A DNA stretch of 64,000 bases. It comes from Nannochloropsis salina CCMP1776. Its lineage: Eukaryota > Sar > Eustigmatophyceae > Eustigmatales > Monodopsidaceae. Of this stretch, positions 1 through 64,000 are shown in pieces. Position 1 is the first letter of the stretch, and the number at the start of each line of letters is the position of its first letter. Under the pieces are notes generated by a model. It ran no database searches and was not told the origin of the DNA. It saw nothing but the letters and a program-made list of their open reading frames with translations. The position numbers and the translations under genes are program-made. The stretch is from positions 969,352-1,033,351 of the forward strand of contig SDOX01000016.1 in the NCBI GenBank assembly GCA_004565275.1, given 5' to 3'.

Positions 1-58
1 CCTCCCTCCCTCCCTCCCTCCCTCCCTCTCTCTCGCCCTCCCTCCCTTTCTCCCGCCC
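1..58. repeat. CCCT simple repeat in a SIN3 intron
   Basis: Nearly pure CCTCCCTC repeats, pyrimidine-rich on the plus strand. They lie just beyond the donor of the 71-164 exon, so they are within an intron of the minus-strand SIN3 gene. Confidence 0.9.
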
Positions 59-2458
59 TCTACGACTTACCCCAGGCACCTCCCATGCGGGCAGCTTGCT
101 GTTGCTGTCGGGCGGCTTTTCGCATTTCACTCTCTTCCGCGGCGCGATTCAGTCGCTCCTTCGCCTAAGGAAGAAAGTGAGGGAGGGCAGCAGGGAAGGA
201 AGGAGGGGGGACCGAAGAGGGGTTAAGAGTGTGTTGAGACATGACATATAGCAAGGATACGTGGAGAGGAAAAACAAAAGATAAGATGAGGAGGGAAAGG
301 GGAGAAAAGAAGGGGAGCTGCGACAGGAACGGAGGGTGGCGGAGGGGAGGAGGGAGGGAGGGAGAAAACGTACCTGCTCCTGAACCGCATCAGGAAGAAA
401 ATACGTGAACTCTTTCAGCAGGTCGGGATGGTCCGCGAAGAGGGAGGAAACCTACCAGGGAAGGCGGAGGAAGCGGAGGGGGCGAGGCCGTTACATGCTG
501 GTCAACGGCGGGGAAAGAGGGGGGAAGGGCGGGGAGGGACAGGCGGAGGGCGAGGCATTCCACCCACCTGTTCGAGCACGTCCATGATGTTGCGTTGTTC
601 CTCTTGGTAGTGGTGAAGAATTTTCAAAAAGGCCTGCCAGAGAACGAGGAGGTAGGGAGGGAATGCATGAGGGGCGACAGGCGGGATGGATCCGGCGTGA
701 CGAGACCTCTAATCGAGACTCCTGCCCAAGGTCTCCTATCTTGTGCAGGCAGTGTGCTCCAGCGCATGGACCTTCGCGACATTCATCCACCTCCCTCACG
801 GAAGCCAGGATTTGCGCGACCCCGCCTTCCTCCGCTTTTGCTGTCTACCCCTCTCCCTCTCCCCCGCCCTCCTTCTCCTCGGTACCTTGTACGTGGCCTG
901 GTGAGGCTCGCTGGCAAAGCGTTTTTTGATGGTGGTCACGTAGTCCTTGGCCTGTTTGAATTCCACCTGTACGCACGCAAGAGTTTAAAAAAGGAGGAAG
1001 GTGAGCGGGAAGGAAGGAAGAGGGGAGGGAGGGAAAGAGGGACGAGTCCAGGGTGTTCGATACCGCCGGGGGTTCTGTGTGGACCGCACATGGGCCGAAC
1101 ATGGGCCCACACGGAGGCGTGCACGGGCCACACCGACCAACACCCAAGACACACGACAGGAAGAGGGGAAAACAAAAACGACGCAGAACAACCATTGCCT
1201 CCCCCCCAATTCCCCCCCTCCCTCCCGCCTTACCAACGGTCCTCCCGCGCCCCCTGCCCCCACGCTTCCTCCAGCCACCCCCCCCGGTGCCATGGACTTC
1301 TTCCCCTCCCCGCCCCCTCCCTCTCCGCCTCCCATCCGTCCCTCCTCCCCCACCGACAACGGCCGCCCCCCTGCTCCTGACAACGACGACATTCCCCCTA
1401 CTCCCCCCCCCTAGGCCCTCCCCCCCCACGGCCCCGCCCGCCGCGGCCGCGGCGGCCGCCTCGCGCGCTTCGCGTTCCCTGCGAAGTAAAGACATGGAGT
1501 GAGTGGCACGGGAGGAAGGAGAGAAAGGAGGGAGGGTGGGAGGGAGGGGCGGGTGGTACCGGTGCTGGCGGTCCATCTCTTCCAGTTGGGCAAGGTCGAT
1601 CTTGTAGCCCTCCGGCAGAAAAGTGTTGAACCCCTGAGGGGCGTGATGGAGGGGGAAGATGGGTGCGGGGAGGGGTAGATAGAGAGAGTTGGTTGGGCTT
1701 AGGACGACAAAAACTTGGCAGGAAAACAGGAGAGGGGGGAAGGGAGGGAGGGAAAGAGGGAGGGAGGGAGGGAGGGAGGGAGAGAGGACGTACGAGGATC
1801 AGTTTGTTGTAACCGCGGAAGAGGGTTGACACTCGCTGGATCACTCCAGGGGTGTCGATCTCCTGTGCGCCCGGCGCGGTCAAGGGGAAGACATGGAAGA
1901 CAACGACGTGAGAGGGGTTGGGTGCCTCATGCGCACCAGGAACGGGCTTGTGCCTCCGGAGACATCGCGACGTGGGGGGGGCTCTTGCGCAGGGACTTTG
2001 CGAATGTTTGTCATTTCCGAGGTTACACGCGATTTCCGCTGTTTTCCTTCACGCCACGACCTCTCTGCGTACCTGAGCCTTGAAATTCTTCATGATATCC
2101 AGGAATTCATTGTAGATTTCGGGCTTTTCACTAAACTCAATCTTGACCTGGTCCAGATACAAGAGGGCGTCACCTACGGATAGTGCCTGGTTGTCGGTAG
2201 CGGAGGAAAGGTGAGCAAAATGAAAGAAACGCGGGCATTGGCCTCTCAATGGCGCAGAGGGAGTGAATTTGGGCCGTGACAAGTCCTTCTCGTCATGCTC
2301 GACCGTTAAAAAGGCTTCTAAGAAACCACGTGCAAGGCTCTCGCGTAAGAGGGCCAACCGCTTAATGTGCACTACGCCTTCCTTCGCTTTCATTCCATGA
2401 CCCTCGTCTTCAATCACCACGGTCATTCACTCAGACCCTCTGAGACGCTTACCTGCAT
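1..2458 (-). CDS. SIN3: SIN3 corepressor scaffold, 5' part (partial, runs off left edge)
   Basis: Sin3 is the scaffold of the nuclear Rpd3/HDAC corepressor complex; its paired amphipathic helix (PAH) domains bind repressors. Reading right to left, visible coding exons are about 2453-2458, 2073-2186, 1794-1862, 1560-1633, 1234-1478, 886-966, 568-633, 374-451 and 71-164, all with GT-AG borders. PAH1 is seen as [35 protein letters not shown] and [17 protein letters not shown]2 is seen as [44 protein letters not shown] and [11 protein letters not shown]. The order and spacing match fungal and animal Sin3. A Gly/Ala-rich linker in the 1234-1478 exon separates the two PAHs. That exon is out of phase by one base; a run of nine C at 1403-1411 is the likely site. 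The start at 2458 is inferred from a clean CAG/GTAAGC donor that joins Met-Gln in phase to PAH1. The HDAC-interaction domain must lie left of the window. Confidence 0.93.
1736..1787. repeat. GGGA simple repeat in a SIN3 intron
   Basis: GGGAGGGA tract immediately inside the donor of the 1794-1862 exon. It is pyrimidine-rich on the sense (minus) strand. Confidence 0.9.
2453..2458 (-). other. Predicted six-base first coding exon of SIN3 (ATG CAG)
   Basis: On the minus strand ATGCAG is followed directly by GTAAGC, a strong donor. The acceptor at 2187-2189 (CAG) joins it in phase 0 to the PAH1 exon. No longer in-frame coding extension was found upstream, so PAH1 would begin at residue 3. An upstream coding exon that I did not recognise remains possible. 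Confidence 0.5.
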
Positions 2459-4497
2459 CTTTATGAAGTACCCGCGCGGCACACCAATTCCTTATTCTGC
2501 TCGTGTCAGGCTGTTGGAATGCTGTTGAGCTGTTCTCTTGTCGTCGTAGGAATTGATGCGCGGCAAGAATAAAGTGACCAAAGTGAAGGAAGCCTTGTTG
2601 GGGTGAGAGGTCTTTCTCCTCCGCGCGCCGTTAATGCGTTTCTAGACCGCGACTGTCTACTTACCCCTGTGAACGGCCCCAAATTTCAACACGTACGTTC
2701 TGTGTGCATTTGTTTAGGTTGTACAATATTGCTATGTAAGATCATAGTGAGTTTCAGTGGTGCCAGAGCCTAAGAAGAGAGGAGGCTGTATACCTCCAAG
2801 CTTGTTTTTTCTTCAGGCTCGCCTCTCTCTCCACACATTTGAAGAAGGGGAGGCATCAGCCTGCAAACTTCTCACACCCACAGTGTCCCGCGCCCCAAAA
2901 ACCACCTTCGTACGCACCCTCCGCACGCACGAAAGACTGTGGTCGTTGCGGCGTGACACAAAGGAATGTGTGCTGGTGCCGAAGCGGGGTGGTATTCTCA
3001 ACATCACAGGCCTGTGCGCGGGACTCTGTGGTCGATACGTTACGATTTGAAATCAAATGTAAAAAGGCCCAAGGTGGGAAATGGACACAGCCAAAAGCGA
3101 GGCAGCGCAATGTTGGTGTCCCATGGTGCCTCTGATTTTGGTACAAATGTAAATAGTGAAACCTTTTGGCAATCATACTCACCATGCTTTTGACTGCATG
3201 GCATGAAGAGGAAAAGAAAACCGAGAGAAGTACAGGAATGGACCATCTCTAGTAGCTTGCGTGCCGATCTGCCATTCCATTTATCGACACTTTGATGCAG
3301 CACCATACTTTTTCCACGTCCAAGGCACCTCGAATGAAAGAATTTAGCGTATCAAATCACGTTCAAGATAGGTTTGATATTATTGCTGTGGATTTTCTCG
3401 GTACTTCCTGCTTGGCGCACAGAAAGTCGCTCAGAAAGGATTCCGACTTCGACGTGCGCGTTTATTCAACAATGAGATGTCCTTTAGTCCGTTACGCGTA
3501 GTTCCGACGTGAAGAATATGACAATATTTCATGCCGGAATGATGTGGAAAGAATGAAAAAGTATATAGATTCATTTGAGGATGGGTCATGGCAAGGTCGT
3601 GGGACCGAAGGTTCGGTACGGCATTCGCGCCATATCGATTCCATGGCATCTCCATGTAATATCATCTCAATATGAAAGGAGGGAACGAAGTGCTATTCGA
3701 TTACTGTATAAGTTTCCGTTAAGTTTGATTTTCTAGTTCAGGCGTCTCACTCCTTCCATCCGAACCTTTCTTTCCTCTAAATACACAAGCAGACCTTTGC
3801 GAAGAGTAATACACGTCACCATTTCCCATTCATAAATTTTAGACTAGAAGAATGTACCAGATCAGCTGCGTATATGGTCAAATTCACCTATTTCCTGCAA
3901 ATATGCTATTTTTTTCACATCTTGTTCGCTGCACCGTATGAGATGATGTCACCAAGTAGTACCAGCACCGACTCCTGCGTTTTTTGATTGCATTGATTTT
4001 GATTCTCATCCGTCACGGGTTTTGGACTCTTCTCCAGATAGTATATCTCCGTTTGTCGATCATGTGCTTGTCCTTGTTTTTTGTGTAGAGCGAGACATTT
4101 AATCATGAAATGCCCTTGCGTAAAGCTTCCGCTGAGGTTGTACGAATCACTCCGAAGTTCTTAAAGGAAAATTTGGAAGGGAAAATTCTTGCTCCGCTTT
4201 CTCAGACCTTCCTGACTCGATTCGGTCACAGAAGCAGTGGTGTGTTGTGCGGACCAATGCTCGCGATTTCCTGCTTTCTCTATCTCGCCGCCATCCATCA
4301 TCCATCATCTTTTTTTATTTTTCGGTCCGTTGCTAGGCAAACATGGCGGCGACGTCGTTGTTGTAAAACCCAGAGATAACCTGTGTTTATTGGCGCAAGA
4401 ATATTCCGCACATCAAAAGCTCTCCAACGCGACACCGCACATTGGCGTTGGGCTATCACCCTTCACCCTCCAAAATCCTCTACATTGACCTTTTAAA
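2459..4497. other. Intergenic stretch, no gene recognised
   Basis: About 2 kb between the SIN3 start and the end of the small secreted-protein gene. It contains only short open frames with no recognisable motif, and its composition is more AT-rich than the neighbours. It should hold the SIN3 promoter near 2459-2750 and the 3' end of the 4498-4953 gene. On the minus strand an AATAAA lies at 4391-4386, about 110 bases after that gene's stop. Confidence 0.6.
4386..4391 (-). terminator. AATAAA polyadenylation signal
   Basis: AATAAA on the minus strand, about 110 bases downstream of the predicted stop of the small secreted-protein gene on the same strand. The position suits a poly(A) signal, but a hexamer alone is weak evidence. 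Confidence 0.4.
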
Positions 4498-4953
4498 TCA
4501 TCTTACTCGCTGGCCCTGGGCGGATCGACACAAAACTTACACATGCCACTTATACTTTGGTTCGACTCACCTCCGCCATATCAGTCTGCATTGCCTTGTC
4601 ACGCACAAAGCGTTCGCATGCACGAGCACCAGTAGCAGCTCCTGCGAGATGCAAAGGGGCATAAGAGTGGGAATGAGTTCGACAAGACACACAACGCTCC
4701 ACCGGTCGAAGCTTTTGCATATGCCACCCGCCGCGTAGTCGTGTTTACGATTCTTGATTCGAAATTTCGTTTTAAACTCACCATATTGCCCACGGTCGCC
4801 TTGTCGTACGTTGTCAAAATATTGATAAATTTGGCGTTGATACCCGCCCAGGGACGCCGCAGATGTGTCAAGGTTCATGGCATCGGACAGGGAGAGGGAT
4901 AGAAGGGAAAGTATCGCAGCACCAAGGGCACCTACGAGTAAGGATGTTCTCAT
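4498..4953 (-). CDS. Possible small secreted protein (86 residues, three exons)
   Basis: I do not recognise the family. Exons 4782-4953, 4571-4641 and 4498-4515 join in phase across GT-AG introns of 140 and 55 bp and total 261 nt, ending in TGA. The N-terminus is a typical signal peptide (MRTSLLVGALGAAILSLLSL) with a likely cut near LSDA, followed by a polar mature part with Tyr-rich YQRQIYQYFDN and one Cys (ARACERFVRDKAM). Support is structural only: a clean signal peptide, consistent splice phases and a downstream AATAAA. The very short last exon (five codons plus stop) and the 55 bp intron are the weakest parts. It could be a secreted, lumenal or plastid protein; no motif allows a choice. 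Confidence 0.4.
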
Positions 4954-6108
4954 CCTGTAACTGAAGCGCTGTTTGTCTGACCGGGGAGAAAGGAAACGGT
5001 ACTTGAGCTGGTGCCACAGACAGGGCGATAGGGACATTCCGCTAGCCTACAAGCGACGGCCGATGCCGTCCTTCAAGCTGAAGAAGGAGACTTGTAAGGA
5101 CCTTATTTTTCAGACACAAGCCTCCGTTTGCGCACCAAACAACTCAGATGTCACCGCTCTGCGATGGCTCACAGCTTCAGTGCAAGGCGTGTTCTCATTT
5201 CCAAGGGGAAACAGAATGCTTCGTGTCACATTTTGTGTCGGCGAGAGAGCACGGGCGGACGGAAAAACGGAAAGTGGCAAGCGCCAACAAAACACTCCCG
5301 CACCCTTAAACCCCAAAAATATTTCAAGCCGACTACACGCCGTTCGTGTGGCTATTACATCGGTCTATAATGCTCTCAGAACGAAGATTTGAGGCAAAAG
5401 CATATCGACGGCAGCCAAAAGTATCGCTTTGTCGCATCTGGAGGAGCGTTTCGATAGTAGCTTTTCAAAAGTGCGTTCAGACAAAGGAAAAAGAACATAA
5501 AAAATATCGCCTACCATCGCCAGACAGGATGGATTGAAGGAACATTATTTGACAGAGTTGGTAACATGATGACATATCCGAATCAGGTGGTCAGTCTCGC
5601 GCTCCCGTCCGAGCGAAGAAAATGTGAACGGGTAAAATGCCAGTGTGTTAATGATACTCGAGTGAAGTACAGACAGACCCAAATCAGGAAGGGAAAAATG
5701 AATTTAAGATGGTTGAACCGTACATTCACCATGCACGTCATGCCATGACTTTGGTGGTCAAGAAGAAGGCGAAATCTTATATCTTCAGACTTTGTAAACA
5801 GCTTTGATATTTTCATCCACAGACTCTTCCTCTACAGTTGTTGGAACCGCGATAGCAGTTTCGACACAGATACCATCACAAAGAGGTGGCTGCGAAAAGT
5901 CATCAAACAATGTGCTGAGGCATATGAAAAACATGCAGTTCAACTATTCCTTTTACCCTACCAAAATTGTTATTCGTGCAATTTTTTCTCATTATACACT
6001 GCGTTCAAATCATCTGACGCAAAGATAATCCTTCCCTCTTCATCTTACTTTCTCCAAGTAGCCCCTCGGATGTGTGAACAGATTTTCAGTCCTCACCATG
6101 CGCTTTTC
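4954..6108. other. Intergenic stretch, nothing recognised
   Basis: About 1.15 kb upstream of the small secreted-protein gene and downstream of PQBP1 (both minus strand). Short open frames on both strands show no domain, signal peptide or consistent splice structure. It probably contains the promoter of the former and the 3' UTR of the latter. Confidence 0.6.
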
Positions 6109-7433
6109 TCACCGCCGCATGGGATATAGGCCCTGGTTTCCTCGTTCTGCCCCCCTACCGCCTCCTTGCTTTTTCAACACTGCTCCTGGTGCTGGCAATG
6201 GTCGTTGTTGCCATAGACTGCCGCCAGCGGTGCTATCGGCCATTCTATCCCCACCGCCCAACCCTTGGGTCCACCCGCCACTTCCTCTCCCTCCAGTGGG
6301 ATCTAACGGATCGATTTCCTCCCGTCCCCTCTTCTTTCCTCCCCCACCTTTTCCTCCATTTGCCCCCGTTTGCGCCAGCTCTGCCTGCCGAGCGGCTTTC
6401 ACATGGGCTTGTCGAGTTTGCTGTATGTCAGACGTCACGTCGCCTGCAGTTGTTGGACGGGACCAGCGTTTCACCCCGCTAGCCGCGTGGACATAACATA
6501 TCTGTCCCGTCGCTGCGTGCTTGACCTCCTTCCACCCCTCTGGCAAGCTCCCAAGGTCATTTGCCTGGGGAAGTCTGGTGCCTCCCCGCCCGGTCGGTTC
6601 TCTCCCGTGTCCTGGTCCCCCGCCTCCTGAAGTTTCCGAGGGAAGAAAGCTACCCGGAGTTTGGTTTTTCAGAATCGGAACACCCGTGTCCCCCGACGGT
6701 ACAGCCGTCGAAATTTGGGAGGAAGGGCGTTCCCACGTGGTCACATTCGTACCCGCGTGCCAGTAATAGTAGTCGCCGGAACCCTGAGGGTCCATGACGG
6801 CTTCCCACCCAGCGGGGAGGGGAGTCGAGTCTCTCTCCACGCTCCCTTGGCCTTCCACGCCTCCCTTGCCCGTCGCTTTTTCTTTCCGAAAATTCTCTTG
6901 TTGCTGGAGAAGTTTTGCCTTTAAATTTGCCTCCTGCGCGTCTTTTGCTTCTCTCTGCCTCCCAAGCTCTCGCTCCCGAAGGATTTCGAGTGTGTTGTCC
7001 TTGTGCACTGACAGGCCCCCTCCGGCAGCGATGGCCAATTCTTCCGCCTCAGCGCCGGAGTAGGTGCCTCTATTGAGGACTCTCTCAGTGACAGAGACGT
7101 TCATGCACCCTTTTGAAGCGAAGGACGAATTATACATGTGGAGTGAGGAAGATCAGACTTTTTCAAGATCTCCTCTGCCGAGCAGATTTAAAAAGTAGAC
7201 TGGGGCAAAGAAATCAAGTGTTATAGGTACAACTCCATGCGGAACACGTTGCTGCGCGTTTAACCGGATGGATAAGGGAGGGAGGCACGTACCATGTAAC
7301 ATAAAATCCCACTATCCCAGAGGCGCCTACCTTTATCGGTCACGTACGCCCTGGCAGCCGCCCTTGCTTGCTGTGCCGCAAGCTCTTTCGCCAGACGATC
7401 TCCTTGGAGGAGAGCACCTTGTTGACTGGCCAT
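6109..7433 (-). CDS. PQBP1: PQBP1-like protein with two WW domains
   Basis: PQBP1 is a nuclear WW-domain protein that links spliceosomal U5-15kD (Dim1/TXNL4A) to other factors. Two exons, 7331-7433 and 6109-7067, join in phase to give 353 residues. The start ATG at 7433 has a good context (GCCATGG). Residues about 118-150 form WW1 (LPAGWEAV...YYYWHAGTNVTTWERP). Residues about 209-239 form WW2 (LPEGWKEV...CYVHAASGVKRWSRP). The C-terminal tail carries the PQBP1 signature: EEIDPLDP, DSTAGGSLWQQRP and LPAPGAVLKK. The last matches the YxxPxxVL motif that binds U5-15kD, with Leu instead of Tyr. Human PQBP1 has one WW domain, so the second is notable. An Arg/Glu/Gln-rich helix-like stretch (residues 60-100) precedes WW1. 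It is transcribed divergently from TBL1. Confidence 0.88.
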
Positions 7434-8130
7434 GGCAGAGTCCAGCACAGTGGTTTGAGTGTCAGTGGGCAGAGGTAAGGAGGGAGGTTGACTCTCCGTG
7501 GCGACGGCTGAGACGAAGCCGGCGTTGTAAATTAATCAAAGCCCACAAGTCTGCGTTTTTAGGTGGGATACGTAGCATAAGCGTCGCGATTCAGTTCCTG
7601 GAAACACGGGGCCAGACGAGAGCTCACACGTACAGGCGTCAATTGAGCTTAATTTTTCAGCCGGCGATGGCGCGAGACCGTATCAGCATCATGGCCCTCA
7701 CCTTTCCTTGCTTTAACATGGAATTCGAAATACATAGAAGAGCATTTACGGACGGCGAGTTCTATAAGACAGTCTCTGGTGTCTGAGTGTCCCATGTTGG
7801 CAAGCGATTAGTCCAGGAGGGCACGGTGCCAGGTGGACATCCATATAGCACAGCCTGCTTCCCATCGTCATCATCACATTTGGTTCATTTCCACTTACCG
7901 CTCGGTCACAGGTACACAAAGCCTGCCCACTGGCATACGAGGAAAACCCGTACGCAGTGGCTGTAGTCACAGGACTGTACACCGGCGTAGGTGGGGTGTG
8001 GCCGTCATCAAGCGTGTTGTCATACAAGACCTGTCCTTTTGGCGTGAGGTAGCCGCCTTCGTGGCCCTCTCCTGTCCATCCTTCCTCCCTTTCCCCTCGC
8101 TGCTTCCCCTTCGTGGAACCCCAGGCAAGC
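7434..8130. promoter_or_regulatory. Divergent intergenic region between PQBP1 and TBL1
   Basis: About 700 bp between two start codons pointing away from each other, so it must contain both promoters and 5' UTRs. No TATA box or known site stands out. A CCTCCC-rich stretch lies at about 8070-8110, just before the TBL1 start. Confidence 0.6.
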
Positions 8131-11100
8131 ATGTCTTTCAATACAGACGAGGTGAACATCCTCGTGCATCGGTACCTGGTAGAAAGCGGGTACAGCCATT
8201 CAGGTATTTCAGGGCGGACGGCTAGGACGCCAAGAGGAGAGGCGTGTTTGCAGTAACAGCACGTATGCTGAAGCCAATGCCTTTTGGGGGCACACGCTTC
8301 ATCCATATTCTCTTTGCTCACATTGATTGTACACGCTTTCCATATTCACCTCTTGTCGGTTGTGGACCATGGTCGTAAATTCGGAGCTTGTAGGGCATAA
8401 ACTCAGCATGGAAAAAAAAAAGGCGATCACATTGTACGCTTCTCATACCCTGATCTCCAATCATGCCCACTCCAGCCTTCACCTTCTTCAACGAAGGCGG
8501 TCTAGACAAGACGAACCTGCGCGCGGCAGACGTGCCTCCCGGGGCTTTGATCGCTTATTTGCAGAAAGGTCTGGAGTACGTCAGTATTGAGGAGCATATC
8601 AACGAGGTGCGTGCTGCTCCCACAGGGACGTTGATGGGCACGGAAGGACGTGGTCAATTGTTTCGATGCGTGCCTTGTCAAATGAGAGGTTCCCAGGGCC
8701 ATGCGGATTTATGCTGCGTGATGGCAGACATACCGAGTGCTGACTGCCCGACGTGGCTCTGAGCTGCCTCTTGTCTATCGGCCAATGCTGGCACCCCATC
8801 GCGTACTCGCCGTTCTTGTCCTCGTTCCCAACACGCATCTCGCTCTCCCCCCCCCCGGCTTCCAGGACGGGAGTCTGAAGCAGTGCGAGGAGCCCTTTAC
8901 GCTCATCACCCCCCACATCTGCTCCAACCTGAAGAAGACGGAGGGGCGGCTAAGAAAAGGTAGAGGGACAGGGAAGCGAAGAGGGAAGGAAGGAGAGGCA
9001 GAAGAAGGGCATGGGGAGGGAGAAAAATAGCCCCATTTGACATGCAGGGCAGGGCATTGGCGGGTCATTCGCAAATCTTCACAAGGTATTCCTCCTTCCC
9101 TCCCTCCTTCCCTCTTTCCCTCCCTTCCTCCTTTCCTCCCCTCCCATAACCTCGGATACAGACGGTCGCAGCTCTGCCTCCTCCTCCGCCCAAGATCTCC
9201 TGCTGGTGCCTCCGCCTCCATTCCCCGAGAGCCACGTGGCCCTGATGAAAGAGCACACGAAGGAAGTCTTCGTCTTGGCTTGGAATCCCCGATACGACAT
9301 GCTTGCCACCGGGTGCGGGAAGGAGGGGAGGGAGGGAGGGAAGGAAGGAGGGAAGGAGGGAGGGAAGGAATGGCAATTCGGTGCATGGAAGACGTGGCGT
9401 CTTGATTGTTAGGCCCTGGCGCTCACCTTGTTCCCATGTCACATTTTTGAACTTCCAAAGGTCTGGGGATTGCACCGGCCTCCTCTGGAGACTCCCGGGG
9501 CAGACGGTCATCATGTCAGACGAGAACGGGCGGCCCATTTACGAAGAGCCCGTCGTCCTCCGGCACGCGATGAAGGTAGGTCACAGTGGCCGGGGGGAAG
9601 AAGGGGAGGACAGCACAGGGGTTTCAGGAAGCGAAGGGATGGGAGGGCGGCAAAAGTGGCATGTGGGGACGAGAGGGGAGAGAGAATAGGGGGAGGAGGG
9701 AGGAGTGAAGCAGGACGATGGACCCAGGCGTGGATCATTTGAGCGCTTTAACAGGCACGCCACAGTCACGTTCCCATCGCACCCCTCCCTCCCCTCCCTC
9801 CCTCCCTCCCTCCCTCCCCCCCCTCCCTCCCTCCGTTCTTCCCTCAGGGGACGGAGAAGAGCAAGGATGTGACGTGCGTGGAATGGAGTCGGGATGGAGA
9901 GCACCTGCTGACAGGGTGCTACGATGGGATTGCCAGGTAGGGAGGGACAGGGGCTTGGAAAGGGCGATGGGGGTCAGGAGCGCGTGAGGTGGAGGGATGT
10001 GCGAGGAAGGAAAAAGAACACGAGAGCAGAGGCTTGTGTTTGTCTGTTGGTGGTCGTGCTTGTGGACCGAATTGTGGAAAACGGGGCCCAGAGGAAGGCG
10101 CCGAGCAGGGAGAGCTTCTGGTTTCAAGCGTCTTGTCTTCCAGGCCCGGGGGGGAAGCGCACCCTTCGGGCATACTTCTCATTCTCTCGCATGCATCACG
10201 TGGCTGGGTAGGGTCTGGGGTCGAGACGGGAAGCTGGAGCACTCGCTAGCGAACCATGAGGGGGCGATCTTTGCCTTGAAGTGGAACCCGTCGGTAAGCA
10301 GGAGGGAGGGGAGGGAGGCAGGGAGGCAGGGAGGGGGGGACAGGAGGGTAGAGGGACCAAGAATGGTGTCTTTTTCATGGTCTGACGCAACCTTTAAATG
10401 ATGTCTCCTAGGCATCGTACGTGGCGAGTGGGAGCTACGACCAGAGCGCCGTTGTGTGGGACACGGCCACGGCCCAGGTCGGGAGGCAGGGCGGGGGCGA
10501 GGGCGGGGGCGAGGGCGGGGCGAGGGCGGGAGCCAGGGCGAGGGATGGAAGGATCTGCTCACTCACCTCTCTCACTCTCTTTCAAATCCCCGGTGGGCGC
10601 GACAGCCGTTGAAGAAATGGGCCCGGATCCACGAGGCACCGATTTTGGACCTGGCGTGGCGGAATGAGACGTCGTTGGCGACTGGTAGCGCGGACAAGAC
10701 AATCAAGCTCTTGGATTTGAAGCAAGAGGGGTCGGAGCCCTTGCAAACGTTCCGGGTAGGTTTTTTGGTTGCACAGGGCATGGGACGGGGCTCATGCTCA
10801 GCACGGGGCGCGTACCATGGCTCACGCTTCTCTTTTCTGCCTCCTTCTTTCTTGGTCCCTCCATTCTTGTTGGTTTTCCCCGTAGGGCCACACGGACGAG
10901 GTCAACACGGTCGCCTGGGATCCTACTGGCGCTCTTCTCGCCTCCTGCTCCGATGACACCACTGCCAAGGTAGGAAGGGGCGAGAGGAAAGGAGGGAGAG
11001 AGATGGAGAGGGAGAGGGAGGAAGGGAGGGAGGGAAAGAGGGAAGGAGGAAGGAGAGAATGGGAGGAGCGGAGGGATGTGGAAAGGTGGCCAGAGAGGCC

Positions 11101-12321
11101 GTGAATTGAAGCAGCGTACTGGATGAAGAGGAGGCCATTGGAATCGGAGGAGTCGAGGGAAATAAATGAAATTCATTCATTCATTCATTCCCCTTTCTCC
11201 CTCTTGGCCTCATGCCCGTCGGCTCAGATTTGGCAGGCCGACTCACCTACTTGCGTGCAGGACCTTAAGGAGCACAAGAAGGAGATCTACACAATTCGAT
11301 GGGCGCCCACCGGGCCAGGGAGCGATAATCCGGACAAGAAGAAGCTTTTTGCAAGGTCAGTAGAGGGGAACAATAGCTAGAAAGGGAGGAAGGGCATAAG
11401 GGAGAAAGGTGGGAGTCAATGGGAGACAGAACGTGCAGTGTGTGGCGAAAACACAAGGGACTCTCGAAAGGAGAAGCTAATTTCTAGGCAATAAAACGGT
11501 CCACGTGAGACCAACAGGTGCTGTCGGAAGCCAATGCTTGTCTCTGAAAATATGTCTCGGGCCCTGCTTGCGGTCACTCTTCTCACATACACACACCTGC
11601 CTCTCCCTCCAGCGCTTCCTTCGACAATACAGTCAAACTGTGGGACGTGGAGGTTGGAAAGAGCGTCGCTACGCTGACCAGACATCCAAAGGTACCGACA
11701 GTGAATGAATATGGGGAAAAGGCAGAAAATAAGGGAAGAGAAAGAGAAAGACAAAACGCGGGAAGATACCAACACAAGATGCGGGAATGAAACGTTTGGA
11801 AAGGGGTAGGTGGGACTGATGAATGGCTTTTCCTGTGCATATCTCCTCATCTTTCCCATGGTCTAGGCGGTGTATGCCATGGCATTCGACAAGACGGGTG
11901 ACTACATTGCCTCCGGTGCCCTTGGAGGGTCCCTCTATGTCTGGAGCGTCAAGGATGGAAGCATCGTTCGCAGTTTCCGTAAGTGGACTCTCACAAGGAA
12001 AAGAAGAGGGGATTTTAGTAGCATTAAGTGAAGTGGGATAATTGGTGCCGAAGATCATTGATTGCCTTCTTGTTTGGGGGAGGAAGCGGAGGGCAGGGTA
12101 GCATGCGCTCTATGCAGGATGCTTTCCTTCGCTGGGTTCTGAGCCAATCTGACACTACGCTTATCATGCTTATCTCGTACTAATTTCACTCTACATACGC
12201 AACTTTAATCATATCAGACGGGGGTGGGGACATTTTTGAGATTGCTTGGGACAGACGTGGCGAGCGATTGGCGGCCTGTTATTCATCGGGGAAGGTGGCC
12301 GTCTTGGATTTTCGGAAGTAA
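8131..12321 (+). CDS. TBL1: TBL1/TBLR1-like LisH and WD40 corepressor subunit
   Basis: TBL1/TBLR1 (yeast Sif2) is the WD40 subunit of HDAC3-type NCoR/SMRT or SET3 complexes. Fourteen exons: 8131-8203, 8476-8606, 8866-8959, 9162-9312, 9461-9575, 9848-9936, 10212-10293, 10412-10477, 10606-10755, 10886-10969, 11228-11355, 11613-11691, 11867-11978, 12218-12321. They total 1,458 nt with every phase consistent, giving 485 residues (human family 514-577). The N-terminal LisH reads [16 protein letters not shown] and ESGYSHSAFTF, then a TBL1-specific helix region ([16 protein letters not shown]). WD repeats follow, with blades such as [73 protein letters not shown] and [11 protein letters not shown]. 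It ends in VAVLDFRK, as the family does. Several introns carry GGGA tracts near donors and CCCT tracts near acceptors. Confidence 0.96.
9083..9146. repeat. TCCC tract before a TBL1 acceptor
   Basis: TTCCCTCCC repeats in TBL1 intron 3, close to the acceptor at 9161; it probably doubles as the polypyrimidine tract. Confidence 0.85.
9315..9371. repeat. GGGA tract after a TBL1 donor
   Basis: GGAGGGAAGGAG repeats starting directly after the donor at 9313 in TBL1 intron 4; purine-rich on the sense strand. Confidence 0.85.
9779..9841. repeat. CCCT tract before a TBL1 acceptor
   Basis: Almost pure CCCT repeat in TBL1 intron 5, ending a few bases before the acceptor at 9847. Confidence 0.9.
10479..10541. 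repeat. GGGCGA minisatellite in a TBL1 intron
   Basis: Repeated GGCGAGGGCGGG units directly after the donor at 10478 in TBL1 intron 8. The units are G-rich on the sense strand. Confidence 0.8.
10996..11060. repeat. GGGA/GA-rich tract in TBL1 intron 10
   Basis: Purine-only GGAGGGAAAG repeats on the sense strand, shortly after the donor at 10970. Confidence 0.8.
11168..11190. repeat. ATTC microsatellite
   Basis: Five tandem ATTC units in TBL1 intron 10, upstream of the acceptor at 11227. Confidence 0.85.
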
Positions 12322-13092
12322 AGAATGCATTCATAATGATAAGTTGCTGTGAAAATTAAAGTATTTAAAATTTTAACGAAGCGTGGAGGGACAAAGAGGA
12401 CTGAAGGTACCCCTGCCCTTGTCCACGATTGCTGGAGGATAAAAGGCTGCATGAAATCCCGCCGCAAAAACAAAGTTAAAAGGGATTACGAGGAATGAAA
12501 ATGTGGATTAAAAACGATACATGCTCAACAATTCTTCTAGCCCACTTCTATTCATATTTTTGGCTTGCTTGATGTATGCTCGACACACGCATAAACTTTC
12601 AAAATTTTAAATGGTAGCCGTTACGTAGCTTATGGAGCATTGCCATGTCCCATACGTCCCCAACTGTCTCGAAATTGTGAAACGCATGGTGTGACGATGC
12701 GCGGCCGGGTAGCTGGCGGTCCATTAGGAAGGCTGGATAAATGTTATTAACGTCATTCGCTCAAAGTAGTTCCTTCTTACATCTTCTCTGCCTTCAACGC
12801 GCTAATAGGCTCAAGCTCCACAGTTTTCTGTGGTCGTGCGTACCGACTCAGACGCATCGTGGTCTGAGATAATTGCCTCCCGCAGGCAAATATGGGCTTG
12901 TGTGGATGGTTCAGTCGCATGGAAGCCGTAAATAAAGCTCTCTTTTTTTGTGAGTAGTTCCAGGGTGTTGGAATTTGCATGTCTGTCCATAGAGTGGTCA
13001 CTAGCACTGATATGATCATATTCCGCATTTTTGTTTCCGCATATGCTGTGCACGTACAGGCCGCCTTTCATGGATTCTTTCTTTTGCTATAG
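12322..13092. other. Intergenic stretch, mostly unassigned
   Basis: AT-rich sequence after the TBL1 stop, expected to contain its 3' UTR and the unresolved 5' end of the following membrane-protein gene. Short open frames show no motif. A first coding exon of the next gene probably lies here, but I could not identify it. Confidence 0.5.
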
Positions 13093-14257
13093 TGTGGATT
13101 GGACTACTCACGGACGGTAAGTCGAAGTCACACATTTCCTATATCTCAAGCTTAAGCGCATTAAGCATTTGGATGCCTTGGTATGTCCAAGTTAAGATAC
13201 AGATCATAAATCTAGCCCTCACGTGTCAAGACACGAATCATCCATCGAATGGAAGAAGGATTCCTTGGTATTCATCGACGTGCCTTTCTTACCATCTCTT
13301 GTTCATTATTTAACATAGCACGGCTCCGTTTCTGCACTCCCACATTGTAGGCTGGCAGCTCGTAAAGTTCCAGGCTCCTTCACCCGTTGATATAAAGATA
13401 AATGCCCGTTATGGACTTTGGCGCATCAATTTCTCCGGGACCTACTCTACCGAAGCTAGTTACCTAGATTGGGAGCCGGAAGCAACCGAGGCGGACGGGA
13501 CGGCGTTTCACCGGATTCAGGCCACTCGCGCCTGCGTCATTTTGGCCCTTCTGGCTCTATGCTTTCAAATTATCGTTGCGCTTCGCGGGTCCTGCGCCCG
13601 GTTGGAGAAGGTGCAACGGGGTTGCAAGATATTTTGTACCTGCATGGCCTGGGCAGACTTAGCTTTCACTCTGGCAGCCATCCTCATTTGGAACTCCATC
13701 CCCGAAGTTGCCTTCCGTGTCATCTGTTCGGGGAGCTCGTGCACCCTTTCGCCTTTTGAGCAAGGCTTCCAAACGACCGTATACTACGCCTGGGGATTTT
13801 TCATTGTCAAATTCATCCTGGCATTCCCCGGGGCCATGTCGCTGATATACCTTTGCTTGCCTATCGACTCCTCTTCAACGGACATGCCCGTGGCGTCTCC
13901 TGTCGCAGAACCAGCGACGGTAAACGCGGCAGGGACAGAAGAGGGTGTAGAGATGGGCCAAGATGAGGGTCTGGCCGCGCAAGAAGAGGGAGCCGCCTCC
14001 ACTGACCATGGCGACGCCGAAAATGCCGGGAGAGCGAAAGGGAATGGTTTCGACAAGGATGGGACCGCACCGTACATCACAGGGTCTGCAGGTGATCCCA
14101 ATCCGTCTTGGCTCCAACCATAAAGTGGCCATGTGAGTGTGGGAAATCAGGGAAAGGTTCCTTAAAGGGCTCAATCTGATGTATGTCCTTTGCGTGTAGG
14201 TATAAGTTTAAAAGGCAGACGGAGGACTACCTCGCCAAGAAGCTCGAGCTTGTGTGA
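13093..14257 (+). CDS. Multi-pass membrane protein, 5' end unresolved
   Basis: Family not recognised; the layout is reminiscent of tetraspan proteins of the claudin/PMP22 type, but this is only a resemblance. Exon 13093-13116 (WIGLLTDG) joins in phase to a long exon from 13351. That exon holds an extracellular-like segment (ARYGLWRINFSGTYSTEASY) and three hydrophobic segments: ACVILALLALCFQIIVAL, IFCTCMAWADLAFTLAAILI and YYAWGFFIVKFILAFPGAM. A fourth, N-terminal segment would have to lie in an unfound upstream exon. The C-terminus has two readings. Without further splicing it is an acidic tail ending at 14123. With an intron 13920-14091 (GTAAAC to CAG, phase 0) and another at 14133-14199 (GTGAGT to TAG), the tail becomes basic and ends MYKFKRQTEDYLAKKLELV at 14257. 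The clean last exon favours the second reading. Confidence 0.55.
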
Positions 14258-14880
14258 ATATGATAAAGGACACGACGAGCTGGAGGCTCTTTGGGCAGTA
14301 AAGAGGAGGAAAAAAATGAAGGGGGCGTCGAAACACTTGCCATCGCACCTTCTCTGTCAGACTCATGAACATGCACGGAAGGGCCATATTCATGGACCTA
14401 CATATATGATGTTCCAGAAATGGAGACGTTTGTCGAGTAATGACCTCATTTGTCGGTTTTTTTGTTACAAGCACGCATCCCTCGTTGTTAAGTCATATGT
14501 GCACCTTGGCTCTCGCCCCTTTTCTTCGCCTATTGAGAGCAAGAATCTTTCTTATATCATCATTCAAGGACACCATGGCGTATCGAAGTCGCCGAGACGA
14601 CTCTGCAGAAGGAGTATCCCATCTCACCATTTTTAACTTTGTTGCAGACCCAATCACCCCAAAAGTTGTAAGTGCGAGCTATGAGCTCTTTTGATGCTGG
14701 CGTCGTCCTGTCGACTTATCTCCGCTATGCCATCGCTTCCATTCTAGAACCCTTGTTCCTTCACAGCATCACTCCTCCGCCCTCCCTATTGATACCAATC
14801 CGCTATTCACCAATCACCACCTCGGGCATCCGTACCATCATCAATTACTACGCCCTGAAAACATTATTTTCCACAGTCAC
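14258..14880. other. Convergent intergenic region
   Basis: About 620 bp between the 3' ends of the membrane-protein gene (plus) and the aminotransferase gene (minus). It probably holds two 3' UTRs. No coding signal or known element seen. Confidence 0.6.
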
Positions 14881-16272
14881 TCAATCCATCACCGGCACAG
14901 TTTTCTCCTCCGCCCTCTCTTCCTTCATTCCCTCCGTTAGACGCGCCACGGCCTTGCCGAAGCGGGCGATGCCTTCTTCTATCTTCTCTGGACTCGCAGT
15001 CGCGTAAGTTGCGCGAAAGGCGGGCTCGGCCGCCTTCTCAGGGGACGGATCGAAGGCATACCCCGGTACCATCAAGACGTCTTCCGCCAACAACTCTTCA
15101 AGGACCGAGTCGGTCTCTGCTTTCCCTTTCCCTTTCAGCGCGGGGACTTTAAACAGGATGAACATACCCGCCTTGGGCAAATCCCAGGTGGCCAGTCCCT
15201 GTAGATGCCGTCGGGCCGCCAGGTGCATAACCCGGCGTTGCTTGGCATAATGCACTTGCAAACGTCGGAGATGACGGTCAAGTCCCTCCTGACCCCACGC
15301 TCGGAGCATCGCACAGAAGACGGACTGGGAGACCGTGCAGGGAAATTGGATCGTCAGCTCGTTCCATTTCCGGTACGCACCTTCCACAAAGGCCTTGGGA
15401 GCCGTCAACCAGCCAAGGCGGAGGCCGGGGCAGACCCATTTGGAGAGAGACTCTAGGTGGATGACCCGCCCGTCCGTGTCCACACTCAGCAGTGATTTAG
15501 GCAAGCCCATCACACCTGGCATGGCGGCTTCCCCCGTCTCATCCGGGTCGGCGGGGAGAAAGAGAAGGCGGTAGGGATCGTCCTCCACGATTATCAGGTC
15601 GTGCTCCTGCGCCAGGGCGTACAGGTCTCGTTTCCGTTTCGGTGATAGGGAGGTGCCCGTCGGATTCTGTCCGTGGGGGGTCAAGTACAGGAAGGCGGCA
15701 CGTTCCCCCTCGCTAGCCAGTTGTCGGCAGGCCACATCCAAGGCACTGGGCAACATGCCATCGCTGTCAAGCTCCAGCCCCCGCACTTCGTAACCCAAAG
15801 GGGCCGCGATGGCCAAGGCAGCTGCCCACACCAAGGACTCCGACAAAATGATGGGCTTCTTCCCGGGGGGAGGCATCAACAATTGGAAGCATTTGGTCAA
15901 GGCATCTGTGGACCCAGTTGTTGGAATTACTGCCCAATCGTCGTAGGCTGGCGTATGGTATCTTTGCATGTGCGCCCGGAGCTCCCCGCATAATTCCGGC
16001 ATGCCTGACCCCTGCATGTAGTTCAACGGTAACTCTGCTGCACCGTCCTCTGCCTCCGTCCCCCCAGTCAACGCTCGATTTTTCAGCGTGAGAGTACTAC
16101 CATCGTCCATCTCCCACGTAACCCCGCGAAAGACAAAAGTGGATTCGTGTGGAAGACCCCCGGCAAGAGAAATGGACCGGGAGGTTGCCCGCGCCGCGAT
16201 TTTTTTAATCAAAGACCCTTCCACATGTTGAAATTGTGGTGCTAAGCGTTTGCTGACTTGGTCGAGTGGCAT
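14881..16272 (-). CDS. Class I/II PLP-dependent aminotransferase (AADAT/Aro8-like)
   Basis: A fold-type I aminotransferase of the branch holding kynurenine/2-aminoadipate aminotransferase and fungal Aro8, which swaps amino groups between aromatic or aminoadipate-type amino acids and 2-oxoglutarate. Single exon, 463 residues from the ATG at 16272. Numbering from that Met: the N-terminal segment SISLAGGLPHESTF (family SxAGGxPxxxxFP), NYMQGSGMPELC, the GSTDAL cofactor loop, NPTG at 203-206, EDDPY at 230-234 (Asp binds the pyridine nitrogen), the Schiff-base Lys278 in SLSKWVCPGLRLGW, and the substrate carboxylate Arg420 in FRATYA. All key residues are present, so it should be active. No obvious organelle presequence. 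The exact substrate cannot be told from sequence. It is divergent from VPS13 with about 690 bp between the starts. Confidence 0.93.
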   Translation of the reverse strand: MPLDQVSKRLAPQFQHVEGSLIKKIAARATSRSISLAGGLPHESTFVFRGVTWEMDDGSTLTLKNRALTGGTEAEDGAAELPLNYMQGSGMPELCGELRAHMQRYHTPAYDDWAVIPTTGSTDALTKCFQLLMPPPGKKPIILSESLVWAAALAIAAPLGYEVRGLELDSDGMLPSALDVACRQLASEGERAAFLYLTPHGQNPTGTSLSPKRKRDLYALAQEHDLIIVEDDPYRLLFLPADPDETGEAAMPGVMGLPKSLLSVDTDGRVIHLESLSKWVCPGLRLGWLTAPKAFVEGAYRKWNELTIQFPCTVSQSVFCAMLRAWGQEGLDRHLRRLQVHYAKQRRVMHLAARRHLQGLATWDLPKAGMFILFKVPALKGKGKAETDSVLEELLAEDVLMVPGYAFDPSPEKAAEPAFRATYATASPEKIEEGIARFGKAVARLTEGMKEERAEEKTVPVMD

Positions 16273-16963
16273 GCTACCTTCCAATGGCTACGTGTCTGTT
16301 TAGAGGACGGAAGGCTTGCAATGGGACAGAGCACGTGGTTTCCGTCAAAATGCAGTTGAAAAATAGATCGTGTCGATTGCTCGCACGCGCGTTGAAAAAA
16401 TTGGAAACACATCTTTACAACGTTAAAGCAGCTCTTTTATTCACATTAGAATTCTCATCGACATATAGAATTCTGCAATTTTAACGGGATTTTGTATTAA
16501 TCCAGACCAGTATCAATTCACGCAAACAGCCGGAAGAGCCGCCGCCATCTCCATCGGCCAGCTGCGACGAGCAAACCCTCCACCACACTTATCACGCATC
16601 GTAACTCCCTTTGAATTCTACACAATGTCGTGTTCGCGGTCCCTGCTGTGAAAGGACTGTTTGGTTTGTAGTCTTCTCCTGCCTCGATTCGCCCCGTGTA
16701 CGCTCCTCGTGACAATCGCTTTTTTGCATTCCTCTCAGACGGCGAGCCCTTCAATATGCACGGCATAATACCCGTGACAGTAAAGTATGCGCTGTCCAGG
16801 CATTCCATCCCTCCTTTTTACGTCATCGATTACTGAAAGGGCGTTCCTTGGGGCTTTTTACATTGAAACAGGCAATCGAGTAAACTCTCCCACATCATAC
16901 CGAGTAACGGGCACGTCTTGAGCATTTCTCCTATGCTGATCCGACTGAGGTCTTGTAGCCCCT
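16273..16963. promoter_or_regulatory. Divergent intergenic region between aminotransferase and VPS13
   Basis: About 690 bp between two outward-facing start codons. It includes an AT-rich patch at 16430-16500. A 96-codon open frame on the minus strand (16518-16808) has no recognisable motif and was not called. Both promoters must lie here, but no defined element was identified. Confidence 0.5.
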
Positions 16964-19900
16964 ATGCTTGAAGGCCTCCTAGCCCGCTTCCTCTCTTCGA
17001 GGGTCGGCCACTTCGTCGATGGGGTCGACCAGAACAACCTGAACGTCGGTTTATGGAAGGGGGAGATTTTGCTCCATGATTTACGGGTGAAAGGCACTGC
17101 TGTCGACGACCTCCTAGGGCTTATACCCCTGGGCTTGGCATGGGGTCGAGTGGGTATATTTCACCTGAGTGTGCCATGGAATGCATTTGGCACCAAGCCC
17201 TTGGTCATTACACTCAAAGATGTCACGCTGGTCTTCCGAGTACTGACCGAGGAGGGCTCGCACGGAGCCGACGGAGGGGATGGTGGAGGGGGAGGAGCAA
17301 GTCGCACAGCCCTGCGACGTCGACGGGCGGCCAAAGAGAGAGAAGTGCAGGAGCGTCTCAGGTATTTGCAAGCGAGCAAACAGCGAAACGGGGAAGGAAA
17401 TGGCGTCAGCGTGCAAGAGGAGCAGGAACGGCGAGGGTTGGCAGAGCGGTTGTTTGCCTCTCTGCTCGAGAATGTGCAGGTTCGTCTGAGTAATGTCCAC
17501 GTGCGGCTCGAGTACAGAGAGGAAGAGTGTTTCGTTCGAGAGCAACAAGATGGAGAAGGGCCAGCCGCCGGTGGCGATGCCGCCGATTTGTCGCCTAAGA
17601 CAAGGGAGAGGGAGAAGATCGGGGATGACTGCGGGCACAGAATAGAGAGGAACGAAGTGGAGGAGGAAGAGCCCACGGGCCCTGTGCGTTGCCATGGACA
17701 TCCGCCAGAGGGTTTCTTGGCTTTGGGTCTGGAAATGGAGGAATTTACTATCGAGAACCATTCTGCGCCGGGGGAGGAAGGCATCGACGACGACGAGGGG
17801 GAGGAAGAGGAAGAAGGTGAGGAGGGGCAAGTGGACGCGTCGGCGCGTGGATTGAGCAAAGGGCAAAGTGGCGGGAAAGCAGGCATGGATGTGCACACAA
17901 AAGCAACCACGGTGCGAAAACGGGCCCTGGCCACCAACCTAGCCCTCTACTGCGACCCGCACAGCCCTCCCTGGGTCCCGTCCTCCCTCCCGCCTTCCCG
18001 CCCGTCCTCGACTGTCGCCCCCGGCTTCCACCCTTTCCCCGTGACGACGCTGGCCAAGCATGATTATCTACTCCGCCCCACGTCGGGCGCCCTCATGCTG
18101 ATCGCGCGCCCGGTCCCCCTCTCCCCCAAGCGGCCCAAGCACGACCTCTCCTGCCACCTGACCGACGTCCACGTGGGGACGACGCTGGCGCAAATTCGTT
18201 GCCTTCGGGCGCTTGTCCATGCACTGGCCTCGACAAGAAGAGTGTGGGAGGACCTGGAAGGGGACAGGTCGGGCAAGGATGGGTGGAGGGGGAGGCGTCG
18301 GCCTCTTGGGCGCGTCACTGACGACCCTCGGGGATGGTGGCAGTATGCGGCGGGTCGAGTCCTTCGCGGCAAAGAAGCTTTAGCGGTGGACATTGCCATC
18401 AGTACCTCCGCTTCCCACTCCCAGACTACTCCTTCGACCGGTCCGCAAGATGCAGGCGGACCCGCTCCGTCTTTGCCTTCCCTCCCCGTCCCGCTCGCCC
18501 CGCCCCACCGGCTCGGCTCCGGTCTACCGCACCCCGTTCATCCCCCCCACCTCCCCACCTGGCCGCAGCTCGTATCCCTCGTCCAGACTCGGCACCGTTA
18601 TCTCCGTCTCCACCCTCGCCGGGCCCTCCTCCTCCCTGACGAGGCCCAGAGCTTGCAAGACCTGGACGATCGGCTGGAGGTGGAGGAGATCGTTTTCCTC
18701 CGGCTTGTGGCTAATGCCAGGCCAAAGGATGCCGATGCATCCCAGATTGTGGGGCCTGCCGGACCCAAAGCTGAGCAGGAAGTAGAGTCGACCGTGGTGG
18801 GGTGGGTTAAGTCGTGGTTCGAACGGGAGGGAGGCCGAAACGGTGGAGACGACGGGGCGATAGCTCCGCCCGGCTCGGGGGAAACCACGGGAGGGAAACC
18901 CCACGACCCGGAGCTGGTGTCCGCCGCTGACCGCCGGGCTCTGGAGGAAACGGCTTTGGATTACGCCCGAACCCTGGCGCAGGTGACGATTCCCCCTACG
19001 TATGTCATCACCCGCCTGAGGCTCTCCCTCAATCAGGGTTCCTGCACCCTGTACCTTTCGCCTACTCGGCCCCTGGCCAGGCTGGTGGTGGATGTCGCCA
19101 GCACCTTTCTCCTCCGACCCTTTTCCTGGTCCGTGTCCATGGCCTTGGGCGCCTTGGAGGTTCTAGACCTCGACCCGCTGACCAAGTATCGAACGGTGGT
19201 AACCCGCAAGATCCGCCGACGGGCGGCCCATATCCCAGCGACGTCCCTCCCGCCTTCCCTCCCCCCGGCCATGATGGTGGTGGGCACGTACCGTGTCCCC
19301 AAAAATGCTGATCTTCAAATCCATTACAACAAGGGTTGCGAGGAAGGTGGTCGTGATCTCGCGGTCTCCTGTCGGGTCCTGCCATTTGAGGTCTTTTACT
19401 CCCGTCGGCTACTGGAGGCCCTCCGGCACGTTTGCATGCCTCCTCTACCCTCCATGGCCCCAGACAAGGGGGAGGAAGAAAGTGAGGGTGTGACGGAAGG
19501 AATGCGCCATGGAATGCAGGAATGGCAGGCCCGGCAACGAGCCCGCCTACTCTCTCGCATTGCGGATCGAGGGCGGATCATGCTAGACATTGATATTCAA
19601 GCGCCGTTGATTTTGATTCCAGAGACAACCCGGGCAGAGGAAGGGCAACTGCTTGTATTAGACATGGGCTATGTTGTGCTTTGCAACCGCGAGCACGGGC
19701 AGGATGAAGGGAAGGAAGATGAGGCAGATACAGCGGCCTGGACCCTGAGAATGCAGCACATGGCCGTGGAAATGTGTCGATTGGGTGCCCTATTCCTCGA
19801 ACGCAAGGAGAACGACGTCGATCTGCACCCGATCGTGGAGCCCTTTGATCTCACCCTTGACATCCACACATGTCTCGACAACGCCGCGCGCGCCTCCACG

Positions 19901-22900
19901 CATGCCTCCATTCAAGCTTCCCTGCCCCGGCTGGCGGTCAACCTGAGGGCATCCACCATCCAGTATTTCCACCGTGTGTTCCACCGTCGTCGGTCACAGG
20001 CCAGGGCTAAAATCCTTGCCGACACTCCTGAGAATTATCGACATGGTCGGCGGGTAAGGTGCAGGGACGAAGGAAGGAAGTTGGGTATAAAGAAGACAGG
20101 GGCTAGCGCGAAAGACTTGCGGAACAATTCAACTGCTGCCCTTCAGGCTCCGCGGGAGGAATTAAGCGCGAATGTCGACTCAACGCCTGCTATTGGCAAG
20201 CAGGATCATACGAGGGTCAAAGATGGAATATCAGCCGAAGAGGAGGAAAAAGAGGCCCACATCCAGGCGGGCCGTGCGCTAAACTTTACATTCACGGCTC
20301 CCAACATTGCCCTCCATTTGGTCGATGATCTCGTGAGCCCTCTCCCATCTGGTGCCTCCTCGAATTTTCCGTGTTCCCCTTCTTCTCTATTCCCGTTGGT
20401 GGACGTGGCAGTGCAAGGAATTGAGGGCCGCATACTCGCCTCTGACTACCAAGAGGCCGCCAAGGCCACCACATCCATAAACCTGGAGATTGCGTTCGTC
20501 GAAATCAAAGACCGTCATCACTTCGCCGATGCGTCCTTCTCATCACTCTTTGGCCCCTTGCACGACGAGGTGGGGAAAGCAATGGAAGATGCGGGGAAGG
20601 GTGTTTCCCTTCTGAGCGTTGCAATTGTGCATGCAACGAGAGGGGAGAGCTTGTTGAGAAGTAGGAATTGTGGCGGACAGCGAAAAGAATCCACTGAGGT
20701 GGATATCGCAGTCCGTCCAGTCCAAGTGCAATGGAATCCCGAGACCGTTGCAGCATTACAGCGGTTTTTGGCCGCACAAAAGCAGGAAAGTGTCCGGAAT
20801 GCACGAGAAGAAGAGGAAGAAAGCCGACAGCTTCGAGACCGAGGAAACGTCGTCGTCGAATTGAGAGGGCGTGCACGAGGAGATCGATATCCACCCTCAG
20901 ATTTGCACGAGGAAGGGCGGACTTTTCCAACGTTGGGAGAGGATACAACGCCCTCCTACACCGAGGGCCTTGGCCACCTTTTCTCCCTCTACTCCTCTAC
21001 GTCTTTTTCCGACCAGACCCAGCCTTCCACTTCGTTGTCTTCTTTCCGACTTAGCACCCGGCTAAGGACCGTCTCCATCCTGCTCAACAAGGAAAAAGAG
21101 CTTCGGCGCTTGCTTCGACTTCAGTTGCGGGGCCTTGACCTCACCTTGAAAGGAGGAGGGAAGGCCAAAGCTTTGCAGGGCTCCATTCAAGGGCTAACTG
21201 TTGACGATTTGGGAAACGCGGACACGTGTTTCCCGCGGGTACTGGACGGACAGAAGAAAGGTTGTCTGGCATTATCTTTCTCATACTCCTCCCTCTTGCC
21301 TCCACTGGTGTCGGAGGCCTCAGCAGGCTGTGACGAGGCGGAAGATGGAAGGGAACGAGGGAGAGACAGCGCGAAGGGTATCGTGCCAGACAATCACCTA
21401 GATGTGGTGGTCGGACCATTGCAAGTGGTGTACTATAATCATCTTTGCCTGGAGGTGATTGACTATGTGAATGAAGGGGTCTTAGGCGCCATAATCTCCA
21501 GTACCCTCCGTTCGGCGGACGCCTTGGTTCGACAACGGGCCATGGCCAAGACCGGATTCACCGTCTCTCTCGCCCATCCAATGGCCATCCTCCCCCGATA
21601 CCTGACCCACCTAGATCATGCGCTGGCCGTGATGGACGACGCTGTATTGAAGACTGTTTTCGAGAACCTGCACGTGCCTCAGGTCGGTGAGCCTGTAGTT
21701 GACGTGCACACTGCCGGGAATGAAGACATGGGCAGCACCAGCGCAAGTGGGGGGGCGAAAGACGGCAACGCATGGTCGGACACGTCTCAATCACCCACCG
21801 TCGGTCAAGAGTATGACAGTGTATATGACGATAACGACGAAGAAGCCAGAGAAAAGGCGAAGAAAGGGGAAGTCATTGTCCTGCGCCGATTCGACCTGGC
21901 CTTCTCCAGCGTTGTCATTTCCCTGGAGTCTCCTGCCCTTGCCGGCCATCCTGCCTTACTTTCCACCCCTTTTTCGTTTCAAGTCTACGTTATGCGTCCC
22001 CTCGATGTAGAGTACGGGAACGTCCTCGCCCGCCGCCACAGGGAGGCTGGCAGCACTGCCCTCGATCTGCCTTCCATTGCCGTCAAAGCCGCCCTTCCAC
22101 CACTCCATCTTCAAGCGAGCCATGAAAGCTACAGTTTGCTGCGACGGGTGGTGGAGGACAACCTCCTTACCCAAGAGCACCATGCAACAAACATGCTCAA
22201 GGCCCTTCGTGCCCTGGATCTGCCCCCCCTTGCTACCCGCAGTCCCTATCATCGCAACGCAGGTGCTGAGGAGGGTAAGGCGTGTCTGCACTGCGCGAGA
22301 GCCTACCATGGCGTGGATGACGGAGCACATTCCTGTCCCCAGTGCGGAGACCAGATCTGCCGGCGATGTTTAAATGTTAGCGTCTTTGACAAGTCAACAG
22401 GAATCGTCGTCCGAGTTTGTGGAGCTTGCGCACGGGCAAGTTTTCCGAGCTTGTTTCACAGCGGTGAGGATGTGCGGTTGTCGTGGCATACTCGCGGGCA
22501 GGAGCATCATGCGGCACATGTCGCGTATTCCTATGGGCTCATAGATGGCCCCCTTTCTGACATAAAGGTCGACGTTCATTTATCGGGGCTAGAACTCAAC
22601 CTCCTCGAACCCAGCCCTCCTTCCCCTTCACCCTCTCCTTCTCCCGCCAACGTGGTCTTAGACTGGAGAGCAAGCGCGCATTTCATCATCGACGAGACAA
22701 AAATTCTTTTCAGACGGCCTGAGGATGACCGAAAAATTTTGGATGTGAGCCTCTACCGCTGCCTTGTTGACGCCTCCTCTGAAGTATTGAGACAGGTGCC
22801 AAGGGAAGCGTCGATCTTGGAACGCATTTTAAGCCCCTCCATGGAGGCCTTGGAGAAAGAGCCTTCCGGTAAAACGTCTGGCCCCTCATCCTCCCTTCCA

Positions 22901-25900
22901 GCACCCATCGACGTCGTGCCCTCCCTGCCCCCTGCCTTGGCACCTCAATTCGTGTATCGGTATGTTTCCGCACCGCGGGAGCCCCCGATTACGCATTTGG
23001 TTTTGAATCATCTGAATGTCGTCGTCCTCGTCAGTCCTCTGCTCTACCTTGTTTCATTTTTTGGCTGCTTAGCGCCTGATCATTCTGAGGGCTTAGGAGA
23101 AAAAGACGAGGGCGTCGCCAAGGCATTAGCGGAACTGTCCTTTCCGTCGATGGAGAAAAAAGTGGGCAAGAGAGAGGGTGAATTACTTCAGGGGCCCACA
23201 CCGGACGAATCGCCACGCGAAGGACTGTCAGAGGAAGCGATAGTACAAGAAGTATCAACTAGCAATCGATTGCTGCCCTCTCCCGCGAGTGAAAATGCCC
23301 CAACGGACGAAGCCGAGGAGGTTCTTCAGGAAGTGATAAGGCGGGTGAAAATCATGGTACATCATCCTCGTATCATTTTTCCTGAGCGGAAGCCGGCAGA
23401 TGGAGGACGAGAAGACAGGCAGAGTGGAGGGACCAAAGCAGTGGTTATGAGGGGACTTGGGGTCGGGTCGTACGTGCAAGAGTTGGAAAGACGGCTGGAC
23501 GGCGCGGTTCTCCCCCGCAGTAAATGGAATGCCCATCTCGACGGCTTGGAATGCTTCATTACCTCCTTCACGATTCCATCTGCTTCAATTTCAGCTCCCT
23601 CTCCAGAATTTAGATCCTCTCAGCCTCCCCTTCCAGTCGAAGAGAACGTTTCCCTCTTAAATCCCACCAGCGTTTCCTTGGAATATACGCGCGCCTATTC
23701 CCTCTTACGGTCCCCTCTTCGCCATCTCCATCTTTCTCTCGACAGCATCACAACTTACATTTCTTATCAAGATTTGTATATACTTGGACGTGTCGTGGAA
23801 AGCTGGTACCACGGCAACCTTGCCCATGGGCGCCAGGTCCTCCCTCTCGACAATCCTACGGAAGAACAAGGGGAAGAATCAGCGCCAGATGCAGCTAACA
23901 CTCGAGCGACGGCGCCAGTGACAGCTGTGGGAGGATACTACGAGCTTACATTCGCACAGCAAAAGCTGGGCTTGATGCTGAGAAAGGTGGATGGGATGGC
24001 TGTCGTCGAGGGTCTCTCGATAGACGATGAAAACGAGATGAAAGGGGAGAGGGCGCGCAGGGCATCAGTTGTTTATCTCCCCAGAAAAGGAGACGTTATT
24101 TGGAGTATCAATGGAAAGCCAAGCGGAGACCACAGTGAGGTATTGCGATCAGTGCGCACTTTACCCCGACCCATCATTCTGGGGTTCTGCCCACGAGGGG
24201 AGCCTTTCACATTAAATGTCCCTTTAAGCAGCGTTTTTCTGCATCGCTCAACTCTACCGGATTGCCTCCTTCTTTCTGAGAAAGCTGTGGGGGAAAAGGG
24301 AGGCGACAAGGAGGGTAGGAAAGCAACAGCCATGCTTGTAAGTGTCGAAGGAAAGTCGATTGAAGGATTAGGGTACCAAACAGCGTTGGCTACGTTGAAA
24401 GAGGTAGCGGCCCAAGCAGAACACGCCAGGACGAGGGGGGGGAATTGTAGAACTGCGCTGATTGGTGTCCGACACCTAGGTCAACCAGTGCGTTTGCAAG
24501 ATTTAGAGGTCGAAATCGGGTCAATTTCACTGGTGGCAATCGATGACTTGGATGGGAAGGACCTGCCTCTCTTGAAATCGCGCGCCCGGAATCTCAAAGC
24601 CCGTGTTCGGGAATGGTCGTACGCAAGTGGGGGGCGAGAAGAAACAAGAGCAGGCATGAGAATTGTATTGGCTGGGATGATGGTCAATACGCAGGTGGAC
24701 TACTACAATGGACGGTTTGGAGCATGGGAGCCCCTGCTCGAACCGGTGGGTGTATCGGGAAGCGTGCGCAGGGTGACTGCGAGCGACTGTCCAGCCAGCT
24801 TGCACGGCCTTGCGTCGGACAGGACGATTACCACGACCTTGAATTTAAGCACGACGGACGCCTTGTGCTTGAACATCACAGACGCCCTCCTGGAGCTCGC
24901 ACAGCGGATTTGTCGGGGTCCAAAAAACTCTCCGTCTCCAAGTGTTTCCCTCGCACCACCTCTTCCATCAATGGACGCCTCATTTCCTCATCAGGCCCAT
25001 GTCAGTGGTGGGACAAATGCCGCGATCTTTGTGCCCTCCCAAGCGCCAAATTGCCGGGGGGCTACCTACGTGTTTCGGAATGACACCGGTCTGCCTACCA
25101 AGTTTTGGACGGTGCGGCAAGCGACAGGGAGGGATGAAAACTACCATTCCCGGCACGGAAGTGCTCAGAACCCTGTTCTAGAAGCTCCGCCAGGCGCTAC
25201 CGTGCCATTTTCAGTCGATCAACATCGACACGTTACCCATGAGACAGAGGGAAATGATGCCCAGCGTGATGAGATCCGACGACGGGAGTATGATGCAGTT
25301 CACACTCTCTTCGTGCGCCTAGGCGGCTCCTTGGACTGGTTGGAGTTGTCTTCCCTACCTTTGTCCCGAGTTGGCATCTATACCTATCCTTTCTTCCCAC
25401 CCACTCTCCCTTCGTACGTAGCAAGCAGCAGCTGCGCGAGTAAGATTGTGTGGGAAGTGGCATCCGAGGAAGGCCGACGCGTCTTGACTCTCCGCTCTGC
25501 CGTCCGCCTTCAAAACAGCACTGGGCTACCTCTTCAGTTGCGCTGTGTTGGGGTTAAGGAGATCGATTATTTATATGTGGGGCCATGGGCAGTCGTCAGC
25601 TTGCCTTTATCGTGGGCAGGCAGACAAGGCAGTATCACCCTTCGACCTACGGACAAGCAGAACTCCGGCACGTCCTCTTCCTCACAGTCCTCGAATGCGT
25701 CGTACTGTTCAGAGGATACCATAGAAGTGGATGTGCCCTCGGAAGAGGATCAATTTTCCTGGAGCGGAGCCTTGTGGGACGAGCCGGAGGTGGCATTCGG
25801 CAGCGCAACTACGTTGCGCAGCCTCTTAGTATGTCCCCTCCTTTTCCCTAAGTCCTCGACGTGTGTCGCCGATTCTGATCAGGAGCATCCCCTTATGCTC

Positions 25901-28900
25901 CATCTGGCTGCCGCGGAGCACGCAGGACAAGAAGGGGATTATGTTGTTCATATCTATGCGGGTGCAACACTAGTGAACCTTCTTCCTGTTCCAGTACGAT
26001 ACGCTTGGAGAGAGCGCTTCAATAGGAGAGAGAAGGAAGCTGGGAAGGCGAGAAACCTCGCAGGAGAGATAAAAACAGGTATGCTGGCTAGCGGAGAAGA
26101 GAAAGGATTGCACTTTGCGGATATTGTGGGGCTTGGGGCAGAAGTTTCTTTCAAATTGCACGGAGGGCCAGCGTATGAAGCTCTCGGCCGAACAAGATGG
26201 GTGAGCCTGGGGACCGAGGAACAGGGAAAAGAAGGAGACAGGGAAAAAAATGCGCACGAATTGGAAATGAGGGACGAGGCGGGGAATATCTTCGTGATCT
26301 TGGCGGAGCTGGAAAGGCGAGGCCCCAACGGGCTGCGTGTGACGCTGTACGTGGACGTATGGGTCAGGAATAAGTCGGGCTTGAATTTGGTTTACGGAGA
26401 GCCACGGAGAGGGAGGGCGGTCGAAACCCTCGGAGGCCCAGTGACAACGGACGTGGTGATGTCCGCCGTGCAAGAAGGAGAGGTGGTGGAGGAGGTGTTC
26501 GAGGTTCGGGTGCAGGGCAGGAGGCAGGCGGGCAGGCAAGAGGTGGAGACTCGGTGGGGCACCGAGCTGGGCCGTCCCTTGCTCCCGAAGGAGGAATGGC
26601 GCCTGCCGTCTTCGAGGACCTGGGCCTGGAGGGACCCGGCCTGGAAAGTTGACGGGTCAGGGCAGGTCTCGGAAGAGGAAGGGTGGGAGAGCAGCCGTTT
26701 GGACTTCCCTGATGCCTTCAAACCTGCTCGATGCTTTAACGCCAAAGATCGGATTTGGCGTCGACGCTGGCTGCGTCGACGGTCGTTGGTAGCATCTAAG
26801 GCCAGCGACGTGGAGGTGCCTCCAGCTGAGGAGGGAGGAAATGTGGTGCGGCAAGGTCTTTTTCTGCCGGGTGTGCTGCCTTTCCAGCCGCGCGCTCGAT
26901 CGGTAACCTCCACATTGTCATCTTCCGCAACTTCTTGTACCTCTTCTTTATCTACTCCTCCTTCCCACCACGGACAACGTCGGTCTCCTCACACTCAAGT
27001 GTCCCCGCTTACCTCTCGTCAACAGCAGGGAAATGATCCAATTATTCAACAACTCGTCCTGAAAATCGGAGACTCCCATTGGTCCCCTCCCCTGGACGTG
27101 AGTCTGGAGGGCGCAGGAGGGGCCTTCCAGGTGATTGGGAATCGATGGGGCGCCGTCCTGGAAGACAACCGCCTCTGCCACACGCTCTACGAGCTCGCTT
27201 ACCGGGTGACGACCTTGCCTCCTCCCTGGGATCGGACAAGACTGGTAACTATACAAGCCAGATACGTTCTTCGAAACGAGGGAGCACGGCCGGTCTTAGT
27301 GGGGCAATTAGGGGCCCGGGTCCCACCCATCGCTCCCGCGGCAGGGAAAGGGGAGGCCGGAGAACAGAAGTTCATGATGGAATTGGTCCCTGGGGAAAGT
27401 CGTCCTCTCCATTGGCCAAATTTTCGCTTGCAGTCCTTCTTGGTCCTCTCTTTTCCGCCCTCCCACTTTCCCGCCATTTCTGACACCCTGGCCACCGAAG
27501 GTACGGCAAGGAATGTGCGCTACTCGTGTTCCGGGGGGATCGATATCGCTGCTTTGTCGGATACCCCGGTGATTGTTCGCCCCTCTGTCCCCTCTCCGTC
27601 ATTTTCGGCCCCGGCTCCCCTTCCTCGCCTGGTACGCGTGCAAGTGGCGTTGGGAGAAGAGGACGAGGAGGAAGAAGACGTGGAGGCTGCTTTGTCCATC
27701 TCCTTGCGGGAGATACGTCGCCCTCGATATGCGCTGATCGAGGGAACTCACGGAAATATGGAGGAGGGGGAAGAATCAGGACGAAGGCGTGGGGAGGAGG
27801 AGGAGAAGGAGGAGGATGGAGAAGGGGCACCCTTGTTGTGGCTGGAGAATCGGTCGAGCGTGACTGTCTGGTACGGGCAAGCTGGGAGCGAGGTCGAAGA
27901 CGCCCTTCCTCCCGCCCACGCGCAAATCGTAGGGTGGGATCACCCATTACCATCATCCTGGGAAGGCCATGGAGCAGACGGGGGCGAGGGAGGGGCTTTG
28001 GCCGATGGAGAAGGAGATAGGATGTGCCACGTGCGTCTATCCTTAGCTCCTCCCACTTCGTCATTGCGGCGCACGACGGCGTCCACAGTCATCGTCTCTC
28101 CAGGTGCCGTGGGATCATCGCGTACGCTGGAAATCCCTGCTTCGGGGGGGGCAAGTGCGACGAGGGGGAGAGAGGGGGCACACAGCGTCACGGTGCAAGT
28201 TGTGATGAATGGGCCTGCCAAGATCCTGCGTGTCTTGGACCTTGTGCCGTCTTCATCACCGCCGTCTTCTTCGGCCAAAGCGTCTTCCCTGAGTTTTCTT
28301 CGGCATCGCGGCCATGACAAGACTCGACGGTCTGTAGGAAGAGACCTGCAACTTAGCCCTTCGGGCAGAAAGGAGAAAAGGAGGGATGTGTTGCGGATGC
28401 GTCTGGCTCTCCCTGCTGTCATCCTTTCCCTGGTGGATGACACGCCCGAGGAGGTGCTTGTGCTGGGATTGGGGGACGTGGTGGCGCAGGCCGTGAAAGG
28501 GGGAGGGGAGGAGGGAAGAGGAGGCCTCCGGTCCCGGCTGACTATAGACTCCTTCCAGGTGGATAATCATATGGCCCGGGCACATTTCGCTGTCGTCTTG
28601 CGGCCAGCAGATGATGAGCATGCGCTCTTAGCCCCTAACCCGTCTTCTTCTCCCTCTTCCCTTTCCTCCCGCCCTCCAAGCGTCCGTTTCGACATGGATG
28701 TTGGCCCTCCCCATCCCTCCCTCTTTGCGCACATCCGCATGCTTCGTGTGAGCACTCGCCGGGTCATTCTCAATCTGGATCAATCCACAGTCTTGGCTGT
28801 GCAGCGCATGGGGCACAGGATGAAAGGGGAGGGAGAAGCGGGCACAGAGGCGGTGGGGAAAATCATGTATCTCCCTTGTCAGGATGCATCTAGGGGTAGC

Positions 28901-30418
28901 CCCGCAGAGGTGGCCAAACTTCATTTCTCGCCCATCCAAGGAGAGGTCGTAAGACAAGGCTGCGGAGGAAGTCTGACTCCTGGTCGTAATCTGCATGAGG
29001 AGATCCAACGGAAAAAACAACGCAAGCCAAAGCAAGGGGTTAAAATTCTGGTGGAAGAATTGCGCATTGAGCCGCTGTCCGTCAATCTATCCTTGTCCCG
29101 GCCGCGCGAATCTCCGGAAGATGTGTATGTGGGCTTGAAACCCAACAAAATGCTTTCCGACATGCTCAACCGCCTGGACGAAGCGCGTTTGAATTTGCAA
29201 CCCTTCGAGGTTTCCTTCCTCCTGACCCCAGCCTCACATTTATTATGGTTGGCCCGGGTGCATTACGCCCGAGAGGTTAAGCGTCATGTATTCTCTATGC
29301 TGGGCTCCCTCCGAGCGTTGGGCAAACCCGTCACATTGATCCGAGGGATTGGGAAAGGCGCTAGTGACTTTGTGTCCCAGCCCATACAAAGTCTGGTCCG
29401 AAGCGTGGAGCTCTTGGATCCCGAGATTTTCTTCCAAGGCGTAGGACGAGGAACTGATTCACTTTTGAAGCACACAGTCGGGGGCGTGGCAAGCTCCGCG
29501 TCTTGCGTGATGGAAAATGTGGGAAAGCAATTGAGTTGCTTGGCATTTGACAAGGAGTACCGATTGGCCAGGGAGCGAGGGAGGGAGGGGGAGGCTGGAG
29601 GAGGAGGGGGCGGAGGAGAGGGGTCACGAGGAGGAGGCGGAGGAGGAAGACCTGCGGACGTCTTGGAGGGCCTGGGACTAGGAGGGAAGCGGTTGATGCG
29701 CGGGCTCGTGGACGGAGTGACGGGCGTGGTGGCCGCGCCGGTACGAGGGGCGGAGCGGGAAGGCTTTCGAGGAATGGTGAAAGGAATGGGGAAAGGGATG
29801 CTGGGCCTGGTGGTCAAACCGGTGGTCGGTCTCGCGGATGCAGCCAGCGACGTGTTGCAAGGCGTTCAGGGAACGGCCGGCGCGGCCTTGACGGCGGAAG
29901 CCCTGAGTCAATTGCGGCCGAAAAGGGCCGTGTATGGGGAAGAGAGGAGGTTAAAACCGTACGATATGGCGGATGCGCAGGCACAAATGCTGTTCGAGAG
30001 AGTGCGATGTAGGGAGGGAAGGAGGAAAGGAGGAAAGCGCTTGCTAGCAAGACAAGAGGAGTGGTATTGTGATTACGCAGAAATTGGAAGGAATCGGGGA
30101 GGAGTTGTTGTTTTGTCGACTGCCCGCGTATTATTTTTGAATGAGGAAGGAATTTTGCATTATTCTTTGTCGTGGAGAGAGGTGGTGCTCGCGGAGCTCC
30201 AGGTGCCAACACGAAGTGAGGAGCGACTTGGACTGGTGCTGCATGTACAGAGGGGAGTAGACGGAGGATTGCGGCGGTTTCTGGTCCCCTGCGAGACCGT
30301 TGGACATGCCAAAGCCTTAAAGGGTAAGGTGGATCAAGGATTTTTGAGCTTCCGATCTTCTGGGGGGGAGGGCGGGCTTGGCGGGTCGCTTGAGGAGGTT
30401 AAAAAGGAGGTGGAATGA
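16964..30418 (+). CDS. VPS13: Giant VPS13-type bridge lipid-transfer protein, intronless
   Basis: VPS13 proteins form a long hydrophobic groove that moves lipids between membranes at contact sites. One open frame of 13,455 nt encodes 4,484 residues, longer than yeast (about 3,100) or human VPS13 (about 3,100-4,000). Residues 1-110 are the chorein domain (MLEGLLARFLSSRVGHFVDG start, GEILLHDLRVK). A FYVE-like zinc finger with eight Cys at 1774/1777, 1791/1794, 1799/1802 and 1819/1822 is inserted near 1770-1825. PDZ-like segments lie near 2323-2405 (GDVIWSINGKPSGDHSEVL) and 2440-2515 (SVEGKSIEGLGYQTAL). Six VAB/SHR-BD-type repeats begin near 2701, 2847, 3003, 3132, 3432 and 3625 (for example VRLQNSTGLPLQL, WVRNKSGLNLVYG). 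The C-terminal ATG2-C-like region (from about 4029; DPEIFFQGVGRGTDSLLKHT) precedes a PH-like end (about 4365-4465). Acidic and Gly-rich linkers break the domains. The lack of introns is striking next to its neighbours. Confidence 0.96.
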   Translation: MLEGLLARFLSSRVGHFVDGVDQNNLNVGLWKGEILLHDLRVKGTAVDDLLGLIPLGLAWGRVGIFHLSVPWNAFGTKPLVITLKDVTLVFRVLTEEGSHGADGGDGGGGGASRTALRRRRAAKEREVQERLRYLQASKQRNGEGNGVSVQEEQERRGLAERLFASLLENVQVRLSNVHVRLEYREEECFVREQQDGEGPAAGGDAADLSPKTREREKIGDDCGHRIERNEVEEEEPTGPVRCHGHPPEGFLALGLEMEEFTIENHSAPGEEGIDDDEGEEEEEGEEGQVDASARGLSKGQSGGKAGMDVHTKATTVRKRALATNLALYCDPHSPPWVPSSLPPSRPSSTVAPGFHPFPVTTLAKHDYLLRPTSGALMLIARPVPLSPKRPKHDLSCHLTDVHVGTTLAQIRCLRALVHALASTRRVWEDLEGDRSGKDGWRGRRRPLGRVTDDPRGWWQYAAGRVLRGKEALAVDIAISTSASHSQTTPSTGPQDAGGPAPSLPSLPVPLAPPHRLGSGLPHPVHPPHLPTWPQLVSLVQTRHRYLRLHPRRALLLPDEAQSLQDLDDRLEVEEIVFLRLVANARPKDADASQIVGPAGPKAEQEVESTVVGWVKSWFEREGGRNGGDDGAIAPPGSGETTGGKPHDPELVSAADRRALEETALDYARTLAQVTIPPTYVITRLRLSLNQGSCTLYLSPTRPLARLVVDVASTFLLRPFSWSVSMALGALEVLDLDPLTKYRTVVTRKIRRRAAHIPATSLPPSLPPAMMVVGTYRVPKNADLQIHYNKGCEEGGRDLAVSCRVLPFEVFYSRRLLEALRHVCMPPLPSMAPDKGEEESEGVTEGMRHGMQEWQARQRARLLSRIADRGRIMLDIDIQAPLILIPETTRAEEGQLLVLDMGYVVLCNREHGQDEGKEDEADTAAWTLRMQHMAVEMCRLGALFLERKENDVDLHPIVEPFDLTLDIHTCLDNAARASTHASIQASLPRLAVNLRASTIQYFHRVFHRRRSQARAKILADTPENYRHGRRVRCRDEGRKLGIKKTGASAKDLRNNSTAALQAPREELSANVDSTPAIGKQDHTRVKDGISAEEEEKEAHIQAGRALNFTFTAPNIALHLVDDLVSPLPSGASSNFPCSPSSLFPLVDVAVQGIEGRILASDYQEAAKATTSINLEIAFVEIKDRHHFADASFSSLFGPLHDEVGKAMEDAGKGVSLLSVAIVHATRGESLLRSRNCGGQRKESTEVDIAVRPVQVQWNPETVAALQRFLAAQKQESVRNAREEEEESRQLRDRGNVVVELRGRARGDRYPPSDLHEEGRTFPTLGEDTTPSYTEGLGHLFSLYSSTSFSDQTQPSTSLSSFRLSTRLRTVSILLNKEKELRRLLRLQLRGLDLTLKGGGKAKALQGSIQGLTVDDLGNADTCFPRVLDGQKKGCLALSFSYSSLLPPLVSEASAGCDEAEDGRERGRDSAKGIVPDNHLDVVVGPLQVVYYNHLCLEVIDYVNEGVLGAIISSTLRSADALVRQRAMAKTGFTVSLAHPMAILPRYLTHLDHALAVMDDAVLKTVFENLHVPQVGEPVVDVHTAGNEDMGSTSASGGAKDGNAWSDTSQSPTVGQEYDSVYDDNDEEAREKAKKGEVIVLRRFDLAFSSVVISLESPALAGHPALLSTPFSFQVYVMRPLDVEYGNVLARRHREAGSTALDLPSIAVKAALPPLHLQASHESYSLLRRVVEDNLLTQEHHATNMLKALRALDLPPLATRSPYHRNAGAEEGKACLHCARAYHGVDDGAHSCPQCGDQICRRCLNVSVFDKSTGIVVRVCGACARASFPSLFHSGEDVRLSWHTRGQEHHAAHVAYSYGLIDGPLSDIKVDVHLSGLELNLLEPSPPSPSPSPSPANVVLDWRASAHFIIDETKILFRRPEDDRKILDVSLYRCLVDASSEVLRQVPREASILERILSPSMEALEKEPSGKTSGPSSSLPAPIDVVPSLPPALAPQFVYRYVSAPREPPITHLVLNHLNVVVLVSPLLYLVSFFGCLAPDHSEGLGEKDEGVAKALAELSFPSMEKKVGKREGELLQGPTPDESPREGLSEEAIVQEVSTSNRLLPSPASENAPTDEAEEVLQEVIRRVKIMVHHPRIIFPERKPADGGREDRQSGGTKAVVMRGLGVGSYVQELERRLDGAVLPRSKWNAHLDGLECFITSFTIPSASISAPSPEFRSSQPPLPVEENVSLLNPTSVSLEYTRAYSLLRSPLRHLHLSLDSITTYISYQDLYILGRVVESWYHGNLAHGRQVLPLDNPTEEQGEESAPDAANTRATAPVTAVGGYYELTFAQQKLGLMLRKVDGMAVVEGLSIDDENEMKGERARRASVVYLPRKGDVIWSINGKPSGDHSEVLRSVRTLPRPIILGFCPRGEPFTLNVPLSSVFLHRSTLPDCLLLSEKAVGEKGGDKEGRKATAMLVSVEGKSIEGLGYQTALATLKEVAAQAEHARTRGGNCRTALIGVRHLGQPVRLQDLEVEIGSISLVAIDDLDGKDLPLLKSRARNLKARVREWSYASGGREETRAGMRIVLAGMMVNTQVDYYNGRFGAWEPLLEPVGVSGSVRRVTASDCPASLHGLASDRTITTTLNLSTTDALCLNITDALLELAQRICRGPKNSPSPSVSLAPPLPSMDASFPHQAHVSGGTNAAIFVPSQAPNCRGATYVFRNDTGLPTKFWTVRQATGRDENYHSRHGSAQNPVLEAPPGATVPFSVDQHRHVTHETEGNDAQRDEIRRREYDAVHTLFVRLGGSLDWLELSSLPLSRVGIYTYPFFPPTLPSYVASSSCASKIVWEVASEEGRRVLTLRSAVRLQNSTGLPLQLRCVGVKEIDYLYVGPWAVVSLPLSWAGRQGSITLRPTDKQNSGTSSSSQSSNASYCSEDTIEVDVPSEEDQFSWSGALWDEPEVAFGSATTLRSLLVCPLLFPKSSTCVADSDQEHPLMLHLAAAEHAGQEGDYVVHIYAGATLVNLLPVPVRYAWRERFNRREKEAGKARNLAGEIKTGMLASGEEKGLHFADIVGLGAEVSFKLHGGPAYEALGRTRWVSLGTEEQGKEGDREKNAHELEMRDEAGNIFVILAELERRGPNGLRVTLYVDVWVRNKSGLNLVYGEPRRGRAVETLGGPVTTDVVMSAVQEGEVVEEVFEVRVQGRRQAGRQEVETRWGTELGRPLLPKEEWRLPSSRTWAWRDPAWKVDGSGQVSEEEGWESSRLDFPDAFKPARCFNAKDRIWRRRWLRRRSLVASKASDVEVPPAEEGGNVVRQGLFLPGVLPFQPRARSVTSTLSSSATSCTSSLSTPPSHHGQRRSPHTQVSPLTSRQQQGNDPIIQQLVLKIGDSHWSPPLDVSLEGAGGAFQVIGNRWGAVLEDNRLCHTLYELAYRVTTLPPPWDRTRLVTIQARYVLRNEGARPVLVGQLGARVPPIAPAAGKGEAGEQKFMMELVPGESRPLHWPNFRLQSFLVLSFPPSHFPAISDTLATEGTARNVRYSCSGGIDIAALSDTPVIVRPSVPSPSFSAPAPLPRLVRVQVALGEEDEEEEDVEAALSISLREIRRPRYALIEGTHGNMEEGEESGRRRGEEEEKEEDGEGAPLLWLENRSSVTVWYGQAGSEVEDALPPAHAQIVGWDHPLPSSWEGHGADGGEGGALADGEGDRMCHVRLSLAPPTSSLRRTTASTVIVSPGAVGSSRTLEIPASGGASATRGREGAHSVTVQVVMNGPAKILRVLDLVPSSSPPSSSAKASSLSFLRHRGHDKTRRSVGRDLQLSPSGRKEKRRDVLRMRLALPAVILSLVDDTPEEVLVLGLGDVVAQAVKGGGEEGRGGLRSRLTIDSFQVDNHMARAHFAVVLRPADDEHALLAPNPSSSPSSLSSRPPSVRFDMDVGPPHPSLFAHIRMLRVSTRRVILNLDQSTVLAVQRMGHRMKGEGEAGTEAVGKIMYLPCQDASRGSPAEVAKLHFSPIQGEVVRQGCGGSLTPGRNLHEEIQRKKQRKPKQGVKILVEELRIEPLSVNLSLSRPRESPEDVYVGLKPNKMLSDMLNRLDEARLNLQPFEVSFLLTPASHLLWLARVHYAREVKRHVFSMLGSLRALGKPVTLIRGIGKGASDFVSQPIQSLVRSVELLDPEIFFQGVGRGTDSLLKHTVGGVASSASCVMENVGKQLSCLAFDKEYRLARERGREGEAGGGGGGGEGSRGGGGGGRPADVLEGLGLGGKRLMRGLVDGVTGVVAAPVRGAEREGFRGMVKGMGKGMLGLVVKPVVGLADAASDVLQGVQGTAGAALTAEALSQLRPKRAVYGEERRLKPYDMADAQAQMLFERVRCREGRRKGGKRLLARQEEWYCDYAEIGRNRGGVVVLSTARVLFLNEEGILHYSLSWREVVLAELQVPTRSEERLGLVLHVQRGVDGGLRRFLVPCETVGHAKALKGKVDQGFLSFRSSGGEGGLGGSLEEVKKEVE
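22283..22429 (+). other. FYVE-like zinc finger within VPS13
   Basis: Eight cysteines spaced CX2C-X13-CX2C-X4-CX2C-X16-CX2C, which is FYVE spacing, ending RVCGACARA as FYVE domains do (RVCDxC). The basic R(R/K)HHCR patch that binds PI3P is replaced by GAHSCPQCG, so lipid binding may be lost or altered. Confidence 0.8.
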
Positions 30419-30704
30419 CCAGACTGTCCAGCTACCACTGTGAGCGTGGAGAGCAATTGTACAGTATGTGCAAGGAAACCGTGAGTATCTACCTTGTGTT
30501 CTTCATGCGCCAGCGAGGCGAATGAATAATTGGCCACAACGAGCAGGAGCAACGAGGACCGGGTTGAAAAAGCAAGCCATCCCTGCACATGAGCGACGTG
30601 CTTCTGTCTTCTACTTATCTCTTGCACTATATGCTTTTGATTACTTATAAGCTGCATTCTTCTACCATACACTCTCAATAACGTTGAGTTCCATGAGAGA
30701 CCCT
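30419..30704. other. Convergent intergenic region between VPS13 and ERV1
   Basis: Under 290 bp between two converging stop codons; it can only hold short 3' UTRs. Nothing else seen. Confidence 0.6.
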
Positions 30705-31535
30705 CTAGGGGCCCGTTTTTTTCTTCCCCACCCCAGGTTCGATGATATAAAATTTGCTTTTCCTTCTGGTCAACGGGGATGGCGCAGAGGGTATGTGCTC
30801 TTGTTGCTTTGTATGTGCCTCTGCAGGAGTCGAGTCCGCCGCCGCTTGTCTGTGGTTGTTATCCTCTCCTCCCTTTTCTCCCCAGCACCGCGGCTCCCCG
30901 GTCTTCCACCGTCGATCTAAACTCTTCAAGTCACAGGGAAAGACGGGTTTTCCCAGTTTCTCGTTCACGAGGTTGTGTTGCTTGCAAATCCAAACTGAGA
31001 AGGCTTCGCGGCTTTCCACACGGGGAGGGAGTGCTTGGATGCATTCCTGGAAATCTGTCCGGCAGTATGTGCACGGGTACAGACCTGCAATTCCATGGAC
31101 GAGGCCCGCAGCCAAAGACTGCTCCTGAGGTGTGGGAGACTCGGGATAATACGCTGCGGTAGAATGAAGCACACCCCATGTCATGTCGCCCAACGTGTCT
31201 TTGTCGAGTGGACAATGGTATTTCCGCCAAGCTGCCTCGTCAGAGGAGGAGGCAGCTGAAGGGGTGGACGAGGCCAGGGAGGGTGAAGACGAGGAAGTAG
31301 CACCAGATTTCGACATACCGGCGGCACTTTTCAGCATATCGAGCATGGATTTACAGGCAGCATGCTCACATTCCTCTTCCACGGCCGCTAAAGGGTTGTC
31401 AATTCGAGGTGGCGGAGTAGGGGGGGGCATGGCTGAGCTGGACGTTAGGGCCAGCAGCAATATTATTTTCACCTGTTTAGAACCTAGAGACTGGAGGAAA
31501 ACTGACAATTTTAAATTGGAGAGAGAATTCGCCAT
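30705..31535 (-). CDS. ERV1: Erv1/ALR-type FAD sulfhydryl oxidase
   Basis: Erv/ALR enzymes use FAD to make disulfides and pass electrons to oxygen or cytochrome c; Erv1 partners Mia40 in the mitochondrial intermembrane space. Single exon, 276 residues from ATG at 31535. The ERV core spans about 108-213: CPLDKDTLGDMTWGVLHSTA with FAD-binding Trp and His, AAYYPESPTPQEQ, the redox CxxC at Cys154/Cys157 (YPCTYC), and the structural CX16C pair Cys184/Cys201 around KQHNLVNEKLGKPVFPC, followed by LDRRWKTG. The motif order matches human GFER. An N-terminal CX4C pair (Cys56, Cys61) lies before a Ser/Ala-rich linker and may act as the shuttle disulfide. Residues 23-35 are hydrophobic (KIILLLALTSSSA), so targeting to the secretory route instead of mitochondria cannot be excluded. 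The frame is open upstream of this Met, but the longer start is not an ATG. Confidence 0.92.
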   Translation of the reverse strand: MANSLSNLKLSVFLQSLGSKQVKIILLLALTSSSAMPPPTPPPRIDNPLAAVEEECEHAACKSMLDMLKSAAGMSKSGATSSSSPSLASSTPSAASSSDEAAWRKYHCPLDKDTLGDMTWGVLHSTAAYYPESPTPQEQSLAAGLVHGIAGLYPCTYCRTDFQECIQALPPRVESREAFSVWICKQHNLVNEKLGKPVFPCDLKSLDRRWKTGEPRCWGEKGGEDNNHRQAAADSTPAEAHTKQQEHIPSAPSPLTRRKSKFYIIEPGVGKKKTGP

Positions 31536-32142
31536 GGTAGAACGCCTGCTTCCAAAGGAAAGTGGCACCCGAAGCGGAGGGCCAGAGGGGGCGAGTCTCC
31601 TTGCTCGCCCGTTCCCAGAGAGGAATGAGGCTTTGCCACTCCTTGTCTTTGACCACATACTTAAATAAAAACGCAACCCGACCCTATTTCAATGGAATGA
31701 CTGATTTGTTGAGAACCATACGGTTGCATTGTTATCGTGGCGTGGGATAGGCCTGCGAGTGGCTGTGAACGCAAGCAAACCCTTTTCCCCCTCCGAGTGG
31801 ACGGACGGCTGCAGCAACTTGCCTTCGGACTGCAACTTGCCTCCTTTTGTGCCCTTGGTTATTCCCGTCCACGTTCTATCATCGCGTACGAATTTATAGA
31901 AACGGTGCAAGGGCTTACTCAAAAGCTTTCATTTAACAGGGTACGCTTTGGAGTCGGTGGAAAGGATTTGGGCGCTGAAGTGCTCAAGATACACAGCGTG
32001 GAGAATGGTGGATGCAAACAACGCGCCCAGGCGCGGGTGCAACATAGCGCGCTGGGAGAGGACAAAAATGGATTGCCACGATCATGACAGGCCACGCGTA
32101 AGCAGTGGAAGGCTAACCGTTAATCGACATACTGGGAGGGTA
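31536..32142. promoter_or_regulatory. Divergent region between ERV1 and the NusG-like gene
   Basis: About 600 bp between outward-facing starts; must contain both promoters. No specific element identified. Short open frames on the plus strand upstream of 32143 lack motifs. Confidence 0.5.
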
Positions 32143-35100
32143 ATGTGGCTGATCATCGGTCTTGTCGTGGCAGGCAAGGTGTGCTGCAGCACGGCTTTCT
32201 CGACTGCTTTTCAACTCGTAAGTTTTGACGCTGCGATGCTTTAGGGAGCGTTCATTTTGGTTTTCAGCAGGTCGTAAGTAGTACATTGTGGTACATTGTC
32301 CTGTAGCGCTATGTGTGGTCTGGTTCACCCCTAATGTGCAGTTCGACATTCCTGCTCTATGAGAAATAACTCTTGTCGCAGAGCCGCTGCCCCTGCTTTC
32401 TTTATTGATCCACTCAGCTCTCTCGTGCCACATCCTCCTGCCTTCCTCAACCATAGCCTGGCGCCTCGGATCCGCGCAAGCGCGTCCTGCCAGCTGGATC
32501 ATGTCCGCGGCTAGTTTCCCTCCCCTCGCTCCACGCCTCCCCTTTAACCTCCACCTCCGGCAGCGATATTTTCGAACAAGACGGCTCCATACCATCTTTT
32601 CCTCCCTCCCGTGCCGCCACCTCTGCCGTGGACAGATACAATGTGGGACCGGTTGACCCTGGCGACGATCGCGAGACTCGTCCCCACGCGGACAGCATAT
32701 CGGAGGCGGAGATCGAGGAAGTTGCGCGAAAATGGGAGCGTCGGAAGCAAAGCCGGCGGGAGCGGATCACCAAGAAGAAAGGGGCCCGGGAGGCGATGTT
32801 GGACGAGGCGGAGGACGTGATTCCCGACCGGGAGGTGCCTTTGTGGTATGCGTTGAAAGTGAAGACGGGCATGGAAATCCAGATCCGCGACACCCTGGGT
32901 CAGCTGGCCACCCTCCCTCGGTACCGGGGCCAGATTTTGGAGACTTTGGTGCCCATGGCGAAGTCGGTCAAGTCCTTGGGGAAGTCTCTCCGCCTGGTTG
33001 AACAGCCCTTGCACCGCGGCTACGTCTTCATCCACATGGCGATGTCGCGCGACCTCCACGACGCGGTGCTGGCTCCCAATGGAGTGGGCTGCTTCATCGG
33101 TCGGCGCGTGGCGGGGAAAGGGATCATCCCCAACCCGCTCCGGGCCAAGGAAGCAGATCGGTTGAAAGAGCGGGCCCTGTACGAAGCCGGTCGCACCATC
33201 GACCTGGAGGCGATCCCCTTCCGGCCCAAGGATCGGGTGGACATCCTGGTGGGAGAGTTTGCCTATGCCCGTGGACGGGTCACGTCCGTGAAGGAAACCG
33301 AGGTGAATGTAGCTGTGAAGCGGAACAAGGTGGAAGTGCGGGTGACGCTGCCTCAGTCAGGGGTTCGGAAGCTCACTCAGGAGGAGTTGGATCAGGAAGC
33401 GAGGGAGGCCGGGGAGGAGGGACGCCGGGCGTTTGACCGGGCCCGCGGGGGGGGGGTGGACGGGTGGGAAGCGATCGCACGGAGCAATAGCGACGCAGTG
33501 GCCTTCTCAGGAGAAAGGAAGGGAGGGGAGGTGGTGCGCGAGAAGAAGAAGAAGGCGCCGGACCGAAAAGGACCGAGCTTGTACCGTGTTTTGAGCGACT
33601 ACGTGAATTTGGAAAATTTCGACCCGAACAAGCCACCCCAGGTGGAGGAGATGGTGAATGGGATGCTGGAGTTGACGGGGCAAAAGGAAGATGTGGATGG
33701 GTACTACCGGGAAAAGTTTGAGAATGCGAAGAAGGCGTGGGAGGCTTGGAAGAATTATTTGGAGGAAAAAGATGCCCGGAGGAAAGCGGGGCGTGAACGG
33801 GCGTTGCGTCGGAAGGCGATGGGCTACGATGAGCACAACGACAATTGGAAAGGACCAAGCTGGGTAGAAGGAAGGGAGGGGGGGAGGGAGGGAGGAGGGA
33901 AAGGGTGGGACCGTCAGGGCACCGGGGTGGAGGAAAAGTGGGTGCCGCGGGCAGAAAGGGGTGGAAGGGGGGATGAGGAGGAGATGGAGGGCGAGGATAA
34001 GGAACTAGAAAATCAGTTTTTAGACCGGCTGATGTTCGACTTGGATAAGACGCCGGGCGCGGGGAGGAGGGGAGGGAGGGAGGGAGGAAGGGAGGGAGGG
34101 AAAGAGAGGGGTAGGGGGGTAGGGAGGGAGAGCACGCTGGGGGATGATGAATTGGATGCCTTGATCCAATCATCTCCCGTCAGCACCCCGCCGGAAGTGG
34201 CTCAGCGTCGAGGTGGAGTAGAGCGGGAAGTTCGAGGTAATGGAAGAGGACGCGGGGGAGGGGCCGGGGGAGGGGCTGGGGGAGGAACTTTGAGCGAGGA
34301 GGAGCAGAAGGAATTGGACGTGTGGCTGGGAATGATTTCGAGTGGGAGAGGGACTTCCGCCTCCTCCACTCCTTCCACATTGTCTCTCTCCAATGGCCCT
34401 GCCTCGCTCCCCTCCTCCTCGTTCACTCCCTCGCCGGGAATGGGAGGGCAGCCACGCGCAAACCCCCCCTCAGGGGCGAAGGGAAAAGACTTTTCATTGG
34501 ATCCGGAGGAAGAAAAAGAGTTGAACGAATGGTTGAGTCGCTTCGACGCTGACTACAAGGAGGGTGCAGATGGCTTGCGGGTAGAGAAAACGAAGACCGG
34601 AAGGGAGGAGGGTACTGAGGGAGGAAGGGAGGGAGGAAGGGGAAAGGCAGAGGGGGAAGACGCAGTAGATCGAGAATTAGCTGAGTTGTTGACGAAATTG
34701 GAGGCGGCAGAAATCAGTGCCTCTGCAGGGGGAGGAGAGAGGGAGGGGAAGATAAAGGGGGGCAGCGGAACAGCACCCCGAGTCCCTTCCTTGGGAGTAG
34801 AGGGGGTGGAAGCAGCGGTAGAAGTCGACAGTTTCCTCTCGGAGCTTTACCAGCCTTTAAAGGGAGGAAAAAGTGGAAAGGAGGGGTCTCAGATTGAAGC
34901 GTCTTCGGGGTTGGACAGTGTGTCTCTGTTGAAGATGGCTCTGGAGGACGTTGGGGGCCGGGGGGGGGAGGCGGCGATACCCCCCATCTCATCGAGGACT
35001 CAAAATGCCAGAATGAATGCAGGACGCAGGGGAGGGGGAGAGGAAGAGGAGGACGAGCGAGAGAATGACGAGACGCTGCCGGCCTCAGTAAAGAGGCGTC

Positions 35101-35957
35101 TATTCGTGAGCCGGACTGTTGAGGGAGAGGATGAAAGAGAAAACGAAGACGAGGACGAGGGCGGGGACGACGAAGAGGAATGGGGAGTAGGGAGAAGGAG
35201 CAGCGATCGAGGGCAGACGAGGGAGAACGATTTACTTCTGGGCGCTTACAGTGAAGACCCCGAAGAAGCTCCGGGTCAGTTTTTGGAGGAGGGGCTGGAG
35301 GAATCTGTCCACTTGGGCCGCCCTAGAGGGGGCGGAATGGGTGGGATGAGGCAAGGCTACATGTACGATGACCCCTTGGATGGAGGGGGGGAGTCGATGT
35401 CCCTTGATGCCAGGCAAGGAGGTAAAGTGGGAAACAGGGATGGAAGGAAAGGAGATAAAGGAGATTGGATGCGGGCTCTAGCGGAAGAGGACGTGAATGG
35501 CGGGAATGAGGATATATTTGATAGTTTTGAGGACGTAGGTGGTTTGGAGGGACTAGGAAAACTTGATACATTGTTTGCAGGCGAAGCTAGTAAAAAAGGT
35601 GAAATGGAAGGAAAGATAAGAAAGAGTCAGGTCAAGAGGAACGAGGATGAATGGGGGTCATTGTTAGATGAAGTGGATTTGGGAGAGCTGGATGAATTTG
35701 AAGAAATCGAAAAGCTTGTAAATACGGGTAGAAAAGGACAGGAAGACATTTTCGCGGAGGGGAAGTTGGAAAAGAGGAATACGAAAATCGTAGCACCAAC
35801 GGTCGATAGGCGCAGGAGGGAAAGTATGAGATTGTCACCCTCGATTATTGAAGGAATGAAGGTAGTAGATCTGCGGGCGGAATTGAAGGCTATGGGCCTA
35901 ACAGTGAGCGGTTCTAAGGCAGACCTTCAGGCGCGTCTCGTACGAGCCACACAGTAA
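32143..35957 (+). CDS. NusG-like (NGN-KOW) protein with C-terminal SAP motif, predicted plastid-targeted
   Basis: NusG/Spt5-type proteins bind RNA polymerase and regulate elongation; plants have a plastid version (pTAC13). Two exons, 32143-32217 and 32457-35957, join in phase 0 across a 239 bp GT-AG intron, giving 1,191 residues. Exon 1 encodes exactly a signal peptide, MWLIIGLVVAGKVCCSTAFS, with an A-F cleavage motif like the ASAFAP site of stramenopile plastid preproteins. It is followed by a Ser/Pro/Arg-rich transit-like stretch. The NGN domain spans about 153-275 (PLWYALKVKTGMEIQIRD, PLHRGYVFIHM, GVGCFIGRR) and the KOW about 281-312 (FRPKDRVDILVGEFA). A helical basic region (to about 480) leads into a long acidic, Gly/Arg/Glu-rich low-complexity part encoded by GGGA tracts. 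The last 40 residues form a SAP DNA-binding motif (VDLRAELKAMGL, GSKADLQARLV). Predicted role: plastid transcription or nucleoid protein. The large exon alone has no suitable ATG before the NGN region except Met near residue 140, which supports the upstream exon. Confidence 0.82.
34058..34112 (+). repeat. GGGA simple repeat inside the NusG-like coding exon
   Basis: GGGAGGGAGGAAG repeats translated as Gly/Arg/Glu-rich sequence. Similar shorter tracts occur at 33866-33902 and 34612-34650 of the same exon. They show the genome-wide simple repeat invading a coding region in frame. Confidence 0.8.
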
Positions 35958-37000
35958 TATATCTGGAAAATTATGGGGGGGGAAAGTAACACAGGGTTCC
36001 CAAAAGAAGGGAGTTGTGAGGCAGACTTGAAGCATCGAATTCTTTGACTTGTTACTCGGTTAATTTCTACGGGACAACATATGTTGTAGCGTGGAGAATC
36101 CCTGTATTTCTATCGACTCGATGAATGTTGGGACTTGTAAACGTGACGGTATTGACTGAGAGTGTTGCCTCCTAAGTTTCTCTTCAAATGGTTATGAGAA
36201 GGGAAACCACGATTGAAGAAGGAGGATGAAAACAGATGAAGGTCAGCATGGAAAAGATCAATCGTACCTTGCATTGGTATATCTTTCACTGTGTTTTCTT
36301 GGATTACTACAACACTACTGTTTGGATTACTACAACGTCCTTTGAGCCTGACGTCATGTTCACCTTCTTTAATCGGCATTGGAATGCCGAGCATCCGACC
36401 TCCAAAGTGCACCGCATCGGTCTTGACGCATGAAGTGTGGATGTATCACTACAATCTGTGTGACATTTTTTTCTGCAACATGCAATGCTTGTCTTTCATG
36501 CATTGATCAATCCAAGAAGAGAATCGATCACATGCATCGCTGTCTGCAGTAGGGCTTGGCATTTTGCCAAAACTCGCATCGTTACTTCCTCTCTATGCTC
36601 GGCTCCTCGGTATTTTCGAAATCGGAGTTTCCATAGCCGGTCTTTTTCCCTCAGACCAAGAGAAGTGTACTTCTGCAATGTGAAAGCGTTTGCGTGCATG
36701 GCGTGTTGAAATTCTCGACACATTTTTTGTCAAACGTCGAATGTGGCTGGCCTTTTTCATCATTAACGTAGAAAGCCGCGACCAAGCACCCATTTAAACA
36801 AGACCTATCGATGTTACCACTCAAACTCGCACACGTCTCTGTGTCTTGCACACGTGATTGCGCTGTACTCGTGCTCTGGCCCATTATGTATTCAAAAGGC
36901 CTGTACTACAATAATCAAATACGCGCCACGAAGGCGACCTTCATCCGCTGACACATCACGACCTATCTCACTGTAAGCTTTTAGGCACACTTCAAGGACA
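35958..37000. other. Upstream part of duplication unit 1; no gene called
   Basis: Contains the NusG-like 3' UTR and, from about 36110, sequence related by eye to 39475-40336 upstream of the second Thr/Pro-repeat gene. Conserved blocks include the stretch near 36200 with CACGATTGA and GGAGGATGAA, and the 36790-36960 stretch shortly before the start codon. Small open frames in both copies show some shared residues but with frame-breaking differences, so none is called. Confidence 0.5.
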
Positions 37001-38389
37001 ATGAACTCCATTCTTTGCCTGCTCATCTGTAGCAGTCTATTCACTGGTGCTCAAGGTGTAACCAATACACAATCAAGCGTCCTCACTAGACGTCTGGTCG
37101 AGGGTGTAGCCCCTACGCCTGCCCCTCCCATCGACCCCACGCCTGCCCCCCCTATCCATCCTACGCCTGCCCCGTCCATCGACCCCACGCCTGCTCCTAC
37201 CATCGACCCCACGCCTGCCCCCCCTATCCATCCTACGCCTGCCCCGTCCATCACTCCTACGCCTGCTCCTACCAGTATCTCAACTCCAGCTCCTACGCAG
37301 GCTCCCACTCCCTCCCCTACTAACGCCCCCACCAAGATCCCTACGTCAGCTCCTACAATGGCCCCCACTCCCTCCCCTACTGAAGCCCCCACCAAGATCC
37401 CTACGTCAGCTCCTACAATGGCTCCCACTCCCTCCCCTACCGACGCCCCCACCAAGATCCCTACGCCAGCTCCTACAATGGCTCCCACTCTATCCCCTAC
37501 TGACGCCCCCACCAAGATCCCTACGCCAGCTCCTACGCCGGCTCCCACTCCATCCCCTACTAACGCCCCCACCAAGATCCCTACGCCAGCTCCTACGCTG
37601 GCTCCCACTCTATCCCCTACTGACGCCCCCACCAAGATCCCTACGCCAGCTCCTACGCCGGCTCCCACTCTATCCCCTACTGACGCCCCCACCAAGATCC
37701 CTACGCCAGCTCCTACGCCGGCCTCCACTCCCTCCCCTACTAACGCCCCCACCCAGATCCCTACCAAGATCCCCACGGCTGCTCCTACTGAGCGGCCTTC
37801 CCCGGCGCCCACTACGCCCGCTCCGGTCACTCCAATCGACCCCTTCAATACCCCGGTCCTGGTTGAAAACTCCACATGCATTCGCGTTGTTGATTTCCAT
37901 ACCGATCCTTCTGCCAAGCCCTTCAAAGCGAAAAGGGATCGATGGACCATTACGGGCTTCTTCAACGACCCCGCAGAAACTGCGGTCGTGAACATTGGCC
38001 AGTACGGCATCATTGCAGTGCTCCAGGATGCAGCGAAGAAGGCTCTGAGCTCCACTTTCTTCACACCCCCGCAATGCAAAGCGTTGAACAATATACGAGG
38101 CGTGACTTGCAAGACCACTGGTGCTCGCTTACGGCTTAAGAAGACGAAGGATCCGAGCGTACGCAACAAATCAAGCGAAGGCGCTTTCTACAAGGTGAAA
38201 GGTGTCTTTCGCCGGCTGACCTTCCTGCAACAGCCTGTCCAGACCCCTCTTACCACGATATTTGCAGTTCAGTTTCCGAATACGACTACTGTCTTTACCA
38301 CCTCAGCCACCGAGCAATGCACGGAAAAGGGCAAGACAGGAGGCAAGAAGACCAAGATCGACTGCTGCAGGCCGTCTAAAAAGAAGTAG
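37001..38389 (+). CDS. Secreted Thr/Pro-repeat protein, copy 1
   Basis: Family not recognised; probably a cell-wall or extracellular matrix protein. 462 residues, single exon. Signal peptide MNSILCLLICSSLFTGAQG, then a Pro/Thr-rich stalk: six 8-residue units of the TPAPPIDP kind, then seven 20-residue units ([14 protein letters not shown] plus TPSPTD), each encoded by a 60 bp repeat at 37321-37740. Stalks like this are usually O-glycosylated and extended. The C-terminal domain (about residues 280-462) is non-repetitive with six Cys, a core reading [40 protein letters not shown] and [12 protein letters not shown], and a basic tail ending CCRPSKKK. It is nearly identical to copy 2 from the end of the repeats onward. 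A 372-codon open frame lies antisense over the stalk and is a by-product of the repeat. Confidence 0.85.
   Translation: MNSILCLLICSSLFTGAQGVTNTQSSVLTRRLVEGVAPTPAPPIDPTPAPPIHPTPAPSIDPTPAPTIDPTPAPPIHPTPAPSITPTPAPTSISTPAPTQAPTPSPTNAPTKIPTSAPTMAPTPSPTEAPTKIPTSAPTMAPTPSPTDAPTKIPTPAPTMAPTLSPTDAPTKIPTPAPTPAPTPSPTNAPTKIPTPAPTLAPTLSPTDAPTKIPTPAPTPAPTLSPTDAPTKIPTPAPTPASTPSPTNAPTQIPTKIPTAAPTERPSPAPTTPAPVTPIDPFNTPVLVENSTCIRVVDFHTDPSAKPFKAKRDRWTITGFFNDPAETAVVNIGQYGIIAVLQDAAKKALSSTFFTPPQCKALNNIRGVTCKTTGARLRLKKTKDPSVRNKSSEGAFYKVKGVFRRLTFLQQPVQTPLTTIFAVQFPNTTTVFTTSATEQCTEKGKTGGKKTKIDCCRPSKKK
37321..37740 (+). repeat. 60 bp coding minisatellite, seven units
   Basis: Seven tandem 60 bp units, each encoding a 20-residue Thr/Pro-rich unit and differing mainly by substitutions that swap TPA/TSA, TMA/TPA and TPS/TLS. 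An incomplete unit follows at 37741. Confidence 0.95.
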
Positions 38390-40336
38390 GCCATCCGCGT
38401 TGCAGCTTGCTGTCCTTACCATTTGTGTCCATCGCACTAGTTGTGAGTTGGAAGTATATGTGCGACGTTCAAAGAGGGGCGGCTTGTCTGCCTTGCGAAC
38501 TAGCATTGTGAAGCAATTTGATTGTGTGTGACTACTTGTGCCCTGAATTGTATGCACCACAGCGTAATTTTCTTCCCCCCCGCAGGCAGCATTGCAAGTA
38601 TGTCTGCCTGCCACTCTGAAAAGGAATCCCATATTCTTTCGTTCTCCCCCCTAGTTAGTAGCAAAGAATTTGATGAAGCGCGCAGGAAGAAAAGAATGGC
38701 AGCTTTGAGAGATGCGCGATGGTTCCCACAATATCAGTAAAGATTCGTTTACTTCTTTGTCATTCTATGACTCGTTGCAAATCATTTGCTTGATGTCTGT
38801 TCGATTGTAATTGGCTCCGTGATGTTTGGGCCTGATGATGCACAGAGCTTTATTTTAATCTTCATAGCGCAGGGTGCAGCACGCGCGAGAGATCAACGGC
38901 ATCGACAGGCAAAAACTTCCAATGTTGTGTCCTAATAGGACAAAAATTTTCTGCGATACAGAAGAGGACATTTCGTCTTTCCGAAATAATATTTATTTTT
39001 TATGACTGGTACTTTGCTCCAAATCCGCTGTCAAGAATGCAACAAAGGAGGTTTAAGATGGAAGCCAGACTCAAAATTCTCTGCAAGAGCGCAACTTGCC
39101 CTCAAATCATCGTCAAGATTTACGCCAAGAGCTAGAAGCACAAAAAGAACGACGGTTATCGATTACTCCACCTTGTGCCGAACGTTTTAATACACTGGAT
39201 GATCTGTTTAGAAGATTTTCTAGTCAGGTACCCCCATTTTTCATGGACGTAAGCTCGGATGTTGTACTGTGCGTAGTTGTGGTTGACCTTCACAGCCCTT
39301 TCAAGGGTGATGATCAACAAGCAATGAACATGGCTTCCTCTTCTGGATTCCTTCAATTGAATAAATGTGTAACACAACACTACTAACTCTATCAAAATAT
39401 TTGAATTGCCTAAGAAATGAGATGCATGAACTTCATGCCACATCAAATTGGTTTGCGGAGAACCTCGTTGTTTTCTCGACTCGACAAATGTCGCGGGCTT
39501 TTCAGCGTAACGGTTTTGACTGTCGCCATATAAGTTTCCACAGAGAAGGGTAAACACCACGATTGATGAAGGAGGATGAACGCAGATGGAGGTCAACATG
39601 GAGAGAATTGCCCATGCCCTACATTTATGCATCCCTCCATATTACTCATCTCCTTTTGAATTCCTACAACACACTTTGAGCCTGACATCATGTTCACATC
39701 CTTTTATCTGCACTGAGATGCCGAGCATCCGAACTCGAGGTGCATCGCATCGGCCTTTACTCGTGAAGTGTGGGGTGTATCACACTGCAATGCGTGTAAC
39801 ATTATTTTTGCGCCATGCAATGATGTTCCTCCATTCATTCATCAATCCAACGATAGAATTGATCACATGCGTTGCCATCTGCGTCAGGGCTTGGCATTTT
39901 GGCCAAAATTCGCATCGTTTCTTCTCCTCTCTGTTCGGCTCCTTGGTAGCGCCGAAATGCGTTTCAAAATTGCGAGGTGATTTGTTCTCACACCAAGCGA
40001 AGTGTATTTCTGCAATGTGGGAAGCGTTTACGTGCATGGCATGTTGAAATTCTCGATACTTCTTTTGTTAAATGTCGAATGAGGTACGCCTTTTCAATAT
40101 ATACGTGAAAAGCCGCGACCAAGCACCATTTTAACAAGACCTATCGATGTTACCACTCAAACTCGCACACGTCTCTGTGTCTTGCATACCTGATTGCGAG
40201 GTACTCGTGCACTGGCCCATTATATATTCAAAGCATCTGTACTACAATAATCAGATACGCGCCACGAATGCGACCTCCATCCGCTTATAAATCACGGCCT
40301 ATCTCACTGTACGCTTTTAGGCGCACTTCAAGGACT
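38390..40336. other. Region between the two Thr/Pro-repeat genes
   Basis: Holds the 3' UTR of copy 1 (nearly identical to that of copy 2 up to about 38753), the diverged downstream flank of unit 1 and the upstream flank of unit 2 (from about 39475). A 46-codon open frame at 38600-38740 recurs at 41963-42103, but the DNA around it is equally conserved, so this does not show coding function. A TATA-like TATAAATC lies near 40287, about 50 bases before the copy 2 start codon. Confidence 0.5.
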
Positions 40337-41752
40337 ATGAACTCCATTCTTCGACTATTTATTTGTAGCAGCATTACTATCGTTGCTAAAGGATCAAGCA
40401 ACCCACAATCCAGCGTACTCGTCAGAGGCCTGCAAGACAATGAATCTACTACGTCTGACCCTACCATCGAGGTTACATCGAGCCCTACTATCGACCCCAC
40501 GTCTGACCCTACCATCGAGGTGGTTACATCCAGCCCTACTATCGATCCCACGTCTGACCCATCCATCGAGCCTACACCGACCCCTACTATCGACCCCACG
40601 TCTGACCCTACCATCGAGCCTACTGACGCCCCCACCAAGAACCCTACGCCAGCTCCTACAATGGCCCCCACTCCCTCCCCTACTGACGCCCCCACCAAGA
40701 TCCCTACGCCAGCTCCTACAATGGCCCCCACTCCCTCCCCTACTGACGCCCCCACCAAGATCCCTACGCCAGCTCCTACAATGGCCCCCACTCCCTCCCC
40801 TACTGAAGCCCCCACCAAGATTCCTACGTCAGCTCCTACAATGGCTCCCACTCCCTCCCCTACTAACGCCCCCACCAAGATTCCTACGCCAGCTCCTACA
40901 ATGGCTCCCACTCCCTCCCCTACTGACGCCCCCACCAAGATCCCTACGCCAGCTCCTACGCCGGCCCCCACTCCATCCCCTACTGACGCCCCCACCAAGA
41001 TCCCTACGCCAGCTCCTACGCCGGCCTCCACTCCCTCCCCTACTGACGCCCCCACCAAGATCCCTACGCCAGCTCCTACAATGGCTCCCACTCCCTCCCC
41101 TACTAACGCCCCCACCCAGATCCCTACCAAGATCCCCACGGCTGCTCCTACTGAGCGGCCTTCCCCGGCGCCCACTACGCCCGCTCCGGTCACTCCAATC
41201 GACCCCTTCAATACCCCGGTCCTGGTTGAAAACTCCACATGCATTCGCGTTGTTGATTTCCATACCGATCCTTCTGCCAAGCCCTTCAAAGCGAAAAGGG
41301 ATCGATGGACCATTACGGGCTTCTTCAACGACTCCGCAGAAACTGCGGTCGTGAACATTGGCCAGTACGGCATCATTGCAGTGCTCCAGGATGCAGCGAA
41401 GAAGGCTCTGAGCTCCACTTTCTTCACACCCCCGCAATGCAAAGCGTTGAACAATATACGAGGCGTGACTTGCAAGACCACTGGTGCTCGCTTACGGCTC
41501 AAGAAGACGAAGGATCCGAGCGTACGCAACAAATCAAGCGAAGGCGCTTTCTACAAGGTGAAAGGTGTCTTTCGCTGGCTGACCTTCCTGCAACAGCCTG
41601 TCCAGACCCCTCTTACCACGATATTTGCAGTTCAGTTTCCGAATACGACTACTGTCTTTACCACCTCAGCCACCGAGCAATGCACGGAAAAGGGCAAGAC
41701 AGGAGGCAAGAAGACCAAGATCGACTGCTGCAGGCCGTCTAAAAAGAAGTAG
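40337..41752 (+). CDS. Secreted Thr/Pro-repeat protein, copy 2
   Basis: Paralogue of the 37001-38389 gene; 471 residues from the ATG at 40337, the position matching the copy 1 start (an earlier in-frame ATG at 40268 would spoil the signal peptide). Signal peptide [19 protein letters not shown]. The first stalk differs from copy 1: it has acidic units of the kind SDPTIEV and SSPTIDPT. It then carries eight 20-residue units (60 bp each, 40621-41100), one more than copy 1. The C-terminal six-Cys domain differs from copy 1 at only two residues seen by eye (Pro to Ser near nt 41335, Arg to Trp near nt 41576). Function is unknown; a cell-surface role is inferred from the signal peptide and stalk. 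Confidence 0.85.
40621..41100 (+). repeat. 60 bp coding minisatellite, eight units
   Basis: Eight tandem 60 bp units, the same unit type as in copy 1 but one unit longer, with an incomplete unit after 41100. Confidence 0.95.
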
Positions 41753-42749
41753 GCCATCCGCGTTGCAGCTTGCTGTCCTTACCATTTGTGTCCATCGCAC
41801 TAGTTGTGAGTTGGAAGTATATGTGCGACGTTCAAAGAGGGGCGGCTTGTCTGCCTTGTGAACTAGCATTGTGAAGCAATTTGATTGTGTGTGACTACTT
41901 GTGCCCTGAATTGTATGCACCACAGCGTAATTTTCTTCCCCCCCGCAGGCAGCATTGCAAGTATGTCTGCCTGCCACTCTGAAAAGGAATCCCATATTCT
42001 TTCGTTCTCCCCCCTAGTTAGTAGCAAAGAATTTGATGAAGCGCGCAGGAAGAAAAGAATGGCAGCTTTGAGAGATGCGCAATGGTTCCCACAATATCAG
42101 TAAAGATTCGTTTATTTCTATGTCATTGTGTGACTCTGTGTTTGTTTGCTTTTTCTCAGCTCCGTTTTCAGGTCGAATGATGCACAGCGTTCTATTTAAG
42201 TCTTAATCACGAAGAGTGAATCATGTCCGGGGAAAAAATGGTATTGACAGGCGGAAACTTACAATCTTGTATGCTAGTAGGACAATTCTTTTCGTGAAAA
42301 TCAAGAGGTATCTCGTATTCAACGCTTTTCGAAATCATAGCTCCACCTTATGGCAGCTATTCCGCTCCAACTACGCTGTGCATTAATGTAAGAAAGGGTT
42401 CAAGAAGGAAATCAGACTCAGAAATTTCAGCAAAAGCGCAACTTGCCCTCAAACCATAGGCCAAGTTGACGCCGAGAGCGAGAAGCACAAAAAGGACCAT
42501 AACTATCGATTTTCCTCCTTGTGTCGAACATTTTAATACACTGAAAGGATGTCACTAGAAGCGTTTTTGCCGTCGGGTACTCCCAATTGCATGAGCTTAA
42601 GCTCGGATGATGTACTGTGCGAAGTTGTGGTTGACCCTTCACAGCCCACTCAACGGTGATGATCATCAAGCAACAAAAGACTTCCTGATCTGAACTTTTT
42701 TTTAAAAAAACGGAACTAAAATGAAACACAATCTGATTCATTTTATTAA
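41753..42749. other. 3' UTR and downstream flank of duplication unit 2
   Basis: The first ~360 bases match the copy 1 3' region almost exactly; beyond about 42117 similarity to 38754-39385 continues but is clearly diverged. No gene recognised. Confidence 0.6.
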
Positions 42750-43240
42750 CGCACAGTCGTAATGCCTAAAAAATAAGACGACGGTGCGTTAGCTCTATCG
42801 GGATAACCTGGAAGGTCTTCTATAAGCGATGGTCCGTTTGGCGACGAAACTCCGAACAGGAGCTTGTTGTCTCGTGCATATTTGTAATCTAGTTCTGCAT
42901 CTGGCATGCCATTGTAAAAAGATCTATTTCTCTTCCCGTATGTAATGGGTAGTCGATATAACTTGGATGCTGTGCACGTGAGATCTGACAAAAAATTAGC
43001 GGCTCGGATCTGCCCCAAGCAAAGCGTCGCGGGCGAGATGTACATTTCTAAATCGCACTCCTGTTATGGCTTCGTCAGAAATGGAGTACTTTACAGAGAG
43101 AGTTTTTTTTTCTACCAGCGCTAGTATGAAGTCATGCACAACCGAAATATCGTTGTCGTCGCGTTGCTTAGGTAAATGTATTTGTAGGTCGGTATATAGC
43201 ACCTCACATGCTTCACTGTCACGCTCATATGCTTGCAGCA
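42747..43240 (-). CDS. Unrecognised open region, two frames, possible gene or pseudogene
   Basis: Two overlapping open stretches on the minus strand look coding by composition. The first, from about 43240 to 42996, includes QAYERDSEACEVLYTDLQIH and VVHDFILALVEKKTL. The second, in another frame down to the stop at 42746-42748, includes RAANFLSDLTCTASKLYRL, NGMPDAELDYKYARDNKLL and GPSLIEDLPGYPDRANAP. They overlap at 42996-43045 and no good intron joins the two frames. Alternatives are a short intron (GTACAT at about 43043 to the strong TTTTTTGTCAG near 42986) leading to an early stop, a real frame break, or chance. No start exon was found and no family is recognised. The region is AT-rich like its flanks. 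Confidence 0.25.
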
Positions 43241-43502
43241 GCCTTCACGTTTTCTCAGCGATGCCATTCCATCACAGGTTTAGCCACATTGACTCACATC
43301 AAAATGTCGCTTACACGAACACAAATAGGCATAGTTGCATTGTGCGGGAGTAAACCGTTCTCGATCTCCCCCGTTTCGGACGGGCCTGGCTTGCATATAG
43401 CTGTTGACTACCATAAACTTGCCTACTCACTTGCCTGTCCTCACTCGGATGATCATAGCGGACCACGCTACGCCTGCATCTTTGTAGCTTCTTTGCTCGA
43501 CA

Positions 43503-46500
43503 ATGAACCCTCCACCGCCTCCGAACGACCCTGCTGGACAAGAGCGCCAGGGTTTGAACGCTGGTGCGTCTGCTGAAGGCGCTCCAATCTCCTCATCTGC
43601 CTCTCCCGCTTTGCCCGTGACCACCAATCCTTTTTCAGCTTCAGCTGGTAGTACGCCGCCTGTCTATCCGGTGTCAGGGCAATCCCAGCAGCCACCTAGC
43701 GATATCTCGAAGCCTACAGAGCTCAGTAACTCTAGTGTCATAAATTCTGCAAGGCCGTCAATTTGGGAGGTGCAGGCAGAGCGACTGAAAGCGGGTAAGC
43801 AAGTTGCTAGGGACGATGTGATTAGAAATTGTATGGACGATTTCGACCATTATATCATCATTTGGTGACAGATGGGATTACTTCAGAAGACCAAGTCGCG
43901 ATTTTGTGTGAACTGAGGGACCGGGTCATTGAGACTGCACTTGCGACGACAGGTAGGTCCTAAGAAGGAAACCTCCGAACCATGTTAGAGGAAAGACAAT
44001 GGAACGAGGCTTCTTTAAATATCCTATCATCTTCCATTCTGAAAGACGGGAATATTTCATGCGTACACTATACCTATCTTATCCTTACTCCAGTGGTGGA
44101 ATATCCAGCTTTTCTGGAACACTTGCTCCCCGTCTTCGAATTGGTGCTCCAAACCGTGCCCGTTCAAAGCCTTGAAAATGTGCAACACAAAATACGGTAC
44201 GTCCCAGGTCCCTTTTAAACTCCTCATCGCCACTCTATCCGCTTCTGACAAATATGTGCCTCTAAGTTCGTTGCTTTATTTCATATTCTTCCCGCCTTAC
44301 TTCCTCCGCGACTCGACCGCGATTCTTCGTGTTTGCCTCTCGTTCACGACCTTTTGAAAATCTTTATTCCGCATACTGATTCCGTGGTTCTCCACGCAGG
44401 CACTCAATTATTGACATGCTTGAACGATTGCTTCCTTCGGAGACCCTGAAACCCTACAAAGACCGCCTCCTTTCGCTGGCCCTCGAGATTGTCCGGAAGG
44501 ACAACGAAGAGAATGCGGTGCTCGGTGCCAAGGTAACGCCTGTCCTCCACTGTCGTATGTAGATCAGGGCATTAGTAGGATTAGCAGCATTTCTCATACC
44601 TTGTATGCCACTGCCAGATTCTTTCCAACCTTTTCAAAGCCTACCGAGGGAAACTTGAGAACCACGTCGAGCCTTGTTTCCTTCTGGTCATGGACATGTA
44701 TCGGGTAAGTGACATGACTGAAGGGGAAAATGATGACAAAAGTAAGGAGGCTTGCATGGACCATCTGATTTTCACCCTCTTTCACGGTGTAGCTCCTCCC
44801 TGAAGCCGTCAACGAGGCGTTCGCCCCTTCGTCTGCCTCGGCCCTGGAGGAGCAACAAGAGGAGGAGGAAAGCACTAGGGGTATGGCAGCGGCCTCTCCT
44901 ACCTTGGACAGGCTACCATCGGAAGGAAGCGCGTCTGGACACGGTAGTGGGCAATCAGATCGACGCAAGGGACCATTGCCGCTGGGAATGAAAAGCTTCA
45001 AGGTAAAGATGCCGGCAGGGAAGAGGGAAAGTTAAGATTTTGTAGGCGAATTGCCTCTAATGCCTCGTCTTGGTGTCCTTTAAAGTTCACCCCTTTCATC
45101 GCTTCTATCCCCTGCCTCTTTATCCCTCTTCTCATTAATTCCACCAATTTCCAGGTCCTGGTCGAGTGTCCGTTTTTGATAATGGTGCTGTCTTCCTACT
45201 ACCCCTCAGTCCAACAACATCCGTGGGTGGCGGATTTGATTGGACTGGCTATCAAGGGATTAGAGCTTCGACCTCCTGAGAAGGTATGTGCGCGGGGGAT
45301 GGATCTAATGGAAGTAGAGAGGAATGTAGGTGGGGGGGAAAGGAGTACGCTGGCGTTCCGTTAGTAAGGGCAGCATCGAGGGGCGAATTTGATTTTTCTT
45401 CCAATTTAACATTTCATATCTTCCTCAGGCGGCATTAAAGCAACGAGTGCTCTTCCGGGAGTTCCTGGCTCTGCAGATCAAGACCGTCAATTTCCTGTCT
45501 TGGAATCGGCAGCATGTAAGCCTTTTTCCTTCTTGTTCTTCCCTCTGTCATCGTAGCATCGACGTCGCATTTTGTCCTCTCTCCTCCCTCCGCTCACTCG
45601 CTATCGCCATTCTTGTCACGTACTTCTTTTCACCCTGAAATTCCGCAGGCCAAGCTGCTGGTTCCCTATCAGGACACTATGATTGCCTCCGCCGTCTGGC
45701 TCTTGCAGAACTGCCCTGGAGAATTCGCGAGCAACCGCAAGGTACACTCTCTTTACTGGGTTATGTCCATTTTCTCTTGTGTCGTTTGGCTTTGTATATT
45801 CCTCATCAAACTTTTTTTTTTTTCAGGAACTCCTGACCGCCATGCGCTACATGATTCAAAGCGAAATGCGCGAGGGTTTCCTTGTTCATGGTAAGGTTTT
45901 CACAGTCTTGTTCATTCATCAGCCCCAATGGCCCCTAAAGCGTGACGCTCCCTCCGTTTATCGACTCACATGCGCAATTAGTTGATGTCCTACTGGACGA
46001 AGCAACTCTGGAAGGGATCCCTCCATCGTCCTTAACCAGCTCGTCCTCCACTTCCTCCGCCGGCCGGCCTCACGATGCACTCCGCACCTCCTCCCTCAAT
46101 ATGCTGAGTGAACTGGTCTCACCCTTGCGTGAAAAGCTGTCGACGCAACAGGTGAGATTACGCAGATCAAGGAAGATATTAAGTATTTTTATCCACGTCT
46201 CACGAGGTGTTGCCTTGACTTTGCTGAGCACATGCCGTCTCCCTGCCCTATATTCTCTCAGCTTTCGGCCGTGGTCTACCTGTTCTCCAAGCATGTGCAC
46301 GACCCCACGCTTCCCCTTGCGACTCAGACGCTTGCTGTACGCGTGCTTTTGCATCTAGTCGACAGCATTTGTCGAAATGCCTCGAGTGAGGAAGGGTTAC
46401 AGCAGGTAGGACTTATTGGCTTTCAGCTCTTTGTTTATGTCTCGTGCCAGATATCGTACAAAAGGGAAGATAAAATTAGCAAGGGCCGTGTGAGAGGAGA

Positions 46501-49500
46501 CTGCGCTATGAACCATAAATACCTTACTCGTCTTTTCTTCTCTAGGGCCGTCGTCTTCTGTTCTGGATCTTGCAAACCTTGGTGGAGAAATTTGGATCGC
46601 TGCGTGCCTACCTTCCTAAGCTCGGTAGGACGTTGTTTTTCTGTTGGGAAATGTCCATCTTACCAAGCATTGTCTTCCCCCATGTCGTATGTATTTTGTT
46701 GGCTCCACGCATGTCATATTCCTCGCTACATCTTCTCATGCTACAGAGGCGCAGGAACGAGTAAAGGCTATGGAACAAGAAGTTCACGATCAGGGGGCTT
46801 TGCGACAGCTTCCGTCTCCCTCTCCTGCGTCCTCTGCATCCTCTCCCTTTCATCGTCCCTTCTCCTCTCCCATGCCGTATGCAGCTGGTAATCTATCCAC
46901 GCCTGTGACAGCCGCAACACCGAGCATGAGTGCCAACCCGGGGTCTACAGCGTTTCGTAAACCCAATCCCGCAGTCATCGAGCGGGTTGAGCGGTAGGTG
47001 GATCTGCCAGATCCTGTTGGGAATAATTTTCAGTTGCTCACATATTGACTCTTGGTTTCTCCTTCTCTGATATTATTGTGCGAAAAAAACTATTTCTGCG
47101 TTTTCAAAGCGTGGAAATGAACGAAAATCTACGGGCCGGAAAGGACTTGATTAAAACGATGATGGTTGGTTTAAAAACCGTGATATGGTGCCTCTTGAAT
47201 CCCCAGCAGGTAAGCTGTCGTCTTGGATTAGCATAAATCGTCCTATTCAACCGAAAATCACTTTTTGATCGTCGTTGTTTGATTTATTGGTGGCTTTTCT
47301 GTATATATATCAGGCAACCGCACGTGCCCAAGGTCAGCCTGCTCCTGTTGGACTTCAAGCGCGTGAGTCCCTCATTTTCCCTTTTAACGTTCCTTTTACT
47401 CAGTACGATGATGCTTCATATTGTTCCTCTGTCCGTAGGGCTTGCACTTGGGCCCATGGCTTCTTTTAACCAAAATATGCGCCTTTAATCTTCTCATTTC
47501 TCATTTTTCCTTTCCTTGAAAAGCGTCGCCACCCCTGCCCGCTGAGGAGACAGCCGTTCTCGTCAATTTCTTCGAATGGGCGCTCCTTTGTCTCCGCAGC
47601 TACAGCAAAGCCACAGGCTCCACTGGGCCTGAAGCGAAGGAAATATTTGAGCTCTTTGTGGGGGCATTACTGGTATGTTCACATTGTCGGTCAGGTCTTA
47701 TTTGCCATAAGCAGTACTTTGATTTTCACAGATAATTTCCCTCCTTATCTTCTCGGAACACTTAATTTCTTTTACCTCCATCGATGATCATTTTTTTATT
47801 ACATTCTTAACATATAGGATTTATTTTGTTTACATTCTCAAGTTAATGTGGGAGGTGTTGCAACTGGTCCCATCGTCAATCAAGAGTATTCCTTATCCCT
47901 CCGCTCTTCTAATTTTTAGGTCATGGAGGCTCCCACTTTGCGAGAAGTCATGGGTCGCAATCTTGAGCTTTATTTTAATGTCGTGTTGCAGGTAGGTTGA
48001 AGGCAAAGCGAGGGGATGACCATTTGGCCTTTTTTTGACAGTTAGACGCTTCTTTACATGGAAACAGGACTTCCACTTCCTGGCGATCGCGCAACAGCTC
48101 GTGTCATCAAACAATGCCGGTATATACCTGTGTATCTTGGTGCTTCCCTCTTCTTATTTTTTTTCTTTTTCCTGAAATATACCGCTCACTTTCTGCTATG
48201 TCTGGCCTCTCATTGTTTTCAATACATAGCCGTATCCGCGTCCGTAGCCGACATGCTGGTACATTTTTTCCTTGCTCACATCGAATTGCTGTCCGGAGAA
48301 GACAACGGCTCGTGCCGTCCCATTCTTGTGTTCCTTCCGCCTTCCTTCACTCCGGATAACCCGTCTTCTGCCTCACCGACTTCATCTCATGCTTCTACGG
48401 TGGCATCTACTCTTTTCCGCATGTTCTCTGTCGCCCTTCATTCCATCGCAAAATTTTCCGACAACGAGATTATCCTTCGCCCTCATTTGAAGCGACTTGT
48501 CCTGCTCTGTCAGCGAAATGCTTTATGGTACGAATTGTCCATTACACGTCTTTCTGCTGGATTCACGTTGCACGACTTAATTGTTTTTGAAAGTGCTGAT
48601 CAAGGCCAAAACGTTATTCGCATATACTCATAACAGTTATATTTTTTCTCTTCTTTTCTCACCTTTTTAATACAGCTGCCGACATCCATTTCAGTACCTA
48701 AGTGTCCTTCGAGTCCTATTCCGGATCATCTCAGGCGGGAAATTGGATGCGCTGATGCGAGAGATGTTCCCTTTGCTTCCTCATCTGTTGTTCGGTATGT
48801 AGCTAGCTATTGTAGTCTCATACTTTCTGCAAATGGCATCTATGCCCTTTGATGGGAAAGATTGGGCGTTGCAGCTTTGATCGCCTCTATTTCTCATTAA
48901 TTTAATCTCGCAAAATTTATTCTCGTCCTTCAGGATTTTACAAACTTCATGAGCGCACGGAAGACGACACCGACGATCACGTGCGGGATCTGCTAGTAGA
49001 GCTTTCTCTTACCGTCCCTGCGCGCTTATCCTCAATGGTGCCTTTCGTCGCACTTCTGATGCGAATGATTGTACAGGTTGAATGGGGGCCAGGGCGGTGC
49101 TTGGAGAGTTTGGAAGGAAGATGGCATCAACCATGTGCCATTTCGGCTTTGTGATGTTCCTTCGAGAAAATGACTCTCTTCTGTGCGTGATGTAAAATGT
49201 TTTTTTCCAATGTATCAATACCATACCTCGTATACTGATCTGCAGGCACTTCGTAGCAAGCCGGAATTGGCACACATCGGATTGCGCACATTGGAATTCT
49301 GGGTTGATAATTTGAACGTGGTAAGGCTAACAAGGCGAAATGATAAAGATGGCAGTGCTTCTGACAGTCAAAATCGTCCTTCAGCATGCTTCTAGGTTTT
49401 TATCGGTTTCCGAGGCCGAATATGCTCACTATAATTCTTAATCAATTTTCAACTCCACCGCTCCTTTTCCTTCCACTTTCCTCTAACAGGACTACCTGTG

Positions 49501-52500
49501 GCACATTCTTTCTCAACAGCCCACGATATTAAGCGACCTCTTCGCTGCCCTTTGCGAGCACTTGCGTCCTCAGCCGTATCCCTACGGGCACTTGGCAGCT
49601 CGGCTTCTTGGTACGCTTCTCCGACATTCTTATTAGATCTGCAAGGTTTTCACGTTTCTTATTTTTTTGTTCCCTAAGGAAAATTGGGAGGGAGAAATCG
49701 CAGCTTTTTGAAGGAGGTTCCGCCCCCCCTGCCATCTTTAAACATGCAGGTATGGAGTAGAATCAAAAGGGAGAAAGAGAATTTGGCATTATTATGGTAT
49801 CTAAAGATCGTCATACATGTCTTCACTGTTAGAGCCATTTATTGTATTTTCCTCGTCTTCGGGGGTTCCAAATCGCAGGTGAAAAAAGGCCGTGCTGGTA
49901 TTGGAGGTGGAAAAGCAGGAATTGGGATGGGTGGAGGCCTTTTGGAAACGCAAAATGGAGAAGAAGGGCTGATTGTGCCCCCTTCTATATTTGATGCCTC
50001 CACTAATGAGGCCTCATTTGGAAATGAGGAGGACGGGCATATGCAAGAAGTCCTCTTACCTTTGTTGTTCGATTGGAATAAGAAGGAAGGGGAGAAGGAA
50101 GCTCCTCCTTTTGCTTTGCCTTTGGATAGATGTATTGGCACAATAACTTCTTTATTGGATCGTCTGCTCCTAACTTCGTCGCCGCCTAAGTTGAAGTTCG
50201 ATGAGGAATCAGAAACTCGGATTGCAAACGATATAGATGGTGGAAATGAGATGAGCCTCGTGTCAACCAACTTCTTGTCGTCAGATGTGCTACTGCAAAA
50301 AAACAAAGATGCGGCATGGAAGGTTATTGTGGCATGTGTGGCAGCTCTAATTGTTGAAGACGGTGAGATAAAATGACCAGAGCGGGAGACGAAGGGATGA
50401 CACGACCAATCTTGACACAACTTTATTCTTACCTCTACACAACTTAGATTCAGAACTCGTTTTCCCGGATCCGGCCGGTGCTGTGAAAGCAAGGAAGAGA
50501 ACTGTGCAAGATCGCTTTGCAGAGCTGCTTCACAGCTCCTTGCCACCTCCTCCACTTTCTCGCCCTCTCTCATCCAACTCACCTTCCACTGAAGAAGGAA
50601 AGAAAGAAGACGGGACAGATAACGATGGAAAGACGGTAGACGCGTCACTTCTTTTCAGTACCATCAAGACTCGACGCTGCTTGGAAAAAGGAAATAAGCT
50701 GCTCAGGCAACTTTTAAGCGTGGTCGTGAGTGCTTGTGCTGATGTCCATTTGGGAGCCCAAGCGCGAAAGCTTGCGCGTGGTCTCGGTATCCACTTTCTT
50801 CTAGTGATGGCGACGCATACCGAGAAACTGAAAAAGGCAGTGGGAAACACCGAGAAGGATGAGAAAGAAGAGGATATGCAATTAGAAAACATGCCGGGCC
50901 AAGCGCCAGAGGAAACGAGTGCGGAGGTGAGAGCTTGTCGCTCAGCACAAAATTCATCATGCGGAGCATGAAGATGGAGTGCAGGCGCTGAGGGAGGAAT
51001 AGGAATCACATCGTCATAGCTTTGATCATTTCCTCATTTATCATAATCTGTTACAGTACGAGCTCAATCCTCTTGTCTCTGAAGCTTCGCTAAATCCTCT
51101 TGTATTGAAAGAGGTCATCTTATTAGCTCTGGTGGATGCTCGACCCGGTGTGCAGGTAAAGATCATGAACGCAACATGCATAGAATCATTGAGACAAGTT
51201 CTAAAGCAGCCTGACTTCTACCCGCGCCATCAAACCTCACAGGATGCCGCACTGTGGTTCCTCAACTCTCTCGCAGCTCCTTCGACCACGTTACACGTGC
51301 ACCGCCACTCTCTCAATCCTTTCTTCGACGACCTACTCTCTTCCACCCTCCGCAGTCTTTACCTTAAACGGGTTCGTTCCAAGCTGGGCGCAGCTAAGGG
51401 CGTGAAAATTTTGTGTGAAGCAATGGGTGCTGAGTGGACGCGGCGGCATGAGTTGCAGGTGGTCAAGGACTTGTTTTTCGTCCTCAAGGTAAGGTACATG
51501 AGAATATAAATCGATACATGTCTTTGCGATCTGGTCACTGTGAACTCATCTGACGATCTTTCAACCTATCAATCCCAGGATCAACCGTATGATGCTTCAG
51601 CTCCTGTGGTTGAAGACATCATGTCCGTTCTCCTTTCCCTCCTTACGCTTTGCCACACTTATGAAGAGGAGGAAGGGGAAGCAGAGAGGGGGAAAAAGAT
51701 AAAAGAAAAAGAAGAGATGTTGCGGCGGATTGTAAACTTGGTTGTTCAAGACTTGGAGAATGGAAAGCCTGCCGTTCGTGTGGGTGTGAAGGTACGCTTG
51801 TAAAAAAGGAGTGGGAGGCAAGAGGACAAAAACAGGAGCTCATTTTTCCTTCGTTTTCTGTAGGTCGTGCTTGCGCATCTAGATGAGCTACATTCCAAAT
51901 CAAGAAAGGTGGAGGGGAGCACGAATGAAAGTATGACGGTTTATGAAATGCTGGTCGACGGGAAAGACGCTTTGCTAAAACGTCTTCTGGAAAAGAAGGT
52001 AGGTGCCCGAGAAACGAAGCCCATGACAAAGCTGAATACTCTCGAGAACTATGACCGTCCGGACCACATAGAGTGTTCAAATTATTCATGAGCATTTCTT
52101 AAATACGTCTCAATCAACAATCATTTTTTCAATGGCGTAGGCGCATCATGTCAACACAAGCAAAATTGCACTCATCGACGCCTTGACATTCTGTCTACGG
52201 ACCACACAAGAGCCTGTAGTGCCTTCCATGGCTATCGCACCTCCTCCTGCTCAAGCTCCTCCTCATGTAGGCGCGGCCGATGAAGAAAAGAAGGAGATCG
52301 AAAGCCCCATGCCTGCCGCTTCAACATCTGTCCAGAAAAAGACACGGACTGACTTGCCAACCATGGTGCGAGAGGCTGCCGAAGCTTTGCAGAAGGAAAA
52401 GGAAGAGCAATTACGACGGTGCGTTTTGACTTACATAGGTGATATATCTGCTCAAGACTTACTCATCCTATGTTTCTCTTATATCCTTCTATATCAGTGA

Positions 52501-55500
52501 GGAAAAACGACTGTTTGCTTATCCGATCGTGCAATTATCAACGGAGCTGATGAAGCATTTGGTTGATGGTATGTAGACTTGGTGGATTGGATTTGCTATA
52601 TATATCGATACATCGGGTATTCTTTTAGAACGTTTCTCACAATTGTCACATCTTTACTTCAGTATTTGATTCCTCTTGTCGTGAAGATATCGGCGCTACT
52701 GGTGGTGGAAATGCTATTTCAGGTCCGCAGGGAGGTACGTCATGACGGTGTAAGACTTATAGTGGAAGAGGTACTGCATAAAAAGAAGTCATTGCTTTTC
52801 ACCCATCCACGAGTGCTCGGAGAGTCGGAAGACTCAGACTTGCGTCCATGTGAAATTTCAGACATGACGTTCGCTGTTGAAAAAGATGTGTTGAGCTGAT
52901 TGAATTATAGGGTGCAATCGATGCTTTACAAAGCTCTAAGAAAGTTGTGTTACTTCTCTTGACGCGTTTCGATAATCTCATCATTGGCTTATGTACCCAA
53001 ACCGCAGGTAATATTGCTGCGATGATAGACGATCGCGGCCGTAGCAGAGGAGGTGCTTACGACATAACTCCACGAAAATACTTGGAGGCGCAGAGCAAGT
53101 AGGTTAATGGATCGAGATTTATAACAGAAACCCCTCCTATGACTTAGCTCATGTTTCCTGCGTTTCAATTATAGGATGTCGGAGCATGTCAATGACATGT
53201 TCATGGTAGGCGAGCTTCCCCATGTCATGCAACTCCGGTTTTATACGCTTCGGTTGGTGGCAGCGACTTTCCGAAATAAGCACGAGATCGCCTTTTCTGA
53301 AGTATGTAATGTACACAGTCCCTCCCTCTTTATCTCCAGTTTCCATAAAAAAAATACTTACCGTTGGCATCACATATTCAATTACAGGAATTCAAAGACT
53401 TCAGGCAGCGAGTGGTGGTTTTATGCTTCCGAACTATCATCATGCAGTGCGATCCCGTGGCAGACGTGGCTTTGGAGGTGCGTTACTATTTAAAGCTGTG
53501 TTTTGACCAGCACACTTACTGTAACATGTGTGAATGTATCGTCAGATAGTATCGATAGGATCCTCCACCTTGCTATCCACTTTCTTTTCCCCCATTTTTA
53601 GACTCTTACTCTGTTGACAAGCATAAACAAGAACTTGCCAAAAGAAACGCTTCACAATTGCCTTCGTCCAGTTCTCAAATCGGTTCAGGACTATCGTTTG
53701 CTGACTGTCGCCAGCTTAGAGGTAGGGATTTTATCTGGAAAAAACGGGTTTGGATGGATAACGTTGACGACGAACCCTACCTTCAGTAAATTTAAATTGT
53801 GGCCCTAAGCTCTTTACTATCATCCTTCCGTTCACCAGGGCCTTCTACGCATCCTAGCTTCCCTGTCAAACCTATCTTCTCGCCTCTTCAATGTCAATTT
53901 TCCCGAAAAGCTTTTGGAACATTTGCAGGTGCAGTATTACATACACGCTTGCTTGTGCCAATATCTACTTAATGATCGAGAAAAAAAGGTGTTCCTCACA
54001 ATTGGATTAAATTGACATAGCTATGTGAATACTTAAGCGAGATATGTACTGCGTGTCGTATCATCTTGGTTTTTACTAATCCTTAGAGCGTTCGGCTCAG
54101 TTGTTTTATGAACTTAAGTACTCGTTCATCGCTCCGACCAAAAAGTTGTGGACATCACATATTTCCCTTTTCTATTTTTTCGCCCTCGCCTGTTCAGAAT
54201 TGGACGGAGCCGGAGGATAAAATTCTAAGTGAAGTCCGTGTAGGCATAAACGGTGCTGAACGTCCACCTGTATGGATGGAACCGGAAATTGCAGCCTCGA
54301 TTCTTCATCTCTTCCATCTCATAGAGCCCGGACCAGTGTTTTGCGAAAAGGTAAATAACATAGATCGCTTTCTTGTTTCGTCTCTATTCTTTTGATCGCA
54401 AGAAAAACAAAAGTCAAAGACAAAGAATCATTCATTTCGTTCACGTCCCGCACAGTTTCTGGCTCCTCTTGTGCAGGTGACCATCGCACTTCAAAATGTT
54501 CTCCCTAAGTACCGGTATAATTATCCGTCCGCTCCGGTCGAAAATGCCGCTGCCTATATTCAACGTGCCATGGCTATCGCTGCCGCTGCGCCTTTGCCCT
54601 TAACGACAGGAGCAGCAGCCACTGCAGCAGCGGTTGCAGCTGCACAAAAAGAGGAAGGTAATGAGAGCGTTGAAATGAATATTCCAGAGGAAGGCAAAGA
54701 AGGATTTGTTGCAGCCTCTCCCTTCATAGTGCCCTTGGCAAAGTTTTTGAATCGCTTTGTTGCCGAACCGGACTGCTCAGATCAGGTAAAGTACCATGTA
54801 AAATAGTCATCATTACCTGCGCAGCTTATCTTCGAGATACGTATTGCCGCTATAGATGTAAGCAGTTTTTTAAGTTGACAGTATTTCTTCGTTTATTCCA
54901 TCGTTCATACCTAGGTGATCGCTTTTTTCTTGGAGCCTCGACAGCTTGCCTCCGCCCCGACGCTCCAGCTTCTCACCAATGTTCTTCAAACGCCAGATGC
55001 TGAAGACTTCCGTTCTTTGTTTTTAAGCGCACCAGGTCTACACTCTCTTTTGACCATTGCTTTCGGTCTGGAGGGGGTACACTTGTATGGGGAAGTAACA
55101 AATGAAGGTCTGCCCGAGTGGCCATTGCTTAAACCGCAGAAAGACACGTGGACCGTGGAGAAGTTGAAGGAGGAGAGGAAGCAGCATGACACTGGTCTCC
55201 TCATCAATCATGGGCTCATCCTTTTATCTACACTTCTGCGCATGGAAGGAGACAAGGGCGACGCGGATACGGGTGGGCTGTTGGGCACTGGGGGTACACC
55301 CGTCATGCAGGCTCTGAGGTACCTGTGGTCGCTCCACCGCACGTCTTCTCCGTCCTACTATGGAGCGCCTTCAACACATCCTCCTTCTGTGCTCGATGAT
55401 GCCCATACACGGGCTCAGGCAGACCAGATCTTGATTTTGAAATGTCTACTGCAGTATTCAAAGACCCATCCGAAGGACTGTCAGGGGCTGGTATCCTTGC

Positions 55501-58500
55501 TTGAGATTTTCACACGACCAACTTTTACGGGTACGAAAAAGAAGTAGTAGGACAGTTTACATGAATAGTCAGGATGAAGAATCACTCAGAATCAAACATT
55601 ATCATCCTCTTATCGTACAGATCTCACCTTTCTGCGCGATTTTTTCCGGAAGGACCTGGCATTGGACGCTTCGGCCGATACTAAGCGCTCCATTCTTTCT
55701 TCTTTCGTCTTCGAGATCATTCCTTCACCACATTACTCCTCGCAGCTCAAAATTCTCACTCTGCGCCATCTCATCCTGCCTTTATTGGCAGCGACTTTCG
55801 AGAGTCCAGCGATCGCCAATGGTGAAGTCGTGGAGAGCGCGGTGATAGATGGCCTGATTCAACATGCTTTTCACCCCATCCATTTCGATGCCTCTCTCGG
55901 GGGGATGAAGGAGCATACATTCAAGGAGGGATCGCCTTTGCTCTATAGTAACGGGTTGCTTGTCGAGCTTCACAAGCTCGCCACGTTGCTGATTGAATAC
56001 ATGGGACGGTACGCCAGTAGATGGAGCAAGAAAGGGGCATGATTAGTCAGACCGTTTCAACATGCTCATTTACTTCTATACTCCTTCTTATCTGTATGTC
56101 TAGGGAATTCATGGGTCACAAGAAGGAAATGTTGAAATTCGCTTGGTCATTCCTGAAACGTGAGGACGACTCGCTGCTCCGTCATTGGGCCTACATTCAC
56201 GTTTGTCGTCTTATTCAGGTACGTGGGTCTGCGAAATTGTTACCTTGAAGCGACGACCTCATGAACTGATTCACTCTTTTATCTTTTCTTAAATTATAGG
56301 TTTACGAAATTCTGCCCCCCCTCATCCTGCAAGTATACCTCTTTCTGCTGAAAGCCTACCAGCAAGATACGCGCGAGCTTGTTCGCACGGCTCTTGAGAT
56401 TCTCGTCCCTGCGCTTCCTCGTCGGCTACCTCTACCTGATTATCAAAAGGCGGTGCGGTATACGAAACGGTACGTTTTCAAAACAACTTCATTTGCATCA
56501 ATCATTTCTTTCTCAGTCGACATCGCGCTTGCCTTGTCTGTATCGCAAACGCCCTTATCTTCGCCCTGACCCCTTCTGTTTTGCCCTCCTTTCTTTTGCA
56601 GTGCCCTTTTTGAGGATGGCCTTCACACCTTTCAAATGGCGCATCTCGCTCATGTTCTGGTCCAGCATCCTCCGCTCTTCTATCCTTACCGCTCGTCTTT
56701 TGTGCCTCCGCTGATCACGTGCGTGCAGAAGCTTTCCCAGCCCTCCGTAATAACCACCGATGTTCGGCAGCTTGGCGTAGCTCTTTCTGACCTTCTCATC
56801 GCCTGGGAAATACATCGACGAGAGCGTGTGGCCGCAGCAGTGGCAACATCGGGGGCAGGCGTAGCGACAGGAACAACTGTTACGAAGGGAGCCGGTGTGG
56901 GAGTGGGTAACAAGCGTCCTGCAAGTAGCGATATGGACGTCTCATCTCCCGTCGCGGAAGGTGCTGGGGGCGAGAGCAATAAACGTGGCAAAGCAGATAG
57001 CGGCTCACCCTTTTCTCCTGCGGTCTCTTCTCCAGCAGCAGCGCCTGTTCCGCCGTCTTCGACTACATCTGCGGGTTCGTCGTCCTCGGGTGTATCAACG
57101 ACAACCACGAGTCATGATGACGACAGTGTACCCGTCTTTGGTCACGTTACGCAGATGGAAGCTGTTCTGAACTTCCTTATCAAGAATGCTATTGCGACGG
57201 CGGATTCTCGCGATCCGCAGAGCGCTAGAGTCTCCGCCCGCTCTTTGCACTACATCGGCTCTGCCTTGTCACTCTGGGCGTGCCCTGAGCTTCGTCTTCC
57301 ATACCTTGAACGCGTCCTCAGCTCAATGCCGGAGACGATTCCATCCACCTCAGCCCCCGCCTCATCTGGAGTGGCGCAACAGGGTGGTAAAGAAATCACT
57401 CCCCAAATCCTCATCTGCGTGCTTGACATCTTGCTCGCTGTGCTTGAACACGGTCCTCAACCTGCCCCTTTTGTCTCTCAAAATGTTGGCCGTGTCGCAC
57501 ACTTTTTGGTACCATGCTTTAATGCTTGCTCTGGAGAGTCCGAGATTCGAAAGCGTCTCACTCGTGTTCTCGCTCTGATCACGAAGTGGTGGCCTCCACA
57601 TGATCCATCCCCGGAATTTTTAGAGCCGGGAAGCGGTGGACTACCGGGAGTCAGCTTTTACGTGCGGATGAAAACGATCATGGAGAAGAAGGTCTATCAA
57701 GCGATAGAGACTGACAGTGCAGGAGGCAACAAAACTGGAGGCCTGGGTCCGCAGCAGCAACAGCAACAGCAACAACAGCAGCAACAGAAGGACACGGGTC
57801 GCTGTTCCGCTTTTCCCATCGTGCAGATTCTAGGCACCATTGTCAAACAAGCCTCGGCTTCAGCTGTAACCAAGATTTCAAGTGATGGTGGGATAGCCGA
57901 GAAAGGGAGCGGTACAGTCGCGCCCTCTGCGGTCCCGAATATCAATCAAGCTGTCCTTGAACCGTACTGTTCTATGTTGCTCAAGCTTGCAACTCATCTC
58001 ACGCGGCATCACACGGCAAATGCCCTGATGAATGCTCGGCCGGGGATAGCACAGCTTCAGTTCATGGCAACACCAACAATGGCGATACTCGACGAAGCGC
58101 TCTCGACAGCCACATCTACCGCAACAACGGTTTCAACCGCTAGCAGTAGTGGAAATGCATCGCCTTCTTCCGGTGCTTCTTCGGTAATGAAGCCCCCGGA
58201 TGAGGCCATTCAAACCCTGATCCGTTGTATTCAGCTCACCGGACGATGCATAGGTGCCAATCCGATGAAATTGGCGGACCAACGGAAGGCGCTTTTGGCT
58301 GTAATGGGTGCTTGCTTGGATAAGTCAGATTCTATACCGCTTCTTCTTGCTATCTACCATCTTGTCGCAGAATGGACCTTGGGATACTCTCTCCGCACTA
58401 TTGTAGAACAAGAGGATAATGACGATAGGGCAGCGGATAAGGAGAAAGTGGAAGATGAAATATATGAGGAAGAGCTTGATGTGAATTTGCGGGCAGTCCT

Positions 58501-61500
58501 ACAGCAAAAGGAGAAAGCTGCGCTTCTGGCGAAAATGAGCTTGGCCCTGGAGCGGTCGCCAGAGGTGGTCTCTCAGCCCTTGCACGCCCTTCATCATCGG
58601 TTTGTCCTTCTGTTTCTCCAACAGCAGCAGCAGCAGGCGCAGCCTAATGTTGCACCGGCGCCCTTGCGAACTGAGGTCGTTGATTCTGCAGGACTGACAG
58701 GAGCTAGTCCATCTGTAGCATTTGCAGCTGCGGCTCCTGCCGACATGGATGTTGAGACAATAGCTGCCACAAAGACGCAGGGTGCCGTGTCGACCATCTC
58801 GCCCTCTCCTGCAACGGATCAAAATGGAGAGGCAGGCGCCACCGAAATTTCCAGTACCTCGTTACCAGCCGCACCTGGTGCTCTCCCTGCTGCCACAGTC
58901 CATTTCTCTTCAGCTACTCCTTCATCTGTTCCTGTTGCACCTGCCAAGCTGCCCGCTGGCCCTGTTCCACAGTGGGTGACGCAGGCAACGGCGCGATCAG
59001 TCACCGCTGGGCTAATAACTGTCGATTATAGACTCCGAGAGCAATACACGAGGATGTTTTATGATTCTCATATTGGAATGCAGGAAGGAGGAGTGAGTAC
59101 ACACCCTGGCGAGAGACTCACTCATCTTCTTTGCAAAGCTGAATGGGACGTCGTGGGTGGACGCTACTGGATTGTGGTCTTGGTAGATTTGTTGCTCAGA
59201 GCATTGTCCCCAAATAGTGCATCTCTGCAGCCTGTGAACCCCTCCCTGATTTTGGCAAGGCCTTGCCTGGCAGCTGCAGAAGGCGGCACACGGACGTCCT
59301 CCGACGTCGTCAGATTTTATCTTGAAACGCAAGGGGAGCTGAAGACCTCAAAGGAGGGTCTTGGGCCATCTATTATTGCCGCTCTTCGCCTGTTGTTGCA
59401 TGCGGATCTGACGGTTGTGCGAGGATTGTGGATTCCGTTGCTACGCAACGCCTGGAAAGCTTTGAAGCCTGTATCCTCCCCTCCATCGGCGACAAGTACC
59501 GACGCACCCTCTATGCCAGTGTCTCCTTCCTCAGATCCTGGCACGCCAGATGAAAGTTTTAATGCCCTTCAAAATGAACTTGTGCCCGGTATGGTTTCTG
59601 TCCTGACTCGTGGCTCTCACAGGCAGGCCCTTGTGCTCCCGTCCTATCACCTTTCTCCGGTGCAACACCAGATAAATACCGTACAGGGACTCCTTCAAGG
59701 TTTTCTTTCCCTAAGACCCATGCCCAACTTGCCACCCGATTTGTTGGGTGCCCTTGCAGTGAACTATAACGCGTGGACTACTGTCTTGCCTTTGATAGAA
59801 CATCAAGTTACCTCTGTAATTGGATCGGCGGAGAAACAGCCTTGGATACAGGTCTTATCGACTATCTACTACATGATGGGCGAGCACGACCTCCGGGCGG
59901 CGATGCGAAAAAGGTTTTGTGCCTTACCTGAAAGCAAGTATGCTTTGTCCTTGGAAATGTACGGAAAAGTGCTGGAGGCTCAGCAAGCCTTTTACGAGCT
60001 TATTCAGCGGGACGCTCTCGGAGGGCGTGGAGGAGGCGCAGGTGGAGGTGTTGGAGGGACGACAAGCTTTCGGGGCTTAGCACAGTTTGAGTTAGAGCTT
60101 TGGGAGGAAAGGTGGATAGAATGCAGCAAGCAACTTAGTCAATGGCCGACGCTGGGTGAATTTGCTGCTTCGACAAAGCATCCGGAGCTAGCCCTGGAGT
60201 GTGCATGGAAAAGTGCGGATTGGGAAAGTGTTCGATCGCTTCTACAAAGCAACCAACTGATCCTCCAGCAAGAAACTGGGAGCCCTGCGCATCGTGTGCA
60301 TGAAGCGCGCCTGGCCGTGGCAGATGGAAGACCTCCTGTAGACATTGACCGGTCAATCGGACAAGCGTTCCAATTGGCACTAAGCAAATGGCAGCTGCTT
60401 CCTCGTGTCTACCAAGGCTGCCCATCGCACAAGCCTTTACTTCACGTCATGCATCAACTCCACGAAATCAAGGAATCTGTTACCATTATGGATGATGCGG
60501 CAATGAAAAGGACTCCCGGCGTTGTTCGAGATGGAGGGAGTGGAGGAGGATTAGGAGGACCTTCGCCAGGCGCTGCCTCAGCTACGGCGACACATCTGCA
60601 CAACTTGGTACGTTTTTGGCGGGATCGACTTCCGAATACATGGGATCCACTCAATGAGTGGGATGACGTTCTGTACTGGCGGCTGCAAGTGTTCCAAAAG
60701 GTTCAAGAGAGGAGGCTGGCAGCTGCTGGTGGAGACTTGGCTGCTGCTGCGGCCATGAATTCCTCGGGAGCAGGAATGGGACCTCCTGATCCCTCACGGC
60801 TGGCGCCAGAATTTCAAGACACTGCCTGGACGATGGTGACCCTCGCCAAAGGTGCGCGGAAACAAGAATTGAATGACGTGGCCCTGAACGTACTCTGCCG
60901 CATCCCCATGGCCACCATGGCCGTGTCGGATGCGTACGGCAAGCTCCGAGAGCAGGTGATGATTTGTTACCACGCTCTGCGTGCGGTGGGGTCTCTGGGC
61001 TCCATGGCATCAGATTATCTTTCTGGAATTCTCCCTGCTGCTGTCTCAAATGCCGGCCTGGGCAGCGTTCCTTTGACGCCGTCCAAGCTGGGACAGGCGG
61101 GGTTGAACATTATCAACCACACGAATATCGAATACTTCGGAGACGAGCAGACGGCGGAACTCTTCCGCCTGAAAGGTCTATTACTGGGTGCGGCAGACCT
61201 GCGAGCCGATGCGAATCAAGCTTTTAGCCACGCCGTGCAAGTGTGTGAAAAGTATGGGAAGGCTTGGTTGGCTTGGGGACGGTATTCAGATGAAATGTTT
61301 GAGAAAGAAACGGCGCAACGGCTCTTAGCCTTGAATGCGATGGCGTGCTACTTGGAGGCGATCCATCACAATGCATTAGGGGCCCGTTTGCTCTTGTCTC
61401 GGGTACTTCAAATGCTTCTGATCGACGAAGAATCCGCAGCGCTTGTCCTGGATCGACACGGAAGAAGGCTGCCGGACTGGATATGGGTGCCCTGGATTCC

Positions 61501-64000
61501 TACACTTATCGCCTTCCTCACCCGCCCTGGCGCTCAAGTCGTGAAGGGTATTCTCAAGCAGGTGACCAACAGCTATCCACAGGCAGTGTACTGCACGATT
61601 CGCGCGTATTTTATCGAACGGCGGGACTTGCAAAGCTCTCTTTTACCGCCCTCCACCACGCAGTCAACGACCTCTGTCACATCTTCTGCACCAGCAGCAA
61701 GCACAAGAAGTGGCACAGTTTCTTCCGGTGACGCTGGCGTGGCAAGCAATACTGAAAAAGCTGTGGTTGCTCCTTCCATCGCCAATGGTGCCGCCACCAC
61801 CGATGATCAGAAACTTCCACAAAGCTCGACTGCTCTTGCAGGTCTGCCACCGCAGCTCGCGGCATGTGTAGACTTAGCCACGGGAACCTTGACTCAGCCT
61901 GTGATCCTACGCTATTCAAGTCAGCCTGGACCTCTCGCACCACCTCAACAGCAGCCTGGAACATCTTTAGTCGGACAAACTGTAAAAGTGGAGGCGGGTC
62001 GTCCTGTGGCTGAAGTTCGTGGGGCGTTGGACAAGGGTGCTATTCTACTCAACTTGCCGCCACCTTCTGTGCCTGGTGCATCTGAATCAGCAGCTGGTGG
62101 GGGTGTGAGCGGAGGAGCAACCCCGGCTTCGGTACAGGAGGTTGGTGCCTTCCAGCATGCGGAGGAAGTAGTTAACCAATTTCGGAAATCCCATCCCAGC
62201 TTGGCCCACGACATGGAATTAATGCTGGAAGAGATTATTGTGCGTTTTCGCCCCAAGCAAGAAGAAGAGCTGCTGGGTACATTACATACATTGCTGCGGC
62301 GATGTTTCCAGTCTATTTACATGCACTTGGACGATCCCATGCCTCATAGTCTTCGTGAAACTCTTCTGCGAGTTTCCAAGAAATTTTTCCGCTCCTCGGG
62401 TCCTAATCCACCTCTAACCAGTCCATCGTCGCCTGTGCTGGCTGAAAATAGCGTCAGCGCAAAAAAGGCCGCTTTTGTCAAAACCTTCAAGGACGCATTC
62501 GAGAAAGACTTCATGCTTGTTCCTCCATTCGCCCCGGCGCCGCCAGCAGAAGGTCAGCCCGCATCAGTAGAACCGATGTCGCTGCATCGAGTTATCTTGA
62601 CGCTTCGAAAATGGAAACAACTCCTGCTTTACTGCATTTTGAAAGACCAGCATACAGCGGGAGGAACTTCACCTGTGGAGCAGCCTCTCGCCCTTTACCA
62701 ATGCAGTCCACACCTCGCCACCATGCGCTACGAGATACCACCCTTCATTCTCCGAACTTCGGCATTGTCGACTTTAGGCTTGAGTAGCAGCAGCGGAGGT
62801 GGAGGTGGAAACTCGGCTGCTGAAGCGGCCATGAAAATGGGCCTGTCAGGAAGCCCTGCAGCAACGACGACACCGGTGGAGATTCCTGGACAATATGCGA
62901 CCTGTCCCGGGCAACCATTCCCAGACATGCATGCAAAGCTCTTGGGATTTGATCCCAAGGTGGAGGTATTTTATCGGAATCACGCATTCCATCGTCGACT
63001 CTGTTTGTTAGGCAGTGACGGACGGAAATACTACTTCGTGGCGCAAGGTGCTACTCCTTACACGACTCGTTCTGATGAACGCATGATGCAATTGTATTGG
63101 CTGCTGAATCGGCTGCTCGAAAAATCCAACATGGCTCAGCGCCGGTCTATCGCTGTGAGTATCCCTGTAGTAGTACCTATCACTCCACGGCTGCGTCTGA
63201 TGGAAGATCATCGTTTATTTACCTCTTTGGGAGAGGTTTATGAGGCGGAACGTCATGCCAAAGGCCTAGACCCAGATGGTCCGGTGATGCTACGACGAGA
63301 GAGAGGCTCCGTCGCTATTTCATTGGCCAAGCAGGAGGTGGATGCCGAAGTTGCTGCAGAGCAAGCTCGACATACGATAGCTGTTCAAGTGGCGATAAAT
63401 GCAGGGCAGCCCGCTCCACCGCCTCCGGTGGCTCAGTCGTCAGCTTATCAGGCCAAGATTGAGAAATACTTGCGCCGGGAACGCTTGGCCGTGTTCCAAG
63501 AAGTGACGCGTCCTGGAGGACTCGTTTCGAAGCAGATTCTTACGCAATTTGTGCATTCCACACTTGGCGGCGAACCTGAAGCTATCTGGTCCTGGAAGCA
63601 TACCTTTGCCCAACAACTGGCCGTGTCGAGTCTGCTTTGCTTTGCTTTGAGTTGTGGAGAGCGCACACCGGGCCGCCTTATTTTCCATAAACTCAACGCT
63701 ACAATCCAGTCAGCTGATTTGCGGCCCGGATATGGCATTCGAGGCTATCTAGAGAGCAATGAAGAAGTTCCTTTCCGCCTGTCTCCAAATCTGATGGCTG
63801 TCTTCTCCCCGTTTCTCGTCGATGGTGTCTTTGTCCCGACGATGGCGGCGGTCGCCCAGGCTATGACACAGAAGCGAGAGTTAATTCAACCCTTTTTACA
63901 TCTAATGCTGAAGGACGATATTTTAGCGTGGAATATGTCAAAAGCGACGATGCCTCGCGAGGCCGTATTAGATCAAAAGAAAATGGAGAGTGTTCTTGTC
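43503..64000 (+). CDS. TRRAP: TRRAP/Tra1, giant HEAT-FAT pseudokinase (partial at right edge)
   Basis: TRRAP/Tra1 is the activator-binding scaffold shared by SAGA and NuA4 acetyltransferase complexes. The start ATG at 43503 opens a Pro/Ser-rich N-terminus. About 40 exons follow, including 43503-43794, 43872-43952, 44094-44196, 44401-44532, 44618-44704, 44793-45002, 45155-45283, 49246-49320 (SKPELAHIGLRTLEFWVDNL), 49679-49749 (GKLGGRNRSFL) and 51057-51488. The last exon begins at 56602 and stays open to the edge. HEAT-like helices fill the first part. FAT repeats follow (for example QFELELWEERWIECSKQL, CEKYGKAWLAWGRYSDEMF). The PIKK-like region starts near 62880 with VEIPGQY. It is a pseudokinase: the catalytic loop reads CGERTPGRLIFHKLN instead of GDRHxxN, and the DFG position reads ADL. 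The text matches TRRAP in PFRLSPNL and DDILAWN. Exon joins near 52570-52900 could not be settled. Poly-Gln and Ala/Ser-rich linkers occur in the last exon. Confidence 0.95.
56602..64000 (+). other. Very long terminal exon of TRRAP (at least 7.4 kb)
   Basis: After the acceptor TTTTGCAG at 56594-56601 one frame stays open to the end of the window, from ALFEDGLHTFQMAHLAHVL through the FAT and pseudokinase regions. This contrasts with exons of about 50-500 bp in the preceding 13 kb of the same gene. Confidence 0.9.
57752..57787 (+). repeat. CAG/CAA repeat coding twelve glutamines in TRRAP
   Basis: Mixed CAG and CAA codons give an uninterrupted run of twelve Gln. A second, shorter Gln run lies at 58618-58635. 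Both fall in predicted linker sequence. Confidence 0.9.

What the first reader, a model, noticed from the sequence alone, without database searches (positions are those of the whole stretch)
32143..35957. Predicted plastid NusG-like factor fused to a SAP motif, with the signal peptide on its own exon
Seen: a 75 bp exon coding only a signal peptide with an STAF cleavage motif, a phase-0 intron, then a 3.5 kb exon with NGN, KOW, a long acidic Gly/Arg region and a C-terminal SAP motif. Known: bacterial and plastid NusG proteins have NGN-KOW, and SAP motifs occur in some plant plastid nucleoid proteins. Inference: one protein may couple plastid RNA polymerase elongation to nucleoid DNA binding. 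I do not recall a described NusG-SAP fusion of this kind. The exon layout would fit acquisition of a targeting exon.
Basis: partly seen in the sequence, partly recalled or inferred. Interest (0 to 1): 0.75.

Follow-up and report, generated by a model that had tools for sequence, protein, structure and literature searches.

The report
Algal plastid NusG fused to SAP
A Nannochloropsis-type alga carries one nuclear gene whose protein appears to join a bacterial-style transcription elongation factor, a chloroplast import signal and a small DNA- or RNA-binding motif, two functions that plant chloroplasts are reported to keep in separate proteins.

Summary

Plastid NusG is known (AtNusG/pTAC13), and SAP occurs in plant PAP1/pTAC3. 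The fusion, with a 665-residue acidic linker and a 91%-conserved post-KOW segment, was not described in what I searched. Best reading: an imported NusG that holds the elongating plastid RNA polymerase to nucleoid DNA. Targeting, polymerase contact and DNA binding are inferred; SAP could bind RNA instead. Two of 20 other SAP loci fetched also look plastid-targeted. New variant of a known kind.

The parts
32143..32217 (+). Exon 1: 25 codons, MWLIIGLVVAGKVCCSTAFSTAFQL; hydrophobic core LIIGLVVAG and two A|F sites (F19, F23)
   Evidence: N. oceanica P0003 starts with a similar signal (residues 1-60: 21 of 54 aligned residues identical)
32218..32456 (+). Predicted phase-0 intron, 239 bases, GTAAGT...CCATAG
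   Evidence: in the best of 112 enumerated models; no transcript data
32457..35957 (+). Exon 2: rest of the protein, stop included (1166 codons + stop)
32457..32561 (+). Transit-peptide-like stretch (residues 26-60; 1 acidic and 5 basic residues in residues 1-60)
32844..33164 (+). NGN domain, residues 155-261 (PF02357)
33225..33371 (+). KOW-like domain, residues 282-330 (Pfam KOW2_Spt5, below cut-off)
   Evidence: 19.2 bits, cut-off 28.9; strands in a low-confidence part of the model; aligned to cyanobacterial KOW
33564..33836 (+). Conserved post-KOW segment, residues 395-485, no Pfam family at E<=1; 83 of 91 identical to N. oceanica
33837..35831 (+). Acidic Gly/Glu-rich linker, residues 486-1150, net charge -51, with 8 conserved islands
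   Evidence: 375 of 643 aligned residues identical to N. oceanica
35847..35948 (+). SAP domain, residues 1156-1189 (PF02037)
   Evidence: E 1.1e-10; model pLDDT about 89-92 over most of it; Foldseek probability 0.94-0.99 to five SAP-titled chains, lower to four others

Best explanation
A nuclear-encoded, plastid-imported NusG. The N-terminal bipartite signal carries it into the complex plastid (inferred). [quoted passage not shown] The KOW-like domain, as in AtNusG, contacts the plastid ribosome (uS10c) or another partner rather than Rho (inferred; no convincing Rho gene was found in the assembly). The C-terminal SAP, on a flexible acidic linker of about 665 residues, binds plastid DNA near the transcription complex and so keeps polymerase, template and nucleoid together (inferred). 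Shown: domain order, single open frame, ortholog with the same order, predicted NGN and SAP folds, single PF02357 match in the assembly.
Confidence: 0.55

Rival explanations
1. Plastid NusG whose SAP binds nascent or structured RNA, not DNA, so the protein couples elongation to RNA processing or translation rather than to the nucleoid.
For: Best Foldseek matches of the SAP model are 3'-exonuclease chains (3'hExo), several in RNA complexes; Rho chains also align. AtNusG contacts the plastid ribosome.
Against: The sequence matches SAP, and Rho_N is not listed at E<=1; other fold hits include 1h1j, titled a SAP domain binding S/MAR DNA, and Ku70 on a nucleosome.
Confidence: 0.2
2. The SAP is a passive nucleoid-retention or stability tag common to several imported proteins in this alga; the NusG part works as in plants and the fusion adds no regulatory coupling.
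For: Two of 20 other SAP loci fetched also begin like plastid precursors by eye: P0006 (SAP + S1 + CvfB_WH + RRM) and P0007 (Fpg/Nei + SAP).
Against: Linker islands conserved to N. oceanica suggest more than a tag; only stop-to-stop frames were read for the other two.
Confidence: 0.15
3. Targeting is to another compartment (periplastid space, mitochondrion, nucleus), or the true start is upstream or at M139, so it is not a plastid factor.
For: Two upstream in-frame ATGs give near-tied models (93 against 94) and would bury the signal peptide; an unspliced in-frame Met exists at 32796. No SignalP or ASAFind could be run.
Against: Residues before M139 are conserved (72 of 91 identical over residues 61-152) and the ortholog model starts with a similar signal; Spt5 is separate.
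Confidence: 0.08
4. Artefact: two neighbouring genes (NusG-like and SAP) read as one through purine-rich low-complexity DNA.
For: N. gaditana model P0004 has SAP only and EukProt model P0005 has NusG only.
Against: One frame without stops (0 of 1000 shuffles stay open); N. oceanica full-length model P0003; conserved islands across the linker.
Confidence: 0.02

Closest known systems
AtNusG / pTAC13 (Arabidopsis plastid NusG; PMC9262611)
   Same: Nuclear-encoded, NGN + KOW, plastid-targeted (here predicted), expected to act with the bacterial-type plastid polymerase
   Different: AtNusG is described with NGN and KOW only (numbered to 333 in a construct); here a post-KOW segment, a 665-residue acidic linker and a C-terminal SAP are added, and the presequence is of the secondary-plastid type
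PAP1 / pTAC3 (SAP protein of the plant plastid polymerase complex; PMC4080259, PMC9456514)
   Same: SAP domain in a factor of plastid transcription
   Different: PAP1 is described with pentatricopeptide repeats and SAP; here no PPR match, and SAP is on the NusG itself
Bacterial NusG, cyanobacterial included (8syi_G)
   Different: 27-32% identity over NGN to 13 cyanobacterial sequences; those 13 end with KOW
Thermotoga maritima NusG (PMC7819879)
   Same: A NusG that has gained an extra domain, reported to support recruitment to the transcription complex
   Different: The extra domain there is DII; here a post-KOW segment, linker and SAP follow KOW
Eukaryotic Spt5
   Same: NGN-KOW core with acidic and unstructured regions (PMC7819879 passage)
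   Different: This genome has a separate Spt5-NGN match; the window protein matches PF02357 and not PF03439 at E<=1
N. oceanica VYU27_007062 (P0003) and N. gaditana 'DNA-binding SAP' (P0004)
   Same: Orthologs; P0003 has the full order
   Different: P0003 is named hypothetical protein; P0004 begins inside the gene and so shows SAP only

Membership tests
NusG-like proteins (NusG/Spt5 superfamily, NusG branch) | NGN domain of NusG type (PF02357) | tested here: met
NusG-like proteins (NusG/Spt5 superfamily, NusG branch) | KOW domain following NGN | tested here: inconclusive
   KOW2_Spt5 19.2 bits against 28.9; low-confidence strands
NusG equivalog (TIGR00922) | Score above curated cut-off 135.7 | tested here: not met
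   45.3 bits; I therefore file it as NusG-like, not as an equivalog
NusG-like proteins (NusG/Spt5 superfamily, NusG branch) | Binds the RNA polymerase clamp | not testable with these tools
   no binding data
SAP domain proteins | SAP sequence (PF02037) above cut-off | tested here: met
   41.3 bits, cut-off 23.9
SAP domain proteins | SAP fold (helix - extended loop - helix) | tested here: met
SAP domain proteins | Nucleic acid binding | not testable with these tools
   none
Nuclear-encoded plastid proteins of red-lineage secondary plastids | Signal peptide, then Phe at +1 and a transit peptide | tested here: inconclusive
   Hydrophobic core, two A|F sites, similar ortholog, by inspection only; no SignalP or ASAFind
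Spt5 | Spt5-NGN (PF03439) | tested here: not met
   Not among matches at E<=1; the genome's single PF03439 match is on contig C86
PAP1/pTAC3 | Pentatricopeptide repeats with SAP (PMC9456514 passage) | tested here: not met
   No PPR family at E<=1

The most novel reading that the evidence does not exclude
In Nannochloropsis-type algae SAP domains serve as a plastid-nucleoid address added to imported bacterial-type nucleic-acid proteins (NusG, an S1/CvfB/RRM protein, an Fpg/Nei glycosylase). NusG-SAP would do in one chain what plant plastids share between pTAC13 and PAP1/pTAC3, holding the elongating polymerase to nucleoid DNA through a multivalent acidic linker.
Probability: 0.2. Interest if true: 0.72.

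Novelty: new variant of a known kind. Interest (0 to 1): 0.5.

Why it matters
A fusion of two parts that plant plastids keep as separate transcription proteins is evolutionary evidence that the two functions belong together, and gives a single, deletable handle on how plastid transcription is tied to the nucleoid in secondary plastids. It also shows that two public gene models are partial (SAP only; NusG only), so the fusion is missed if one reads those alone.

Tried and rejected
Spt5 reading: rejected. Two-gene artefact: rejected. Rho_N instead of SAP: no PF07498 match in the genome at E<=0.01, SAP is the family hit. Rho as KOW partner: only 3 weak matches, best E 8.5e-5, 24.9 bits against a cut-off of 509, probably other RecA-type ATPases (inference); NusA none at E<=0.01.

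Distribution outside Nannochloropsis could not be settled. Three protein searches returned 3 distinct proteins: P0003, P0004 (named Nannochloropsis) and P0005 (EukProt, unnamed, 87% identical). Searches scored only the 7991 and 7998 candidates sharing most words, one search scored 1091. At E<=0.01 in 5.8 billion sequences even the NusG proteins reported from plants and chromists (PMC7593976) were not retrieved, so absence of other NusG-SAP fusions is not shown. A genome-contig scan with the window/N. oceanica alignment and a viral-contig scan found no relative.

Papers: searches for NusG + SAP domain + plastid (one paper, which lists them as separate proteins); pTAC13 + NusG + KOW (three papers); Nannochloropsis + NusG (three papers, judged incidental from the listing, not opened); NusG / SAP domain / SAP motif / NGN domain (54 papers, 20 listed; no listed row holds both NusG and a SAP term, 34 not seen); NusG + Phaeodactylum + stramenopile + plastid (12 of 364 listed; one listed kelp transcriptome paper, PMC6742357, holds NusG once, not opened). 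Kilian and Kroth 2004 on introns and presequences was seen only as a reference entry; Yagi 2012 on pTAC3 is not held.

Full report
What is there. The window lies on a 26.5-Mb, 103-contig assembly. The relatives found come from Nannochloropsis: N. oceanica P0003 (1246 residues, 69% identity overall) and N. gaditana P0004 (768 residues, 90%). P0004 is identical to the window at 61 of 62 residues over 424-485 and at 593 of 665 over the linker, so the window is a close sister of N. gaditana rather than the same strain (inference). The gene is exon 32143-32217, a 239-base intron with GTAAGT and CCATAG ends, and exon 32457-35957.

Is the gene model right? I enumerated ATG/GT/AG combinations upstream that keep the frame open: 112 models, scored against the N-terminus of P0003. 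Without splicing the first in-frame Met is at 32796 (residue 139), yet the residues before it are conserved (72 of 91 identical for residues 61-152), so the upstream part is translated. Against: no transcript evidence, and the start codon is favoured rather than settled.

Targeting. Exon 1 reads MWLIIGLVVAGKVCCSTAFSTAFQL, with a hydrophobic core and two A|F sites; P0003 begins MKTRWLVGMLVACTASCGATVAAFHMPP. Over residues 1-60 the two are only loosely alike (21 of 54 aligned residues identical, 14 gap columns), as is common for presequences (recalled). In red-lineage secondary plastids, Phe at +1 after signal-peptide cleavage is the known mark (PMC4329603, passages). I could not run SignalP or ASAFind. 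Exon 1 therefore codes the signal peptide plus three or seven residues of the transit peptide. Acquisition of transit peptides by exon shuffling is an existing idea (PMC3017844 passages); the layout here fits but does not test it.

One protein, not two. The N. gaditana model shows only SAP and the EukProt model P0005 only NusG, so the fusion needed checking. The frame is open through the purine-rich linker (0 of 1000 shuffles stay open); eight islands in the linker are conserved with N. oceanica, and 375 of 643 aligned linker residues are identical, as are 29 of 41 in the SAP region. Residues 395-485, after KOW, are as conserved as NGN-KOW (83 of 91 and 167 of 183) and match no Pfam family at E<=1.

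The only one of its kind in the genome. PF02357 finds this gene alone at E<=1 (the same search rings in 10 of 14 control genomes); Spt5-NGN finds one other gene. Three Rho matches are weak and NusA is not found; two sigma-70 region-3 matches are above cut-off. The assembly holds three RPB2-type genes, on contigs of 0.6-1.6 Mb, which I read as nuclear; a plastid genome seems not to be held, so a plastid-encoded factor was not examined.

SAP in this genome. There are 26 PF02037 matches, 23 above cut-off. I fetched 20 other SAP loci; 4 further matches were not fetched, one is a second match in a fetched locus, and one is the window's own. Nineteen of the 20 were scanned with Pfam (L021 was not). 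Several carry domains of nuclear proteins: Ku, MIZ/PINIT, Tho1/MOS11, RSB motif, INCENP. Two begin like plastid precursors by eye: P0006 (...LPSASAFLAARF..., SAP + S1 + CvfB_WH + RRM) and P0007 (signal-like start, Fpg/Nei + SAP). No control for chance was run and only stop-to-stop frames were read, so this is a lead.

How it most likely works, and what is inferred. NGN holds the plastid polymerase, KOW contacts the ribosome or another partner, and SAP on a long acidic tether holds plastid DNA. NusG homologs in plant and chromist nuclear genomes are known (PMC7593976 section 8); AtNusG sits in nucleoids and binds PAP9, uS5c and uS10c, but not the four core subunits in yeast two-hybrid (PMC9262611 abstract, section 24 and passages). 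PAP1/pTAC3 is listed with a SAP domain and pTAC13 with KOW and NusG as separate proteins (PMC4080259 passages). A NusG with an added domain is not unprecedented: Thermotoga maritima NusG has an extra domain that supports recruitment (PMC7819879 passages). RNA binding by SAP remains a live rival.

Novelty. Plastid NusG: known. NusG with a C-terminal SAP: not found in the searches, which cover open-licence papers only and of which searches were seen in part (20 of 54 and 12 of 364). The protein records call it hypothetical or DNA-binding SAP. I call it a new variant of a known kind; whether it is confined to Nannochloropsis is open.

Noticed in passing
L023:4647-6632 (+), P0006: Single frame with an SASAF-type plastid presequence, then SAP, S1, CvfB-type winged helix and RRM, with a Gly/Arg-rich tail: a second candidate plastid SAP protein.
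   Followed up: partly
L019:4511-6187 (-), P0007: Fpg/Nei-type DNA glycosylase followed by SAP, with a hydrophobic N-terminal stretch ending SAYSF; the residue after the likely ancestral start is Val where Pro is usual (recalled).
   Followed up: partly
window 33564-33836: Post-KOW segment (residues 395-485) 91% identical between window and N. oceanica, no Pfam family at E<=1; predicted long helix at modest confidence.
   Followed up: partly
window 30705-31658 (-): Erv1/Alr-family frame lying head-to-head with the NusG-SAP gene, about 485 bases apart.
   Followed up: no
window 16949-30418 (+): VPS13-like frame of 4489 codons without a stop, with a FYVE zinc finger match inside that is below its cut-off.
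   Followed up: no
window 36977-38389 and 40109-41752 (+): Two neighbouring paralogous frames with long PTPAPTxAPTPSPT repeats and a nearly identical C-terminal part: looks like a recent tandem duplication, perhaps secreted.
   Followed up: no
N. gaditana P0004, EukProt P0005: Public gene models of this gene are partial: one has SAP only, one NusG only.
   Followed up: yes
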